A DNA stretch of 64,000 nucleotides. It comes from Oscillospiraceae bacterium (GTDB taxonomy: Bacteria > Bacillota > Clostridia > UMGS1810). The stretch is from contig SVJM01000009.1 in the NCBI GenBank assembly GCA_015068975.1, positions 1-64,000 of the forward strand, read 5' to 3'. Positions 1 through 64,000 of the stretch are shown here, in pieces; within the stretch, counting starts at the first letter, position 1, and each line of letters begins with the position of its first letter. Below the pieces are notes generated by a model. The model made no database searches. It was not told where the DNA came from and saw only the letters and a list, made by a program, of their open reading frames with translations. The position numbers and the translations under genes were made by a program.

Positions 1-912
1 TTTAAGTTTGCACACGCCGTCCTCGATTACATATTCTGTATCAACCATCTTTCCTTCTTTTTGCTCTGTACCCGCAACAGAAAGACTGTCAGTTATAAGG
101 GCTACCTTGTCTGTACCCTTGATTTTTAAGATAAGTTTTATAAGGTCGGGAGGAAGGTGCTTTCCGTCTGCGATAATTTCTACAAAGATTTCATCTTCAA
201 GAAATGCCGACTCAATAACACCCAGTCTTCTGAAACCTTTGTCCCTTGTTATGGTAGATGTACATGAAAAAAGATGTGTGATAAGCTTCATGCCATTATC
301 GAGTGCTACTTTAATATCATCATATATGGCATTGGTATGACCTGCAGATGCAATAATACCATTTTTGTTCAAAAATGATGCGAACTCACCCTTTGGATCA
401 TTCTCAGGAGCGTAACTCCAGCGGGCTATGGCATGGGGATATTTATTTATAAGTTCTTCATATTCTTCTTTTTTTGGATTGGTAATAAAATCTGTACACT
501 GAGCACCGCACTGCTCCTTTGAAAGATATGGTCCTTCAAGATGTGCACCGATTATATTCGCCTTTGCTGAGCCATCCCTCTTTACACGGTCAATCTCTTC
601 AATAGCCTTTGCCATTTTTTCAAATGGTGCTGCAGATATTGTGGGAAGGATTGATGTAGTACCATAAGACAAGTGAAAATTACTCCCACCTACCACATCA
701 TCATAGCCATTGATGAAATCAAAACCTGCCCCTCCGTGTGTGTGAATGTCTATAAATCCCGGAGAAACATATTTTCCCGTAAGATCATACTCACCGTCTG
801 ATTTCATACGGTCTTTTGTAACAGATACAATCTTATCTTCGTCAAAATAAATATATCCGTCAAAAATTCCCTTCACGGTAATTATTTTGTCTGATCTTAT
901 TCCAACCATCAT
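1..912 (-). CDS. nagA: N-acetylglucosamine-6-phosphate deacetylase (3'-truncated by window edge)
   Basis: Removes the acetyl group from GlcNAc-6-phosphate to give glucosamine-6-phosphate, the substrate of NagB encoded just upstream. About 304 residues are visible and the C-terminus lies beyond the window. Metal-site motifs of the amidohydrolase family are present: HTHGG (His57, His59), HLEGP (Glu126), SAGHTNA, THLF and a late TDS carrying the expected catalytic Asp. The start is the ATG at 912, which overlaps the nagB stop as ATGA and indicates translational coupling. It is the last visible gene of a four-gene amino-sugar operon. The family is certain; cytoplasmic location is inferred from the absence of a signal peptide. 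Confidence 0.93.
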   Translation of the reverse strand, partial: MMVGIRSDKIITVKGIFDGYIYFDEDKIVSVTKDRMKSDGEYDLTGKYVSPGFIDIHTHGGAGFDFINGYDDVVGGSNFHLSYGTTSILPTISAAPFEKMAKAIEEIDRVKRDGSAKANIIGAHLEGPYLSKEQCGAQCTDFITNPKKEEYEELINKYPHAIARWSYAPENDPKGEFASFLNKNGIIASAGHTNAIYDDIKVALDNGMKLITHLFSCTSTITRDKGFRRLGVIESAFLEDEIFVEIIADGKHLPPDLIKLILKIKGTDKVALITDSLSVAGTEQKEGKMVDTEYVIEDGVCKLK

Positions 913-1670
913 ATCAACTCCGAACTCTTGTCATCAAGATAAAGAATTGCATTGTCTGACACTCTTAAGATTGTAGCAGGACAATCTTCGTTAATTTCGC
1001 CGTTAATTGTATTCTTTACTGCATTTGCCTTTGTAGGTGCAGGGACAATACAGAACTTGTATGTAGCCTTCATCAGTGTAGGACAAGTAAGTGTGATAGC
1101 CTCTTTGGGTACATTGTCAATGTGTGGAAAGCAACCATCATTTACCTGTTGCTGACGACATACATCATCGAGAAGAACTGTTTTTACCATTTTTTCGTCG
1201 TTGAAATCTGCAACCCATGGATCATTGAATGCGATATGACCATTCTCTCCTATCCCCATAACAACTATATCTGTAGGATTGTTTTTGAGAAGCTGTGAAT
1301 ATCTTTCGCACTCTTTGTTGCTGTCGGGATTTTTTCCATCAAGGTAATTTACACTTTTGAAAGGTACTTTGCCGAAAATTCTGTCATAAAGAAACTTCCC
1401 GAAGCCGGCAGAAGAATACTCCTCATCAAGTCCGATGTATTCGTCCATATGAAATGCATTGATTCTATTCCAGTCAATATCGTCATATGAAATGAGAGAT
1501 TCTATCACATCATTCTGCGACGGTGCTGCGGCAAAAATCATATTGATTTCTTCTTTTTCGCCAAGGAGTCCAACAATACAATCGTGTATATCCTTTGCGG
1601 CAACCTCTCCCATTTCAGTACGGTTGTCCATTACTTTTACTTTGAGTTTGTCTTTTATAAATTCTTTCAA
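909..1670 (-). CDS. nagB: Glucosamine-6-phosphate deaminase family protein
   Basis: Converts glucosamine-6-phosphate to fructose-6-phosphate and ammonia, feeding amino sugars into glycolysis. The length of 253 aa fits the family. Active-site signatures are visible: MDEY after the sugar-binding region and GIGENGHIAFNDP. The usual phosphate-binding 'ATGSTP' loop near residue 50 reads AAAPSQ, a variant, so the exact substrate could differ from standard NagB. The start is TTG at 1670 with AAGGAG nine bases upstream. The 3' end overlaps nagA by four bases, which supports one pathway. Two sugar dehydrogenase-like genes precede it in the same direction. Confidence 0.88.
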   Translation of the reverse strand: MKEFIKDKLKVKVMDNRTEMGEVAAKDIHDCIVGLLGEKEEINMIFAAAPSQNDVIESLISYDDIDWNRINAFHMDEYIGLDEEYSSAGFGKFLYDRIFGKVPFKSVNYLDGKNPDSNKECERYSQLLKNNPTDIVVMGIGENGHIAFNDPWVADFNDEKMVKTVLLDDVCRQQQVNDGCFPHIDNVPKEAITLTCPTLMKATYKFCIVPAPTKANAVKNTINGEINEDCPATILRVSDNAILYLDDKSSELI

Positions 1671-1688
1671 TGTATTATTCTCCTTTAT

Positions 1689-2555
1689 TTATTCGGTTAT
1701 TTTTTTGACATTCTCTTCCTTGCCTGATTCTATGGAACGATTGATAGCATTGATCAAAAATACAGGTGCAATAAATTCATCATAAGTAACCTTCTGCCTG
1801 CCACCCTTTAATATATTATAAAACTCTTCAAATTCCTTCTCGTAGCATCCTGAGAGTGATATTCTTCCGCCTGTGACCTTCTTTTCAAGCACAACATTTG
1901 CGTGATAAAGGTCTGACTTATCAGGATACTGTACACAAACATCGAAGTCCTTGTATCTTATAATACAGCTAAGGACTGTTTCTGTCTTTGTGACCCTGAC
2001 TGACTCAGGATAATATCCGAAAAGCTCACATACCACCTGAGCAAGATGCTGTGAATAGAAGAAAAATCCGCCATAAGAATTGGTAAGACTTACAGGCATC
2101 ACAACATATCCGCCGCGAATAGCACCAAACTCTCCGCTTACTATATCTTTCTTTATCTCTGTTATGTTTTCTGACAGAGGAACTGATGACCCACCACATA
2201 CTTTGATATTGTATTTGATAAGGTCTGATTTAAGCATCAAAGCATCCTTTTCTGAGCAGGTGATTGGCTTATCTATAAACATCGGTATGCCTGATTCCAT
2301 ATATGGCTTTGCATATTTGTAGTGATTATCTCCGTGACGGGCGGTAACTATGATACCATCTACTTTTCCCACCATTTCGTCATATGACTTCATCATATAT
2401 ACACCGTATTTTTCGTTAAGTTTCTGCATAGCGGCTTCTTCGTCGCTGTACACACCTACAAACTCTATATCCTCTGCAAATTTATCTGTGATAACCACTT
2501 TCATAAAAGCGTCTGCGTGAGTGTTTTCACAACCTAATATACAAACTTTATACAT
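1689..2555 (-). CDS. Gfo/Idh/MocA family oxidoreductase, shorter paralog
   Basis: A 288-aa NAD(P)-dependent dehydrogenase-like protein. The N-terminal Rossmann fold begins VCILGCENTHADA, and the family DKP motif (DKPIT, about residue 95) carries the conserved lysine. At 288 residues it is shorter than typical members (about 330-390), mainly in the C-terminal half. It lies 18 bp upstream of nagB and 18 bp downstream of a second member of the family. The context suggests oxidation or epimerisation of an amino-sugar derivative before deacetylation and deamination. The substrate cannot be read from sequence. Confidence 0.8.
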   Translation of the reverse strand: MYKVCILGCENTHADAFMKVVITDKFAEDIEFVGVYSDEEAAMQKLNEKYGVYMMKSYDEMVGKVDGIIVTARHGDNHYKYAKPYMESGIPMFIDKPITCSEKDALMLKSDLIKYNIKVCGGSSVPLSENITEIKKDIVSGEFGAIRGGYVVMPVSLTNSYGGFFFYSQHLAQVVCELFGYYPESVRVTKTETVLSCIIRYKDFDVCVQYPDKSDLYHANVVLEKKVTGGRISLSGCYEKEFEEFYNILKGGRQKVTYDEFIAPVFLINAINRSIESGKEENVKKITE

Positions 2556-2573
2556 AGCTTTTCTCCTTACAAA

Positions 2574-3644
2574 CTAAAATCTCTTTGGAAGCGGATTGAT
2601 TGCGTGTGCCGTTTCTATTACCTGAATGATTTTTGCAATATTTTCCGTTTTTACCTTAAGTGGTGTTCCGTACACGATATTATTATAAAGCATTTCATAG
2701 AAATGTCTTACTGCAGAATCAAATACACCGCCTGTAAATTCGCCTTCTTCTTCGTGAGTGATAAGTTTTTCACTGCAGTATGCAGGAAGTCCCTCTTCAT
2801 TTTTAAGTGGCTCTTTGATAACAGGCTTTTTCGGGTTTTCTCCATCAAGGATATATTTAATCTTGTATCCTTCTCTGGTTGCCTTGTATGTCCCCTTTGT
2901 ACCCTGAAGCTTCACAACATAATCGCAATAAGCGTCTATTGAAGATATTTCTATATCAATAACAGGCTTACCCGGTGCGGATAGGATGAGCTTATCATAG
3001 TCATCTGCATCACCACTTGTAAGACATGTGGCAAGACGGGCAAATTCCACTCTGAAATCATCTGAATAGTCCAAAAATCCTAAAGCCATACCTACAGGGT
3101 GTGGGCCTGTATTGTAAAGGCTTCCGCCAAGCTTTTCCTGAAGTGTCTGCCAGTCCCAACGACGAGCCAATGAGTTATAGCGGATACTTACCTGCTTTAT
3201 TTCACCGATCTTTCCGCTGTCAGCAATTTCTTTTGAAAAAAGAAACTCAGGAGCAAGAAATGTCTGCTGAAATACTGCAAGAGTAACATTCTTTTCTTTT
3301 GCTATTTTCATAAGGTCAGAACATTCAAAATATGTTCTGGCAAAAGGCTTCTCCACAAGCACGTTGAACCCTGCCAAAAGAAGTTCTTTTGTAATATCGT
3401 AATGCATATTTGAAAATGAAGCATTTACTACCAATTGGATATCATCTCTTCCAATGAGTTCCTTCCAGTCTGACATAACTTCACAACCGGGATATTCTTT
3501 TAGTGCTCTTTCACGGCGGTCTTTATCAAGTTCAACCACAAGTTTAACATTTATAAAATCATTTTCCTTTCCTCTGTAAAAAGCGCCGTGAATATTTCTT
3601 CCACTTCTCCCCTGACCGATAATTGCAATGTTTAACTTTTCCAT
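2574..3644 (-). CDS. Gfo/Idh/MocA family oxidoreductase
   Basis: A 356-aa dehydrogenase of the glucose-fructose oxidoreductase/inositol dehydrogenase family. The N-terminal dinucleotide-binding segment is IIGQGRSGRNIHG, and the conserved EKPFA motif near residue 95 contains the catalytic-type lysine. The protein is full length for the family. It is the first gene of the nag-type operon, with a strong AAGGAGG ribosome site before its ATG, and is divergent from an AraC regulator that probably controls it. It probably acts with the adjacent shorter paralog on the same sugar. The substrate is unknown. Confidence 0.85.
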   Translation of the reverse strand: MEKLNIAIIGQGRSGRNIHGAFYRGKENDFINVKLVVELDKDRRERALKEYPGCEVMSDWKELIGRDDIQLVVNASFSNMHYDITKELLLAGFNVLVEKPFARTYFECSDLMKIAKEKNVTLAVFQQTFLAPEFLFSKEIADSGKIGEIKQVSIRYNSLARRWDWQTLQEKLGGSLYNTGPHPVGMALGFLDYSDDFRVEFARLATCLTSGDADDYDKLILSAPGKPVIDIEISSIDAYCDYVVKLQGTKGTYKATREGYKIKYILDGENPKKPVIKEPLKNEEGLPAYCSEKLITHEEEGEFTGGVFDSAVRHFYEMLYNNIVYGTPLKVKTENIAKIIQVIETAHAINPLPKRF

Positions 3645-3679
3645 AAATTAACCTCCTTAAAGTTTAAGCTTATGAATTT

Positions 3680-3759
3680 AGTATATATCAGCTTAATAAA
3701 ATAGTAAATTGCAATAATTTTCAAAATATATTGCAAAATGTGCAATAAGCTGATATAAT
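3680..3759. promoter_or_regulatory. Divergent promoter region between dehydrogenase operon and AraC regulator
   Basis: On the plus strand TTGCAA (3731-3736), 17 bp and TATAAT (3754-3759) form a good sigma-A promoter for the AraC gene. On the minus strand TTTACT (3703-3708), 17 bp and TATACT (3680-3685) is a weaker candidate for the operon, as expected for an activated promoter. TTGCAA occurs at 3709-3714 and 3731-3736, 22 bp apart, with a further GCAATAA at 3742-3748. A perfect 12-bp inverted repeat, TATATCAGCTTA/TAAGCTGATATA, spans 3684-3695 and 3746-3757. These are plausible AraC binding sites; regulation is inferred. Confidence 0.6.
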
Positions 3760-3788
3760 GAGGTAACAATATCAACGGGAGAAAATAT

Positions 3789-4628
3789 ATGAAGCCTACA
3801 TTTCCGATTTATTCACCAGAAAAAAGCATATTTTTTAATCACAGACTGATGTTAAATGTACATTCTGAGGAATTTCGTCCACACACCCATGCAGTGTGTG
3901 AACTTATACTGTTCAAAAAAGGAAAAGTAACATACTCTGTACAGGGAAAAAACTATCGTCTGAGAAAAGATGATCTGATAATAACCCGACCATCAGAAAT
4001 GCATGGTGTAATCCCTAACATAGGCTCTGATTACGAAAGATACAACATACTTTTTGATGAAAAAACCCTCCCCTTTGATATTTTTAAAAAAATACCACCG
4101 AAAATCGACGTAATAAACGTGGGACATAACCACATTATTATGGATGCATTTGAAAAAATGGATTACTATGAAAAACAGCTTCCTGAAACACAGCTAAATC
4201 TTTTGCTAATCAATCTGTGTCAGGAAATACTGATAAATGTTCTTCTGGAGCTTGATACAAATAAAACTTATGCCAATTATACCGTTACAAATGAAATAGT
4301 ATCAAATGCAATAGCTTATATTGACGAAAACCTACTTGATATAGTGAGTGTGGAAGAAGTGGCAAATGCCCTCTTTGTCGCAAAAAGTCACCTCCATCGC
4401 CTGTTTATGAAAACAATTAATATAAGCCCCAAAAAATATATAGTATCAAAAAAATTGGTCCTTGCCCAAAGAGAAATACTCTCAGGCAAGAACCCAACTA
4501 AATTATATGAAAAATACGGTTTCAATGATTATTCTTCATTTTATCGTGCATACAGAAATCACTTTGGAATATCTCCTTCGGAAAAAAACCTGACAGAAAT
4601 AGTAGCAGCTGATAACAACATCCTCTAA
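3789..4628 (+). CDS. AraC family transcriptional regulator
   Basis: A 279-aa regulator. The N-terminal cupin-like sensor domain carries RPHTHAVCELI (about residues 31-41), and the two helix-turn-helix motifs of AraC type are at about residues 175-270 (VEEVANALFVAKSHLHRLF and NDYSSFYRAYRNHFGISPSE). It probably binds a sugar and activates the divergent dehydrogenase-nag operon, since it shares its promoter region. GGGAG precedes the ATG. The last four bases overlap the 3' end of the convergent GH127 gene, and no terminator separates the two. Confidence 0.9.
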   Translation: MKPTFPIYSPEKSIFFNHRLMLNVHSEEFRPHTHAVCELILFKKGKVTYSVQGKNYRLRKDDLIITRPSEMHGVIPNIGSDYERYNILFDEKTLPFDIFKKIPPKIDVINVGHNHIIMDAFEKMDYYEKQLPETQLNLLLINLCQEILINVLLELDTNKTYANYTVTNEIVSNAIAYIDENLLDIVSVEEVANALFVAKSHLHRLFMKTINISPKKYIVSKKLVLAQREILSGKNPTKLYEKYGFNDYSSFYRAYRNHFGISPSEKNLTEIVAADNNIL

Positions 4629-6535
4629 CTGTTAAGCATCCACACAGAAATTTCGCTATCCTTATTCCAGAGTTTGCCTGCTGAAGAATAATCGGTAGTA
4701 AGCATATAGTCGCCGTTTATGAGAGGTACTTCTGCTTGGAGGATATTGGTATATGGTGCTTTGCTTTGTTCGAGAACATTTATATCCACATACCCATCAT
4801 CATTCACCTTAACCCCTGCCGGCATTGACATATCAAATCCAAGACGACTGTCCTGAGAAAGCATTATGGGACCATATTGGAGAGCAATATGTCTTTTTGC
4901 ATTTATATCCTGAGTATCATATGTTGATACCATATAGTTTTTGCCCCATACCACCTTATTCATAAGAATCATATCCTGATATTCTACGGGATATATGGCT
5001 TTGCATCTTAAATCAAGAATAAGTTCTATCACATCTCCTGATTTCCATATACGGGAGATTTTTGTATATCCTTTTATCACTTCAATGGATTTACCATTCA
5101 CCTTAAGTATGGTATTCTTGCTCCAGTAAGGGATCCTTAAACTTAAATCAAAGGACACTTCTCTTTCAGTAAGAATCCTGATTTTTATATCAGCTTTTTT
5201 CGGATATTCAGTTTCGGTTATGAAGGTCACCGGGGTATTATTCTTTGTATAAGATACTACTTCCCCGTCTATGTACATATTCATAAAGAATCCATCATCA
5301 TCTGCCAAAAGATGCATCTTAGGTACTAGTCCCACACCAAGACTTCCGATACATGCACAGCAACCATAATAATGGTTGTCCTTCATTATCCTAAATCCCC
5401 CTACTCCATTTCCTCTTGTTCCTCTGGTAAGAGGACTGTAGCTGTCAAAAGGAAGTGGCTCTATGATAAGATCAGGATACTTTTCTTTTATAGAAGGCTC
5501 AATTACCCTTTCTGTATTAAGAGAACCAAGGTACGCATTGTAGAATGAAATTTCAAAAGCATCTGCATACTTCGGATTACTTGTAAGACAAGTGAGATTG
5601 TATAAGAATTTCATAAGGGTAACTGTAACACAGGTTTCCTGCATTGTATCACCGTTTGTGGTATTTGCCTGACGGAATGTGGAGCAGTCAAAAAGCTCGT
5701 GAGTACACCCCGAAGTGCCTATAACTGTAAAATCCCGTTCTAAAATCTTATCAGCAAAGTTTGTAATCGATGTAAGATACTTTTCTTCCTTTGTGACCTT
5801 ATAAAGCTCCATAAGTCCCTCAAAACAGGAGATCATCTCATAGGCTTTGGTTACTGGATACTGATATGGATATAATTTATCTTCATAAGCAAGATTAAAT
5901 ATATTTTCCACATCTGTACCACCAATATCTGCAATATATCCTGCAAAGTCAAAATAAGCCTTATTTCCCGTGATATTATAGAGCTTCACTACAGGTTCAA
6001 GTATAGATGAAGAGTTAAGCCCTCTCCAGTGACGTGTAGCGGATGTGATAGGAAGCTTACCTTCCTTTGCATCGCCAATCTTACAAATAATATAGTCAAG
6101 CTGTCTGCACATTGAAGATATAATTCTCTCCTTCTGCTTATCGTCGGTGCATATTTCAAGGAAGTATTCCATACCTAAGAGCACATACTTTCTCCCCCAT
6201 ATATCCCATCCGTCAAATTCGTGGGATATGTCATAGGAGGATACTCTTCCAAGATCATCCTGACATGTGATAATGTCATCTATTGTACGGGAAAGTGACT
6301 CATACAGCTTTGGGTTGTGAGTATAAGAGTATACAAAGCATGCCCCTCTCATCATCTTACCCCAGTATTCCCCACGCCAGCCTGCGTCGAAGTCTGCATC
6401 ATGGTCAAACTGATGAGCAAATCTGTGCCACAGGTCATCTCTTGTAAGCTGAAGTTCTTCCACAAAGTCAAATACATTCTGAATAAAATTTGTATATTTA
6501 AATTTATTTTTGTTATCTGATATGCAACTTTTCAT
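4625..6535 (-). CDS. Glycoside hydrolase family 127-type beta-L-arabinofuranosidase (DUF1680)
   Basis: A 636-aa cytoplasmic-type protein with no signal peptide. It has the (alpha/alpha)6-barrel family signature and the zinc-cysteine site of GH127: QETC (Glu300, Cys302) and GCCAC (Cys392, Cys393). In the family these bind zinc and place the nucleophilic cysteine. It probably removes beta-L-arabinofuranose from imported arabino-oligosaccharides; related families (GH146 and others) have different linkages, so the linkage is uncertain. It starts at ATG 6535, 15 bp after the PHP gene, and is the last gene of the kinase-PHP-GH127 operon. Its 3' end overlaps the convergent AraC gene by 4 bp. Confidence 0.82.
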   Translation of the reverse strand: MKSCISDNKNKFKYTNFIQNVFDFVEELQLTRDDLWHRFAHQFDHDADFDAGWRGEYWGKMMRGACFVYSYTHNPKLYESLSRTIDDIITCQDDLGRVSSYDISHEFDGWDIWGRKYVLLGMEYFLEICTDDKQKERIISSMCRQLDYIICKIGDAKEGKLPITSATRHWRGLNSSSILEPVVKLYNITGNKAYFDFAGYIADIGGTDVENIFNLAYEDKLYPYQYPVTKAYEMISCFEGLMELYKVTKEEKYLTSITNFADKILERDFTVIGTSGCTHELFDCSTFRQANTTNGDTMQETCVTVTLMKFLYNLTCLTSNPKYADAFEISFYNAYLGSLNTERVIEPSIKEKYPDLIIEPLPFDSYSPLTRGTRGNGVGGFRIMKDNHYYGCCACIGSLGVGLVPKMHLLADDDGFFMNMYIDGEVVSYTKNNTPVTFITETEYPKKADIKIRILTEREVSFDLSLRIPYWSKNTILKVNGKSIEVIKGYTKISRIWKSGDVIELILDLRCKAIYPVEYQDMILMNKVVWGKNYMVSTYDTQDINAKRHIALQYGPIMLSQDSRLGFDMSMPAGVKVNDDGYVDINVLEQSKAPYTNILQAEVPLINGDYMLTTDYSSAGKLWNKDSEISVWMLNS

Positions 6536-6550
6536 AGCACTGCCTCACAA

Positions 6551-7249
6551 TCAAACAATAGTTTCTTTTCCATCCTCGTCTATGGTAAATAATTTCATCT
6601 CATTATTTAATACGCGATTTACAAAATCCTTTTCATCATTTAACGGTGTGTCAAAACACACTCCTGCAAGGTTTTTCTTATCAGATCCCTGATGATTGTC
6701 CGAGCCTGCAAATTTTATAAGTCCATAGCTTTCTGCATATATATTTGCCATATTATTTACAAAGTCATCCTGACAGGCATTTATCACTTCTACCCCGTGG
6801 ACACACCGGGGAAACAGTCTGACATGGTCAATATATCCTGCTTCTCTGTAAGGGTGTGCCTGAATAACAAGTGCACCATTTTCTATAAAGAATTTAAGTT
6901 CTTCGCTTTTTTTCATATCCATTATCTGAGGATTCTTAAGGAACCATTCTTTGTCAAGACCATACACAATAAAGTCTGTGCCCTTATAGCTTAATTCCAC
7001 ACCGAGAAACACTTTGATCCCGATTTCACTGCCTGTCTTAAGTGCCTTTTCATAATCTGAAAAATAAAATTCAATCTTCTCTTCATAAGGCAAACTTTTG
7101 TCAATATTAATGTTTCCGTCAAGAAAGTGATTTGTGATAAAAACTCCATCATATCCAAGAGTCTTGTAATACCTTAAGGATTCTTCAACTGTTGCCTTTG
7201 CACATTTACTTACAGGAAATGTGTGCATATGTGTTTCGTATTTATACAT
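6551..7249 (-). CDS. PHP domain metal-dependent hydrolase
   Basis: A 232-aa protein of the polymerase-and-histidinol-phosphatase superfamily. The metal ligands are visible as ETHMHT (His7, His9), a glutamate in GVELSY, QAHPYR and GSDNH near residue 182. Members are phosphoesterases; some act on sugar phosphates or nucleotides. The GAGGTGATAAA ribosome site overlaps the stop codon of the upstream kinase-like gene, indicating tight coupling, and GH127 follows 15 bp downstream. A role in dephosphorylating a metabolite of the same pathway is possible but unproven. Confidence 0.82.
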   Translation of the reverse strand: MYKYETHMHTFPVSKCAKATVEESLRYYKTLGYDGVFITNHFLDGNINIDKSLPYEEKIEFYFSDYEKALKTGSEIGIKVFLGVELSYKGTDFIVYGLDKEWFLKNPQIMDMKKSEELKFFIENGALVIQAHPYREAGYIDHVRLFPRCVHGVEVINACQDDFVNNMANIYAESYGLIKFAGSDNHQGSDKKNLAGVCFDTPLNDEKDFVNRVLNNEMKLFTIDEDGKETIV

Positions 7250-7258
7250 TTTATCACC

Positions 7259-7759
7259 TCAGAGTGTTTTTTCTAAATCTTTTATATATTGATCAGCCTC
7301 TTGTCTCGACTTAAAAACCACAAAATTCTTTTGATCCTTGTACTTATCCATAAGATCATAAATTTTTTGTAAAGTCGTGTGAGGAAATTCCTCAATGAAT
7401 TTAAGAAACTCAGGATCAATCTCTTTTTCTATCCAAGGCATATCATATCTTTCTTTACCAATTCGCGATATGGCGCCATCAATACATATCTCCACCGGCA
7501 AATCAAAGATAAACACTGTGTCACTCATCTGTATTCTTCTCTCAACTGTCCTTGAATAGTTTCCGTCTATTATCCAACTATCCATAAGATCAAATTCTTC
7601 AAGGCGCTTATCGAATTCTTCTCTTGGTATATGGGTTTTGTCAGGGAGATGCCATATGGCATCAAGGTGAATGAGGGAAAGTCCTGTATGCTTACTCAGC
7701 TTGAGAGAAAATGTAGTCTTTCCTGAGCCCGGACATCCTATAACTATTGCTTTTTTCAT
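7259..7759 (-). CDS. P-loop kinase-like protein (FlaR/adenylate-kinase-like)
   Basis: A 166-aa nucleotide-binding protein. The Walker A motif GCPGSGKTT sits at the N-terminus, followed by HLDAIWHLP and IIDGNYSRT. These are typical of the 'DNA topology modulation protein FlaR' group, which are adenylate-kinase-like small-molecule kinases despite the name. A start 63 bases further upstream is open, but it would lie at the promoter's -35 element. The ATG at 7759 has AGAAGG at good spacing and a promoter 40 bp upstream, so it is preferred. First gene of the operon with PHP and GH127; substrate unknown. Confidence 0.78.
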   Translation of the reverse strand: MKKAIVIGCPGSGKTTFSLKLSKHTGLSLIHLDAIWHLPDKTHIPREEFDKRLEEFDLMDSWIIDGNYSRTVERRIQMSDTVFIFDLPVEICIDGAISRIGKERYDMPWIEKEIDPEFLKFIEEFPHTTLQKIYDLMDKYKDQKNFVVFKSRQEADQYIKDLEKTL

Positions 7760-7798
7760 ATGCAATCCTTCTCTTAAATGTATATATTTACCAAAAAA

Positions 7799-7827
7799 AT
7801 TATAATACAAATCATTAAACAAATCAA
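7799..7827 (-). promoter_or_regulatory. Sigma-A promoter of kinase-PHP-GH127 operon
   Basis: TTGATT (7822-7827), 17-bp spacer and TATAAT (7799-7804) on the minus strand, followed by an untranslated leader of about 30 bases before the ATG at 7759. It lies directly beside the terminator of the upstream SLH gene. Confidence 0.75.
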
Positions 7828-7828
7828 T

Positions 7829-7862
7829 AGAGGATGTAAAAAAGTCATTTTTTACATCCTCT
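7829..7862 (-). terminator. Intrinsic terminator of the YcdB/SLH gene
   Basis: A perfect 15-bp stem, AGAGGATGTAAAAAA paired with its complement around a short loop, lies just after the stop codon at 7882. The stem itself supplies the T-rich arm. Confidence 0.8.
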
Positions 7863-7881
7863 TATTACTTTTGTGTGTTTT

Positions 7882-10002
7882 TTATCTTTTTATAATACAG
7901 TTATATGCCATACTAATTACTTCTGCTCTTGTGATATCTTCCTTTGGTCTTAAATATGTACCATCGCCTGATATAAGCTCAAATCCTTTGAGAATTGCAG
8001 CATAACCTATCTTATCCTCATCTATATCACTGTTGTCTGCAAAATCTGTCTTGAATATGTCCTTAAGCTTTGCAATCTCCTCGTGATTCATCATTCGTAC
8101 TGTATATACAAAAGCATCCTCTCTCTTTACATTTCCAGAAGGGTTCTTTTCATCAGAGAGTATATAGCTTCTGTCTTCAAGACGGGAATAAAGATCCTCA
8201 TCGGTATATGTAAGATAGTAGGTAGATTTGTTTACAGCACACATCATAATTCTTAAGAAGTCTATCTGTGAGCATTTTTCGTCAGGATTTAATATGCCAT
8301 TTTCAAATCCAATCCCCACATTCAAAAGCTTTTCTGCCAAATCCTTTACCCAGTGATTATCTCCATCTGTGTAAGATGTGAGATTTACTGTTCTTTCATT
8401 GACAGATACTTTTTCTCCGCTTATTGCATATATTTCTGCACTTCTGTTGGCTTCATTTCCATAGCACAGATAGTATCCGTCTTCTCCTCTCATATAGAAA
8501 AGAGTAATTGGATAAAGATCAAATATAATATCCTCTGCCTTATCCATACCCATAGCATCCTTTACCAATGGAAGATCTGTGAATTTCTTTGTATAGGAAA
8601 TATTATATCCGCTGATATATTTCTCTTTAAGATCATAACTTAAATTTATGGTATTGTTTATGTAACGTACGCCGTCAATATATCTTTCGTATGTTCTTGA
8701 AACAGAAGAATTATAAGAGTTGTCATTTTTGATATTGTATTCATCAATATATGCTTTTGCAGTATCCTTAAGGAATGCTTCAAGCTTTTCATAAGCTACA
8801 GCCTTTTCTTCCTCTGTGGCGATATATTCCTTATTCCATACATCAGGATCATATGCACTTCTTGAATATGACATTATCTCGCCACTTCTTGCATCAAGAG
8901 AAGCATATATATCTCCGCTCTTTTTATCAGTAGAATAGCTGAGAGTAACTGTCCTTGTATAATCATCGCTTTCACGTTTCTTAATGTACAAAGAACTGCT
9001 GTTTCTTGTGTACAAATCGTCAATACTAAGATGCTTATTGTCCCTAAGAAGCTTTTCGGCATCTTCTGCACTGAGAAGCTGGGATATTTCATCTATCCTT
9101 GCAATTTCTTCGGGAGTAAGCTCTGCTCTAAAAGCCCCTCCTGCAACTGAGTCCTGAGAAGCCTCTTCTTTCATTGCAGAATTAAAAAGCATATTCACTT
9201 TTTTCGGTGTAAACTTCTCACCTGAGTCTGCAAGTATGTAGCCTGTCTGGTTATCCTTGAAACGATAAACAAGGATGGGTGTATCATTATTTTCATCCAT
9301 AGCATATTTGTAGGGAACATACTTGTTTTTGTAAACCAGTTCTACAGGAAACTCCTTCAGATAAGCATCAATCGGGTTGTCAAGGAGCTTTTCTGCCTTA
9401 TGAAAAACACTTTCATACTCCCATGATGAATTCATACCTGATATTACAGGAGTCGATCCTGCAAGAAAAATACTTACAGAAGCGGTGTTTCCGTTTACGG
9501 GATATCCGTCCTTAATTCTCTTATATGAAAAGTCAAAGGATACTGTGTTTCCCGAAAGTGTACCTGTCTTTGAAAGGGTATCTTCCAAAACATAACTGTC
9601 ATTGGGATCTTCAAAGCACTCAGGAAGAGCTGTCTTAATAAACTCCTCTGCCACTTTTTTGCAAGTATCATATTTTACAGACAAATCACTCTTTGTATCA
9701 TTACTATTTCTGTCATAAAAAGAATAGGAAATTATATGTCCTGATTTATCCGCTGTAACAGAGAGACCTTTATCTCCTTCTTTTGTCTCCCAGTGGTATT
9801 CGTATCTTTTTTGCTGAGTTTCAGAATTATTCCCTCTTATGGACATATTGAACTCTGTGAACTCCTCTGATACAGAAATCCTGGATTTCACAATGAGAAG
9901 TACCTTTTTAAGTTCTTCATTGTCATTATCACTTACAGCAAAAACAGAAAGTGATGAAAATATAAGAACAATACTCAACGCCAAACACAATAGTTTCTTC
10001 AT
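7882..10002 (-). CDS. Secreted YcdB/YcdC-repeat protein with C-terminal SLH region
   Basis: A 706-aa exported protein. The signal peptide (residues 1-23) has a Lys-Lys start and a hydrophobic core. The central part contains two related stretches resembling the YcdB/YcdC (PepSY-like) domain, at about residues 30-290 and 330-540, with recurring 'DARSGEIMSYS'-type strands. The C-terminal 150 residues look like two S-layer homology motifs (GFENGILNPDEKCSQIDFLR and GDGTYLRPKEDITRAEV), which in Firmicutes bind cell-wall polymers. Function is unknown; a surface-bound protease-propeptide-like or sporulation-associated role is possible. It is a monocistronic unit with its own promoter and terminator. 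Confidence 0.78.
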   Translation of the reverse strand: MKKLLCLALSIVLIFSSLSVFAVSDNDNEELKKVLLIVKSRISVSEEFTEFNMSIRGNNSETQQKRYEYHWETKEGDKGLSVTADKSGHIISYSFYDRNSNDTKSDLSVKYDTCKKVAEEFIKTALPECFEDPNDSYVLEDTLSKTGTLSGNTVSFDFSYKRIKDGYPVNGNTASVSIFLAGSTPVISGMNSSWEYESVFHKAEKLLDNPIDAYLKEFPVELVYKNKYVPYKYAMDENNDTPILVYRFKDNQTGYILADSGEKFTPKKVNMLFNSAMKEEASQDSVAGGAFRAELTPEEIARIDEISQLLSAEDAEKLLRDNKHLSIDDLYTRNSSSLYIKKRESDDYTRTVTLSYSTDKKSGDIYASLDARSGEIMSYSRSAYDPDVWNKEYIATEEEKAVAYEKLEAFLKDTAKAYIDEYNIKNDNSYNSSVSRTYERYIDGVRYINNTINLSYDLKEKYISGYNISYTKKFTDLPLVKDAMGMDKAEDIIFDLYPITLFYMRGEDGYYLCYGNEANRSAEIYAISGEKVSVNERTVNLTSYTDGDNHWVKDLAEKLLNVGIGFENGILNPDEKCSQIDFLRIMMCAVNKSTYYLTYTDEDLYSRLEDRSYILSDEKNPSGNVKREDAFVYTVRMMNHEEIAKLKDIFKTDFADNSDIDEDKIGYAAILKGFELISGDGTYLRPKEDITRAEVISMAYNCIIKR

Positions 10003-10031
10003 AATATCTCTCCTTTCGTACTACTACATAT

Positions 10032-10061
10032 ATAATACAACTAATAATGGTAATTTGTCCA
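10032..10061 (-). promoter_or_regulatory. Candidate promoter of the YcdB/SLH gene
   Basis: TGGACA (10056-10061), 18-bp spacer and TATTAT (10032-10037) lie 30 bp upstream of the start codon. A GAAAGGAGAGATATT ribosome site precedes the ATG. The -10 and -35 are imperfect. Confidence 0.45.
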
Positions 10062-10079
10062 TTATTTTTAAAAAAATAA

Positions 10080-10124
10080 AAACTATACCATAGGCAACCG
10101 CCTGTTTGGTATAGTTTCTATTTT
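10080..10124 (-). terminator. Intrinsic terminator of spoIVA
   Basis: AAACTATACCA and its complement enclose a loop that itself pairs (GGCAACCGCC). On the minus strand the hairpin is followed by a T-rich run and lies 9 bp after the spoIVA stop codon. Confidence 0.85.
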
Positions 10125-10132
10125 ATACTGAC

Positions 10133-11605
10133 TTATAATATAATACAGATAAGTCCTCCCGAGCCCTCATTGATTATCTTCTCCAATGTTTCAGAAAGCT
10201 TAAGCTGAGCATCTACAGGCATCTTCTGAAGCTTGGTATGAAGTCCTTCGTTTACAAGATCGTGAAGAGTTTTGCCGAAGATATGAGACTCCCATATTTT
10301 TTCGGGTGATTCATCAAACTCTTTGAGAAGATAATGCACAAGCTCCTCTGATTGCTTTTCTGATCCGACTACAGGTGCAATTTCTGTCTCTACATTTGCT
10401 TTTATAATGTGATATGAAGGTGCTGAGGCACGAAGCTTCACACCGAATTTATTTCCCTGTTTCACAATCTCAGGCTCTTCCAGACTCATATCCTCCATAG
10501 TAGGACAAACGATAGAATACCCTGTATCCTCTGCTTCTATCCATGCATCCTTTACCTTGTCAAACTGCTTTTTCATCTGTGCCATTTCGCACATAGCAGA
10601 AATTATATCCTGTTTGCCCGAAATCTCCAGTCCGGACTGCTCCTTCAGTATGTGATAAAAAAGCTTCTCTTCAGTATGTATATCAAAAAGAATGCTTCCC
10701 TTTGACAAATCAATACGGGATATTTCTACCCTTTCCACATTGTCAAAGTCATCAAATACACTCTTAAGAGCCTTTGCCTCACGAATGTTCGTCACATCCT
10801 TTACAGATGAAAGTATCCCTGAATAAAGCTTATTTTTAAGACTATGCTCTCCATCCAGCACCTCGATCCATGAAGGTATGTTTATATCTATACGACAAAG
10901 GGGAAACTCCATAAGAAGTGTCTCAAATATGTTTGTAATATCATCATTTGCGAGATTATCACAGTCAATACATATGACAGGTACATTATGCTTTGCTTCA
11001 AGCTCCGATGCAAGATTCCGTGTGTATTCTGACTGAGGGTTAAGTGAGTTCATTACTATCACAAATGGTTTATTGATTTCTTTCAGTTCATTTATTACTC
11101 TTTCTTCCGCCTGAATGTATTTTTCTCTGTCAATACCGGTAATGCTTCCGTCACATGTCACAACAAGTCCAATTGTGGAATGTTCTCTTATGACCTTTCT
11201 GGTACCTAATTCTGCTGCATCACAAAAGGGGATTTCCTCTTCCATCCAGGGGGTCTTTACCATTCTGGGGATATCTTCATCCATGTGACCTGTAGCATCG
11301 TCCACAATGTATCCCACACAGTCAATGAGTCTTACGTTCATATCCGCATTGTCAGAAAGTGTCACCCTGATTGCTTCATTTGGAATAAACTTAGGTTCGG
11401 TAGTCATAATCATCCTACCTGCACCGCTTACAGGAAGCTCATCTCTGGCACGTTCCTTTTTGTAAGCATTGTCAATATTGGGAATAATCATAAGCTCCAT
11501 AAACCGTTTGATAAAGGTGCTCTTGCCCGTCCTTACAGGCCCCACTACTCCGATATAAATATCTCCATCGGTTCTCAGCGAAATATCTTTATAAATATTA
11601 TTCAA
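10133..11605 (-). CDS. spoIVA: Stage IV sporulation protein A (spore coat morphogenetic ATPase)
   Basis: SpoIVA polymerises on the forespore surface using ATP hydrolysis and is the platform for the spore coat. The N-terminal Walker A motif GPVRTGKS is at residues 22-29, with DCVGYIVDDATGH following as in the family, and the C-terminus is well conserved. The start is placed at TTG 11605, preceded by GGAGGG at 9-base spacing. This gives 490 aa, close to the 492 aa of the Bacillus subtilis protein; an upstream TTG at 11638 would add 11 residues not seen in the family and has no ribosome site. Its presence marks an endospore-forming organism. Confidence 0.95.
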   Translation of the reverse strand: MNNIYKDISLRTDGDIYIGVVGPVRTGKSTFIKRFMELMIIPNIDNAYKKERARDELPVSGAGRMIMTTEPKFIPNEAIRVTLSDNADMNVRLIDCVGYIVDDATGHMDEDIPRMVKTPWMEEEIPFCDAAELGTRKVIREHSTIGLVVTCDGSITGIDREKYIQAEERVINELKEINKPFVIVMNSLNPQSEYTRNLASELEAKHNVPVICIDCDNLANDDITNIFETLLMEFPLCRIDINIPSWIEVLDGEHSLKNKLYSGILSSVKDVTNIREAKALKSVFDDFDNVERVEISRIDLSKGSILFDIHTEEKLFYHILKEQSGLEISGKQDIISAMCEMAQMKKQFDKVKDAWIEAEDTGYSIVCPTMEDMSLEEPEIVKQGNKFGVKLRASAPSYHIIKANVETEIAPVVGSEKQSEELVHYLLKEFDESPEKIWESHIFGKTLHDLVNEGLHTKLQKMPVDAQLKLSETLEKIINEGSGGLICIIL

Positions 11606-11637
11606 CTCTAAATCCCTCCGTGTATAATCTTTGTACA

Positions 11638-11666
11638 ATTATATGAGGGTTCTTTTTGATTATTAC
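11638..11666 (-). promoter_or_regulatory. Candidate sigma-E promoter of spoIVA
   Basis: GTAATAAT (11659-11666), 13-bp spacer and CATATAAT (11638-11645) resemble the mother-cell sigma-E consensus (ATATT-type -35, CATACAAT -10). It lies about 33 bp before the TTG start. spoIVA belongs to the sigma-E regulon in Bacillus, which fits. The -35 match is only moderate. The promoter abuts repeat element copy A. Confidence 0.5.
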
Positions 11667-11674
11667 AAAAAAGT

Positions 11675-11972
11675 AAGGGAATGTAAAACAATTTTTTACA
11701 GCCCCTGTTGTTGAATTAAGGGGATAGGAAAAAGACTTCAGAACGAAGAAACTGAGCCGAAACCTTTGGTTTCGGGTTACCCGAAGGTGTATGCGATACA
11801 CCGAGAGGCGAAGTTTATTCGTAGCAAAAAGGCACAAAAAAAGAGGAAATATTACATAAAAATGTAATATTTCCCACATAATGAGTAATTTGTAAGTTTT
11901 ATTGTGAATTCAGGTTTTTGATTTATGTATAATCTATGCCTTTTTGCGATCTGGAGTTTTTTTACATTCCCT
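11675..11972 (-). repeat. 300-bp hairpin-rich intergenic element, copy A
   Basis: Fills the gap between spoIVA and the acyl-CoA synthetase gene. It is the reverse complement of copies B (25108-25407) and C (55339-55638) with high identity along its length. It contains a 10-bp inverted pair, GCAAAAAGGC (11824-11833) and GCCTTTTTGC (11938-11947), enclosing a perfect 13-bp stem at 11845-11874. Next to these lie three compact hairpins in series (GGTGTAT-type, TTCGGGT/ACCCGAA and CGAAACC/GGTTTCG). The ends are imperfect inverted repeats (AAGGGAATGTAAAA). No credible gene lies inside. Confidence 0.88.
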
Positions 11973-11984
11973 GAAAATTTCATA

Positions 11985-13697
11985 TTAAACATTCTGGAGA
12001 GTCTTCTGCTTTTCTTCTTCTTCTTTTTCCAGTTCACGGTATGCTACCTTACCAACAAGTGTCTTTGGCAAAGAATCACGGAACTCGTATTCCCTTGGCA
12101 GAGCATACTTGGCAATACTCTTCTCACAGTGTGCCTTGATAGATTCTTTGATTTCATCAGATGGAGAAAAGTCAGGCTTGAGAACAATAAACGCCTTTAC
12201 TCTCTGCATTCTGTAATCATCCTTTACACCTATAACTGTAGAAAAGAGAACCGCTTCGTGCGAGTCAATTACATTTTCTATCTGTGATGGATATACATTG
12301 TATCCGCTTGTGATAATCATACGTTTTAGTCGCTGTACAAAGTATATAAAGCCATCCTCATCCATATATCCAAGATCCCCTGTATGTAGGTATACCTTGC
12401 CATCTTCATGAAGCTGGAGAGTCTGCATAGTTTCTTTTGGATTATTTATATACTCTTTCATAAGTGTAGGACCTGTAAGACAAATCTCTCCCAATTGTCC
12501 CGCAGGTGCTTCATCGTGAGTGCTTGGAATGACAATCTTATAAAAGGTATCAGGGAAAGGAATACCGATGCTTCCTTCTCTGTAATAGTCCTTAGGTGTA
12601 AGACAGCTTGCAGTAACACATTCTGTTGTACCGTAGCCTTCTCTCACCTGGATATTGGCACCTCTTTCACGGATAAATGTATCCACTTTTTTCTTAAGTT
12701 CTATAGAAAGTGAATCCCCACCGCTGAAAAGTCCTTTAAGGCAGGAAAGATCTGCCTTTTTCATATCTTCGTTACGCATCATTGCTTCAAAAAGTGTAGG
12801 TACTCCTGCCATAAAGTTCGGTCTGTATTTCTTGAAATACCCCGCAAATTCATTTATATTAAGCTGAGGAATAAGCTCACATTTCACTCCGTAAGAAAGA
12901 ACGGTGTGTATACCTACGCCAAGTCCGAAGCCATGAAAAACAGGCATTATAGAAAGCATAGTATCTCCCGGTGTAAGACACTGGGCACTTTCTTTGGTTT
13001 GCATAGCAAGTGCATTGAAGTTAAGGTTTGTAAGAAGTATACCCTTGGAAGTGCCTGTTGTACCGCCACTGAAAAGGATTACAGCATCATCATCGCCCTT
13101 TCCTTCGTAAGTGATACAACGAATGGAGTTTTTACCATTTTTCATAAAGTCAGGCCATGAAATAACTCCCGTCTGATCCTTGACTTTTGGTTCATTTCCA
13201 ATAAATTTGTATGCAATACTCTTAACAGTTGGCAATACTTCACCTATCTTGGCTACTATTACCTTTTCCAGTCTGCTCTTGCCTTTTATAGCTTCAAACT
13301 TATCATAAAAACGGCTCAATGTAATAGCCAGTTTACTTTTTGCTTCGTTAAGATAAAAAAGAATCTCGTTTTGGGCAGAGAGAGGATGTATCATACTTGC
13401 CACAGCACCGATTCTGTTGATAGCATAAAACATAATTACTGCCTGTGGAACATTTGGAAGACATACAGTGACAGTATCCCCTTCTTTTACTCCTTCTTCA
13501 AGGAGTGCCTTTGCACAAATCTCAATTTCATCCAGAAACTCAGTATATGTACGGGACTTGCCCATAAAATCATATGCAGTATAATCGGGATACTTTTCCT
13601 GCACATTTTTTATCATTCTATACATAGAGATATCAGGATAGTCTATTGTCTTTGGGATATCTCCGTAATACTTAAACCATTTTGCATCAGAACTCAA
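11985..13697 (-). CDS. AMP-dependent acyl-CoA synthetase/ligase
   Basis: Activates a carboxylic acid, probably a fatty acid, to its CoA thioester through an acyl-AMP intermediate. The ANL-family motifs are complete: the phosphate loop FSGGTTGTSKG (about residues 210-220), GYGTTE, YLHTGDLGY, the hinge RLKRMIITSGYNVYP and the C-terminal catalytic lysine in GKVAYREL. The start is taken as TTG 13697 (GGAGGAG seven bases upstream); an earlier TTG at 13703 is too close to that site. The product is 570 aa. The 5' end overlaps the upstream acyltransferase-like gene, so the two are translationally coupled. Confidence 0.87.
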   Translation of the reverse strand: MSSDAKWFKYYGDIPKTIDYPDISMYRMIKNVQEKYPDYTAYDFMGKSRTYTEFLDEIEICAKALLEEGVKEGDTVTVCLPNVPQAVIMFYAINRIGAVASMIHPLSAQNEILFYLNEAKSKLAITLSRFYDKFEAIKGKSRLEKVIVAKIGEVLPTVKSIAYKFIGNEPKVKDQTGVISWPDFMKNGKNSIRCITYEGKGDDDAVILFSGGTTGTSKGILLTNLNFNALAMQTKESAQCLTPGDTMLSIMPVFHGFGLGVGIHTVLSYGVKCELIPQLNINEFAGYFKKYRPNFMAGVPTLFEAMMRNEDMKKADLSCLKGLFSGGDSLSIELKKKVDTFIRERGANIQVREGYGTTECVTASCLTPKDYYREGSIGIPFPDTFYKIVIPSTHDEAPAGQLGEICLTGPTLMKEYINNPKETMQTLQLHEDGKVYLHTGDLGYMDEDGFIYFVQRLKRMIITSGYNVYPSQIENVIDSHEAVLFSTVIGVKDDYRMQRVKAFIVLKPDFSPSDEIKESIKAHCEKSIAKYALPREYEFRDSLPKTLVGKVAYRELEKEEEEKQKTLQNV

Positions 13698-14556
13698 AAT
13701 CAATCTCCTCCTCTAAGGCTTTGTCAAGAAGTTCAGGATTTTTAAACAGATATTTGATTAATTTAAGTGATCTTGCAAAATAAAATCCATCTGCAATTCT
13801 TTCGTCAAGTGTTGCTCCGATATTTACCACATCACGAGCCACAAGTTTATTTTCATCATTAAGGACAACTTCTTTGTGCATTTCTCCGATTGTAATAACT
13901 ATGCCGTTGGTACCGAAATTATTAAGATGATGATACACTGCATCGCACTTTATACTTCCGAGATTTGACAAAAGAACTGTACAGTAGTTTGTATCCACAC
14001 TGCTGAATGCCTTTGGCATGAGGCCTAAATTGTCCATCACTCTCATAAAAAACATAAATATATGCATTATTGGCTTAGGAAGCTTTTTTACAATATTCAG
14101 GATATCATCAACACTCTGTCCATTATCCTTTTCTTTTTTTGCTTCTTTTACCTTAGGTGTAAGATTGTCTGTAATATCTATAAGACTTTCGTTATCCTTA
14201 GGGCGATAAATCATAAGTGTTTCTTCAGAATGATCTGTAAATTTCTTTTTGATAGTAAAGCCCATAGAGATTTCGTCTCTCATATAATAATGCTTACCTG
14301 AAATATATCTGTTGAGAAGCGGACGCATCTTAATAGTTCTTGCAACTGCAGCAATCATACAATGAAAAAGTGTTACCTTTCTCTCACCTGATGCATTCTT
14401 CTCTTTTATATATTCAAGAAGCTCTGTTATATCAATCTTTTCATTAATGTAAACCTCTGCATCGCATCTTTTGGGCATAAGATATGCCATATAGAAATGC
14501 ATACCATCTATATCCCTTACACGCTTTGCATCATAACGATCTCCCCATTTTCTCAT
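13687..14556 (-). CDS. E2/chloramphenicol-acetyltransferase-fold protein with altered active site
   Basis: A 289-aa protein resembling the catalytic domain of 2-oxoacid dehydrogenase E2 acyltransferases and CAT. The C-terminal motif reads LDERIADGFYFARSL where the family has DHRxxDG, so glutamate replaces the catalytic histidine. Alternative chemistry or a non-catalytic role is therefore likely. A hydrophobic stretch (PIMHIFMFFMRVMDNLGLM) sits mid-protein. The start is ATG 14556 after AAGGGGG; an ATG at 14577 lacks a ribosome site. First gene of the operon with acyl-CoA synthetase, suggesting transfer or handling of an acyl group. Confidence 0.72.
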   Translation of the reverse strand: MRKWGDRYDAKRVRDIDGMHFYMAYLMPKRCDAEVYINEKIDITELLEYIKEKNASGERKVTLFHCMIAAVARTIKMRPLLNRYISGKHYYMRDEISMGFTIKKKFTDHSEETLMIYRPKDNESLIDITDNLTPKVKEAKKEKDNGQSVDDILNIVKKLPKPIMHIFMFFMRVMDNLGLMPKAFSSVDTNYCTVLLSNLGSIKCDAVYHHLNNFGTNGIVITIGEMHKEVVLNDENKLVARDVVNIGATLDERIADGFYFARSLKLIKYLFKNPELLDKALEEEIDFEF

Positions 14557-14589
14557 AATAATCCCCCTTAAAATCATAGTATTACATTC

Positions 14590-14618
14590 ATTTTATCACA
14601 TTTTCTGACAAAATTCAA
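14590..14618 (-). promoter_or_regulatory. Sigma-A promoter of acyltransferase-like/acyl-CoA synthetase operon
   Basis: TTGAAT (14613-14618), 17-bp spacer and TAAAAT (14590-14595) on the minus strand, 34 bp before the preferred ATG at 14556. Confidence 0.65.
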
Positions 14619-14628
14619 CAAAATAATT

Positions 14629-14658
14629 AATGGGTGTAAAAGCTATTTTACACCCATT
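14629..14658 (-). terminator. Intrinsic terminator of the 998-aa hydrolase gene
   Basis: A perfect 13-bp stem, AATGGGTGTAAAA with its complement, and a 4-base loop. It lies 40 bp after the stop codon at 14699, with a T-rich run on the minus strand. Confidence 0.75.
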
Positions 14659-14698
14659 ACAAGAATACATAAATTATATATTTAACTTTCGGTAAATC

Positions 14699-17695
14699 CT
14701 ACACAATTTCAAGTGAAACACCATATACCCCAAGATGCATAAGATTGTATGAGTTTGTCCAATCCTTTGAGTCCACATCAGCCCAGTTGTACCAGTCAGG
14801 CTCATCATAATGTCCCACAAACTGAGCCGGTGACTGAAGCCCCACTTCACCTCTCGGATTGTGTGATGGTCCTAAAAGATTTCTCAAAGTAGTATAGAAT
14901 TTGAGCTCGATTCTGTTCTTTCCATTCTTAAGATGTGATGTTATATCAAGTGTATAGGGCTCCCAGCTGAGCTCTCCGGCATTTTTGCCATTTACAATAA
15001 CCTCACACATCTCAAAATGTGCCGTACCAATCTTTAGGGAAACAGTTTTAGCTAAATCTTGCTCTGATATTTCCACATCCTTAGAAAGAGAAATACTTCC
15101 TGCATAGAATGGATATCCCGATGATGTAATATCGCCAAAGCATGATCCTTTCTTTGAAGAAGAAAGTACAAAATCCTTACTGAGCTTTACATCACCATTG
15201 AATCTTGAATTCTCTACATTGGAATCCACAGAGAAGTCACCTGTAACATAGATGCTTTCAAGCTCTACCTTTGGCTTGGTCATAAACAAATCAAACAGAT
15301 TCATTTCTCTTGGAGCAGGACAGAAGAACTCTCGTTTTATAATGATTTCATTGTCGCCCTTCTGACAGGTACCAAGATTTATAGTTTTGAATCCTTTTGA
15401 AAAATAATATCCTGTCACTGTATTATCAATCTTTTTTCCGTTTAAATAAAACTCCTGTTGTTCGGGTTTTTCAACTGCAAGAGTGAGATTGTCAATTTGG
15501 TCATCGGCTTGGAAATTATACTTAAGATATATCTCTCCTTTATATTCTTCAGAAGCAAGGATTGACTGAATGGCAAGGATAGTATATTCCTTTGAATATT
15601 CCTTACCATCCTTTGAAAAACGGGCAAACTCAAGATTTATAACATTGTCATTATAGCTTGTTATATCCCATTTGCCATCTATGTCTATAACTGTTTTTCT
15701 TTTGGAATATGTTTTTAATTCACAAGTCTTTCCGGCTTCAAGCTCAATCATAACAGACTGTGCTCCCATAAGATGACATTCCACATATGTATTATTATCT
15801 GAATATTTTACAGGATATAAAGATATTTCTCCTGTTGTTGCATCATATACCCTGGCTGTATACTCTCCGTTGATTTCCATATGTACTGTGTTTTCGCGTG
15901 AACAGTTGTCATTGAGTATAAAGAAGTATTTCTTGTCATCGTCACATCTGTAATTAACAAGAATATCCTCTGTAGCCTCTCCCATAAGCCTGTATCCTCT
16001 GTCTGAATCAAGCATGGATATAAGCTGCGAAAGTTCTTTTACAAAACAAGTATTTTTCATAGAAAGAATTTTTGACTGCAATGTATCATCATATGTACCG
16101 TCAATTCTATCAGGGACATTTCCCAATACTATCAGCTTACCGCCGTTAAATGTATACTCTTGAAGTTTGCAGAGAAGATCTGCTGACACCACCTCAAGAT
16201 ACGGAAGCACAACAGTGGTATAAGACATTTTGCCTATTATAAACTTATCCCCTTCCACCTTACCATCCTCAAGAATGGTAAGAAGATCACCAAAATGAAA
16301 ATAATTTTGTGTAGCAATAAGATCAGTGGTGAGCTTATACAATTTGAAATCATATCTGTCTATTGTATGTGTAGGATAAAGATCTGCACTATATGTAATT
16401 TCACTTCTGTTATGTGCTCCCTGTTTGATACAGTATGCCGTCTCAAGAGGATGTATTACAAGCAAGTCGGAAACAGGCTTTCCCTTGCTTACAAAAGCAG
16501 AGGTTCTTGCCACACAGTCTGTCATTACCTTGTATTTGCTCCAGTAAGGCTGATAATAATTAATATGCGGCGGATAAAATCTTTTTCTGAAGCCGTTAAG
16601 AGAATAAAATACTGCATGTGCACATCTGTGATTTATACCAAGTGCGGCAAAATGATCAAAATAATACTTCTGATCACGAAAAGATACACTTTCTGTGGAG
16701 CATCCGTAAAGCTCTGCAAGGATATCTTCTTTTCCTGCCTGATATGCCGCAGATACACACTGAAGGGGAGTTGTGTATTTTGGAAACCAGAGTCTTTCAT
16801 CCTTGTAGTTCTTAATCTCATCGGTTTTTTTGTTTGCGTAGACTTTGAGTACATCTATACCCGGAGTATCAAAATACTTATAATATGGCATATTTGCAGT
16901 AGCATCCTCGATCTGTGACTTAAGAGTGTCCTCTCCCATAAGATGACCGGAAAATCCTATACCGTTTTTGTCGCACCATTGTCTTATCTGCTTAAAATAG
17001 TTTTCTCCCATAAGATCACGGAGAAGAGTCCAGAAATCATATCTCAATTTCTTGTAATCTCCGGTATTCACATAAAGCATATGGACATTTTTGCAGATAT
17101 CATATCCGTATTTTTCCATAAAAAGTTCTGGTAATTCCTTAAACCATGGAATATGATATGAATCATATCTGGGCTCATCAACCCATATAGAACGGATAGT
17201 TTTTCCGAATTCGTGAGAATACTTCATCCATGCATCCTGATAAGAACGCTTTATGTATCTTTTCACCGCATCCTTACCAAACATATTAAGACTTCCTTCT
17301 ATCAGACGGAATACATAATTTATCCCCTCGTATGATGCTATAAGCTCTTCGTCCGAAAGGATTTCTTCTGTATCTTTTTTGCATTCTATAACACCAAGAG
17401 TTTCTTCCTTTGAAAGTCCTACACAAGCCTTGGGCATATATGCCGCCTGAAGCACAATCTGAAGTCCTACTTCTTTTGCTTTGTTTATGATAACATCCAT
17501 TTTGTGCATAAAATCCTCACCGGGATAGTCACTTTTAAGTCCGTTATATGTTCTTGCTATTACACAACCAAAGCCCTTGTCCTTCATTTCCTCAATCTGG
17601 AATTCAAGCTCTTTGTCATCCAGTTCATCGTTTAACATCCAGAGATCACAACCTCTGTATTTCTGTAAAGGTTGTTTAAAATTATTATCGCTCAT
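14699..17695 (-). CDS. Large cytoplasmic glycoside hydrolase, alpha-L-rhamnosidase (GH106)-like
   Basis: A 998-aa protein with no signal peptide. The N-terminal two thirds look like a TIM-barrel glycosidase: conserved-looking stretches include DLWMLNDELDDKELEF, SIWVDEPRYDSY (acidic pair near residue 177) and GFSGHLMGEDTL. The C-terminal part contains beta-sandwich sugar-binding domains like those of GH2/GH106 enzymes (CEVIVNGKNAGELSWEPYTLDIT). Assignment to GH106 or a relative is by overall resemblance only. GGAGGAAGG precedes the ATG. It lies downstream of the isomerase gene in the same orientation, so rhamnoside- or arabinoside-containing oligosaccharides are plausible substrates. Confidence 0.62.
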   Translation of the reverse strand: MSDNNFKQPLQKYRGCDLWMLNDELDDKELEFQIEEMKDKGFGCVIARTYNGLKSDYPGEDFMHKMDVIINKAKEVGLQIVLQAAYMPKACVGLSKEETLGVIECKKDTEEILSDEELIASYEGINYVFRLIEGSLNMFGKDAVKRYIKRSYQDAWMKYSHEFGKTIRSIWVDEPRYDSYHIPWFKELPELFMEKYGYDICKNVHMLYVNTGDYKKLRYDFWTLLRDLMGENYFKQIRQWCDKNGIGFSGHLMGEDTLKSQIEDATANMPYYKYFDTPGIDVLKVYANKKTDEIKNYKDERLWFPKYTTPLQCVSAAYQAGKEDILAELYGCSTESVSFRDQKYYFDHFAALGINHRCAHAVFYSLNGFRKRFYPPHINYYQPYWSKYKVMTDCVARTSAFVSKGKPVSDLLVIHPLETAYCIKQGAHNRSEITYSADLYPTHTIDRYDFKLYKLTTDLIATQNYFHFGDLLTILEDGKVEGDKFIIGKMSYTTVVLPYLEVVSADLLCKLQEYTFNGGKLIVLGNVPDRIDGTYDDTLQSKILSMKNTCFVKELSQLISMLDSDRGYRLMGEATEDILVNYRCDDDKKYFFILNDNCSRENTVHMEINGEYTARVYDATTGEISLYPVKYSDNNTYVECHLMGAQSVMIELEAGKTCELKTYSKRKTVIDIDGKWDITSYNDNVINLEFARFSKDGKEYSKEYTILAIQSILASEEYKGEIYLKYNFQADDQIDNLTLAVEKPEQQEFYLNGKKIDNTVTGYYFSKGFKTINLGTCQKGDNEIIIKREFFCPAPREMNLFDLFMTKPKVELESIYVTGDFSVDSNVENSRFNGDVKLSKDFVLSSSKKGSCFGDITSSGYPFYAGSISLSKDVEISEQDLAKTVSLKIGTAHFEMCEVIVNGKNAGELSWEPYTLDITSHLKNGKNRIELKFYTTLRNLLGPSHNPRGEVGLQSPAQFVGHYDEPDWYNWADVDSKDWTNSYNLMHLGVYGVSLEIV

Positions 17696-17718
17696 AACCT
17701 TCCTCCAAAAACTTCAAC

Positions 17719-17746
17719 AGGAAGATGCCAAAAACAGCATCTTCCT
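17719..17746 (-). terminator. Intercistronic hairpin between isomerase and hydrolase genes
   Basis: A perfect 10-bp stem (AGGAAGATGC with its complement) and an 8-base loop between the isomerase stop and the hydrolase start. No long T-run follows, so it may be a partial terminator or an mRNA-stabilising hairpin that sets unequal expression of the two genes. Confidence 0.5.
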
Positions 17747-17756
17747 TTGCAATTCA

Positions 17757-19202
17757 TTATTTCACAACAACACATTCAATGTCAAGTATCTTTGCAATTT
17801 TCTGAAGCTCATCAGCATGATGTCCGATACCCAATGCATAGTGATGAGTTGGTCCTTCCATAACCCATTTTTTGATAAATTCCTTTGTAGTAGGCTCAAA
17901 GAATCCCCTTGTATTGGTATTTCCTGTCGGTGGGATAGGTCCTTTTTTGCTAAGTCCCTCTCCTACAACGAATTTAAACTTACCATCTGCCTTCTGTGTA
18001 ATACCAAGCATTGTAATAGGACCTTCCTTAAGCTTAAATTCTACAGAAGCACCACTACCCGGCTTTCCGTGGAATTTGGTAAGGCTTCGAAGTATTGGCT
18101 TACCGTCTGCAATTCTTAAGTGATGGGGTCCGTCATGACCTACAAGGATAAAGTCTTCTTCAAAGTCAAAGGGATGGAATTCTGCAAAGCTTCCCCCAAT
18201 ATCAAGTCTGTCCATAATAAGCATAGCGATACAGGTCTTAAGGTCAAACTCACCACACATAGGGATACCCTGTGCATTAAGGATAGAGTTACCCACTATA
18301 AAGGATGTGGCAACCTCTCTCTGAATGGTATTTTCTCTTCCTTCATAGTAGTAGGCAAGACCTGTAAGATTGTACTTTTCGATAAATTTATCAAGAGCAC
18401 AGGCACCTTTTGCGGCTCTGTGAAGATCTGCATCTGTCAGCTTCATTGTAACAGGGTCGCTCTTTGGATCAGGCATATCAAATTCCTTTTTGATAATCTC
18501 TGATTTAGCGGCGATTTCTTCTTCTGTTACAGATTCATATACTTCTACAACATCTTCAATTTCAAGAAGAGGTACATGTACGCCGAATGCTGCTGATACA
18601 GCTGTAGGATCAGCATGCATATCGTACATCGCTTCAAGCACGTGTCCCATAAGTCCCATTCTTGCACCCTTAAGGGAATTAAGTACCTTTGCAATGTTGC
18701 ACCATTTAGCTACTTCTTTCTTTGCTTCTTCGTCATCATAGAGGGTTCCTATAATAACGTCGTTTACTTCTCTGCCCATTCTTATTGCAACACCTGTAAA
18801 CTCAGGTACAGAACAGATATTGTCATTTTCGAGCTGCATAAATGTACAAGCCTTTGTGTAGTCCATTGCCTTTCTTGGCTGAAGAGCAATAAGGACAATA
18901 GGCTTGTTTGTTTCTCTTACAATTGGAGCAAATACTGAGCTTGTGGCATAAGTAACCATATTACAGAAGAGAACATCCACATCTGCCCCGTTGATAGCCT
19001 TTGCACATTGAAATGCCTTTTCGCTTGAATCCACCATACCAAAGTCTACAACTTCCACATCATTATCCTTTGTCATTTGGCAAAAATCATTGTGATACTT
19101 CATAATGTTATCAAGCAAGCCTTCGAACTGATCCCAGTATGTGGCATGTGCCACAGCAAAAATACCAATCTTAGCTGTTCTTTTGTTTTTTCTCTCAATC
19201 AT
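17757..19202 (-). CDS. L-arabinose/L-fucose isomerase family protein
   Basis: An aldose-ketose isomerase of 481 aa. The fold family is recognised from the N-terminal sugar-binding region (FAVAHATYWDQFEGL), the central glutamate-containing segments (AYYYEGRENTIQREVATS and MCGEFDLKT) and the C-terminal GPTHHYALGIGHH, which corresponds to the metal-binding histidine region of AraA. Substrate preference among arabinose, fucose and related sugars cannot be decided. The start is ATG 19202, with GAAGGAGA at proper spacing; an upstream in-frame ATG at 19235 has no ribosome site. Transcribed from the palindromic divergent promoter shared with AraC. Confidence 0.85.
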   Translation of the reverse strand: MIERKNKRTAKIGIFAVAHATYWDQFEGLLDNIMKYHNDFCQMTKDNDVEVVDFGMVDSSEKAFQCAKAINGADVDVLFCNMVTYATSSVFAPIVRETNKPIVLIALQPRKAMDYTKACTFMQLENDNICSVPEFTGVAIRMGREVNDVIIGTLYDDEEAKKEVAKWCNIAKVLNSLKGARMGLMGHVLEAMYDMHADPTAVSAAFGVHVPLLEIEDVVEVYESVTEEEIAAKSEIIKKEFDMPDPKSDPVTMKLTDADLHRAAKGACALDKFIEKYNLTGLAYYYEGRENTIQREVATSFIVGNSILNAQGIPMCGEFDLKTCIAMLIMDRLDIGGSFAEFHPFDFEEDFILVGHDGPHHLRIADGKPILRSLTKFHGKPGSGASVEFKLKEGPITMLGITQKADGKFKFVVGEGLSKKGPIPPTGNTNTRGFFEPTTKEFIKKWVMEGPTHHYALGIGHHADELQKIAKILDIECVVVK

Positions 19203-19238
19203 TTCACTATCTCCTTCAAAAAAATTGTTGATCATACC

Positions 19239-19270
19239 TTGATTATAATAAGATAAGATGATATAATCAA
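19239..19270. promoter_or_regulatory. Symmetric divergent promoter shared by isomerase and AraC genes
   Basis: The perfect 9-bp inverted repeat TTGATTATA/TATAATCAA with a 14-bp centre reads as TTGATT-17 bp-TATAAT on both strands. Plus strand: -35 at 19239-19244, -10 at 19262-19267, towards AraC. Minus strand: -35 at 19265-19270, -10 at 19242-19247, towards the isomerase. The two promoters occupy the same DNA, so polymerase can use only one at a time. Confidence 0.75.
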
Positions 19271-19319
19271 CATATGAAATAAACTTATTTTTGGTAAAAA
19301 TAAAGATTTAGGTGATGAA

Positions 19320-20201
19320 ATGAGATTTGACGAAATACATCCATTTGTAAGATATGCAAGAATATTTGATGAAAGTGCTGTCCCTGATGATACCACTCTT
19401 ATACCAAGGGATGCAAGACTCTTTTATTGCTATGAAGGTGAAGTAGCGATAGAAATCGGAGACTTTGCCTGTGAGCTTACTAAAGGAAGCCTGCTTATCA
19501 TCAAACCGGGCTTAGCTTACAAATATCAAATGAACTTAAATACACATTTTAAGATAATCGGGATAAACTTTGATTTCACATATGAATACTCCCACCTTAC
19601 AAGACCAATAGACATTATGAGTATACACAGCTACAATCCCGATGAGATTGTGGGAAATGTATGCTTTGATGATGCGCCCGAGCTTAATTCATATCTGTAT
19701 ATTCCCAGCATCATTCCCATAGAAAGCAAGCTTTTGAAAATCGAAAAGGAATACAGAACCAGAACCCTGTATTATAATGCAAAAATATCAGGAATACTTA
19801 CAGATGTGATTACAAAGGCATTAAGAACAGTTACCTTTGCAAATACAAAGGATGACAATGACACAAGCTTGATTATGAATGTAATCGACTATATACATAA
19901 GCATTTCAATGAAAAAATCACAAACGAACATATTGCATCGAGATTTAACTTTCATCCCAATTACTTAAATACTCTTATCAAAAAAACAACAGGTATGTCT
20001 CTTCATCAGTATGTACTTGGAATAAGAATTTCAAACGCAGTAAGTCTTCTGGAAACCACAAGCAAATCCGTGGGAGAAATATCAACCCTTACCGGATTTG
20101 ACGAAATAGCCAACTTCTCAAAGCATTTCAAAAAAGTAACAGGTGTAAACCCATCCAACTACAGGAAAATAAATAACATCTCAAAAAGTGAATTATTCTG
20201 A
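19320..20201 (+). CDS. AraC family transcriptional regulator
   Basis: A 293-aa regulator. The N-terminal beta-rich sensor domain (residues about 1-150) ends in the family-typical FKIIGINFDF strand. The C-terminal AraC DNA-binding domain is at about residues 190-290 (NEHIASRFNFHPNYLNTLIKK and VGEISTLTGFDEIANFSKHFKK). It probably responds to a pentose or deoxyhexose and controls the divergent isomerase-hydrolase operon. The AGGTGATGAA ribosome site precedes the ATG. A strong bidirectional terminator follows. Confidence 0.9.
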   Translation: MRFDEIHPFVRYARIFDESAVPDDTTLIPRDARLFYCYEGEVAIEIGDFACELTKGSLLIIKPGLAYKYQMNLNTHFKIIGINFDFTYEYSHLTRPIDIMSIHSYNPDEIVGNVCFDDAPELNSYLYIPSIIPIESKLLKIEKEYRTRTLYYNAKISGILTDVITKALRTVTFANTKDDNDTSLIMNVIDYIHKHFNEKITNEHIASRFNFHPNYLNTLIKKTTGMSLHQYVLGIRISNAVSLLETTSKSVGEISTLTGFDEIANFSKHFKKVTGVNPSNYRKINNISKSELF

Positions 20202-20207
20202 CAAAAA

Positions 20208-20262
20208 AACGGGTTGTCTCAATAAGTGTATAACTTACCGAGGCAACCCGTTATATTTTTTT
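20208..20262. terminator. Bidirectional terminator between AraC and the sugar kinase gene
   Basis: AACGGGTTGTCTC pairs with GAGGCAACCCGTT with one bulge. It is flanked by an A-run on the left and a T-run on the right, so it works for both convergent genes. Confidence 0.88.
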
Positions 20263-20274
20263 CAAAAACAAGAA

Positions 20275-21300
20275 CTATCTCTGTACTCTACCAGAACCGT
20301 CTCCGCCCATCAAAGCTTCAACTTCCTTAACAGATACACGGTTGAAGTCACCTTCAATTGAATGTTTAAGACATGAAGCAGCAACTGCAAATTCTATTGA
20401 ATCCTGGTTTGAATATCCTGCCAAAAGTGCATAGATAAGACCGCCACCAAATGAATCTCCACCGCCTACTCTGTCTACAATCTGGATGTTGTACTTTTTG
20501 GACTTAAAGAAGTCTTTGCCATCATAGAGAAGAGCAGCCCAGTTATTAACTGATGCAGAGATACTTTCTCTAAGTGTGATTGCAACCATCTTTACACCGA
20601 ACTTTTCTACAAGCTGCTTTGCAACATCCTTGTAGCCTTCGTCACTTAATTCTCCACCTGTGATGTTTGTAGCACTTGCTTTGATACCGAATACTTTTTC
20701 AGCATCTTCTTCATTAGCAATAAGTACATCTACATATGGCATAAGCTCTGACATTACCTTGCCTGCTTTTTCACTTGTCCAGAGTTTCTTTCTGAAGTTA
20801 AGGTCACAGCTTACTTTAACGCCCATTTCTTTTGCTTTTTTACAAGCCATAAGACAGTTTGCTGCAGATGCATCAGAAAGAGCAGGAGTGATGCCTGTCC
20901 AGTGGAACCATTCTGCACCTTCAAAGATTTCTTCCCAGTTAAAGTCATCAGCTGATGCCAAAGCAATCGCTGAGTTTGCTCTGTCATAAAGAACTGTTGA
21001 TGCTCTCTGTGAAGCACCCTTCTCTACAAAATAAACACCGATTCTGTCTCCGCCTCTTGCAATGTGCTTTGTGCATACGTTCATTGCTCTGAGTTCGGAA
21101 ATACATTTATCTCCCCATGCATTATCAGGAAGCTTTGTAACGAAGCATCCCTGCATACCGTAGTTTGATACAGAAACAGCAACATTTGCTTCTCCACCGC
21201 CGAATTCTACTTCCAAAGACTTGGCCTGTGAAATTCTCTGATATGAAGGTGTCTGCAAACGAAGCATAATTTCACCGAAAGTTACTACTTTTTTTGACAT
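20275..21300 (-). CDS. kdgK: PfkB family sugar kinase, probable 2-keto-3-deoxygluconate kinase
   Basis: A 341-aa ribokinase-fold kinase that would phosphorylate 2-keto-3-deoxygluconate from pectin or hexuronate breakdown. The PfkB signatures are present: GGGEANVAV near residue 34 and DRVGGGDSFGGG near residue 290, containing the catalytic aspartate and the anion hole. EVEFGGGEANVAVSVSNYG and DLNFRKKLW are typical of the KDG kinase group. No aldolase or uronate gene is adjacent, so the substrate is inferred from sequence resemblance only. GGAGGAATT precedes the ATG. Confidence 0.8.
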   Translation of the reverse strand: MSKKVVTFGEIMLRLQTPSYQRISQAKSLEVEFGGGEANVAVSVSNYGMQGCFVTKLPDNAWGDKCISELRAMNVCTKHIARGGDRIGVYFVEKGASQRASTVLYDRANSAIALASADDFNWEEIFEGAEWFHWTGITPALSDASAANCLMACKKAKEMGVKVSCDLNFRKKLWTSEKAGKVMSELMPYVDVLIANEEDAEKVFGIKASATNITGGELSDEGYKDVAKQLVEKFGVKMVAITLRESISASVNNWAALLYDGKDFFKSKKYNIQIVDRVGGGDSFGGGLIYALLAGYSNQDSIEFAVAASCLKHSIEGDFNRVSVKEVEALMGGDGSGRVQR

Positions 21301-21362
21301 AATAATTCCTCCTATTGTCTTATATGTTTAGATAGAATAAATATATTTAAGTTAAGAATACC

Positions 21363-22844
21363 TTAACCATGGTACAATTTCTTGGAATGATACACACTCT
21401 CACAAGTAAGATTTACACCCAGCTTTTTGAAAGTGGACATATCATTTGACGAAAGTATAACACTTGAATGAGCCTCAAGCCCCTTAAGATGTGAAAGCAT
21501 GGAAAACGCCTTCTTTGCATCTTCACTCATTGTAGCACTCATGGAAAGTGCAATAAGTGCTTCATCAATATGAAGTCTTGGATTTTTGTTGCCAAGATTA
21601 TTTACTTTAAGATTCTGAATTGGCTCAATAATCTCAGGTGGGATAAGATATTTCTCTTCTTCTACACCTGCAAGCTCCTTAAGTACATTGAGAATACAAG
21701 CAGCAGATGCACCAAGAAGCGATGATGTCTTACCTGTGATAAGCTTACCATCAGGAAGCTCCATACATGTAGCAGGCTCTCCTGTCTTCTCTGCCTTATC
21801 AAGTGCACCCTTAACCACAGGTCTGTCCTCTGTAGAAATCCCTGCCTGTTTCATAACAAGCTCAATTTTATAAACAGAATCCTTGGTTGCAATACCTTTT
21901 TTGCAATCGCAGAGGGTATTGTAATATCTCCTGATAATTTCTTTTTTCGACGCATTCTTACAGATTTCATCATCTATAATGCAGTTACCTGCCATATTTA
22001 CACCCATATCCGTAGGTGACTTATATGGACTTTGTCCCAGGATCTTCTCAAACATAGCATTAAGAACCGGGAACACCTCTATATCTCTGTTGTAATTTAC
22101 TGCTGTTTCACCATAAGCTTCAAGGTGAAATGGGTCGATCATATTCACATCATTAAGATCTGCAGTGGCAGATTCATATGCAAGGTTAACAGGGTGCTTC
22201 AAAGGAAGATTCCACACAGGGAATGTCTCAAACTTGGCATATCCTGCCTTAATACCCCTTTTGTGCTCATGATAAAGCTGTGAAAGACATGTAGCCATCT
22301 TTCCGCTTCCCGGTCCCGGAGCTGTAACCACAACCAGTGGTTTTGATGTGATGATGTAATCGTTCTTACCAAAGCCTTCGTCACTTACAATAAGCTCAAG
22401 ATTGGTAGGATAGCCTTCTATCACATAATGTAAGAACACACTAACACCAAGGCTTTCCAGTCTTTTCTTAAAAGCATCTGCAACTATCTGGCCTGAATAC
22501 TGTGTGATAACAACACTTCCCACATACAGTCCTATGGAACGGAAGGTATCAATAAGACGAAGCACCTCAAGATCGTATGAAATACCATAGTCACCACGGA
22601 TTTTGTTTTTTACAATATCGATGGCGCTGATAGAGATCACTATCTCAAGCTCGTCCTTAAGATGCATAAGCATTTTTATCTTGCTGTCAGGCTCAAATCC
22701 CGGAAGGACTCTTGATGCATGAAAATCATCAAAAAGCTTACCGCCCAACTCAAGATACAATTTGCCGTCAAACTGAGAAATTCTCTTCATAATCTGAGCT
22801 GATTGTGTATTTATATATTTTTCATTGTCAAACCCGATTTTCAT
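21363..22844 (-). CDS. DUF1846 (UPF0371) family protein
   Basis: A conserved clostridial and lactobacillar protein of 493 aa with an ATP-binding-like loop (VTAPGPGSGKMATCLSQLYHE, about residues 175-195) and the family start KIGFDNEKYINTQ. Its biochemical function is not established; cytoplasmic. The start is ATG 22844 after CAGGGGGATATT; an in-frame codon at 22880 lies next to the -10 of the promoter and is rejected. Confidence 0.9.
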   Translation of the reverse strand: MKIGFDNEKYINTQSAQIMKRISQFDGKLYLELGGKLFDDFHASRVLPGFEPDSKIKMLMHLKDELEIVISISAIDIVKNKIRGDYGISYDLEVLRLIDTFRSIGLYVGSVVITQYSGQIVADAFKKRLESLGVSVFLHYVIEGYPTNLELIVSDEGFGKNDYIITSKPLVVVTAPGPGSGKMATCLSQLYHEHKRGIKAGYAKFETFPVWNLPLKHPVNLAYESATADLNDVNMIDPFHLEAYGETAVNYNRDIEVFPVLNAMFEKILGQSPYKSPTDMGVNMAGNCIIDDEICKNASKKEIIRRYYNTLCDCKKGIATKDSVYKIELVMKQAGISTEDRPVVKGALDKAEKTGEPATCMELPDGKLITGKTSSLLGASAACILNVLKELAGVEEEKYLIPPEIIEPIQNLKVNNLGNKNPRLHIDEALIALSMSATMSEDAKKAFSMLSHLKGLEAHSSVILSSNDMSTFKKLGVNLTCESVYHSKKLYHG

Positions 22845-22885
22845 AATATCCCCCTGACAATACCTATATACTCCAAACATAATAT

Positions 22886-22914
22886 ATTATATAATAAATC
22901 CTCGCATAATTCAA
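22886..22914 (-). promoter_or_regulatory. Sigma-A promoter of the DUF1846 gene
   Basis: TTGAAT (22909-22914), 17-bp spacer and TATAAT (22886-22891) on the minus strand, giving a leader of about 35 bases. Confidence 0.75.
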
Positions 22915-22949
22915 TACCAAAAAATATAATTTTTTGTGCTTTTGTGCTA

Positions 22950-24776
22950 TTATTTTGTACTTTCAAAATACTTCACTATCTCTTGTGCAGTCTTTTTGTC
23001 AATACCATCAACATTCATAAGCTGATCAAGGGTAGCATTTTTTATCTTTGATACACTCTTAAAATAATCCAGAAGAAGTCTCCGCTTCTTCTCTCCTACG
23101 CCTTTGATATCAAGCAGTGATGAATGAAGCATCTCTTTTTCTTTGATATTTCTGTAGTGATTTATTGCACGTCTGTGCATTTCATCCTGAATCCTTATTA
23201 CCAGCATAAATGCTTCTTCCTCATCTGAGAAATCAAGGAGATTTCCATCCGAATCCATCACTGTACGGGTATTGTGCTTATCGTCTTTTACAATGCCGTA
23301 CACAGGAATATGAATGTTCATTTCATTCATGGCATCTATAACTGCATTTATCTGCCCAAGTCCACCATCTGCAAAAATCACATCAGGAGCTTCTCCGAAA
23401 CCTTTGTCGCCAATATGAGAAAGTCTTCTCTTAATTACCTCTCTCATAGAGCCATAATCATCCTGACATGTAACAGTCTTTATATTGAAGCTTCTGTAGT
23501 GCTTATTTGATGGCTTTGCATCAATAAATGTAACCATCTCGCCAACCATCGCCTCGCCCTGATATCCTGACATATCGTAGGCTTCTATAATATGCGGGTA
23601 AGTTTTCAGACCAAGGACCTTTTTTAAGCCTGAGAGTGCGTGGTTTTTGAATTTAATATCCTTAAGTATCTTAAGCTCTCTGTTTTCCAGTTCTTTTCTT
23701 GCATTAAGCCTGATCATATTGATGATCTTAAGGTTTTCTCCCTTTTTGGGAGTCTTTATATAAACTCTTCTTCCTCTTTTTTTGGTGAGGAAATCTTCAA
23801 ATATGTCGCCATCTTCTATCTCATGCTGAAGATAGAGGTTATCAGGAACAAAGGATGATTCCTGATAATACTGATTGATAAAATCAGACATTATCTGCGC
23901 TTCATCCATTACAGATGTATTCTCAAAAAAATAGCTTTCTCTTCCGATGATTTTACCGCCTCTTACAAAGAATATCTGTATACATGTGGAATTGTTAAGT
24001 GTATACATACCAATCAGATCCGAATTTGAATCAGTGGTGGAGGTTGCCTTCTGATCCTTTAATATAACATCAATTGAATTAAGTCTGTCACGTATGGTTG
24101 CTGCCTTTTCAAATTCAAATCTCTCTGAGGCTGTCTTCATCTGATGATACAATTCCCCTCTTACCTCATCAGTATTACCGGACAAAAACTCGCAAACCTT
24201 CATTATTCTTTCTCTATATTCCTTTTCGTCTATGTCCCCTTCGCACACACCCATACACTTACCTATATGACGATACAGACAGCTTCTGCCCTTTTTGATA
24301 TCTCTGGGAAACACCTTGTTGCAGCTTCTTATCCCATATATTTCTCTGAAAAAATCCATAAGCTCCTTCAGTGCATATGAGCTCTGATAGGGTCCGAAAT
24401 ATCTGGCTCCGTCCTTTATTACCTTTCTCACAACAGAAATACGGGGATACATTTCATTTAATGTAATTTTTATAAAAGGGTATGTTTTGTCATCCTTCAA
24501 GAGAATATTGTACTTTGGCATATACTCTTTTATAAGATTACATTCAAGCACAAGTGCTTCCATTTCAGAATCAGTGATAATGTATTCAAAATCGTGAACA
24601 TTTGATACCATTGCTTCTACTTTGGGAGTATGCTTTGAATTGTTAAAATACTGGCTTACACGATTTTTAAGCACTTTTGCCTTGCCAACGTAGATTACCT
24701 CCCCTGATTCATTTTTCATAATATAGACTCCGCTTTTTTCAGGAAGGCTCTTTATCTTGTAATCAAAGTCACGCAT
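22950..24776 (-). CDS. uvrC: Excinuclease ABC subunit C
   Basis: The dual-incision nuclease of nucleotide excision repair; 608 aa, full length. An N-terminal GIY-YIG domain (GVYIMKNESGEVIYVGKAK) makes the 3' cut. The UVR motif for UvrB contact is at about residues 205-235 (MKTASERFEFEKAATIRDRL). The RNase H-like 5'-incision domain contains IEAYDMSGYQGEAMVGEMV and DVIFADGGLGQINAV, and two helix-hairpin-helix motifs end the protein. It follows a small unknown gene by 32 bp and is probably co-transcribed with it. Confidence 0.97.
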   Translation of the reverse strand: MRDFDYKIKSLPEKSGVYIMKNESGEVIYVGKAKVLKNRVSQYFNNSKHTPKVEAMVSNVHDFEYIITDSEMEALVLECNLIKEYMPKYNILLKDDKTYPFIKITLNEMYPRISVVRKVIKDGARYFGPYQSSYALKELMDFFREIYGIRSCNKVFPRDIKKGRSCLYRHIGKCMGVCEGDIDEKEYRERIMKVCEFLSGNTDEVRGELYHQMKTASERFEFEKAATIRDRLNSIDVILKDQKATSTTDSNSDLIGMYTLNNSTCIQIFFVRGGKIIGRESYFFENTSVMDEAQIMSDFINQYYQESSFVPDNLYLQHEIEDGDIFEDFLTKKRGRRVYIKTPKKGENLKIINMIRLNARKELENRELKILKDIKFKNHALSGLKKVLGLKTYPHIIEAYDMSGYQGEAMVGEMVTFIDAKPSNKHYRSFNIKTVTCQDDYGSMREVIKRRLSHIGDKGFGEAPDVIFADGGLGQINAVIDAMNEMNIHIPVYGIVKDDKHNTRTVMDSDGNLLDFSDEEEAFMLVIRIQDEMHRRAINHYRNIKEKEMLHSSLLDIKGVGEKKRRLLLDYFKSVSKIKNATLDQLMNVDGIDKKTAQEIVKYFESTK

Positions 24777-24808
24777 TGTATCACCACCTTTTTATAAAAT
24801 CCGATCTC

Positions 24809-25084
24809 TTACATATATTCCTTCATCATATCAATTTCATTCAGTGCATCCTTGATAGCTTCTTCCAGCTGAAAATATGAACACCCTTCCGGTGCAGTCA
24901 TAATGGTTGCAAGAGTGTTATACACAACTGCATACATCATTTCGTCCTTACAGGAAGAAAGATACTCTTCTGTTTCCTTTCTGAATTCAAGTATCACAGG
25001 GAACACTTCCTTTGTTCTCCCCTGCTCCTTAAGATATGAATATATATTATTTATTTTTTGTCTGTATTCATTTAAAAAATCCAT
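24809..25084 (-). CDS. Small unknown protein upstream of uvrC
   Basis: A 91-aa soluble, acidic, helix-rich protein that I do not recognise. It has no signal peptide, membrane segment or cysteine pair motif. AGGAG precedes the ATG, and the reading frame ends 32 bp before uvrC, so it is probably a real, co-transcribed gene. Its upstream region is repeat element copy B, which would have to supply or tolerate its promoter. Confidence 0.7.
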   Translation of the reverse strand: MDFLNEYRQKINNIYSYLKEQGRTKEVFPVILEFRKETEEYLSSCKDEMMYAVVYNTLATIMTAPEGCSYFQLEEAIKDALNEIDMMKEYM

Positions 25085-25107
25085 GTTATTTCTCCTAAAA
25101 AATCAAT

Positions 25108-25407
25108 AAGGGAATGTAAAAAAACTCCAGATCGCAAAAAGGCATAGATTATACATAAATCAAAAACCTGAATGCACAATAAACCTTTCAAATTACTCAT
25201 TATGTAGGAAATATTACATTTTTATGTAATATTTCCTCTTTTTTGTGCCTTTTTGCTACGAATAAACTTCGCCTCTCGGTGTATCGCATACACCTTCGGG
25301 TAACCCGAAACCAAAGGTTTCGGCTCAGTTTCTCCTATCACGAAGTCTTTTTCCTATCCCCTTAAATTCAACAGGGACTGTAAAAATAGATTTTTTACAG
25401 TCCCCTT
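25108..25407 (+). repeat. 300-bp hairpin-rich intergenic element, copy B
   Basis: Same orientation as copy C and opposite to copy A. It contains GCAAAAAGGC (25134-25143) and GCCTTTTTGC (25247-25256) around a perfect stem of GGAAATATTACAT-type sequence, followed by three serial hairpins. The right end is a strong stem, GGGACTGTAAAAA/TTTTTACAGTCCC, that probably also terminates the HPr gene transcribed towards it. The end sequences AATAAGGG and CCCCTTATT are complementary to one another. Confidence 0.88.
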
Positions 25408-25421
25408 ATTATGTATAATAT

Positions 25422-25691
25422 TTATTTAGCATCAATGAAGTCTGATGAAATCAAGTCAACCAATCCGTTAACTGCGTCCTCTTCGTCGGGTCCTTCTGCT
25501 GATAATGTGATGGTAGTTCCTTTGATAATTCCAAGTGAAAGTACTCCCAAAAGGCTCTTAGCATTCACTTTTTTCTGGTCTTTTGATATCCAGATAGTGG
25601 ATTTGTATTCAGTAGCCTTCTGTATAAAGAATGTAGCCGGTCTGGCATGAAGACCTACCTGATTATTGACTGTAACTTCTTTGCTAAACAT
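25422..25691 (-). CDS. ptsH: HPr phosphocarrier protein
   Basis: An 89-aa phosphotransferase-system carrier that accepts phosphate from PEP via Enzyme I at histidine in GLHARPAT. The regulatory serine region KSLLGVLSLG is also present, so HPr kinase control and CcpA-type catabolite repression are expected. It is not in an operon with Enzyme I. It has its own promoter, and its transcript probably stops in the hairpin at the right end of repeat copy B. Confidence 0.93.
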   Translation of the reverse strand: MFSKEVTVNNQVGLHARPATFFIQKATEYKSTIWISKDQKKVNAKSLLGVLSLGIIKGTTITLSAEGPDEEDAVNGLVDLISSDFIDAK

Positions 25692-25725
25692 AGTATCTCT
25701 CCTTTAAAATGAAACGTCTTTATGT

Positions 25726-25754
25726 ATTATACACCAAAAATACGGATTTTTCAA
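25726..25754 (-). promoter_or_regulatory. Sigma-A promoter of the HPr gene
   Basis: TTGAAA (25749-25754), 17-bp spacer and TATAAT (25726-25731) on the minus strand, 35 bp before the start codon. Confidence 0.78.
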
Positions 25755-25833
25755 TAGTTTTTTATATTTTTGTCAATTTGTGTAAAAAATTTACAATTTA
25801 CATTACGTCTTAAAATAATTTGCACAAAAGTAA

Positions 25834-26598
25834 TTACTTGTCACGTCTTTGGCGCAAAACTTCATAAAGAGTTATTCCTGTTGCAACTGCAGCATTAAGT
25901 GACTCTGCTTTTCCCACCATAGGGATTTTTATATTATAATCCGAAAGTTTGAGCACTTCATCCCTGACACCATTCGCCTCATTGCCTATTACTATAACAG
26001 TCTTTCCTGTAAAATCTCCATCATAATATGAAATACTCTCATTAAGGGATGTGGCATAAACTGTAAATCCATTTTCTTTCAGAGTATGAAGTATCTCTTT
26101 GTCACATACAGCCATATCCACATTAAAAAGACTCGCCATAGTGGAGCGCACCACCTTGGGATTAAACACATCTGCACAATATGGAGAAAGAATTATCCCG
26201 CCTACACCTGCTGCATCACAGGTCCTTATAATCGTTCCCATATTACCGGGATCCTGAATACCATCAAGATACACAAGGAAGTCTTTTGATAAAAAACTCT
26301 CTTCAAAATCCAAATCAAACATTCTGCACACAGCCAATATTCCCTGAGAATTCACTGTAAGCTTAATTTCGTCAAAGAGCTTATCCGTAAGCTTGTACAC
26401 ATTGTCACAGGACGGGATACTCCCCTTGTAACTATTCGATACAACAAGCAAACAAAGAGTGACACCGTTTGCTGCAGCATCATTTACAAGTCGCTCGCCC
26501 TCTATGATGAACTCTCCTGTTTTCTTCCTGTAGGATGAGGATTCAAGCTTTCTTATATGTGTGATAATTTTATTCTTATTACTGGTTATCTCAATCAT
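25834..26598 (-). CDS. SpoU/TrmH family RNA 2'-O-methyltransferase
   Basis: A 254-aa SPOUT-fold enzyme that transfers methyl from SAM to a ribose in rRNA or tRNA. An N-terminal substrate-binding domain (RKKTGEFIIEGERLV) is followed by the three family motifs: DGIQDPGNMGTIIRTCDAAG, VIVIGNEANGVRDE and IPMVGKAESLNAAVA, which form the knotted SAM site. The target nucleotide is unknown. The start is taken as ATG 26598; an in-frame start 15 bases upstream is possible. It follows rplT in the same direction, with repeat-like element D between them. Confidence 0.9.
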   Translation of the reverse strand: MIEITSNKNKIITHIRKLESSSYRKKTGEFIIEGERLVNDAAANGVTLCLLVVSNSYKGSIPSCDNVYKLTDKLFDEIKLTVNSQGILAVCRMFDLDFEESFLSKDFLVYLDGIQDPGNMGTIIRTCDAAGVGGIILSPYCADVFNPKVVRSTMASLFNVDMAVCDKEILHTLKENGFTVYATSLNESISYYDGDFTGKTVIVIGNEANGVRDEVLKLSDYNIKIPMVGKAESLNAAVATGITLYEVLRQRRDK

Positions 26599-26622
26599 AA
26601 AACCCACCACCATTTACATTTA

Positions 26623-26829
26623 AAGGGTCAGGAAAAACTGTTTTGAATGAATAAGCCGGAAGCTTCATATTTATACTGTTATGGTAAGGCTTATTCATTG
26701 TAAAAAGGCACATAAAAACGAAAATTATCGCAAGGTTTCGCGATAATTTTCTACATAAATATAAAATTCAATGTTTTTGGCTATATAAGGCTACTTTGCG
26801 TAACCTTTGTCCGCCTTTTTACACTCCCG
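26623..26829. repeat. Divergent relative (copy D) of the hairpin element
   Basis: Lies in the 248-bp gap after rplT. It shares the architecture, not the sequence, of copies A-C. GTAAAAAGGC (26700-26709) and GCCTTTTTAC (26813-26822) flank a perfect 12-bp stem of different sequence (26720-26731 with 26740-26751), which is followed by CTACATAA as in copy A. A second perfect 12-bp inverted repeat, AATGAATAAGCC/GGCTTATTCATT, spans 26646-26699. The right edge reads GGGAGTGTAAAAA on the minus strand, close to the GGGAATGTAAAAA end of A-C. It may also serve as the ribosomal operon's 3' structure. Confidence 0.6.
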
Positions 26830-26846
26830 GCAATTTTTGCAGTCTA

Positions 26847-27200
26847 TTAGAGAGCTGCTTTTGCCTTTTCTACAAGTGCTGTGAAAGCTTTAGCATCTGC
26901 AATTGCAATTTCAGAAAGCATCTTTCTGTTCATATCGATGTTTGCTTTCTTAAGACCGTTCATAAACTGTGAATAGTTGATGCCGTTCATTTTGCAAGCA
27001 GCACTGATTCTTGTGATCCAGAGTCTTCTGAAATCTCTCTTTCTCTGCTTTCTTCCAATATATGCATATACCAATGATTTCATAACAGCCTGTTTGGCAG
27101 TTCTGAATAATTTGCTCTTCGCACCTCTGTAACCTTTTGCGAGTTTTAAGACTCTTTTACGTCTTTTTCTTGTTGCTAACGCACCTTTAACTCTAGCCAT
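26847..27200 (-). CDS. rplT: 50S ribosomal protein L20
   Basis: 117 aa, full length and highly conserved ([24 protein letters not shown]-type start, [15 protein letters not shown]). It binds 23S rRNA early in 50S assembly and in Firmicutes also represses its own operon by binding the infC leader. It has a GGAGGAG ribosome site and is the third gene of infC-rpmI-rplT. Confidence 0.98.
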
Positions 27201-27221
27201 TAGTAACTCCTCCTTCTAATA

Positions 27222-27419
27222 TTATTTATAAAGTATCAATTTCTTGATTGTTGCTTCATTTGCTCTTGAAGCGTAAGCGGCTTTTCTCAAACCTCTTTTT
27301 CTCTTTGTAGACTTCTTAGTCAAGATGTGACTTCTGAAAGCCTGACCTCTTTTTACCTTGCCGTTTTTTGTAAGACCAAATCTCTTTGCTGCTGCTCTGC
27401 GAGTTTTGATTTTAGGCAT
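27222..27419 (-). CDS. rpmI: 50S ribosomal protein L35
   Basis: 65 aa, starting [15 protein letters not shown] as in the family. The ATG at 27419 has GGAAGGAG upstream; a spurious in-frame start nine bases earlier is rejected. Second gene of the infC operon. Confidence 0.97.
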
Positions 27420-27491
27420 AACGTACAACTCCTTCCAATTTTTAAATTTTTATATAAGTCTTTATTGATACCAAAGACAAAATAAACAATC

Positions 27492-28001
27492 TTATTTAGG
27501 GCTTACCACAACAAACATATTTCTTCCTTCAAGCTTAGGAGCCTTGTCTGTTGATGAATATTCAGAAAGCGCCTCGATAAACTTCTCAAGAAGTGAAGCA
27601 CCAATCTGTGAATGGTTAACCTCTCTGCCTCTGAAACGTACAGTGATCTTCACCTTATCCCCCGCCTTAAGAAACTTGATTGCATGATTAACCTTTGTAT
27701 TGAAGTCGTTGGAATCGATAGAAGGTGAAATTCTGATTTCTTTTGTGTTTACAACCTTCTGGTTTTTTCTGTTTTCTTTTTCTCTCTTTGCGATTTCGAA
27801 CTTATACTTACCATAGTCCATAATCTTACATACAGGCGGTGTTGCCTGTGGAGCAATCTTAACCAGATCAAGACTTGCTTCTTCTGCTTTCTGCATAGCA
27901 TCCTTAATGGAAACCACACCAAGCTGTGCTCCGTCCGGTCCGATAAGTCTTACTTCCTTATCCCTGATTTCTTCGTTAATCATCAATTCGTTCTTAGCGA
28001 T
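27492..28001 (-). CDS. infC: Translation initiation factor IF-3, probable ATC start
   Basis: 169 aa. IF-3 binds the 30S subunit and proofreads the start codon-initiator tRNA pair. The N-domain (INEEIRDKEVRLIGPDGAQLG) and C-domain (KVKITVRFRGREVNHSQIG and APKLEGRNMFVVVSPK) are complete. The only good ribosome site, GGAGGTG, lies nine bases before an ATC codon at 28001-27999, giving MAKNELMINEE, which matches relatives. The next ATG (27983) has no ribosome site. Non-AUG, IF-3-discriminated starts are a known autoregulatory trait of infC. First gene of infC-rpmI-rplT, behind a leader with a terminator. Confidence 0.93.
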   Translation of the reverse strand: MAKNELMINEEIRDKEVRLIGPDGAQLGVVSIKDAMQKAEEASLDLVKIAPQATPPVCKIMDYGKYKFEIAKREKENRKNQKVVNTKEIRISPSIDSNDFNTKVNHAIKFLKAGDKVKITVRFRGREVNHSQIGASLLEKFIEALSEYSSTDKAPKLEGRNMFVVVSPK

Positions 28002-28157
28002 GGTAAAGCACCTCCAAAAAAATTTTACAATGAAAAAAGACAGATGGAAATCCACCTGCCCATTATAATCAATAAGCTTATTAACCTTACCGATACCTTT
28101 AAACCGTAAGGTGAGAAGTGGACTTCTGCTTTATTTTCACGGTATTTTCTACCAACA
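28002..28157 (-). promoter_or_regulatory. L20-type leader (attenuator) of the infC-rpmI-rplT operon
   Basis: A leader of about 155 bases before infC. On the minus strand it contains GGTAGAAAATACC, a small AGAAGTCCACTTCT hairpin, a stem pairing ACCTTAC with GTAAGGT, and a terminator hairpin just before the infC ribosome site. This arrangement matches the Firmicutes L20 leader, where excess L20 binds the RNA and favours termination. The identification is from layout and motifs; no covariance search was run. Confidence 0.8.
28033..28060 (-). terminator. Regulatory terminator in the infC leader
   Basis: GGCAGGTGG pairs with CCATCTGTC (nine pairs, two G-U) around a 4-base loop, followed by six T on the minus strand. 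It ends 17 bases before the infC ribosome site, so it would act as the attenuator. Confidence 0.85.
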
Positions 28158-28163
28158 TTTGAT

Positions 28164-28192
28164 ATGATACACCACTTTGTGCGGTTTGTCAA
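28164..28192 (-). promoter_or_regulatory. Sigma-A promoter of the infC operon
   Basis: TTGACA (28187-28192, perfect), 17-bp spacer and TATCAT (28164-28169). Transcription would start near 28157. Confidence 0.82.
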
Positions 28193-28209
28193 TAGTTTTT
28201 TTAAAAATT

Positions 28210-29133
28210 TTATACAGGTCTGAGCTTTATAAACCCGTCCTTTTCTTCTATAATTCTGTCAGATGTTGTACAGTGGCTTTTGTTATCTGCAGTAATATAT
28301 GTGACAGTATGAGAACCTCTGAAAGACAGCTTCACATAGCCTTTTTTGAAATATTCGCTTTCGTCGGTTTCTATTTCCTTTATCATCTGATCATCTTCCC
28401 AGTAACCAAAGGTAACTGCTCTTCCAAGGTGGATAAATTTGCCTCTGCCCTCTCTTTTGTTGTTTCTGAATTCTCCTTCAAAGGAATCTCCGTTTTTATA
28501 CCGGTAGGTACCATGACCATGCATCATACCATCCTTGAATTCTCCTGTATACTTTGCCCCGTTTGAAAAGTAAAATGTACCGAAGCCATGCATTTTGTCA
28601 TTTAGCCAATCGCCTTCGTATTCTGTGTTGTTGGGGAAATATGCCATACCCTTTCCATGACGAACATCGTTTGAAAATGTACCCACATATCTTGTGCCAT
28701 CCCCTGACAAAAATTCACACTTGCCTTCTCTTATATCATCCTTGAAATGACCTACATATCTGTCCCCGCCAAAAAACGTCTCACAGCCATATCCGTTTCT
28801 TTTGTCATTTCGCCATTCTCCGGTGTAGTATTCCTCCTCCGAATAAGAAAGCTTACCCTTGCCGTGCCTTGCACCATTGGAAAAATCCCCTGCATACACT
28901 TCGCCATCTTTGTAATTCATAACACCCTTTCCCCAGGGGATATTCTCATAAGTTTCTCCGAAGTATGTGTTTCCGTTTTTGTATGTGATTTTTTTCTTCT
29001 CAAGCTTGTTTAAAATTTCTTCTTTTATCTTTATTTCTTCATATCTTTCTACAATAGTGCAACCGCAGAAGGGACATTCCTCACTGTATGATGGGAAGTG
29101 CCTTGTGCAGTCAACACACCAGTATCCTGCCAT
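28210..29133 (-). CDS. MORN-repeat protein with N-terminal zinc ribbon
   Basis: 307 aa, with no signal peptide. The N-terminus has two CxxC knuckles (CVDC at residues 6-9 and CPFC around residue 21), a zinc-ribbon-like element. Residues about 55-260 are eight to nine MORN repeats of 23 residues (consensus YxGxFxNGxxHGxGxxxxxxG). MORN repeats in bacteria and eukaryotes are linked to membrane lipids or to structural scaffolding; the function here is unknown. GGAGGATAC precedes the ATG. It stands alone between the infC operon and the esterase array. Confidence 0.85.
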   Translation of the reverse strand: MAGYWCVDCTRHFPSYSEECPFCGCTIVERYEEIKIKEEILNKLEKKKITYKNGNTYFGETYENIPWGKGVMNYKDGEVYAGDFSNGARHGKGKLSYSEEEYYTGEWRNDKRNGYGCETFFGGDRYVGHFKDDIREGKCEFLSGDGTRYVGTFSNDVRHGKGMAYFPNNTEYEGDWLNDKMHGFGTFYFSNGAKYTGEFKDGMMHGHGTYRYKNGDSFEGEFRNNKREGRGKFIHLGRAVTFGYWEDDQMIKEIETDESEYFKKGYVKLSFRGSHTVTYITADNKSHCTTSDRIIEEKDGFIKLRPV

Positions 29134-29398
29134 AAGTGTATCCTCCGGACATATTAATAATTGAAAATTGAAAGTTGAAAGTTGAAATAAATCTCGTTGC
29201 CGTCAGGCAACATATCGAGTGCATCAACACATATCAAGTCACTTATGACACATCGAAAATCTTAAAATAGTTTTATATCAACAGCTTCATTTCATCAAAC
29301 ATTATTATATACTGCCACACATTTTTTTGCAACTGTAAATTTGTGCAAAGTGCACAATTTTTGCATGTAATTTTCTACCTTATAAAAAGATGTTTTTC
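29134..29398. other. Intergenic region with heptamer repeats and palindromes
   Basis: No gene is seen. 29161-29188 holds four tandem 7-base units (TTGAAAA, TTGAAAG twice, TTGAAAT). A hairpin GTTGCC-gtca-GGCAAC lies at 29196-29211. A perfect palindrome, TTGTGC-aaagt-GCACAA, lies at 29341-29357, 41 bp upstream of the esterase promoter, and could be an operator. Confidence 0.6.
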
Positions 29399-29427
29399 TT
29401 GTGTTTGTATATATTATAATGTATAAT
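29399..29427 (+). promoter_or_regulatory. Promoter of esterase gene 1
   Basis: TTGTGT (29399-29404), 17-bp spacer and TATAAT (29422-29427). A second TATAAT-like run follows 12 bp later. Confidence 0.6.
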
Positions 29428-29474
29428 TATAATGTATAAATTTATTCACATTATGAAGAAAGGCGGATTACAAA

Positions 29475-32400
29475 ATGAAAAGATTTATATCTGTTATAAT
29501 GACACTCATTTTTGTACTTACATCTGTTGTAAGTATATCTGTCCCATTGAGTGCATCAGCAGCGCAGGATTATGTGGAAAAGCTTAACGCAAATTTCACC
29601 GAGTGGACATTAAGTGCATCCGGAGTTACAGCAAACAAGACTTTCACAAATCCCACACTCACATCAAACACAATGTTTATTACCACTGCAGGTACTCTGG
29701 ATACAAATCCTGCAGGCTACCCACAGCCTACATCAACTGTAGAAGTGGTGAACAAAGCTGACCTTACAACTACATACCCATCAGTTGCTGCAGACACAGC
29801 TGCTACAGCTAAGCTTGCAAAGTATACACAGAATGCAAGAATCGGTATGTTCCGTATGAAAGGTGCCTACACTGCACCTGCCGATGATACAAAAGTTCGT
29901 GTAACATTCAGAATATTCCTTACAGACATCTGTACAAAGGGTATAAACTACGATACAGACGGAACAACTATACTTGAGCCCGTTAAAGATACTACAGGAA
30001 CTGTAGAAAGTCTGACTATGACTCTTGTTCCTCAGAAAAACAGTTCAAACTGCGGAACAGCAAAAAACATCACTGTTCCTGTAAATCAATGGTACACAGT
30101 AACTGAAGTTCTCTCTGCAAATACAGATGCAAACGCTATTAGACTCAGCATCGGTACTGTAAGCAGTGCATCAAGCTACACATGCAATTTCGCAGGGACA
30201 ATTTTCTATGACGGTAATTTCAAAATAGAAGTGCTCGAAGAAATAGTTGCTCCTACCGATGGCGAATATACAATGATCGCAAGATATAACCCCGGTGATT
30301 CAACTATGAAAACTGCGTCTACCGGTTCAGGTACTGCGCTGTTTTCTGAAAACACTGTAAATCACGCTGCATCTAATGGTCACACAACAGAACCTGCAAA
30401 TCAGACAGACACAAACGGAAAATTCAAGACTGCAACATCAACACTTGACACGCAGATAAATCCATCTACCCTTTCATCTACTGCTTATCCGGGAATCGCA
30501 GATACAAAGGTTTCTTCATCAGGTTTAATAGCAAGACTTAACCGTACTGCAGCCTGCTCTATGATAAGATTCAAGGATATTATCGACACAGGACTTTTTG
30601 AAGCAGGTGAACGCTTCAAAATGAAAGCATGGGTATACCTTGCTGACCCATATACAAGAGGCGAATATGAAACTCTCAACGAAGGATCTTCAATTACAGA
30701 TACCTCTGCCCAGAAAGATACTACCGGTACCACTGCAAAGATAAGATACATATATTGTACTAATTCAAAATCAAATAATGCAGACGGTCTTATAAAAACA
30801 TTTGAGCTTGAAATCAACAAATGGCATCAGATTGAGATCGAAGGAACTGTAAATAATGATCTTGAAGCAGTTGGCGTAAGAATCGACCAGGCATCAGACT
30901 GTTATGGTTCACCATATGCAGCTACATGGTTTTTGGGAGATATAGAAATGTATCATGCAGATAAGCTTCCTGAAAGAAACAATGTTACAAACTGGAAAAC
31001 TCTTTCCAACGTAGACTTCGAATCAGAAACTGCTGCGGTAAGTGGTGTTACATATACTATTGATTCTTCAGTGAATGGCGGTATTCAGACACTTAACTCA
31101 CTTGTTGCCACATATCCTCAGGCAGAAGTTGGCACAGTGGGACTTAATGTATACAAATTCTCAATGAATAATTCTGCCGATTCAAAGTTTAAAATCAACA
31201 CAATCTTTGACAGCACAAAAATCGCTGCAGGCGATGTAATCAGAGTATCTGCAGACATATATCCAGCAGATCATACAAACAATGCTGCAAAAACTGCAAA
31301 GGTAAGAATGTTCCTTGCAGACGATGAGACCTCACCTATAGCAGATGACAAACGTTCATCTGTAAATTTAAAGCTTGACACCTGGAATAAGGTAGCATTC
31401 ACATACACTGCATCAGCAGATGATATAAGTGCTACTCAGGGTGTGATAATCGATGCTGCAGGGGAAGAAGCCTTTGCAAACACACTTATCCTCTCTGATA
31501 TCAAGACAGAAGTATATAAAGCAGGAGATGCTATTCCTACTGACCTTTCTTATACAGAAGACTTCGAAGGATACTCCTACTCTACACAGACACATATTAA
31601 TACCCCACACTACAGAACCTTCGGTTCAGGTGGAGGTAGTCTTACAATCGGTACAACAAGCGAAGACCTTTCAGGAATGGTACCTGCATCAGGAACAAAC
31701 GCTCTCGGAATCACAGGAAGAGGCGGAAGCAATATAGGTATCAAGATAAACGATGTATTCCAGGGACTTCCTGTTGCATCTGATGTAGGCAAAGTATTCA
31801 GAATATCTGTAAAAGTATATCCTGACAAATCCTTCCCATTGTATAAAGAAGCTGCAACAAGTGTCGCTAATAACACATCAGCACTTACAGATGCAGAAAA
31901 GGAAACTGTAACTACAACCAAGATAAGACTTGCATACGGCGGCCCTGATGCTCAGAACTACAAATACAGAACTGCTGACCAGACACTTAAGACTGAGACC
32001 ATACCATTCAATACATGGTCAACAATAACCGGTGACATAACAATTACCGAAGGTATGCTTGACAATGGAAGCACAGATACAACCAATAAGACAAATCCGC
32101 TTATTTCTTCCATAAGAATTGACCAGTCAGGTGTAGCCGGTGGATTGGAAGAGCCAATATGTAACACCTTCTTCATTGATGATCTTACAATCACAGAGGT
32201 TCCGCCTCCAAAATTCACAATGCCTAAGGTATTCGGTTCAAATATGGTATTCCAGAGAAATATGCCATTTAAAATCTGGGGCTTTGCAACAGAAGACGGA
32301 AAAGTCATTACAGCAACTCTCGGCACACAGACAAAAACCGCTACATCAAAAGACGGCAGATGGGAAATAACCTTTGATGCTATGGACGTAGCAAGAAATC

Positions 32401-34025
32401 TTACCCTTAAGGTAACAAGCCCGGGAGAAGAGGATATTGAATTTACAAACATCGCAATCGGTGAAGTTATCCTTGCGGCAGGTCAGTCAAATATGGCGGC
32501 AACATTATCTGCTGCAGTAAAAGGCGGATACGAGGATGTAAACGCAATAAAGAATGACACATCCGTAATGAGTGACATAAGATTCTTAAAGATGCCTACA
32601 GCAGGTCATCTCGACCTTCAGGAGGATGCAAATGTAACGTGGACAGTTGCTTCAACATCCAACATCTTGTCCCGTTCTGCAGTAGGTTATACAACTGCAT
32701 ATCACGTTGCAAAAGAACAGAATATCCCTGTAGCATTTATTGAAGCATGCACAGGCGGTCTCAGTATCGAAGCATTTATGGATCTTGAAACTCTGAAATC
32801 CAGAGAAATGTACAAGGACTATTACATCACATTCTACGAAACACAGCACGCATCCGGTATCAATCCTGAAAACTGGAAGTATTATCCTACAGGCATATAC
32901 AACACAATGCTCCACCCTATCAAGGGTATGACAATCGGATCATGTGTATGGTATCAGGGATGTAACAACAGAGCAATGGCTAACAACAGCTATCGCCCTG
33001 TTGCCGACTATGAATATCTCCAGTACGACTTTATCAACATGGTGAGAAAGTACTTCAATAATGCTAATATGCCATTTGTAATGTGTGAGCTTGCAAACTA
33101 CACAGACATTCAGCAGGCTGACTTAAGACAGATTCAGCTTAACACAATGATGAGAATGGACAATGTATATCTTGTATCCACATCAGATGTAGGTGCTTCA
33201 AACTACGATATCGAAATCGAAAACATGATCCATCCTTCAAACAAAGGACCTGTGGGATACAGAGCAGCACTTTGTATTATGGCAGATAAGTTTGATTACG
33301 AAGGAGAATATACAGGACCAATATATGAAAGCATGACTGTAAAAGGAAACAAAGCGACCCTTACCTTCTCACACGCAGACGGACTCAAACAGGTAGCAAA
33401 GATTGAAGGGGAAGATACTATTACAGGATTTGAAATAAGTGCTGATGGAGAAACATTTGTTGCAGCTAATGCTACTCTTGGAGAAGATAACACAGTTATC
33501 GTATCAGCAGACACAGTAACAAATCCGACAACAGTAAGATACTGCTACACAAACTATGCTTACTATGATGCAGACGGAAATCTCTTAAAGGGTCTTGGAA
33601 TCAGCGAAAGCAAGTTCTTAAACAACTACATTTCTGCAGGCTGCGTAAATATCGGCCACCTTGGCGGAAACCTTTACAACAGTGCAGACCTTCCACTGGG
33701 ACCATTCAAGGCTACTGTAATCAAGCCAACAGTTACTTCCTACGTTAAGGAAACAAAGGATAATAAGATTAACTATACAGTAGAGCTTAAGAACACAGGT
33801 TTCTCATCAGGTAACCCACAGGTTATCGCCGCAGTTTACACTGACGGACAACTTAAATATATGAAATCCTTTGATACAAACTTTGCAACTCAGGATATAA
33901 GAAAAATTACTGATTCATTTGATGCATCAATTGTAAATCAGGACAGTGAACTTAAATTCTTCCTCTGGGATGGCTTTAACAGATTGAAACCATTCGAAAG
34001 TGCAAAGACACTTACATTTAAATAA
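29475..34025 (+). CDS. Giant secreted multimodular SGNH esterase 1 (sialate-O-acetylesterase type)
   Basis: 1516 aa, exported. A signal peptide (1-29) is followed by four beta-sandwich, CBM-like modules at about 30-258, 262-497, 500-700 and 705-925. Then comes the family's small immunoglobulin-like lead-in (FGSNMVFQRNMPFKIWGFA) and the SGNH esterase domain: GQSNM with nucleophile Ser1005, WYQGCNN at 1159-1165 (a variant of the canonical WYQGESN) and MIHPSNK with His1253. A C-terminal module of about 100 residues follows. Family members deacetylate sialic acids or xylan; with xylanases nearby, acetyl-xylan or another acetylated plant glycan is the likely substrate. First of four tandem paralogs, with its own promoter and terminator. 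Confidence 0.82.
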   Translation: MKRFISVIMTLIFVLTSVVSISVPLSASAAQDYVEKLNANFTEWTLSASGVTANKTFTNPTLTSNTMFITTAGTLDTNPAGYPQPTSTVEVVNKADLTTTYPSVAADTAATAKLAKYTQNARIGMFRMKGAYTAPADDTKVRVTFRIFLTDICTKGINYDTDGTTILEPVKDTTGTVESLTMTLVPQKNSSNCGTAKNITVPVNQWYTVTEVLSANTDANAIRLSIGTVSSASSYTCNFAGTIFYDGNFKIEVLEEIVAPTDGEYTMIARYNPGDSTMKTASTGSGTALFSENTVNHAASNGHTTEPANQTDTNGKFKTATSTLDTQINPSTLSSTAYPGIADTKVSSSGLIARLNRTAACSMIRFKDIIDTGLFEAGERFKMKAWVYLADPYTRGEYETLNEGSSITDTSAQKDTTGTTAKIRYIYCTNSKSNNADGLIKTFELEINKWHQIEIEGTVNNDLEAVGVRIDQASDCYGSPYAATWFLGDIEMYHADKLPERNNVTNWKTLSNVDFESETAAVSGVTYTIDSSVNGGIQTLNSLVATYPQAEVGTVGLNVYKFSMNNSADSKFKINTIFDSTKIAAGDVIRVSADIYPADHTNNAAKTAKVRMFLADDETSPIADDKRSSVNLKLDTWNKVAFTYTASADDISATQGVIIDAAGEEAFANTLILSDIKTEVYKAGDAIPTDLSYTEDFEGYSYSTQTHINTPHYRTFGSGGGSLTIGTTSEDLSGMVPASGTNALGITGRGGSNIGIKINDVFQGLPVASDVGKVFRISVKVYPDKSFPLYKEAATSVANNTSALTDAEKETVTTTKIRLAYGGPDAQNYKYRTADQTLKTETIPFNTWSTITGDITITEGMLDNGSTDTTNKTNPLISSIRIDQSGVAGGLEEPICNTFFIDDLTITEVPPPKFTMPKVFGSNMVFQRNMPFKIWGFATEDGKVITATLGTQTKTATSKDGRWEITFDAMDVARNLTLKVTSPGEEDIEFTNIAIGEVILAAGQSNMAATLSAAVKGGYEDVNAIKNDTSVMSDIRFLKMPTAGHLDLQEDANVTWTVASTSNILSRSAVGYTTAYHVAKEQNIPVAFIEACTGGLSIEAFMDLETLKSREMYKDYYITFYETQHASGINPENWKYYPTGIYNTMLHPIKGMTIGSCVWYQGCNNRAMANNSYRPVADYEYLQYDFINMVRKYFNNANMPFVMCELANYTDIQQADLRQIQLNTMMRMDNVYLVSTSDVGASNYDIEIENMIHPSNKGPVGYRAALCIMADKFDYEGEYTGPIYESMTVKGNKATLTFSHADGLKQVAKIEGEDTITGFEISADGETFVAANATLGEDNTVIVSADTVTNPTTVRYCYTNYAYYDADGNLLKGLGISESKFLNNYISAGCVNIGHLGGNLYNSADLPLGPFKATVIKPTVTSYVKETKDNKINYTVELKNTGFSSGNPQVIAAVYTDGQLKYMKSFDTNFATQDIRKITDSFDASIVNQDSELKFFLWDGFNRLKPFESAKTLTFK

Positions 34026-34045
34026 TTAACGTATTTACGTGATAA

Positions 34046-34084
34046 AAACAGACTGTAAAGCCCATCTTTGCAGTCTGTTTTTTC
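34046..34084 (+). terminator. Terminator of esterase gene 1
   Basis: AAACAGACTG pairs with CAGTCTGTTT around a loop, followed by a T-run. The promoter of the next gene begins at the very next base. Confidence 0.88.
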
Positions 34085-34114
34085 TTGACTTTTTTGGTAT
34101 AAATATACTATAAT
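34085..34114 (+). promoter_or_regulatory. Promoter of esterase gene 2
   Basis: TTGACT (34085-34090), 18-bp spacer and TATAAT (34109-34114). A palindrome, ATTTTG-ca-CAAAAT, lies just downstream at about 34142-34155. Confidence 0.68.
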
Positions 34115-34175
34115 ACAACTGTGTAAACAAATATTTTATTTCATTTTGCACAAAATGTATGAAAAGAGGGATAAT

Positions 34176-37100
34176 ATGAAAAAAACAGTTTCACTACTTC
34201 TCGTTTTTGCACTATTAATCTCATCAATGGCAATTATGAATGTGTCGGCGGCAATAGCTTACGTGGATCATTTCAGGGATGACTTCACAGTATGGACATT
34301 GACCAAGGGTTCAAATAATGCATCCCACACCTACACAAAACCAAGTAACACTAATACAACTATGACAATAACCTCATCAGGTTCACTCACAGCAAATCCT
34401 TCAGGCTATCCGCGCCCCACTACCAGGGCAGACCTTGTGAAGGTAACTGACCTTGCAACTTCATACCCTGATGTAGCTGCAGGAACCGGACTTACCACAA
34501 ATATAGTTAAGTTCACACAAAATGCAAAAATCGGTATGTTCAGAATGAAATCCGCTACCGGAACAGATGTATTTTCAAACGGAGATACAATGCGTGTATC
34601 ATTCAGAATATATCTTACAGATATCTGTACAAAGGGTATAAACTACGAAACAGGTACAACAACAATCGTAAATCCTGTCCCTGATACAAATAATACAATC
34701 AAAAACCTGAAAGTTTGCATAACACCTCAGGCAACTACTACTATTGCAGGTACAAAGAAATCTATAGAAGTACCCGTAAACCAATGGGTTACTATCGAAG
34801 AGGATCTTGCGGCATCTCAGGGTGCTGACGGATTCAGAATTGACTTCGACGGATATACAGGTGGTGCTGCTGCTTATACAACAGCATATGCAGGCACAAT
34901 ATTTTACGATGGAAACATATCTATCCAAAAACTTACAACTATTGCAGAAGAAGGTCCTAAAGACGGCGACTATACAATGCTCAGCCGTGTAGAACTGGGC
35001 GGTGCTACTGCAGTAACAAGTTCATCAGGTACACTTACTGCCAAATACTCTGATCAGAGTGTAACTTATGCTGCATCAAACGGTGGTAAGACCGAGACTT
35101 CACACAGAGAAGATCCCGATACAAAAGAACTTTATAAAGTAGCAGAGCAGTATGTGACAAACAACCTTACACCATCTGATCTTGAAAGTAGTTATCCGGG
35201 AATATCCCAGGGTACATTCTCCACAAGTGGTAAGATCTCCAGACTTACAAGAACTGCTCCTGCATCAATGCTCAGAATAAAAGATCTTGTAAAAGAAGGA
35301 ACATATGAGCCCGGCGACAGATTCAGAATGAAGGCTTATGTATATGTGGCAGATGTATACTCAAAGGCTGCTACAGAAACACCCGAGGCAAACGCAATAA
35401 AAGACACTGCTGCAACTGAGGCAAAATTAAGATTTGTTTTCTGTCAGGGTACACTATCAAACAACAGCGATAACATTCATAAAGAATATACAATACCTCT
35501 TAATGAATGGACAGAAATCGTCCTTGAAGGTGTTGTAAATACAGATACCCTTGCAAATGGTTTGAGAATTGATCAATCAGCCGGATCAACATTTGATGTT
35601 TGTTACGGCCAGTCATATGCCGGCACAGTCTTTTTCGGAGACATATCTTTCTGGAAAGCAGCACCTGTCATCGAAAGAAACACAAATACTAACTGGACAA
35701 CTGTATCAAATGTAGATTTCGAATCAGATAAAGCGGCTGTAAGCGGATCAGAATATATTGTTTCTGACACATCCTCAGGCAGCATTACAAATCTTAACAC
35801 ACTGGTTAGTACATATCCTGATGCAGAATCAGCTGCACACGGAGAAAAAATCTTTAACTTCTCCATGAATAACAGCAAATCCTCACAGTTTAAGATAGAA
35901 AACATATTTGATAATTCTGACCTGGTACCCGGTGATATCGTAAGAATATCCGCAATGGTATTCCCTGCTGATCTTACAACAACATCGGCTACAGTAAGAA
36001 TGTACTATCCTGATGCTGCATCACAGCCTGTAACAACAGAATCATCTACATCACTTGTTTATCTTTCACCAAACAAATGGACAAAGCTGGCATTTACATT
36101 TATGTATGACCAGACTCACGCATCACTCACACCTTCTGTAATAATCGACAGTAACGGTTCATCAGAGTTTGCAAACACACTTCTTATCTCTGATATAAAG
36201 ACCGAAGTATTAAAAACTGCATCTTACATGGCAGAAAGCCTACTTTATACGGAAGACTTCGAAGGATACAATCAAGTAACACAGTCATATGTCAATCAGC
36301 CAAAATACAGAGCATTCGGTCTCGGAACATATGCCCTTTCTATGTATACAAACAACAAAAACCTTACAGGTGCAAAGGCATATTCACACAACAGAGCATA
36401 TGCTATTACAACAAGAATTAACGGAAACATGGGCATCAAGGTAAATGATATATTTGAACAGGCTCCAAAATATCAGGATATCGGTAAAATCTTTAAGATT
36501 TCTGTAATGGTTTATCCTGATTCAAATAAGCTCTACTCAAATAATTCAACAAAAAAAGCAGATGCTATAGAACTTACTGCAGATGAATACGAAAGTGCAG
36601 AATCTACCTCATTTACTCTTTCACTTGGCGGACCTGATGATGCAAAATATAAATACAGAAGCTGTAACTTCCAGCCGACAACAACAAAGCTCCCATTTGA
36701 CACCTGGTCAAAAATGGAACTTACATATACTGTGACTGAGGATTTTCTCGACAATGGTCTCACAGATACAATGACAAATCCTCTTATTTCTGCAATAAGA
36801 ATTGACCAGAGTACTGCTCAGGGTGGTTCGGCAGATGCTATATGTGACACGTTCTATATTGATGATGTGACGGTAAGAGAAGTTCCCGAACCAACAATCA
36901 GCGTTGCAAACTGTTTCCAGTCAAATATGATTCTGCAAAGAAACAAGCCTATAAACGTATGGGGATTTGCAAAAAATGACGGAAAAGAAATCTCAGTAAC
37001 ATTTGGAAACAATACTCAGAATACAAAATCAAAAGACGGTAAATGGCAGGTAACCTTCCCTGCAATGGATGCTTCAACAAATCTTACCATGAAAGTATCT

Positions 37101-38660
37101 GCAGAAAATGAAGGTGAAATTGTATTTACAAATGTGGCTGTAGGCGAGGTGATCCTTGCAGCAGGACAATCAAATATGCAGTTTACCATGAGAAATGCCA
37201 AAAATGTGGAAACAATAATCGCCGATGTAAACACAATGAGCAAAATTCACATGCTTACATCATCAGTTGTAGGAAGCTTCGATGAACAGGCTGAGCTTAC
37301 AGATGCAAGCTGGTTTATACCTACCACATCTACAGTGAAAAATGTAACTGCAGTCGGATACATCACAGCGTATAATATCGCAAAAGAAGAGAATATTCCT
37401 GTAGGAATTATCTCCGCAAGTCTCGGAGGATCCAAGATACAGGCATTTATGAGTACAGAAGTGCTTAAATCAAGAAGTGAATATTCACATCTTGTAGCAG
37501 AACAGGCATCTACAAAAGCTCAGGGAACTCCAAGCGAATGGAAAGCGTATCCCTCAGGTCTATACAATACATTACTCTATCCTTTGAAGGGATTGAGTAT
37601 AGGAAGCGCATTGTGGTATCAGGGCGAATCAAATACCGGTCACCATGATTTATATCAATATCAGTTGTACGATCTTGTAAATATGCTCAGATCAACATTT
37701 AACAACGATAATATGCCGGTATGCGTATGCGAGCTTGCTCCATATTTCGGTGATTACTCAGATATGAGACTCAGTCAATATCTGACCGCAAGAAGAATGG
37801 AAAACGTACATTTGATTTCCACATCAGATACAGGTCCTTTGAATGATGATTTTAGTATTCAGGGAGTTATCCATCCATCAAACAAACTGCCTGTTGGAGA
37901 AAGGTGTGCACTGGCACTAAGAAAGAGTATATTCAATTACTCAGGTGAATATACAGGACCTATGTATGAATATATGAAAGTACAGGGTGACAAAGCATTC
38001 CTTTATTTCTCACACGCAGATGGACTCAAAATGATATCAAAGAATGGTGAAACCACTCTTACAGGATTTGAGATTTCTTCCGACGGACAGACATTTGTAA
38101 AAGCAGATGCCACAATCGACGGAAATACAGTAATTGTATCAAGTGATTCTGTGACAAAACCGGTGGAAGTAAGATACTGTGATACCACATACACATACAT
38201 CGATGCAGATGGAAATCTTAAAGATGGTAAGGGAATAGGCGAATCTGCATTTAAGGATACATATATTCCTGCAGGATGCACCCTTTCAGGTTATCTTGGC
38301 GGAAACCTTTATAACGGTGCAAATCTTCCATGCTCACCATTTGTAGCAACTGTAATTAAGCCTACTGTTACTTCCTACTCTAAGGAAACAAAGGATAATA
38401 AGATTAACTATACAGTAGAGCTTAAAAACACAGGTTTCTCATCAGGTAACCCACAGGTTATCGCAGCAGTTTACACTGACGGACAACTTAAATATATGAA
38501 ATCCTTTGATACAAACTTTGCAACTCAGGATATAAGAAAAATTACTGATTCATTTGACGCATCAATTGTAAATCAGGACAGTGAACTCAAATTCTTCCTT
38601 TGGGATGGCTTTAACAGATTGAAACCATTCGAAAGTTCAAAGATACTTACATTTAAATAA
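34176..38660 (+). CDS. Giant secreted multimodular SGNH esterase 2 (most divergent paralog)
   Basis: 1494 aa, counted from the ATG at 34176 with AGAGGGATAAT upstream; an ATG 30 bases earlier lacks a ribosome site. The signal peptide ends near residue 24 (VSAA). The layout is the same as esterase 1: four beta-sandwich modules, immunoglobulin-like lead-in (FQSNMILQRNKPINVWGFA), then the SGNH domain with GQSNM (Ser999), canonical WYQGESN (Trp1147) and VIHPSNK (His1233). It is the only paralog with the classical block III. Its catalytic and N-terminal parts are the most diverged of the four, yet its last 100 residues are almost identical at DNA level to those of genes 1 and 3. Confidence 0.82.
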   Translation: MKKTVSLLLVFALLISSMAIMNVSAAIAYVDHFRDDFTVWTLTKGSNNASHTYTKPSNTNTTMTITSSGSLTANPSGYPRPTTRADLVKVTDLATSYPDVAAGTGLTTNIVKFTQNAKIGMFRMKSATGTDVFSNGDTMRVSFRIYLTDICTKGINYETGTTTIVNPVPDTNNTIKNLKVCITPQATTTIAGTKKSIEVPVNQWVTIEEDLAASQGADGFRIDFDGYTGGAAAYTTAYAGTIFYDGNISIQKLTTIAEEGPKDGDYTMLSRVELGGATAVTSSSGTLTAKYSDQSVTYAASNGGKTETSHREDPDTKELYKVAEQYVTNNLTPSDLESSYPGISQGTFSTSGKISRLTRTAPASMLRIKDLVKEGTYEPGDRFRMKAYVYVADVYSKAATETPEANAIKDTAATEAKLRFVFCQGTLSNNSDNIHKEYTIPLNEWTEIVLEGVVNTDTLANGLRIDQSAGSTFDVCYGQSYAGTVFFGDISFWKAAPVIERNTNTNWTTVSNVDFESDKAAVSGSEYIVSDTSSGSITNLNTLVSTYPDAESAAHGEKIFNFSMNNSKSSQFKIENIFDNSDLVPGDIVRISAMVFPADLTTTSATVRMYYPDAASQPVTTESSTSLVYLSPNKWTKLAFTFMYDQTHASLTPSVIIDSNGSSEFANTLLISDIKTEVLKTASYMAESLLYTEDFEGYNQVTQSYVNQPKYRAFGLGTYALSMYTNNKNLTGAKAYSHNRAYAITTRINGNMGIKVNDIFEQAPKYQDIGKIFKISVMVYPDSNKLYSNNSTKKADAIELTADEYESAESTSFTLSLGGPDDAKYKYRSCNFQPTTTKLPFDTWSKMELTYTVTEDFLDNGLTDTMTNPLISAIRIDQSTAQGGSADAICDTFYIDDVTVREVPEPTISVANCFQSNMILQRNKPINVWGFAKNDGKEISVTFGNNTQNTKSKDGKWQVTFPAMDASTNLTMKVSAENEGEIVFTNVAVGEVILAAGQSNMQFTMRNAKNVETIIADVNTMSKIHMLTSSVVGSFDEQAELTDASWFIPTTSTVKNVTAVGYITAYNIAKEENIPVGIISASLGGSKIQAFMSTEVLKSRSEYSHLVAEQASTKAQGTPSEWKAYPSGLYNTLLYPLKGLSIGSALWYQGESNTGHHDLYQYQLYDLVNMLRSTFNNDNMPVCVCELAPYFGDYSDMRLSQYLTARRMENVHLISTSDTGPLNDDFSIQGVIHPSNKLPVGERCALALRKSIFNYSGEYTGPMYEYMKVQGDKAFLYFSHADGLKMISKNGETTLTGFEISSDGQTFVKADATIDGNTVIVSSDSVTKPVEVRYCDTTYTYIDADGNLKDGKGIGESAFKDTYIPAGCTLSGYLGGNLYNGANLPCSPFVATVIKPTVTSYSKETKDNKINYTVELKNTGFSSGNPQVIAAVYTDGQLKYMKSFDTNFATQDIRKITDSFDASIVNQDSELKFFLWDGFNRLKPFESSKILTFK

Positions 38661-38672
38661 TTCATAATACCG

Positions 38673-38712
38673 AAATTCCCTGATGAAAAGTAATTCATCG
38701 GGGAATTTTTGT
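38673..38712 (+). terminator. Terminator of esterase gene 2
   Basis: AAATTCCCTGATGAA pairs with TTCATCGGGGAATTT and is followed by T's. The stem core resembles the terminators of genes 3 and 4. Confidence 0.88.
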
Positions 38713-38836
38713 TGAATTTTCGTTTAACATAGATAGTTTCTGATGAAATTCGCACTTTTTTTAAAAAAATCTTTGCTTTTCAAGGTGTTTATCAGCAAAA
38801 AAGCATTTTTTGTAAACTATTAAGCACTAAAATATA

Positions 38837-38865
38837 TTGTAATAAAGCCTATTATCATTTATAGT
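38837..38865 (+). promoter_or_regulatory. Candidate promoter of esterase gene 3
   Basis: TTGTAA (38837-38842), 17-bp spacer and TATAGT (38860-38865), 50 bp before the start codon. The match is moderate. Confidence 0.5.
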
Positions 38866-38914
38866 TAATGTATATCTATAACATTATATCCTACAAAGAA
38901 AGGCGGAATACAAA

Positions 38915-41900
38915 ATGAAAAAAGTAATATCACTTTTGATGACACTAATTTTAGTACTTACATCTGTTGTAAGTATATCTATCCCATTGAGTGCGTCAGC
39001 AGCACAGGAGTATGTGGAAAAGTTTAATGCAGACTTCACCCAGTGGACTACAACCGCAGGTGTTACTGAAACCAAGACTTTTAAAAATCCATCAAACACA
39101 TCAAACTCTATGTCTATCACCACAGCAGGAGCGCTGACTGATAACCCTGAAGGTTATCCTCAGCCATCCTCAAGCGTAGAAGTGGTAAATAAATCTGACC
39201 TTGCAACTACATATCCTTTGGTTGCTGCAGATACTACTGCAACTTCAACGCTTGCAAAGTTTACTCAGACTGCAAAAATCGGTATGTTTCGTATGAGAGG
39301 TGCCTACACTGCGCTTACCGCTGATACAAGCATCCGCGTAACCTTCAGAATGTTTCTTACAGACATCTGCACAAAGGGTGTAAGCTATGATACAGACGGA
39401 ACAACTGTGCTTGAGCCTGTTAAGGATACAGAAGGTACTGTCAAAGAACTTACTATGTCTCTCGTACCTCAGAAAACAACTTCAAACTGTGGTACATCAA
39501 AAAGCATTACCGTTCCTGTAAATCAATGGGTAACAGTATCCGAGGTTCTCTCTGCAAAGACAGGTGCAGATGGTGTAAGACTCAGTATCGGTACTGTCAG
39601 CAGTGCTGCAAACTACACATGTAACTTCGCAGGAACAATCTTCTATGACGGAAACTTCAAGATAGAAGTGCTTGAAGAAATAGTGGCTCCTACAGAGGGC
39701 GATTATACAATGATTGCAAGATTTAACCCCGGTGATTCGACTATGACTGCGGCTTCCAAAGGAAGCGGTACTGCGCTGTTTTCTGAAAACACTGTAAATC
39801 ACGCTGCATCCAACGGTCACGCATCAGAACCTGCAAAGCAGACAGACACAAACGGAAAATTCAAGACTGCAACATCAACACTTGACACACAGATAAATCC
39901 ATCTACCCTTTCATCTACTGATTATCCGGGAATCGCAGATACAAAGGTATCATCATCAGGACTTATCGCAAGACTTAACCGTACTGCGGCATGCTCTATG
40001 ATAAGATTTAAAGATATCATTGACACAGGAATCTTTGCTGCAGGAGACCGCTTCAAAATGAAAGCATGGGTATATCTTGCAGATACATATTCAAGAGGCG
40101 AATATGAAACTCTCAATGAGGGTTCTTCTATAACAGATAAATCAGCTCAGAAGGATTCTACTGCAAAAACTGCAAAGATACGATACATATATTGCTCCAA
40201 TTCATCTTCAACAAATGCAGATGGTATTATGAAAACATTTGAACTGGAAGTCAACAAATGGCACCAGATCGAAATCTCCGGAACTGTAAAAGATGCACTT
40301 AATGCAGTCGGTGTAAGAATCGACCAGGCAAGTGACTGCTACGGCTCACCATATGCGGGAACATGGTTCCTCGGAAATATCGAAATGTATCATGCAGACA
40401 AGCTTCCTGAAAGAAATTCCGTAACAAACTGGAAAACTCTTTCCAACGTAGACTTTGAATCAGATAAAGCAGCTGTAAGCGGGGTCACATACACTGTAGA
40501 TTCTTCAGTAAAGGGTAGTATTCAGACTGTTGATTCACTGGTTAATGATTATCCTCAGTCAGAAATCGGTACTGCAGGACTTAATGTATACAAATTCTCA
40601 ATGAACAACTCTGCTGATTCTAAATTTAAAATCAACACAATCTTTGACAGTGCACAAATCGCCGCAGGCGATGTAATCAGAGTATCTGCAGACGTATTTC
40701 CTGCAGACCATACAGATGCAAACGCAAAAACTGCAAAGGTAAGAATGTTTCTTGCTGATACAGAAACTGAACCTATAGCGGATGATAAGTGCTCATCTGT
40801 AAACCTGAAGCTTGACGCATGGCAAAGAGTTGCATTTACATATACAGCAAGTGCTGATGACATAAGTGCTACTCAGGGTGTTATAATCGATGCGGCAGGA
40901 GAAACAGACTTTGCAAACACACTTATTATTTCTGATATAAAAACAGAAGTGTATAAAGCAGGAGAAGCTATCCCTACAGACCTGTCATATACAGAGGACT
41001 TCGAAGGATACTCCTACGCTACACAGACACATATTAATACCCCACACTACAGAACATTCGGATCAAACGGAGGAACTCTTACAATCGGGACAACAAATGC
41101 AACACTTACCGGAATGGTTCCTGCGTCCGGAACAAATGCTCTCGGAATCACAAATAGAGGCGGAAACAATACAGGTATCAAAATAAATGACATATTCCAG
41201 GGACTCCCTATTGAAGCTGATGTAGGAAAGACCTTCAGAATATCACTTAAGGTATATGCAGATAAATCTGCTCCATTATACAAGGAAAATGCAACAAGTG
41301 CCGCTAACAACACAACTGCACTTACAGATGCAGAAAAGGAAACTGTTACAGAGACAGCATTCAAGCTTTGTTACGGCGGTCCTGATGCTCAGTATTATAA
41401 ATACAGAACAGCTGCACTAAGTCTCACATCTGCAGTTGTTCCATTTGACACATGGACAACTATTTCAGGGGAATTAACCATTACCGAAGATATGCTTGAC
41501 AATGGAAGCACAGATACAACCAATAAGACAAATCCTCTTATTTCTTCCATAAGAATTGACCAGACAAACGCAAAAGGCGGACTGGAACAACCATTCTGTA
41601 ATACCTTCTACATTGATGATCTTACAGTATCTGAAGTACCACCTGCACAGTTCACAATGCCAAATGTATTTGGCTCAAATATGGTATTCCAGAGAAATAT
41701 GCCCTTTAGTATCTGGGGCTTTGCAACAGAGGACGGAAAGGTTATTACAGCAACTATCGGCACACAGACAAAAACCGCCACATCAAAAGACGGAAGATGG
41801 ACAATCACATTTGACCCTATGGACGTAGCAAGAAACCTTACTCTTAAAGTGTCAAGTCCGGGTGAAGATGATATCGAATTTACAAACATAGCAATCGGTG

Positions 41901-43468
41901 AGGTTATCCTTACAGCAGGACAGTCAAATATGAATGCAAAATTCTCAAGTCCTGTAAATGCAGGATATGAAGATGCACTGGAAATAAAGAATGACACATC
42001 AGTATTAAGCGATATAAGAGTGTTGAGAATGCCTACAAAAGGTCACCTTGACCTTCAGGAAGATGCAGATGTGAAATGGACAGTTGTTTCACTGTCTAAC
42101 ATTACATCACGCTCTGCAGTAGGATATGCGACAGCATATTATCTGGCGAAAGAAAAGAATATCCCTGTAGGCTTCATTGAAGCATGCACAGGCGGTCTTA
42201 CTGTAGAAGCATTTATGGATCTTGAAACCCTTAAATCCAGAGAAATGTATGAGGATTATTATATTGACTTCTACGAAAGACAGCATGCTTCGGGAATTGA
42301 CCCTGACACATGGAAATTCTATCCAACAGGTGTATACAATACTATGCTACATCCACTGAAAGGTATGACAATAGGCTCATGTGTATGGTATCAGGGTGGT
42401 AGTAACAGACCATTGGCTGATAATGGTTACTGCCCGCCAGTTAATTATGAATATCTTTTGTACGATTTCATAAATATGCTGAGGAAGAATTACAACAACG
42501 AAGATATGCCTTTCGTAGTATGTGAGCAAGCCAACCTTCCATACGATACTGTAAGAGACGTAAGACAGGCTCAGCTTAATACTATAATGAGAATGAGTAA
42601 TGACAAGGTATACTTTGTATCCACATCTGATACAGGCGCCACAAACTATGATGTGGGAATAGAAAATATGCTCCATCCGTCAAACAAAGTGCCTGTAGGA
42701 AAGAGAGCAGCACACTGCATTATGGCTGATAAATATGGATATGAAGGGGAATACTCAAGCCCATTATATGAAAATATGACAGTAGAAGGAAACAAAGCAA
42801 TCCTCACCTTCTCACATGCTGACGGACTTAAACAGGTAGCAAAAATCGAAGGCGAAACAGAAATCACAGGCTTTGAAATAAGCTCTGACGGAGAAAACTA
42901 TGTTAAAGCTAATGCTACACTTGGAGAAGATAACACAGTTATTGTATCAGCAGAAACAGTTTCAAATCCAACAACAGTAAGATACTGCTACAACACCTTC
43001 ACATATTATGATGCAGAAGGAAATCTCTGTTCAGGAAATGGTATTTCAGAATCAAAATTCAGAAATACATATGTGCCTGAAGGATGTGTAACCATCGGTC
43101 ACCTTGGAGGAAACCTTTATAATGGTGCGGATCTTCCGCTTCCACCATTCAAAGCAACTGTAATCAAACCTACTGTTACTTCTTACAGTAAGGAAACAAA
43201 GGATGACAAAATCCACTACACAGTAGAGCTTAAGAATACAGGTTTCTCATCAGGTAACCCACAGGTTATCGCCGCAGTTTACACTGACGGACAGCTTAAA
43301 TATATGAAATCCTTTGATACAAACTTTGCAACTCAGGATATAAGAAAAATTACTGATTCGTTTGATGCATCAATTGTAAATGCAGACAGTGAACTTAAGT
43401 TCTTCCTCTGGGATGGATTCGACAGGTTGAAACCATTCGAAAGCGCAAGGACGCTTACATTTAACTGA
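38915..43468 (+). CDS. Giant secreted multimodular SGNH esterase 3
   Basis: 1517 aa, with the same module order as esterase 1 and closely related to it and to esterase 4. A signal peptide (1-29, ending SASA) is followed by four beta-sandwich modules, the immunoglobulin-like lead-in and the SGNH domain with GQSNM (Ser1004), WYQGGSN at 1158-1164 and MLHPSNK (His1254). Block III has Gly where the classical family has Glu. The C-terminal module is nearly identical to genes 1 and 2. The ribosome site AAAGGCGGA is the same as for gene 1. No wall-anchor motif is visible, so it is probably released or held by its carbohydrate-binding modules. Confidence 0.82.
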   Translation: MKKVISLLMTLILVLTSVVSISIPLSASAAQEYVEKFNADFTQWTTTAGVTETKTFKNPSNTSNSMSITTAGALTDNPEGYPQPSSSVEVVNKSDLATTYPLVAADTTATSTLAKFTQTAKIGMFRMRGAYTALTADTSIRVTFRMFLTDICTKGVSYDTDGTTVLEPVKDTEGTVKELTMSLVPQKTTSNCGTSKSITVPVNQWVTVSEVLSAKTGADGVRLSIGTVSSAANYTCNFAGTIFYDGNFKIEVLEEIVAPTEGDYTMIARFNPGDSTMTAASKGSGTALFSENTVNHAASNGHASEPAKQTDTNGKFKTATSTLDTQINPSTLSSTDYPGIADTKVSSSGLIARLNRTAACSMIRFKDIIDTGIFAAGDRFKMKAWVYLADTYSRGEYETLNEGSSITDKSAQKDSTAKTAKIRYIYCSNSSSTNADGIMKTFELEVNKWHQIEISGTVKDALNAVGVRIDQASDCYGSPYAGTWFLGNIEMYHADKLPERNSVTNWKTLSNVDFESDKAAVSGVTYTVDSSVKGSIQTVDSLVNDYPQSEIGTAGLNVYKFSMNNSADSKFKINTIFDSAQIAAGDVIRVSADVFPADHTDANAKTAKVRMFLADTETEPIADDKCSSVNLKLDAWQRVAFTYTASADDISATQGVIIDAAGETDFANTLIISDIKTEVYKAGEAIPTDLSYTEDFEGYSYATQTHINTPHYRTFGSNGGTLTIGTTNATLTGMVPASGTNALGITNRGGNNTGIKINDIFQGLPIEADVGKTFRISLKVYADKSAPLYKENATSAANNTTALTDAEKETVTETAFKLCYGGPDAQYYKYRTAALSLTSAVVPFDTWTTISGELTITEDMLDNGSTDTTNKTNPLISSIRIDQTNAKGGLEQPFCNTFYIDDLTVSEVPPAQFTMPNVFGSNMVFQRNMPFSIWGFATEDGKVITATIGTQTKTATSKDGRWTITFDPMDVARNLTLKVSSPGEDDIEFTNIAIGEVILTAGQSNMNAKFSSPVNAGYEDALEIKNDTSVLSDIRVLRMPTKGHLDLQEDADVKWTVVSLSNITSRSAVGYATAYYLAKEKNIPVGFIEACTGGLTVEAFMDLETLKSREMYEDYYIDFYERQHASGIDPDTWKFYPTGVYNTMLHPLKGMTIGSCVWYQGGSNRPLADNGYCPPVNYEYLLYDFINMLRKNYNNEDMPFVVCEQANLPYDTVRDVRQAQLNTIMRMSNDKVYFVSTSDTGATNYDVGIENMLHPSNKVPVGKRAAHCIMADKYGYEGEYSSPLYENMTVEGNKAILTFSHADGLKQVAKIEGETEITGFEISSDGENYVKANATLGEDNTVIVSAETVSNPTTVRYCYNTFTYYDAEGNLCSGNGISESKFRNTYVPEGCVTIGHLGGNLYNGADLPLPPFKATVIKPTVTSYSKETKDDKIHYTVELKNTGFSSGNPQVIAAVYTDGQLKYMKSFDTNFATQDIRKITDSFDASIVNADSELKFFLWDGFDRLKPFESARTLTFN

Positions 43469-43482
43469 TACAAGTACATAAT

Positions 43483-43523
43483 AATTCCCCCGATGAACTG
43501 AAGTCATCGGGGGAATTTTTTTT
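43483..43523 (+). terminator. Terminator of esterase gene 3
   Basis: AATTCCCCCGATGA pairs perfectly with TCATCGGGGGAATT and is followed by eight T. Confidence 0.93.
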
Positions 43524-43559
43524 GATAAACAGCAGTATTTATCTACGAAATAAATTCTA

Positions 43560-43588
43560 TTGTATTTCTAGCTGCAATAATGTATAAT
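43560..43588 (+). promoter_or_regulatory. Promoter of esterase gene 4
   Basis: TTGTAT (43560-43565), 17-bp spacer and TATAAT (43583-43588), 47 bp before the start codon. Confidence 0.62.
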
Positions 43589-43635
43589 TAAACTAAGAAA
43601 GTTGATTTCATCTTATACAGAAAGGTCAAAAAATT

Positions 43636-46600
43636 ATGAAAAAATTTATATCTATTATGATGACACTCATTTTAGTACTTACTTCTGTGGTAAGTATATC
43701 TAGCCCTATGAGTGCCTCAGCAAAGCAGGGTTATGTGGAAAAGCTTAATGCAAACTACACACAGTGGTCTGCACCCGAAGGTGTTGGCGTAAAGAAGACT
43801 TTTGCCTGCCCTACATCCCCATCCAACACTATGACTTTTGTATCGGCAGGCGGACTGGATTCTAATCCAAAAGGTTATCCTCAGCCGGTAACAAGTGTTG
43901 AACTGGTAAACAAAAAAGATCTTTCGGCTACATATCCTAAGGTTTGCGAAGATAACAGTACAACAGATAAGCTTGTAAAATTCACTCAGAATGCAAACAT
44001 CGGTATGTTTCGTATGAAAGGCGCTTACCCTGCGCTCAGCAGCACTACAACCATACGTGTTACATTTAAAATGTTTATCACCGACATATGCACAAAGGCT
44101 ATAAGCTTTGATAAAGACGGAACAACTGTGCTTGATCCTGTAAAGGATACAAAGGGTACTGTAAAGGAAATCCCAATGTCACTTATTCCACAGAAAGCAA
44201 GTGCAAATTGCGGAGTACAGAAGGACATTAAAATCCCTGTAAATCAGTGGTACACAGTAACCGAAGAGCTTCAGGCAGACGTGGGAGCAAACGGTGTAAG
44301 ACTCAGTATCGGTACAGTAGCTGATGAACCAAGTTATAATTGTAATTTCCCGGGGACAATATTCTATGATGGAAACTTCAGAATAGATGTGTTTGAAGAA
44401 ATAGTAGCACCAAAAGAAGGCGATTATACTATGATTGCCAGATTTAACCCGGGTGATTCCGAAATGGATTCTCCATCCAAAGGAAGCGGCACTGCAATGT
44501 TTTCGGACAATACTGTAGGTCACAGCGCATCCATTGATCATACATCGGAGCCTGCAAAGCAGTCCGATGCAAATGGTAAATTCATAACTGCAGCATCAAC
44601 ACTTGATACAAAGATAAATCCATCTACCCTTTCATCTATTGATTATCCGGGAATCGCAGATACAAAGGTTTCTTCATCAGGTTTAATAGCAAGACTTAAC
44701 CGTACTGCAGCCTGCTCTGTGATAAGATTTACAGATATCATTGACAAGGGTAGCTTCAATACCGGAGACCGTTTTAAAATGAAAGCATGGATTTACATTG
44801 CAGATACATATTCAAGGGGTGAATATGACAGTCTTAATAAAACTTCAAAGGTAACAGACAAATCTGCCCAGAAAGATCCTGATGCAAAGACTGCAAAGGT
44901 AAGATATATCTACTGTCCTGATTCTAAATCAACAAATGCAGACGGCATTATGAAAACATATGAACTTGAAACATACAAATGGCACCAGATCGAAATCGAA
45001 GGAACTGTAAACAACGTACTCGATGCAGTTGACATAAAAATCGATCAGACATCTGATTGCTATGGTGATCCATATGCCGGCACATGGTTTTTGGGCAATA
45101 TAGAAATATATCACGCAGACAAAATTCCTGAAAGAAATGCAAATACAAACTGGAAAACTATTTCCAATGTGGATTTCGAATCAGAAAAGACGGCTATAAG
45201 CGATATAGCATATAGTGTAGAATCTTCACTCGACAGCAGTATTCAGACTATAGACTCACTGGTTAATGAATATCCTCAGTCAGAAATCGGCACAGCAGGA
45301 CTTAATGTGTATAAATTTTCAATGAATAATTCTGCTACTTCAAGGTTTAAAATCAATACAATCTTTGACAGTACAAAAATTGAGCCGGGCGATGTAGTCA
45401 GAATATCTGCAAGTATATTCCCTGCAGACCATACAAATACAAATGCAAAAACAGCAAAAGTAAGAATGTTCCTTGCAGATAAAGAAACATCACCTATAGC
45501 AGATGACAAATGCACATCTGTCAACTTAAAACTTGATGCATGGTCAAAAGTAGCATTTACATACACAGCAACTGCTGATGACATAAGTGCTACTCAGGGT
45601 GTTATGATCGATGCAGCAGGAGAAACAGACTTTGCAAACACACTTATTATTTCTGATATAAAAACAGAAGTGTATAAATCAGGAGATGCTATCCCTGAAA
45701 ACCTATCATATACAGAGGACTTCGAAGGATACTCCTACGCTACACAGACACATATTAATACCCCACACTACAGGACATTTGGCTCAAACGGAGGAACTCT
45801 TACAATCGGGACAACAAATGCAACACTCACCGGTATGGTTCCTGCGTCCGGAACAAATGCTCTCGGAATCACAAATAGAGGCGGAAACAATACAGGTATC
45901 AAAATAAATGACATATTTCAGGGTTATCCTATTTCATCTGACATAGGAAAGACCTTCAGAGTATCACTCAAGGTATATGCTGACAAATCCTATCCTTTGT
46001 ATAAGAAATCTGCAGAAAGTGCCGACAAAAACTTAACTGCACTTACCGATGCAGAAAAAGAAAGCGCGAAAGAAACCGCCTTCACCCTTTCTTATGGCGG
46101 TCCTGATGATAAGCATTATAAATACAGAACTGCATCAGAGAATATTGCAAATACTGTTGTGCCATTTAACACATGGACAACGATGTCAGGCGATATCACT
46201 ATTACAAAATCTATGATTGACAACGGTGATACTTCAGACAATGCATCTAACCCTCTTGTTTCATCCATAAGAATCGATCAGACAGGAGCATCAGGCGAAA
46301 CAGCACAACCAATATGCAACACATTCTACATTGATGATCTTACAGTTACAGAAGTACTTCCCGCAAAATTTACAATGCCGAAGGTATTTAGCTCAAATAT
46401 GGTATTCCAGAGAAATATGCCTTTTAAAATCTGGGGATTTGCAACAGAAGACAAAAAGAAAATCACAGCAACTATCGGCACACAGACAAAAACTACCACA
46501 TCTAAGGATGGCAGATGGGAAATAACCTTTGACCCTATGGATACAGCAAGAGACCTTACCCTTAAAGTGTCAAGTCCCGAAGAAGAGGATATTGTATTTA

Positions 46601-48186
46601 CAAACATAGCTATTGGCGAGGTAATCCTTACAGCAGGTCAGTCAAATATGAATGCGAAATTCTCAAGTCCTGTAAAAGCAGGATACGAAGATGCACTGGC
46701 TATAATGAACGATACATCTGTATTAAAAGACATAAGAGTGTTAAAGATGCCTACCAAAGGTCATCTTGATCCTCAGGATGATGTAAATGTGAAATGGACT
46801 GTTGTTTCAGAGTCTAATATCACATCACGTTCTGCGGTAGGATATGTGACTGCATATTATATTGCAAAGGAACAGAATATCCCCGTAGGCTTCATTGAAG
46901 CATGCACAGGCGGTCTTACTGTAGAAGCTTTTATGGATCTTGAAACTCTTAAATCAAGGGAAATGTATAAGGACTATTATATAGCATTCTACGAAAGACA
47001 GCATGCTTCAGGAATTGATCCTGACACCTGGAAATTCTATCCTACAGGCGTATACAATACTATGCTCCATCCACTTAAGGGAATGACAATTGGCTCATGT
47101 GTATGGTATCAGGGCGGAAGCAACAGACCAATGGCTGAAAACGGATATAGCCCTGCAATCAATTATGAATACCTTTTGTACGATTTCATACATATGATAA
47201 GAAGCTATCACAACAACAAAAATATGCCTTTCGTGGTATGTGAGCAAGCAAATCTTCCATACGACACCGTAAGAGACGTAAGACAGGCTCAGCTTAATAC
47301 CATATTGAGAATGGGCAATGACAAGGTATATTTTGTATCCACATCAGATGTGGGCGCCACAAACTATGATGTAGAAATAGAAAATATGCTTCATCCTTCA
47401 AACAAGGTTCCTGTAGGAAAGAGATCTGCTTTCTGTATTATGGCAGATAAATTTGGTTATGAAGGGGAATACTCAGGTCCGATATATGAAAATATAACTG
47501 TTGAAGGAAACAAAGCAATCCTTACCTTCTCACATGCTGACGGACTTAAACAGGTGGCAAAAATCGAAGGCGAAACAGAAATCACAGGCTTTGAAATAAG
47601 CTCCGACAAAGAAACATTTGTCAAAGCTAATGCTACACTCGGTGAAAACAACACCGTCATTGTATCAGCAGAAACAGTTTCAAATCCAACCACAGTAAGA
47701 TACTGCTACAACACCTTTACATACTATGATAAGGATGGAAATCTTCTTTCGGGAAACGGCATTTCTGAATCCAAATTCAGAACCGAATATATGCCCGAAG
47801 GATGCAAAACCATCGGTCACCTTGGTGGAAACCTTTATAATGGTGCAGATCTTCCTCTTGCACCGTTTATAGCAACTGTGATCAAGCCGGAGGTTACTTC
47901 ATGCAGTATAGAACCAAAGGAAACTGAAATCCACTACACAGCTACACTTAGCAACACTGATTTTTCAACAGGTGACAAGCTGGTTATTGCGGCTTTGTTT
48001 ACAGAAGGGCAGCTTAAGTATATGAAGATCTTTGATACAAAATCTGTAACTGAAGATACAATGACAATAAATTCTTCATTTGATGCTTCAACAGTAAATC
48101 CAAATAGCGAGCTCAAGTTCTTCCTATGGGATGGATTCGACAATTTGAAACCATTCGAAAGTGCAAAGACACTTACATTTAAATAA
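43636..48186 (+). CDS. Giant secreted multimodular SGNH esterase 4
   Basis: 1516 aa, with the same architecture: signal peptide (1-29), four beta-sandwich modules, lead-in, and SGNH domain with GQSNM (Ser1003), WYQGGSN from Trp1157 and MLHPSNK (His1253). Along most of its length it resembles esterase 3, but around nt 44640-44715 (second module) it is identical to gene 1 rather than gene 3, a gene-conversion-like patch. Its C-terminal module has diverged from the nearly identical ones of genes 1-3 (for example TVIKPEVTSCSIEPKE). The ribosome site is AGAAAGGTC. Last gene of the array, ending in a strong terminator. Confidence 0.82.
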   Translation: MKKFISIMMTLILVLTSVVSISSPMSASAKQGYVEKLNANYTQWSAPEGVGVKKTFACPTSPSNTMTFVSAGGLDSNPKGYPQPVTSVELVNKKDLSATYPKVCEDNSTTDKLVKFTQNANIGMFRMKGAYPALSSTTTIRVTFKMFITDICTKAISFDKDGTTVLDPVKDTKGTVKEIPMSLIPQKASANCGVQKDIKIPVNQWYTVTEELQADVGANGVRLSIGTVADEPSYNCNFPGTIFYDGNFRIDVFEEIVAPKEGDYTMIARFNPGDSEMDSPSKGSGTAMFSDNTVGHSASIDHTSEPAKQSDANGKFITAASTLDTKINPSTLSSIDYPGIADTKVSSSGLIARLNRTAACSVIRFTDIIDKGSFNTGDRFKMKAWIYIADTYSRGEYDSLNKTSKVTDKSAQKDPDAKTAKVRYIYCPDSKSTNADGIMKTYELETYKWHQIEIEGTVNNVLDAVDIKIDQTSDCYGDPYAGTWFLGNIEIYHADKIPERNANTNWKTISNVDFESEKTAISDIAYSVESSLDSSIQTIDSLVNEYPQSEIGTAGLNVYKFSMNNSATSRFKINTIFDSTKIEPGDVVRISASIFPADHTNTNAKTAKVRMFLADKETSPIADDKCTSVNLKLDAWSKVAFTYTATADDISATQGVMIDAAGETDFANTLIISDIKTEVYKSGDAIPENLSYTEDFEGYSYATQTHINTPHYRTFGSNGGTLTIGTTNATLTGMVPASGTNALGITNRGGNNTGIKINDIFQGYPISSDIGKTFRVSLKVYADKSYPLYKKSAESADKNLTALTDAEKESAKETAFTLSYGGPDDKHYKYRTASENIANTVVPFNTWTTMSGDITITKSMIDNGDTSDNASNPLVSSIRIDQTGASGETAQPICNTFYIDDLTVTEVLPAKFTMPKVFSSNMVFQRNMPFKIWGFATEDKKKITATIGTQTKTTTSKDGRWEITFDPMDTARDLTLKVSSPEEEDIVFTNIAIGEVILTAGQSNMNAKFSSPVKAGYEDALAIMNDTSVLKDIRVLKMPTKGHLDPQDDVNVKWTVVSESNITSRSAVGYVTAYYIAKEQNIPVGFIEACTGGLTVEAFMDLETLKSREMYKDYYIAFYERQHASGIDPDTWKFYPTGVYNTMLHPLKGMTIGSCVWYQGGSNRPMAENGYSPAINYEYLLYDFIHMIRSYHNNKNMPFVVCEQANLPYDTVRDVRQAQLNTILRMGNDKVYFVSTSDVGATNYDVEIENMLHPSNKVPVGKRSAFCIMADKFGYEGEYSGPIYENITVEGNKAILTFSHADGLKQVAKIEGETEITGFEISSDKETFVKANATLGENNTVIVSAETVSNPTTVRYCYNTFTYYDKDGNLLSGNGISESKFRTEYMPEGCKTIGHLGGNLYNGADLPLAPFIATVIKPEVTSCSIEPKETEIHYTATLSNTDFSTGDKLVIAALFTEGQLKYMKIFDTKSVTEDTMTINSSFDASTVNPNSELKFFLWDGFDNLKPFESAKTLTFK

Positions 48187-48201
48187 TCAGTTGCAATTAT
48201 T

Positions 48202-48229
48202 AAACCCCCGATGAAATCATCGGGGGTTT
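48202..48229. terminator. Bidirectional terminator between esterase 4 and thioesterase
   Basis: AAACCCCCGATGA pairs perfectly with TCATCGGGGGTTT between convergent genes. It is the same stem core as the terminator of esterase gene 3. Confidence 0.88.
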
Positions 48230-48244
48230 ATAACATATTACATT

Positions 48245-48991
48245 TTAAAGCTGTTCTAACTTGCACCTTGCATCGAAACATACATTACCATTATTTACTC
48301 CGTGGAAATATATAAAACCATCTTTTTCTCCGGTGTATATTTCTATCTTGTCCCCTTCCATAGCCTCTGAATGGAAGTATATGTCAAGAGCGGATACTCT
48401 TTTTCCTATAACATCTACGGGCATAAAGTCCATTACAAAATCTGCATACTTACAGTTATTGAGATGACCGTTATAATCAATGTCTGTATATCTTATCCTT
48501 CTCTTGCCCTGAAGTGTCATATCATCAGGATGGACAATCTTGCCACATCTTAAATCTCCGCAAACCTCATCACACTCCGGAAGATCAAAGCCTATCTCAT
48601 CTTCTTTTGTGATAATCCTGTGGCTTAAGGTATCCACCAGCACCCATACGGATTCGGCGTTTACGATAATCTCGCCTTTTTCATCCTCTATAACAGTTCT
48701 TCTTATATATCTTATGCCCTTTCTTCCTGCACTCCATGTAGTTACTTTTATCTTTTCGTGAAGGATTGGAGTACGGGTTATATCCATACTCACATTAACA
48801 AGAAGAAATGTAGCATTCTTTTTTGAAAGGTTTTCAAATCCGAAGCCAAACTCATCAGAATGTGCATTTGCTATCTCCTGAAAAAACTTAAGAACAGAAG
48901 ACGGAAGCGCAAGGGTCTGTCTGTCTGCCATATAAGACACTATCTCATATTCATCTGTATACTTTTTGTTGTCATATATAAGTATTCCCAT
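48245..48991 (-). CDS. Acyl-ACP thioesterase (FatA/FatB family)
   Basis: Releases fatty acids from acyl carrier protein; 248 aa in a double hot-dog fold. Family features are visible: the N-terminal half with FFQEIANAHSDEFGFGF, TRTPILHEKIKVTTWSAG and WVLVD, and the C-terminal half with YTDIDYNGHLNNCKYADFVMD, the hot-dog catalytic Asn/His region. The start is ATG 48991 with AAGGAG; it begins one base after the stop of the upstream ligase-like gene, so the two are coupled. The role may be fatty-acid release for membrane or product formation. Confidence 0.9.
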   Translation of the reverse strand: MGILIYDNKKYTDEYEIVSYMADRQTLALPSSVLKFFQEIANAHSDEFGFGFENLSKKNATFLLVNVSMDITRTPILHEKIKVTTWSAGRKGIRYIRRTVIEDEKGEIIVNAESVWVLVDTLSHRIITKEDEIGFDLPECDEVCGDLRCGKIVHPDDMTLQGKRRIRYTDIDYNGHLNNCKYADFVMDFMPVDVIGKRVSALDIYFHSEAMEGDKIEIYTGEKDGFIYFHGVNNGNVCFDARCKLEQL

Positions 48992-48992
48992 A

Positions 48993-50249
48993 TTATTCTC
49001 CTTTTTTCTTCTTAGAAGCAGGACATTTAAGAGTAACTGCTCTCTCATACAATGGCGCAAGGAGTTTTTCTTCTCCAAGTCCTCTCATCATAAGTCCGTC
49101 AGAGGCAATCTCTACAAGGTCATAGAGAAAATCCGAAAGGAAATCCTCGTCAAAAATCTTGGTCATATCGTATCCTTCAGATACCATCTTACGAAGCTCA
49201 CTGTTTGAAAGGTTTATCTTTTGTTCATTTAAAAATCCTTCTACTGTGTCCATTGCCTCATCCATATTGTAAAGGATACCCAGATTGAATGCCACAGGAG
49301 AGAAGCCTTCACCCAAAGGTTGCTGACAATCTCCCCTTAATTCAAGAGTACCTCTCTGTGTAATCTCCACAGTCTTGAAGGATAGATACTGTGCTATATC
49401 TTCATTTTTTGCATTGTAAGATGGGTTTTCGAAATATTCTCTGATGTTTACAGGTGTGATTGTTTTATACTCCCCATCTCTTATGATATTGAACATATCC
49501 TTTGTAAGAAAATAATCAATAATATCATCAACTGTTTCAAATTCCTCATCAACTTTGCCCGTGATATTTCTGCATTTGGAAAATCCGCTCTCTTCCCAGA
49601 GTAAATCTCTGTAACAGATTGTCTTAGACTTGTCAAATGAAGGAGAATTTGAAAAAAGCATACATCTTGCGAAATCAAGCTTTGCAAATAATGTATATGC
49701 AAAGGGCAAATCTTCAATATTTACATCAAGATGTGTCTGCACACTGGATAAATATGCAGGAAAATCCTTTATTTTGCCATCATCTGTATTTTCTTTAAGA
49801 AACTTTGCTACCATTTGATATGTGGAAAAAGGTACAGGATTGGTAGTGATATATTTTTTGTTTGGATTTGTACCAAGTCCCAGCATCTTATATGAAAACT
49901 TATCAAAATACTCAGAGACAATCTTAAAAAGTCTGTCAAACCGTTCCTTTATCCGATGAAGATTGTCTGAATACATCATAGAGAACTCAATATTATTGTA
50001 TGAATTATCATAGGACACACAGTCCCCGTTTTTGTCTGTAACAAATAGAATAATACCATTCTCTTCTATATCGGTTTTGAAGCCGTAATTCTCTATAAGA
50101 TAATCAAGAAGTCCCCTTGCAACTTCCACATCAATATCCTTCTTTTTTGTATTTACAAGAGGAAATTCAAGCTCACAACCCACATTTCCCATTTCCTTTG
50201 ATTCAAATGGTTTAAGGAAACTGTCATATATAATTTTTGAAGCGTTCAT
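48993..50249 (-). CDS. Glutamate-cysteine ligase-like protein (GCS2 type)
   Basis: A 418-aa ATP-dependent ligase of the carboxylate-amine family. The N-terminal VGCELEFPLVN motif corresponds to the ATP/metal-binding glutamates of plant-type and proteobacterial gamma-glutamylcysteine synthetases; ELRGDCQQPLGEGF occurs near residue 300. It would make gamma-glutamylcysteine, but there is no glutathione synthetase or fused gshF region nearby, so another gamma-glutamyl product is possible. The start is ATG 50249 with GAGGTG upstream. Co-transcribed with the thioesterase gene, an unusual pairing. Confidence 0.72.
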   Translation of the reverse strand: MNASKIIYDSFLKPFESKEMGNVGCELEFPLVNTKKKDIDVEVARGLLDYLIENYGFKTDIEENGIILFVTDKNGDCVSYDNSYNNIEFSMMYSDNLHRIKERFDRLFKIVSEYFDKFSYKMLGLGTNPNKKYITTNPVPFSTYQMVAKFLKENTDDGKIKDFPAYLSSVQTHLDVNIEDLPFAYTLFAKLDFARCMLFSNSPSFDKSKTICYRDLLWEESGFSKCRNITGKVDEEFETVDDIIDYFLTKDMFNIIRDGEYKTITPVNIREYFENPSYNAKNEDIAQYLSFKTVEITQRGTLELRGDCQQPLGEGFSPVAFNLGILYNMDEAMDTVEGFLNEQKINLSNSELRKMVSEGYDMTKIFDEDFLSDFLYDLVEIASDGLMMRGLGEEKLLAPLYERAVTLKCPASKKKKGE

Positions 50250-50302
50250 GTTCTGCACCTCACAATAAAAGAAATTATATCAAAAAGAAAATTTACTGTC
50301 AA

Positions 50303-50917
50303 TCAACCCTTTTTGCACACAATCACAGAATATATAATACTTATGATTGTGAAAGGTATCAGCATAAATAACCATATTACAGTAAAAATTGGTGGCAAAA
50401 ATATGGTAATAAGTATCAATATACCCATAATCACCATTCCATAGCCAATAAATCTGTTTATCTTCCGGGCTTTTTGTGTATCTATATTATAGTTTTTTAC
50501 ATAATCGAATTTTGGCATATAGTTACCGAACACAATAAACATTATACCGATTATAACTGCCACAGATTTTCTGATATCAATACTCCATCCAAGATTATAC
50601 CCCAATGTGATTATCTGAAGAATAATCGTCATAAGTGGGATTGTCCATTTTGTCACTGTTTCAAACTTAGTCCTACTGCCGTGTTTGTAAGCATTGATAT
50701 CATTTATTAAACAACAGATTGTCTGCAACACACACATCATCAAAGGAAGCCCGAAAACAGCAAAGGCTCTTGAAGAGAAATTATCTGCCCTGTTATACAT
50801 ATCAAAATGTATCGCCATACTTTCGGGCAAATCATTCCACAGAATAATCCCGGGTATAATTGTCAATAAACATACAAATATAGTTATAATAAGGCTTTTC
50901 CATTTTATAATTTTCAT
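50303..50917 (-). CDS. SdpI-like integral membrane protein
   Basis: 204 aa with about six hydrophobic segments and the DUF1648/SdpI N-terminal signature (IPGIILWNDLPESMAIHFDMYNRADNF cut into helix-loop form, residues about 20-47). In Bacillus, SdpI gives immunity to the SdpC toxin and controls the SdpR repressor by holding it at the membrane. The ATG overlaps the stop of the ArsR-type gene (ATGA), as in sdpRI. No sdpABC toxin genes are present in the window, so it is an orphan pair. Confidence 0.83.
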   Translation of the reverse strand: MKIIKWKSLIITIFVCLLTIIPGIILWNDLPESMAIHFDMYNRADNFSSRAFAVFGLPLMMCVLQTICCLINDINAYKHGSRTKFETVTKWTIPLMTIILQIITLGYNLGWSIDIRKSVAVIIGIMFIVFGNYMPKFDYVKNYNIDTQKARKINRFIGYGMVIMGILILITIFLPPIFTVIWLFMLIPFTIISIIYSVIVCKKG

Positions 50918-51180
50918 ATTTTACCTCCCAATGAATATATCCAACTGATAACCTCTTCAAATACAGAGGTATTAAGTTCGTAGTAAATGAAGTTTTTGCT
51001 TTTTTGCTCTGAAATAAGGTCTGCACCTTTAAGCTTTGCCAAATGATATGAAACTGTTGCACCTGTCAGTTCAAATCTGTCTGCTATTTCTCCTGCAGAT
51101 TTTCTGCCGTCCTTTAGCATTTGCAGTATATCACGTCTTACGGGATCGGATATTGCCTTTATAGTTTCGTTTATTCCCAT
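50914..51180 (-). CDS. ArsR-family repressor, SdpR-like
   Basis: 88 aa. The winged-helix motif is at about residues 20-65 (RRDILQMLKDGRKSAGEIA, LTGATVSYHLAKLKGADLI). There are no cysteine metal sites, so it is not a metal sensor. The start is ATG 51180, eight bases after GGGGG; an in-frame start 15 bases upstream overlaps that site. Four-base overlap with the SdpI-like gene. Two perfect palindromes flank its promoter and are probably its own operators (autorepression). Confidence 0.86.
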   Translation of the reverse strand: MGINETIKAISDPVRRDILQMLKDGRKSAGEIADRFELTGATVSYHLAKLKGADLISEQKSKNFIYYELNTSVFEEVISWIYSLGGKI

Positions 51181-51195
51181 TGATATATCCCCCAT

Positions 51196-51277
51196 CTATT
51201 TAGATGTATTTCTAAATAGATCATACCCTATTCGCCCTCTTCTGTCAATAACTATTTAGATATTTTTCTAAATAGTT
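51196..51277 (-). promoter_or_regulatory. sdpR-like promoter between two palindromic operators
   Basis: TTGACA (51243-51248), 17-bp spacer and TATGAT (51220-51225) form a near-consensus promoter. Operator 1, CTATTTAGA-N6-TCTAAATAG (51196-51219), abuts the -10 and covers the start site. Operator 2, with an 11-bp arm version of the same motif (51250-51277), abuts the -35. Their centres are 56 bp apart. Binding by the SdpR-like dimer at both would lock the promoter. Confidence 0.85.
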
Positions 51278-51298
51278 TAAGTATGGGCTATTCCCCAC

Positions 51299-51327
51299 TT
51301 GCACAAATTACAAAACTGATGTATAAT
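51299..51327 (+). promoter_or_regulatory. Sigma-A promoter of the metF-metH operon
   Basis: TTGCAC (51299-51304), 17-bp spacer and TATAAT (51322-51327). The leader is only about 31 bases, too short for a SAM or cobalamin riboswitch. The -35 lies 22 bp from the sdpR operator 2. Confidence 0.8.
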
Positions 51328-51364
51328 GAATCTAAATATACTATTTTTGGAAAGTGTGATTATT

Positions 51365-52243
51365 ATGAAAATATCCGAAACTTTAAAAAACGGGAGGCTT
51401 TCCCTTTCATTTGAGGTATTTCCTCCAAAAACTGACTCAAACTTTGAAAGCGTAAAGACTGCAACAGAAGAAATAGCAAAGCTCAAGCCATCTTTTATGT
51501 CTGTTACATATGGTGCAGGCGGTGGCACAAGTAAATATACTCTGGATATTGCTAAGAATATAAAGAAGCTTTACGGTGTTTCCACTATCGCACATCTTAC
51601 ATGTGTATCAAGTGATAAGGAAACTGTAAAGAAAAAAATAGAAGAAATAAAAGAATCAGGAATTAGTAATATTATGGCATTAAGAGGCGACCTTACTCCC
51701 GAAATGGAAGGGACCGACAGAAGCCACTGGGACTACAAAAATGCCATAGATTTAGTGAGGGAAATCAAGGCTTCGGGATATGATTTCTGCATAGGCGGTG
51801 CATGTTATCCTGAGGTACATCCCGAAAGTGCAGATCAGAAGGAAGATATAAAATACTTAAAAGAAAAAGTAGACGCAGGGTGTGATTTTCTTACCACACA
51901 GATGTTTTTTGACAACAATTTATTGTATAATTTCTTATACAAAATAAGAGAAGCAGGGATAACAGTTCCTGTTGTGGCAGGCATTATGCCTATCACAAAT
52001 GCAAATCAGGTAGAAAGAGCAATCAAGCTTTCAGGCTCTTTTATGCCACAGAGATTCAAAAGCATTGTGGACAAATTCGGTCACAATCCTGATGCTATGA
52101 AGCAGGCAGGGATTGCTTATGCTACAGACCAGATAATAGACCTGTTTGCAAACAACATCACAAATGTTCACGTATATTCAATGAATAAGCCTGATGTGGC
52201 AATGGCTATACAAAATAATCTTTCTGATATACTGGGTATATAA
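51365..52243 (+). CDS. metF: 5,10-methylenetetrahydrofolate reductase
   Basis: Reduces methylene-THF to methyl-THF, the methyl donor for MetH. 292 aa, an FAD-binding TIM barrel. Conserved motifs include SFEVFPPKTD, SVTYGAGGGTSKYT, HLTCVSSDKE, ALRGDLT, FCIGGACYPEVHPES and TQMFFDN. The start is ATG 51365; an ATG at 51326 lies in the -10 element and is rejected. It is followed by the MetH activation gene (2 bp apart) and metH, so methyl-THF synthesis and use are co-expressed. Confidence 0.96.
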   Translation: MKISETLKNGRLSLSFEVFPPKTDSNFESVKTATEEIAKLKPSFMSVTYGAGGGTSKYTLDIAKNIKKLYGVSTIAHLTCVSSDKETVKKKIEEIKESGISNIMALRGDLTPEMEGTDRSHWDYKNAIDLVREIKASGYDFCIGGACYPEVHPESADQKEDIKYLKEKVDAGCDFLTTQMFFDNNLLYNFLYKIREAGITVPVVAGIMPITNANQVERAIKLSGSFMPQRFKSIVDKFGHNPDAMKQAGIAYATDQIIDLFANNITNVHVYSMNKPDVAMAIQNNLSDILGI

Positions 52244-52245
52244 CT

Positions 52246-52911
52246 ATGAATACTGTATTTACAAAAACATATGCCGAGCCTGAATACAACACAAAAGAAA
52301 TACTCAGGTATTCAGCAAGTGATATCAGTTCGGATGAAATAAAAGACTATGCCAGAAAATGTATTGATGAAGCAAGAAGCGATCTGATATATAAGGTGTG
52401 CTATATGGAAACAGATGTGGCTATACGGGGAAATACAGTGGATTTCGGTCTGTTTAAGGCAGAAAGCAAAAACCTGTCCTATACTCTTAGAAATTCACAT
52501 AGAGCCATTATATTTTGTGCAACTGTGGGTATAAAGCTTGACAGACTTATTGCAAAATATATGAAATCAGATGTTGCAAAAGCCTTTATGCTTCAGGCTA
52601 TCGGCACAGAAAGATGCGAAAGCCTCTGCGATACATTCATAAATGATATGAAAAATCAGTACAAAGATAAGGATATCTTCTTTACACCAAGATTTTCTCC
52701 CGGATACGGGGATCTGAAAATTGACACTCAAAAAGATATTTTTGGTATCCTTGATCTCCCAAGAAAAATCGGTGTTACCCTTAATGACAGTCTTATTATA
52801 TCCCCTTCCAAATCAGTTACTGCGATAGTGGGATTATCAGAAACAGACTGCGGATATTCTTTGAATAAATGCAAAAATTGTAATATAAAAGAATGTACAT
52901 TCAGACAATAA
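52246..52911 (+). CDS. Separate MetH reactivation (SAM-binding) domain protein
   Basis: 221 aa, homologous to the C-terminal activation domain of cobalamin-dependent methionine synthase. That domain uses SAM and reduced flavodoxin to remethylate oxidised cob(II)alamin. Recognisable segments are TRFSPGYGDLKIDTQ-like (FTPRFSPGYGDLKID, about residues 145-159) and SPSKSVTAIVGLSE, followed by a Cys cluster, CGYSLNKCKNCNIKEC, at the C-terminus. The adjacent metH lacks this domain. This split arrangement is known in Clostridia and Thermotogae. It has a weak ribosome site and lies 2 bp after metF. Confidence 0.9.
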   Translation: MNTVFTKTYAEPEYNTKEILRYSASDISSDEIKDYARKCIDEARSDLIYKVCYMETDVAIRGNTVDFGLFKAESKNLSYTLRNSHRAIIFCATVGIKLDRLIAKYMKSDVAKAFMLQAIGTERCESLCDTFINDMKNQYKDKDIFFTPRFSPGYGDLKIDTQKDIFGILDLPRKIGVTLNDSLIISPSKSVTAIVGLSETDCGYSLNKCKNCNIKECTFRQ

Positions 52912-52922
52912 GGAATGATATT

Positions 52923-55331
52923 ATGAACCTAAAAGAATACTTAAAGGACAATATAATTTATCTTGACGGAGGTATGGGAACACTTCTTCAGGAAGCAGGT
53001 CTTAAGCCCGGCGAACATCCTGAACTATGGAACATCACCCACCCTGATAAGATAATATCCATACACAAGGCATATTTTGATGCAGGGTCAAATGTGGTAA
53101 ATACAAATACATTTGGCGCAAACACTCTTCACTTTGATGAAAATAAACTTGAAGAGATAATAAAAGCTGCCATAGAAAATGCCACAAAAGCAAAAAATGA
53201 ATCAATAAACACCTCACCCAAGTTTGTATCTCTCGATATAGGACCACTTGGCAGACTTCTTAAGCCCTATGGTGATCTGGACTTTGAAGAAGCAATAGAA
53301 ATATTTGCTCACACTGTAAGACTTGGTGTGAAATACGGTTGTGACCTTATCACTATAGAAACAATGAATGATTCATATGAAACAAAGGCAGCAGTTATTG
53401 CAGCAAAGGAAAACTCCAAGCTTCCTGTATTTGTGTCAAATGCATACTCCGATGACTCAAATCTTATGACAGGTGCATCTCCCGAGGCAATGGTATGTAT
53501 GCTGGAAGGTTTGGGCGCAGATGCCATAGGTGTAAACTGCTCTTTCGGACCAAAAGAGCTTTCAGAAGTAATAGACAGAATACTTGAATGTTCATCTACT
53601 CCTGTGATATTTAAACCCAATGCAGGACTTCCAAAAACTGAAAACGGAAAAACAGTATTTGATGTGACAGAAGAAGAGTTTGCCCGGGAAATCGCATCAA
53701 AGGTAAAAAAAGGTGTCCGTGTAATCGGCGGTTGCTGCGGTACAACACCAAATCATATAAAGGCACTATTTGAAAAAACAAAAGATATTAAAGCTTTGGA
53801 AATTGAACACAAAAATCTCACAGTTGTATCATCATATACACATACTGTAGAGTTTGACTCTCTTCCCATACTCATCGGCGAAAGAATCAACCCTACAGGC
53901 AAAAAGAGATTCAAGCAGGCACTCATTGAAAATGACATAGATTATATCTTAAACGAAGGCTTAAGGCAAAAGGATGCAGGAGTACATATACTTGATGTAA
54001 ATGTAGGGCTTCCTGACATAGACGAAGCAAAAATGCTTAAATCTGCCACAAAAGAGCTTCAGGCAATAATCAATCTTCCCCTGCAGATAGATACATCTGA
54101 TATCCTTGCTATGGAACAGGCTCTTCGTGTATACAACGGAAAAGCTCTTGTGAATTCTGTCAACGGAAAAGAAGAAAGTATGGAAGGAGTATTTCCTCTT
54201 ATAAAGAAATACGGCGGTGTGGTAATCGCTCTTACCCTTGATGAATCGGGTATTCCCGAAACAAAAGAAGGAAGAATAAAAATCGCAGAAAAAATACTTA
54301 AAAAAGCCCAGGAATATGGTATAGAAAAGAAAGACATCATATTTGACACACTTGCAATGACTGTAAGTGCAGACAAAAATGCAGCCAAAGTAACACTTGA
54401 TACCCTTGAATATATAAAAACAAAAATGGGCATCCACACATCCCTTGGTGTATCAAACGTGTCATTTGGTCTTCCTAAGAGAGATTTCATCAATTCTTCA
54501 TTCTTTACTATGGCTCTTTCAAAGGGACTTTCTACGGCAATTATGAACCCGTTTTCCACTGATATGATGAAGGCATACCACTCATATAAGGCGCTTATGG
54601 GAATGGATGACAATTTCTCAGAATATATAGAATATGCATCAGGTATCGTAACAGAAGAAAAGCTCTCTGCAGCAGATAATAAATCATCAAAGGACGAAGG
54701 GCTATCTCCCCTTCAGAATGCCATCATAAAAGGACTTAAAGAACAGGCATCTTCCATTACAAAAGAGCTATTAAAAGACAAAGAACCTCTTGATATCATA
54801 TCAGAGGAGGTAATCCCTGCCCTTGATATAGTAGGTAAAGGCTTTGAAGAAAAGACTGTATATCTTCCACAGCTTCTTATGAGTGCAGAGGCAAGTAAAT
54901 GTGCATTTGAAATGGTGAAATGTCATATGACAGAATCAAAATCAGAAATGAAAGTAAAATGCCCCGTTGTACTCGCAACAGTAAAAGGTGATATCCACGA
55001 TATAGGCAAAAACATTGTAAAGCTTCTTATGGAAAACTACGGTTTTAAGGTATACGACCTTGGCAAGGATGTGAAGCCTGAGGAAATTGTGAATTGTGTC
55101 ATAAAAAACAATGTGCCTATAGTTGGACTAAGTGCCCTTATGACCACAACTATTCCTGCTATGGAAGAAACTGTGAAACTCTTAAGAAAAAAAGCACCTG
55201 ATACAAAAATCATTGTAGGCGGTGCAGTGCTTAACCTGGAATATGCCGAAAAAATGGGCGCAGACAAATACGCAAAGGATGCCATGGAAGGCGTAAGATA
55301 CGCTGATGAAATTTTCGGAAGTCTTATATAA
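52923..55331 (+). CDS. metH: Cobalamin-dependent methionine synthase, without activation domain
   Basis: 802 aa; transfers methyl from methyl-THF through B12 to homocysteine. Domains in order are homocysteine-binding (about 1-295, zinc cysteines in GVNCSFG and GGCCGTTP), pterin-binding (about 315-575, GERINPTGKK and DVNVGLPDIDE), the helical cap (about 600-675) and the Rossmann B12 domain (VKGDIHDIGKNIV, whose His is the lower cobalt ligand). The C-terminal activation domain of E. coli MetH is missing and is supplied by the preceding gene. The start is ATG 52923 after AAGGA; an earlier in-frame ATG at 52893 lies inside the previous gene. Confidence 0.95.
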   Translation: MNLKEYLKDNIIYLDGGMGTLLQEAGLKPGEHPELWNITHPDKIISIHKAYFDAGSNVVNTNTFGANTLHFDENKLEEIIKAAIENATKAKNESINTSPKFVSLDIGPLGRLLKPYGDLDFEEAIEIFAHTVRLGVKYGCDLITIETMNDSYETKAAVIAAKENSKLPVFVSNAYSDDSNLMTGASPEAMVCMLEGLGADAIGVNCSFGPKELSEVIDRILECSSTPVIFKPNAGLPKTENGKTVFDVTEEEFAREIASKVKKGVRVIGGCCGTTPNHIKALFEKTKDIKALEIEHKNLTVVSSYTHTVEFDSLPILIGERINPTGKKRFKQALIENDIDYILNEGLRQKDAGVHILDVNVGLPDIDEAKMLKSATKELQAIINLPLQIDTSDILAMEQALRVYNGKALVNSVNGKEESMEGVFPLIKKYGGVVIALTLDESGIPETKEGRIKIAEKILKKAQEYGIEKKDIIFDTLAMTVSADKNAAKVTLDTLEYIKTKMGIHTSLGVSNVSFGLPKRDFINSSFFTMALSKGLSTAIMNPFSTDMMKAYHSYKALMGMDDNFSEYIEYASGIVTEEKLSAADNKSSKDEGLSPLQNAIIKGLKEQASSITKELLKDKEPLDIISEEVIPALDIVGKGFEEKTVYLPQLLMSAEASKCAFEMVKCHMTESKSEMKVKCPVVLATVKGDIHDIGKNIVKLLMENYGFKVYDLGKDVKPEEIVNCVIKNNVPIVGLSALMTTTIPAMEETVKLLRKKAPDTKIIVGGAVLNLEYAEKMGADKYAKDAMEGVRYADEIFGSLI

Positions 55332-55338
55332 TAAATAC

Positions 55339-55638
55339 AAGGGAATGTAAAAAAACTCCAGATCGCAAAAAGGCATAGATTATACATAAGTCAAAAACCT
55401 GAATGCACAATAAAACTTACAAATTACTCATTATGTGGGAAATATTACATTTTTATGTAATATTTCCTCTTTTTTTGTGCCTTTTTGCTACGCATAAACT
55501 TCGCCTCTCGGTGTATCGCATACACCTTCGGGTAACCCGAAACCAAAGGTTTCGGCTCAGTTTCTCCTATCACGAAGTCTTTTTTCTATCCCCTTAACTC
55601 AACAAACAGGGACTGTAAAAATGATTTTTACAGTCCTT
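55339..55638 (+). repeat. 300-bp hairpin-rich intergenic element, copy C
   Basis: Fills the gap between the convergent metH and partner-protein genes. It is nearly identical to copy B in the same orientation, with GCAAAAAGGC (55365-55374) and GCCTTTTTGC (55479-55488) around the long AT-rich stem, and three serial hairpins after it. The right-end stem GGACTGTAAAAA/TTTTTACAGTCC probably terminates the gene ending at 55649. The outer bases ACAAGGG and CCTTGT are complementary to each other, whereas copy B has AATAAGGG and CCCCTTATT. Confidence 0.88.
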
Positions 55639-55648
55639 GTTGTTTATA

Positions 55649-57745
55649 TTATGGAGTCACTTTAAGTCCATTTGCTACTGCACCTTTTTCTACAATAATA
55701 GTAGAAGGAAGTGTGGTGATATCTATATCTTTTCCATAGTTTATAATCTGAAGATCCTTTATCTCCACTACCTGCTTCATAGCGCCAAATCTGAATGAAG
55801 CAGAACCCATTTTGTCAAGTGCTTTAAAGGGCATATATGCTGTAGTCCATTCACTTGTCACTTTTGTTCTTGCGAAAGATGCCTTAGGATAATTTTTGCC
55901 TTCTGCCTGAATCTGTGTCTTGATATATCCTTCGCCATTCTCTCCGCCATCTTTCAGACGAACCTTAAATGTAAGCATACATACATCATCCAATGCCATC
56001 AATGCGGCAAGGCCTGTTTTGTAAGTAATAGTAACAGATAAATCCTTGCCTGCTTCGTTGGATGTAATAACTGCCACATCACCTGATGTCTTTAATTTAC
56101 TTGTCTTTACACCTAACAAATCAGAAGTTGTGGCAACTACCTTGCCACCTTCGGGAAGGTTTGCATCCTTTTCTACTTCAGGAGCAACCACAGGTGTTGA
56201 CGAATTGTCTGTTGTAGTTTCTTCCTTATTTACAGGTGTATTCTTATCGATTACACCGTTTGCAACGGCATTTTTCTCTACTATGATAGTAGATGGCAGT
56301 GATTTGATATCTACATCTTTTCCGTAGTTTATAATCTGGAGATCCTTGATTTCCACTACCTGCTTCATAGCACCAAATCTGAATGCTGCAGAAGCCATCT
56401 GGTCAAGTGCTTTAAACGGCATATATGCTGTAGTCCATTCACTTGTCACTTTTGTTCTTGCGAAAGATGCCTTAGGATAATCTTTGCCTTCTGCCTGAAT
56501 CTGCGTCTTGATATATCCTTCACCATTCTCTCCGCCATCTTTCAGACGAACCTTAAATGTAAGCATACATACATCATCCAATGCCATCAATGTGGCAAGG
56601 TCTTTTTTGTAAGTAATAGTAACAGATAAATCCTTGCCTGCTTCGTTGGATGTAATAACTGCCACATCACCTGATGTCTTTAATACACTTGTCTTTACAC
56701 CTAACAAATCAGAAGGTGTGACAACTACCTTGCCACCTTCGGGAAGGTTTGCATCCTTTTCTGCTTCAGGAGCAACCACAGGTGTATCCTTATCGATTAC
56801 ACCGTTTGCAACGGCATTTTTCTCTACTATGATAGTAGATGGCAGCGATTTGATATCTACATCTTTTCCGTAGTTTATAATCTGGAGATCCTTTATTTCC
56901 ACTACCTGCTTCATAGCACCAAATCTGAATGAAGCAGAAGCCATCTGGTCAAGTGCTTTAAATGGCATATATGCGGTAGTCCATTCGCTTGTCACCTTTG
57001 TTCTTGCAAAAGATGCTTTCGGACTATTCTTACCTGTCGCCTGAATCTGTGTCTTGATATATCCTTCACCATTTTCTCCGCCACTCTTAAGTCGCACCTT
57101 AAATGAAAGCATACATACATCATCCAATGCCATCAATGTGGCAAGGTCTTTTTTGTAAGTAACAGTAACAGATGTATCCTTGTCTGCCTGTGCAACTGTG
57201 ATTGTAGCAGTCTTTCCGTCAGACTGTAAGAATTTACTCTTTGTACCAAGGAAATCTTCAGGATATACTACAATATTTCCGCCTTTTGGAAGTGCATCAT
57301 CCTCAGGTGCAGCTTCTTTGATATCACCGATAATAACAGTTCTTGTATCTGCCTGCCAATCCACCTTACAGCCAAGGCTTTCTGCAATAAATCTTACGGG
57401 AACAAGTGTTCTTCCGTCGATAATCTGTGCAGGTACATCGAGATTTTTTGCTTCACCATTTACTTTGGCAACAGGATGACCCACTCTCAATGTAATAATA
57501 ACATCCGGAGTTTCTGCCACAACTGTCTTTGTCACTTCTACCCATGTAATTTTAGCACCAAATGCTTCGAATATACCACGCATAGGCACCATCGTTCTGC
57601 TGTCGATAATCTGCGGCATAACATCAAATGTCTTTGGTTCTGAATTGATAATAATCTTTATACCATCATCTGCCAAAACAGAAAATGTAAGAAAAGATGA
57701 AAGTACAAGAATTGTCGCAATCAATAGTGATAATACTTTTTTCAT
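55649..57745 (-). CDS. Secreted non-catalytic partner protein: copper-amine-oxidase-N domain plus three repeats
   Basis: 698 aa with a signal peptide (1-25, ending VLA). Residues about 27-140 form two 'copper amine oxidase N-terminal'-type units (GRTLVPVRFIAESLGCKV), a domain frequent on surface proteins of Clostridia. Three beta-rich repeats of about 160 residues follow, at about 151-312, 333-493 and 529-698, each ending VVEIKDLQIINYGKD. They resemble the CBM-like module inside the neighbouring xylanases. There is no catalytic domain. Linkers are rich in Thr/Pro/Glu. It lies 14 bp after the GH10 gene and is surely co-transcribed. It probably binds xylan or the cell surface; the function is inferred. 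Confidence 0.75.
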   Translation of the reverse strand: MKKVLSLLIATILVLSSFLTFSVLADDGIKIIINSEPKTFDVMPQIIDSRTMVPMRGIFEAFGAKITWVEVTKTVVAETPDVIITLRVGHPVAKVNGEAKNLDVPAQIIDGRTLVPVRFIAESLGCKVDWQADTRTVIIGDIKEAAPEDDALPKGGNIVVYPEDFLGTKSKFLQSDGKTATITVAQADKDTSVTVTYKKDLATLMALDDVCMLSFKVRLKSGGENGEGYIKTQIQATGKNSPKASFARTKVTSEWTTAYMPFKALDQMASASFRFGAMKQVVEIKDLQIINYGKDVDIKSLPSTIIVEKNAVANGVIDKDTPVVAPEAEKDANLPEGGKVVVTPSDLLGVKTSVLKTSGDVAVITSNEAGKDLSVTITYKKDLATLMALDDVCMLTFKVRLKDGGENGEGYIKTQIQAEGKDYPKASFARTKVTSEWTTAYMPFKALDQMASAAFRFGAMKQVVEIKDLQIINYGKDVDIKSLPSTIIVEKNAVANGVIDKNTPVNKEETTTDNSSTPVVAPEVEKDANLPEGGKVVATTSDLLGVKTSKLKTSGDVAVITSNEAGKDLSVTITYKTGLAALMALDDVCMLTFKVRLKDGGENGEGYIKTQIQAEGKNYPKASFARTKVTSEWTTAYMPFKALDKMGSASFRFGAMKQVVEIKDLQIINYGKDIDITTLPSTIIVEKGAVANGLKVTP

Positions 57746-57759
57746 TTCAAATTCTCCTT

Positions 57760-60111
57760 TTAATCAAGTGTGATTTCAAGGACATTTTCATATCCTTTGT
57801 GGAATGCAGCCATAACAGTTTTTGTCTTTCCGTTATGAGTTACTGTCACATCATAGTTTCCGTAGAAACCATTGATTGTACCTTCTCCCTTTGCATCAGT
57901 TTTTACCTTTGCATCGTGGGTAAAGCACTTATTATAATAAAGATCCAATATCTGCTCCCCTGCTTTGGTAAGAGAGTAATCATTATTGACAATTACTTTG
58001 TTTGATTTTTCGCCAGATTTTCTGTATCCCCAGAGACAAATTGTATTTATATGTTCATTTGCCAGAGCCATAATGAACATATCTCTGGCATAATTTGCAT
58101 CGTATATTTCATCACCTGAATATATGGTAAACTCTGTAAGGGCAATGTTTCCGCCATAAGTTTCTACAAGCTCATTGAACATCCTGTCAAATTCAGGAGC
58201 GGAAACCCATTTTGTTCCCAAATGACACTGAAAACCCAATGAATCAAATGTGTTTTCATTTTTAATAAAATTCTCTATTGCATTTTTATAATGAATTTTA
58301 TCTGTGTATATTCTGTTGCCCTCAAGATAGAAAAGCTCGGAATTTGGGTTCATCTCTCTTGCCCATTTAAAAATCTTGTCAAAATAATGAGGTCCTATAT
58401 TTCTGTATATACCTGTTTCAGTAGAGCCTTGTCCTGTGATAACCTCGTTGACAACATCCCACTGATAAATCTCTCCTGCAAATTTGTCAGAAACTTTGTA
58501 TATCCAGTCTTTTACTCTTGTATCCACATACTCTATATCATCATAATTATCCACAACATCTCTTGGAATAAGAATTGTAGGTGTGTTTGTCATATGATAA
58601 TCCATTATCATAGTATGGCCTCTTAAGTATATCATACCGTTGCTTCTTGCCACATTTACGATTTCTCTTGCTATCTTTCCGTCATCTTCTTCATATGGTC
58701 CCCATTTCATATTGTGCTCTACAACTGCACCATTGAAATACTTCGCCATATTTCTGTTGTATTCTTCATGGCCTTCTCTGTGTGGAAGCATTCCTGATCC
58801 AAGTGTTGTACCAAGGGGAAGTGCAGATTCAAACATATCGAAGTTTACATCTGCATCAGGAATCACATTTCCATCTTTATCCTTTACAACCACTTTGAAA
58901 TCGCCTTTTCTTACCTGGGGTATTCTTTCCAGTGCTTCCATTCTCCATGGAGAATCATTGGAATAATCTTCCCTGACTGAACCGTCATCTGAAGGCAACG
59001 GATAATCACCGAGGACTTGTTGACCGTAGTTTATAATCTGCACATCAGCAATATCTATTACCTGAGGAGCAAAACAGTAGCCCAGTCTTATAGCAAGCTC
59101 ATCATGAGAATCTGCATATTCAATAGGGAAATAGACGGTATGCCAGTTTTTTGTGATATAAGCAGGTTTAAAAAGAATCTTCTTGAAATTTCCGGTTTTA
59201 AGCTCCTGAATCTGAGGATATATCTGTCCCATACCTGCCTCACCGCCGTCAACAAGACGAAGCTTACAGGTGAAGAGAAGCTTATCTCCCGGCTGACATT
59301 TACCTTCAAGTGCGTTGCCAAAGCAAGCTACAAACTGATTTGTATTTTCAGGAACTATATCGGTATGTACTCTCATAGCCTCAGTAAATGTCTGACCTTC
59401 TACTGCTACCCTTTCGGCATAACCCCACTTAGTTTTGAGCTGATTTACACCCGGTTTTTCTATAGAAAAGTTATTAAGAAACTCTTCCGCAGAAAATACT
59501 GTATTTCCCACAGGCAAAAGTGACAATACATCATGGGGGATTTCTTCTATTTTCTCTTCTTCATAATAAATGATATCTTTTATATCATTAGACTTGGTAA
59601 ATTCCCTTGGGATCTCTCTGTGGAGTGTACTTGGAAGAAGAGCAAGTTTATCGGATACTGCAACCTTTGTAAGATAATCACTTGTGATTTCTACTGTTTT
59701 TGTGTCGCCATTCCAGTTAACATTCTCACCAAATGACTCAGCAATAAATCTTACAGGAACCATGGTTCTTCCATTTACAATGGTAGCAGGCACATCAAGT
59801 TTACTTTCCTGCTCAATTCCATCCACATAATATGTATCGGAATCGATTCTTAATTTGATATACTTTCTGTCACGGCTGCCTACAACAGTTCTTGTAGGTT
59901 CTATCCATGTGACTTCTGCACCAAGTGCTTCAAATATGGCACGCATAGGTACAAGTGTTCTGCCGTTTACTATAACAGGCATCACATCATAGGTCTGTTC
60001 TTTGCCGTTGATTACAACATTTATGCCATCATCTGCAAGAACCGACGTGGTAAAAGCAAAGGATGATATAATCATAACCAGGCAAATAAGCATTGATAAT
60101 ACTTTTTTCAT
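57760..60111 (-). CDS. Secreted GH10 endo-1,4-beta-xylanase with surface and CBM-like domains
   Basis: 783 aa from the ATG at 60111 (GAGGAGA eight bases upstream). It consists of a signal peptide (1-26), a copper-amine-oxidase-N domain (about 30-145), a CBM-like module (about 205-370, ending VIDIADVQIINYG), the GH10 catalytic domain (about 395-720) and a short C-terminal beta domain. Catalytic residues are Glu556 (acid/base, in WDVVNE) and Glu660 (nucleophile, in ALTEF); the GH10 substrate motif VEHNMKWGPYE is present. It cleaves the xylan backbone. First gene of a xylanase-partner unit that is duplicated to the right. Confidence 0.92.
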   Translation of the reverse strand: MKKVLSMLICLVMIISSFAFTTSVLADDGINVVINGKEQTYDVMPVIVNGRTLVPMRAIFEALGAEVTWIEPTRTVVGSRDRKYIKLRIDSDTYYVDGIEQESKLDVPATIVNGRTMVPVRFIAESFGENVNWNGDTKTVEITSDYLTKVAVSDKLALLPSTLHREIPREFTKSNDIKDIIYYEEEKIEEIPHDVLSLLPVGNTVFSAEEFLNNFSIEKPGVNQLKTKWGYAERVAVEGQTFTEAMRVHTDIVPENTNQFVACFGNALEGKCQPGDKLLFTCKLRLVDGGEAGMGQIYPQIQELKTGNFKKILFKPAYITKNWHTVYFPIEYADSHDELAIRLGYCFAPQVIDIADVQIINYGQQVLGDYPLPSDDGSVREDYSNDSPWRMEALERIPQVRKGDFKVVVKDKDGNVIPDADVNFDMFESALPLGTTLGSGMLPHREGHEEYNRNMAKYFNGAVVEHNMKWGPYEEDDGKIAREIVNVARSNGMIYLRGHTMIMDYHMTNTPTILIPRDVVDNYDDIEYVDTRVKDWIYKVSDKFAGEIYQWDVVNEVITGQGSTETGIYRNIGPHYFDKIFKWAREMNPNSELFYLEGNRIYTDKIHYKNAIENFIKNENTFDSLGFQCHLGTKWVSAPEFDRMFNELVETYGGNIALTEFTIYSGDEIYDANYARDMFIMALANEHINTICLWGYRKSGEKSNKVIVNNDYSLTKAGEQILDLYYNKCFTHDAKVKTDAKGEGTINGFYGNYDVTVTHNGKTKTVMAAFHKGYENVLEITLD

Positions 60112-60149
60112 ATTCATTTCTCCTCTTCTTAAAATTTATTTGTAATACT

Positions 60150-60229
60150 ATTATACACTATTAAAATCGTATATGTATATATACAAAATTGACATTTTGA
60201 CTATATTTTTTATACAATTTTGACATTTT
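60150..60229 (-). promoter_or_regulatory. Xylanase unit promoter with paired 19-bp direct repeats
   Basis: TATAAT lies at 60150-60155 (minus strand) with a poor -35 (ATACAT, 60173-60178). Just upstream, TATACAAAATTGACATTTT (60180-60198) and TATACAATTTTGACATTTT (60211-60229) match at 17 of 19 positions and start 31 bp apart, about three helical turns. Weak -35 plus adjoining repeats suggests an activator-dependent promoter. Confidence 0.65.
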
Positions 60230-60265
60230 TTGAGAATTGCTTTATGAGGACAGCATTATCAATGC

Positions 60266-60312
60266 ACAAAAAAACAGTGCAATAAATTTTTTTCACTAAA
60301 ATTTTTGCACTG
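60266..60312 (-). terminator. Terminator of the second partner-protein gene
   Basis: CAGTGCAA pairs with TTGCACTG (60275-60312, A/T-rich loop) and is followed by seven T on the minus strand. It lies 11 bp after the stop at 60323. Confidence 0.8.
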
Positions 60313-60322
60313 CTTTTATTTA

Positions 60323-61876
60323 TTATGGAGTCACTTTAAGTCCATTTGCTACTGCACCTTTTTCTACAATAATAGTAGAAGGAAGTGTGGTGATATCTAC
60401 ATCTTTTCCGTAGTTTATAATCTGAAGGTCCTTTATTTCCACTACCTGTTTCATAGCACCAAATCTGAATGCTGCAGAAACCATTTTGTCAAGGGCTTTA
60501 AACGGCATATATGCTGTAGTCCATTCACTTGTCACTTTTGTTCTTGCGAAAAGAGCTTTCGGACTATATTCTCCTTCTGCCTGAATCTGTGCTTTGATAT
60601 ATCCTTCGCCACCTTCTCCCCCATCTTTAAGACGCACTTTGAATGTAAGCATACATACATCATCCATATTCATCAAAGCTGCAAGTCCGCTTTTGTAGCT
60701 AACAATAACAGATGTGTCCTTTCCCGCTTCAGCTGATGTGATAACTGCTGCACCTTCCTCTGCTTTAAGAGATTTCGATTTGGTATTCAGCATATCAGAA
60801 GGTGTGACAACTACCTTGCCACCTTCAGGAAGGTTTGCATCCTTTGCAACTTCAGGTGCAACAACAGGTGCTGCCGGTGTAGTTGTTGTTTCTTCTTTCT
60901 TTGTTGTGGTAGAAGCTGCCTTGTCGATTACACCATTTGCAATTGCCTTATCTTCTGCGATAATTGTAGACGGAAGACTTTTTACATCAAAATCTTTTCC
61001 GTAGTTTGTAATCTGAAGATCCTTGATTTCCACTACCTGTTTCATAGCACCAAATCTGAATGCGGCACTCATCATTTTGTCAAGTGCCACAAAAGGCATA
61101 TATGCTGTAGTCCATTCCCCTGTCACCTTTGTTCTTGCAAAAAGGGCTTTTGGATTATGCTCGCCTTCTGCCTGAATCTGTGCCTTGATATATCCTTCAC
61201 CATTTTCTCCGTCAGATACAAGTCTTACCTTGAAAGAAAGCATACATACGTCGCCCTCCTTCATCATGCCTGAGAGTCCTGTTCTGTATGTAAGCATTAC
61301 AGAGGTGTCAGCGCCCTTCTCTGCTACTGTAACTGTAGCAATATTGCCATCAGACTTCATAGTTTTTGCTTTTGCATTAAGCAAGTCTTCAGGAAATACT
61401 ACAATCTGTCCACCTTCGGGAAGCTTGTCATCCTTGGGTGCTGCTTCCTTGGAATTGCCAATGACAACAGTCTTTGTATCTGCCTGCCATTCTACCTTAC
61501 AACCAAGGCTCTCTGCTATAAATCTTACAGGAACAAGGGTTCTTCCGTCGATTATCTGTGCAGGTACATCAAGATTTTTAGTTTCACCATTTACCTTAGC
61601 AGTGGTCTTTCCTACTGTAAGTGTAATAGCCACATCAGGAGTCTCTGCCACAACTGTCTTTGTCACATCTACCCATGTAATTTCAGCACCAAATGCTTCG
61701 AATATACCACGCATAGGCACCATTGTTCTGCCGTCGATAATCTGCGGCATAACATCAAAGGTCTTTGGTTCTGAATTGATAATAATCTTTATACCATCAT
61801 CTGCCAAAACAGAAAATGTAAACAAAGATGAAAGCATCAAAATAACCGTCAATAATAATGTTGTTATTCTTTTCAT
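60323..61876 (-). CDS. Secreted non-catalytic partner protein with two repeats
   Basis: 517 aa, a paralog of the 698-aa partner at 55649. It has a signal peptide (1-25), a copper-amine-oxidase-N domain (about 27-140) and two CBM-like repeats (about 151-310 and 348-517), separated by a linker rich in Thr, Glu, Pro and Ala (residues about 320-345). The N-terminal 140 residues and the final repeat are almost identical to the other partner; the difference is one repeat fewer. It begins 15 bp after the second GH10 gene and shares its transcript. No catalytic residues are recognised. Confidence 0.75.
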   Translation of the reverse strand: MKRITTLLLTVILMLSSLFTFSVLADDGIKIIINSEPKTFDVMPQIIDGRTMVPMRGIFEAFGAEITWVDVTKTVVAETPDVAITLTVGKTTAKVNGETKNLDVPAQIIDGRTLVPVRFIAESLGCKVEWQADTKTVVIGNSKEAAPKDDKLPEGGQIVVFPEDLLNAKAKTMKSDGNIATVTVAEKGADTSVMLTYRTGLSGMMKEGDVCMLSFKVRLVSDGENGEGYIKAQIQAEGEHNPKALFARTKVTGEWTTAYMPFVALDKMMSAAFRFGAMKQVVEIKDLQITNYGKDFDVKSLPSTIIAEDKAIANGVIDKAASTTTKKEETTTTPAAPVVAPEVAKDANLPEGGKVVVTPSDMLNTKSKSLKAEEGAAVITSAEAGKDTSVIVSYKSGLAALMNMDDVCMLTFKVRLKDGGEGGEGYIKAQIQAEGEYSPKALFARTKVTSEWTTAYMPFKALDKMVSAAFRFGAMKQVVEIKDLQIINYGKDVDITTLPSTIIVEKGAVANGLKVTP

Positions 61877-61891
61877 ATTATTTTTCTCCTT

Positions 61892-64000
61892 TTAGTCAAG
61901 TGTTATTTCAAGGACATTTTCATATCCTTTGTGGAATGCAGCCATAACAGTTTTTGTTTTTCCGTTATGAGTTACTGTCACATCATAATTTCCGTAGAAA
62001 CCGTTAATTGCACCTTCGCCATTTGCATCGGTTTTTACCTTTGCATCGTGGGTAAAGCACTTATTGTAGAAAAGATCCATCACTTGTTCACCAGCTTTGG
62101 TAAGAGTGTAGTCTGTATTTACCAAAGGTTTATTTGAGGTGGCTTTTGTTTTCTGGAATCCCCAGAAGAAAAATGTGTTTACATTTTCATTTGCAAGACA
62201 GGTGATAAGGAAATCTCTTGTATAATTTGCATCGTACACTTCATCCCCTGTATAAATGGTATACTCTGTAATTGCGATATTTCCACCATATTTGTTTACA
62301 AGCTCATTAAACATCTTTTCGTGCTCTGTAGGAGCAATCCACTGTGTACCGAAATGTGCCTGGAAGCCTAAGGAATCAAACTTGTTTTCGTTTTTGAAAA
62401 GATTATTTACAGCATTTGTGTACTGGATGTTTTTGTCATATATTCCACCGCCTTCAAGATAGAAAAGCTCGGAATCGGGGTTCATTTCTCTTGCCCACTT
62501 AAATATTTTGTCATAATAATGTGGTCCTACATTTCTGTAAATACCTGAATCGTGAGAACCTTCTCCTGTGATGATTTCATTTGCTACATCCCATTGATAT
62601 ATTTCTCCTGCAAACTTATCAGAAACTTTGTATATCCAGTCTTTTACTCTTGTATCCACATAGTTTATATCATCGTAGCTGTCAACAAGATCCTTTGGAA
62701 GAAGGATTGTAGGTGTGGCTGTCTTATGATAATCCATTATCATAGTATGACCTCTTAAGTAGATCATTCCGTTATTTCTTCCAATATTTACAAGCTCTCT
62801 TGCTCTCTTTCCGTCATCTTCTTCATATGGTCCCCATTTCATATTGTGCTCTACAACTGCACCATTGAAATATTTCCACATATTTTTATTGTGCTCATCT
62901 GACCCTTTGGTCTGCGGAAGATGGGGTGTATTTAAGATTGAGCCAAAAGGAATGGCGGATTCGAACATATCGAAGTTTACATCTGCATCGGGAATAACAT
63001 TGCCGTCCTTGTCCTTAACTACTACCTTGAAATCGCCTTTTCTTATCTTTTCGATTCTTCCAAGTGCTTCCTTTCTCCATGGAGCATCGTTCAGAAGCTC
63101 ATCCTTGATTTCTCCGTTATCTTCAGGAAGAACATAGTCGCCAAGAACCTGTGGTCCGTAGTTTATAAGCTTCACATCTGCAATATCTATTACCTGTGGA
63201 GCATAGCAATATCCGAACCTTATACTGAAGTTGTCATTTGCTTCTGTATATTCAATAGGGAAATAGATGGTATGCCAGTTTTTTGTAACAGTTACAGGCT
63301 TAAAGAGAATCTTCTTGAATTTCCCGGAAATAATCTCCTGAATCTGAGGATAGATCTGCCCTGCACCTGCCATTCCGCCTTCTACAAGACGAACCTTACA
63401 GGTAAAGAGAAGCTTGTCTCCCACATTACATTTACCTTCAAGTACATTGCCGTATGTTGATACAAATTTGTTTGTGGCTTCAGGTACCTTTTCGGTATGT
63501 ACTCTCATAGCCTCAGTAAATGACTGACCTTCAACAGTTACCTTTTCTGCATAACCCCACTCTGCTTTAAGGTTATTCTTACCCGCTTCTTCAAAAGAAA
63601 AATTGGTTATAAATTCTTCAGGAGTGAACAATACCTCTCCTGCAGGAAGCATTGACAGAATGTCCTGTGGGATATCTGCTTTTTTCTCTTCATCATAATA
63701 GATAATGTCATAAATATCATTTGACTTGGTAAATTCCCTTGGGATATCTCTGTGAAGTGTACTTGGAAGAAGAGCAAGTTTATCGGATACTGCAACCTTA
63801 TTAAGATAATCACTTGTGATTTCTACTGTTCTTGTGTCATTATTCCAGTTAACCTTCTCACCAAATGACTCTGCAATAAATCTTACAGGCACCATAGTTC
63901 TTCCGTTTACGATAGTAGCAGGTACATCAAGCTTCTTTTCCTGTTCAATTCCATCCACATAATATGTATCGGAATCGATTCTCAGCTTTATATACTTTCT
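61892..64000 (-). CDS. Secreted GH10 endo-xylanase, second copy (5'-truncated by window edge)
   Basis: 703 residues are visible; the frame is open to the window edge, so the signal peptide and start of the copper-amine-oxidase-N domain are missing. The remaining order is the end of the surface domain (GRTMVPVRFIAESFGEKV), a CBM-like module, GH10 with WDVANE (acid/base Glu) and AITEY (nucleophile Glu), and the short C-terminal beta domain, which is identical over its last 40 residues to the first xylanase. Paralogous to the gene at 57760 throughout. Divergence is highest in the loop after the CBM-like module, so substrate preference may differ. Confidence 0.92.
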   Translation of the reverse strand, partial: RKYIKLRIDSDTYYVDGIEQEKKLDVPATIVNGRTMVPVRFIAESFGEKVNWNNDTRTVEITSDYLNKVAVSDKLALLPSTLHRDIPREFTKSNDIYDIIYYDEEKKADIPQDILSMLPAGEVLFTPEEFITNFSFEEAGKNNLKAEWGYAEKVTVEGQSFTEAMRVHTEKVPEATNKFVSTYGNVLEGKCNVGDKLLFTCKVRLVEGGMAGAGQIYPQIQEIISGKFKKILFKPVTVTKNWHTIYFPIEYTEANDNFSIRFGYCYAPQVIDIADVKLINYGPQVLGDYVLPEDNGEIKDELLNDAPWRKEALGRIEKIRKGDFKVVVKDKDGNVIPDADVNFDMFESAIPFGSILNTPHLPQTKGSDEHNKNMWKYFNGAVVEHNMKWGPYEEDDGKRARELVNIGRNNGMIYLRGHTMIMDYHKTATPTILLPKDLVDSYDDINYVDTRVKDWIYKVSDKFAGEIYQWDVANEIITGEGSHDSGIYRNVGPHYYDKIFKWAREMNPDSELFYLEGGGIYDKNIQYTNAVNNLFKNENKFDSLGFQAHFGTQWIAPTEHEKMFNELVNKYGGNIAITEYTIYTGDEVYDANYTRDFLITCLANENVNTFFFWGFQKTKATSNKPLVNTDYTLTKAGEQVMDLFYNKCFTHDAKVKTDANGEGAINGFYGNYDVTVTHNGKTKTVMAAFHKGYENVLEITLD

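Follow-up and report, generated by a model that had tools for sequence, protein, structure and literature searches.

Two tandem two-gene units, each consisting of a gene for a GH10 xylanase and a gene for a secreted protein without enzyme domain (here termed partner), are located on the minus strand (ORF positions) of the 64-kb stretch of DNA analysed, hereafter the window. The same pairing recurs in the genome of this uncultured gut-type bacterium (2.35 Mb, 91 contigs, 89 % complete), amounting to six GH10-partner pairs, each encoded on one strand with gaps of 3–15 bp. The partner is rather likely a carbohydrate-binding helper acting in trans and kept at the surface through its CuAO_N1 domain, as suggested by (i) the recurrence of the pair, (ii) the kinship of fused and unfused modules, (iii) the CBM fold, (iv) operon signals, (v) purifying selection and (vi) the catalytic glutamates. 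Accordingly envisaged, the first gene of the unit would code for a GH10 endo-xylanase that is secreted, probably active and a member of a divergent subfamily, and the second for a secreted protein composed of CBM-type modules only, behind CuAO_N1. The partner would provide in trans what five related xylanases possess in cis, i.e., an extra C-terminal module; its several glycan-binding sites would hold xylan near the enzyme, CuAO_N1 would keep both proteins at the cell surface or wall, and substrate would be delivered to the enzyme by the partner.

Gene order and domain layout of the two units (Table 1) agree with the initial annotation, which had described partners with three and two repeats, devoid of an enzyme domain, sharing CuAO_N1 with the xylanases and following these after 14 and 15 bp. 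In Pfam scans of the four window proteins, CuAO_N1 was found in all four and GH10 solely in the two xylanases (E-values of 2.5e-35 and 7.5e-34, passing the curated cut-off), while the partner repeats (~160 aa, 68–91 % mutual identity) matched no named family. The acid/base and the nucleophile glutamate are both present in the window GH10 xylanase. The 5′ end of the gene for xylanase 2 is lost at the window edge, and the frame has not yet closed where the contig ends (64117). The gap between xylanase 2 and partner 2 (61877–61891) contains the same Shine-Dalgarno-like motif AAAAGGAG as that of the other unit, and the terminator of partner 2 is formed by a long stem, rich in A/T and including a CAGTGCAA/TTGCACTG part, with T7 after it. 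On account of the short Shine-Dalgarno-bearing gaps, the hairpin after each partner and the promoter-like site, each unit reads as a bicistronic operon.

Table 1. Features of the two tandem GH10-partner units and their putative expression signals (window positions)
Feature	Position	Strand	Remarks
Intrinsic-terminator-like hairpin after partner 1	55610..55636	-	MFE -19.3, z -6.1
Partner 1, non-catalytic	55649..57745	-	698 aa; CuAO_N1 and three CBM-like modules behind a signal peptide (recognised by inspection)
CBM-like module 3 of partner 1	55670..56158	-	
CBM-like module 2 of partner 1 (modelled)	56264..56746	-	
CBM-like module 1 of partner 1	56810..57292	-	
CuAO_N1 domain of partner 1 (modelled)	57317..57673	-	similar to the N-terminal domain of E. 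coli amine oxidase
14-bp gap	57746..57759	-	Shine-Dalgarno-like AAAAGGAG for partner 1; without terminator
GH10 xylanase 1	57760..60117	-	785 aa; CuAO_N1, module, GH10, C-terminal beta domain
GH10 catalytic domain of xylanase 1	57928..58953	-	both catalytic Glu present
N-terminal-type CBM-like module of xylanase 1	59002..59514	-	
CuAO_N1 domain of xylanase 1	59674..60036	-	Pfam
Promoter-like site TATACA-18-TATAAT before xylanase 1	60150..60179	-	consensus match only
Intrinsic terminator after partner 2	60268..60317	-	MFE -17.9, z -3.5
Partner 2, non-catalytic	60323..61876	-	517 aa; CuAO_N1 and two CBM-like modules behind a signal peptide (recognised by inspection)
CBM-like module 2 of partner 2	60344..60832	-	
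CBM-like module 1 of partner 2	60941..61423	-	
CuAO_N1 domain of partner 2	61448..61804	-	Pfam
GH10 xylanase 2	61892..64000	-	CuAO_N1, CBM-like module, GH10, small C-terminal beta domain

The two unit copies share 76 % (enzymes) and 78 % (partners) amino acid identity, with YN00 values of 0.95 and 0.76 for dS and of 0.15 and 0.20 for dN/dS, respectively; dN/dS ranges from 0.09 to 0.30, both for enzymes and for partners. Purifying selection thus acts on the partner as well, and the duplication of the unit is old and genuine, not an assembly repeat.

Elsewhere in the window, the plus strand encodes four proteins in tandem (29475–48186), each about 1,510 aa long and bearing a SASA-type acetylesterase domain around residue 1000; the large remainder of these proteins is without Pfam name. 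A 421-aa protein encoded on the minus strand (48993–50258) has no Pfam match at 0.001.

Two of the six pairs belong to the window (contig C6), one each is located on C13 and C36, and two on C90. The paired GH10s fall into two distant GH10 clades, as judged from FastTree supports and from the same groups in the IQ-TREE topology (IQ-TREE was used for topology, support values are from FastTree). The six pairs are paralogous and hence do not represent six independent origins, and about 56 of 62 GH10s in this genome have no partner, which weighs against the helper reading. Two further partners (C27:12111 and C71, the latter near a contig end) were seen without adjoining GH10. The conserved pairing claimed in the initial annotation is found again within the organism's own genome, but the genome search proposed there yielded no stand-alone partner in any of 15 genomes from the same order, among them that of a sister genus with 27 GH10s (G004, MAG Oscillospiraceae bacterium isolate SIG430), nor in a class sample. 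The pairing was observed in the one genome of this genus analysed and may be restricted to this strain, and no PF07833-tagged GH10 systems were found in the open-access literature.

The CBM-like character ascribed to the repeats was recovered by structure prediction. AlphaFold with the seven window modules as input yielded a beta sandwich (pLDDT 77, pTM 0.74), and the matches of this model in the PDB belong mostly to CBM families 16, 4, 22 and 29 (Foldseek, E 4e-6 to 1e-3, TM about 0.4–0.6). Judged from the model, the partner repeats are predicted to fold as CBM-type jelly rolls. Pfam CBM_4_9 was matched by 3 of 11 members of the module family and not in whole-protein scans of the window partners. 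A profile search with the module gave weak matches (E 0.035–0.81) to a laminarinase and to xylanase entries, several of which are named as CBM4 modules in the structure search.

The partner repeats had initially been equated with the module inside the xylanase. The two are indeed homologous, but only about 30 % identical, and the module tree groups the partner modules with the C-terminal modules of five other GH10s in an exact split (UFBoot 96), outside of which the N-terminal xylanase modules fall. Since partner and C-terminal GH10 modules form one clade, the same module follows a GH10, either fused or in a separate protein. The closest relatives of the window GH10s carry the module in fused form (C20:121949, C17:120396, C82:12039), and among the order relatives and the class sample it lies within a GH10 ORF in every case inspected, which comprises all but a few weak matches. 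This fused/unfused pattern is the best evidence for partner and enzyme working together.

The CuAO_N1 domain of the window proteins is a PF07833 domain with the fold of E. coli amine oxidase D1 (Pfam and model), the modelled domain of partner 1 superimposing on the N-terminal domain of that enzyme with an rmsd of 1.3–1.4 Å over 74 residues. In one GH10 (C43:9061), SLH repeats stand in place of CuAO_N1, and this replacement fits with CuAO_N1 as a putative retention module at the surface or wall. SLH repeats were not detected by Pfam on the four window proteins, although SLH proteins occur elsewhere in the genome. CuAO_N1 is also present in other protein contexts: C68:16532-19090 (L039) encodes a protein in which CuAO_N1 and a partner-type module come after a tyrosine-phosphatase-like domain, and at C27:12111-23758 (L033) six secreted-type CuAO_N1 proteins, all devoid of an enzyme domain and most of them with partner-type modules, form an array flanked by cpn60-family and alanyl-tRNA synthetase genes.

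A physical complex of enzyme and partner, i.e., a two-subunit xylanase with the partner carrying the binding modules, is possible but rather unlikely. CuAO_N1–CuAO_N1 contact would hold it together or, as regards the pairs on C13, C36 and C90, an 87-aa C-terminal domain of the xylanase. The latter domain is, among the genome stretches examined, confined to the four GH10s of the C13/C36/C90 clade, which are devoid of CuAO_N1 and each paired with a CuAO_N1-bearing partner; moreover, the tight operons favour co-production, and a PF07833 domain dimerises the Paenibacillus superoxide dismutase PaSOD (PMC10432803), which at the same time weakens the reading of CuAO_N1 as a wall anchor. However, CuAO_N1 of the present proteins has two half-units, resembles E. 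coli amine oxidase and is poorly matched by the PaSOD structure, with internal pairing perhaps satisfied already, while the 87-aa extension is confounded with one clade and may be merely clade-specific.

Similar non-catalytic CuAO_N1 proteins away from GH10, namely the C27 array and the lone C71 partner, could point to a general surface coat or adhesin tying cells to plant fibre, with GH10 adjacency reflecting only co-regulation and tandem duplication. This is improbable in view of 6 of 8 strict partners lying directly behind GH10 (naive chance about 2e-8, uncorrected for shared ancestry) and of the same module being also fused to GH10s. Descent of the partner from a xylanase by decay and loss of the GH10 domain, as the common N-terminal CuAO_N1 and the module homology (37 % identity between partner and xylanase over the shared part) might imply, is very improbable and was rejected by the module tree, the more so as the frames are intact and under purifying selection and the modules have multiplied. 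A scaffold or cellulosome was rejected as well, because no dockerin is encoded in the 89 % complete genome; Pfam scans of the partners revealed no cohesin. Of the function initially suggested for the partner, the cellulosome-free scaffold is therefore without support, whereas the more modest role of a helper in trans is favoured by recurrence, selection, fold and the fused/unfused pattern.

For such a helper, the closest precedent is the non-cellulosomal Ruminococcus albus 7 with 34 CBM37 proteins lacking a catalytic domain (PMC4300822). Both are cellulosome-free fibre degraders with one lineage-typical module across many secreted enzymes and with binding-only proteins alongside enzymes. In contrast to R. 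albus, the module here is CBM4/22-like, the shared tag is CuAO_N1, and the binding-only protein shares its operon with one specific GH10 gene; the binding-only strategy itself is already known, its GH10-operon form differs. CBM4 and CBM22 modules of GH10 xylanases (2y64, 4xup, 1h6x) are likewise jelly rolls on GH10, whereas here the module is also repeated in a separate enzyme-free protein and most copies are too divergent for Pfam CBM_4_9. SusD/SGBP-type surface glycan-binding partners from xylan loci of Bacteroidetes are also binding-only, encoded with the enzyme and hold glycan at the surface, but represent unrelated protein families, and the present host is clostridial. With 7d88-type GH10s, the enzymes have in common the N-terminal start (WR.EA..RI), the small C-terminal beta domain and the conserved catalytic core; the match spans only the GH10 and C-terminal parts, the aligned chain having neither CuAO_N1 nor module. 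Unlike in the 7d88-type, Ser or Thr occupies the D235-equivalent position in 56 of 63 GH10 copies. Several subsite positions (W84 and D235 equivalents) deviate from the norm, and the substrate may therefore be other than plain xylan.

The paired enzymes are part of a large GH10 complement. The whole genome contains 64 GH10 matches above Pfam's cut-off (e.g., loci L031-L088) and 96 CuAO_N1 matches, and own domain models applied to stretches of the genome retrieved 66 GH10 ORFs or fragments, 43 of which have the order CuAO_N1, module, GH10, C-terminal beta domain. Both catalytic glutamates are kept in 61 of 63 aligned copies, one or both being gone in C54:6626 and C65:19107. The paralogues share a median identity of 39 %; the highest nucleotide identity between any two copies (89 %) together with uniform GC content (0.39 versus 0.38 for the window) rules out an assembly or strain-mix artefact behind the count, and contamination is ruled out by the age of the paralogues and the uniform GC. 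The expansion is a real radiation of old paralogues. Among 399 genomes of the phylum, first-look GH10 candidates number 67 here and 18 in the next highest genome (first-look counts were compared, since the phylum run scored only five candidates per genome); within the order, GH10 is absent from 11 of 16 genomes. A report of a comparable GH10 count was not found in the open-access literature. The spirochaete Treponema sp. MAG Md513_bin18 (L117) possesses the same type of protein (module, GH10, C-terminal domain; GH10 39 % identical), perhaps through transfer between gut bacteria.

With about 6 % of the 2.35-Mb genome consisting of GH10 paralogues (own estimate from about 64 genes of 2.3 kb), the GH10 load is far beyond that of the phylum sample and needs an explanation, be it a variety of substrates, dosage or positional specialisation. 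The occurrence of the module fused to or separate from the same enzyme family allows direct tests of what a CBM does in cis and in trans. One may also speculate, though this is quite unlikely, that more than 60 secreted GH10s and detachable binding subunits docked via a dedicated C-terminal domain constitute a cohesin-free surface assembly; if so, detachable binding subunits would represent a cohesin-free way of bringing enzyme and binding modules together at the surface.
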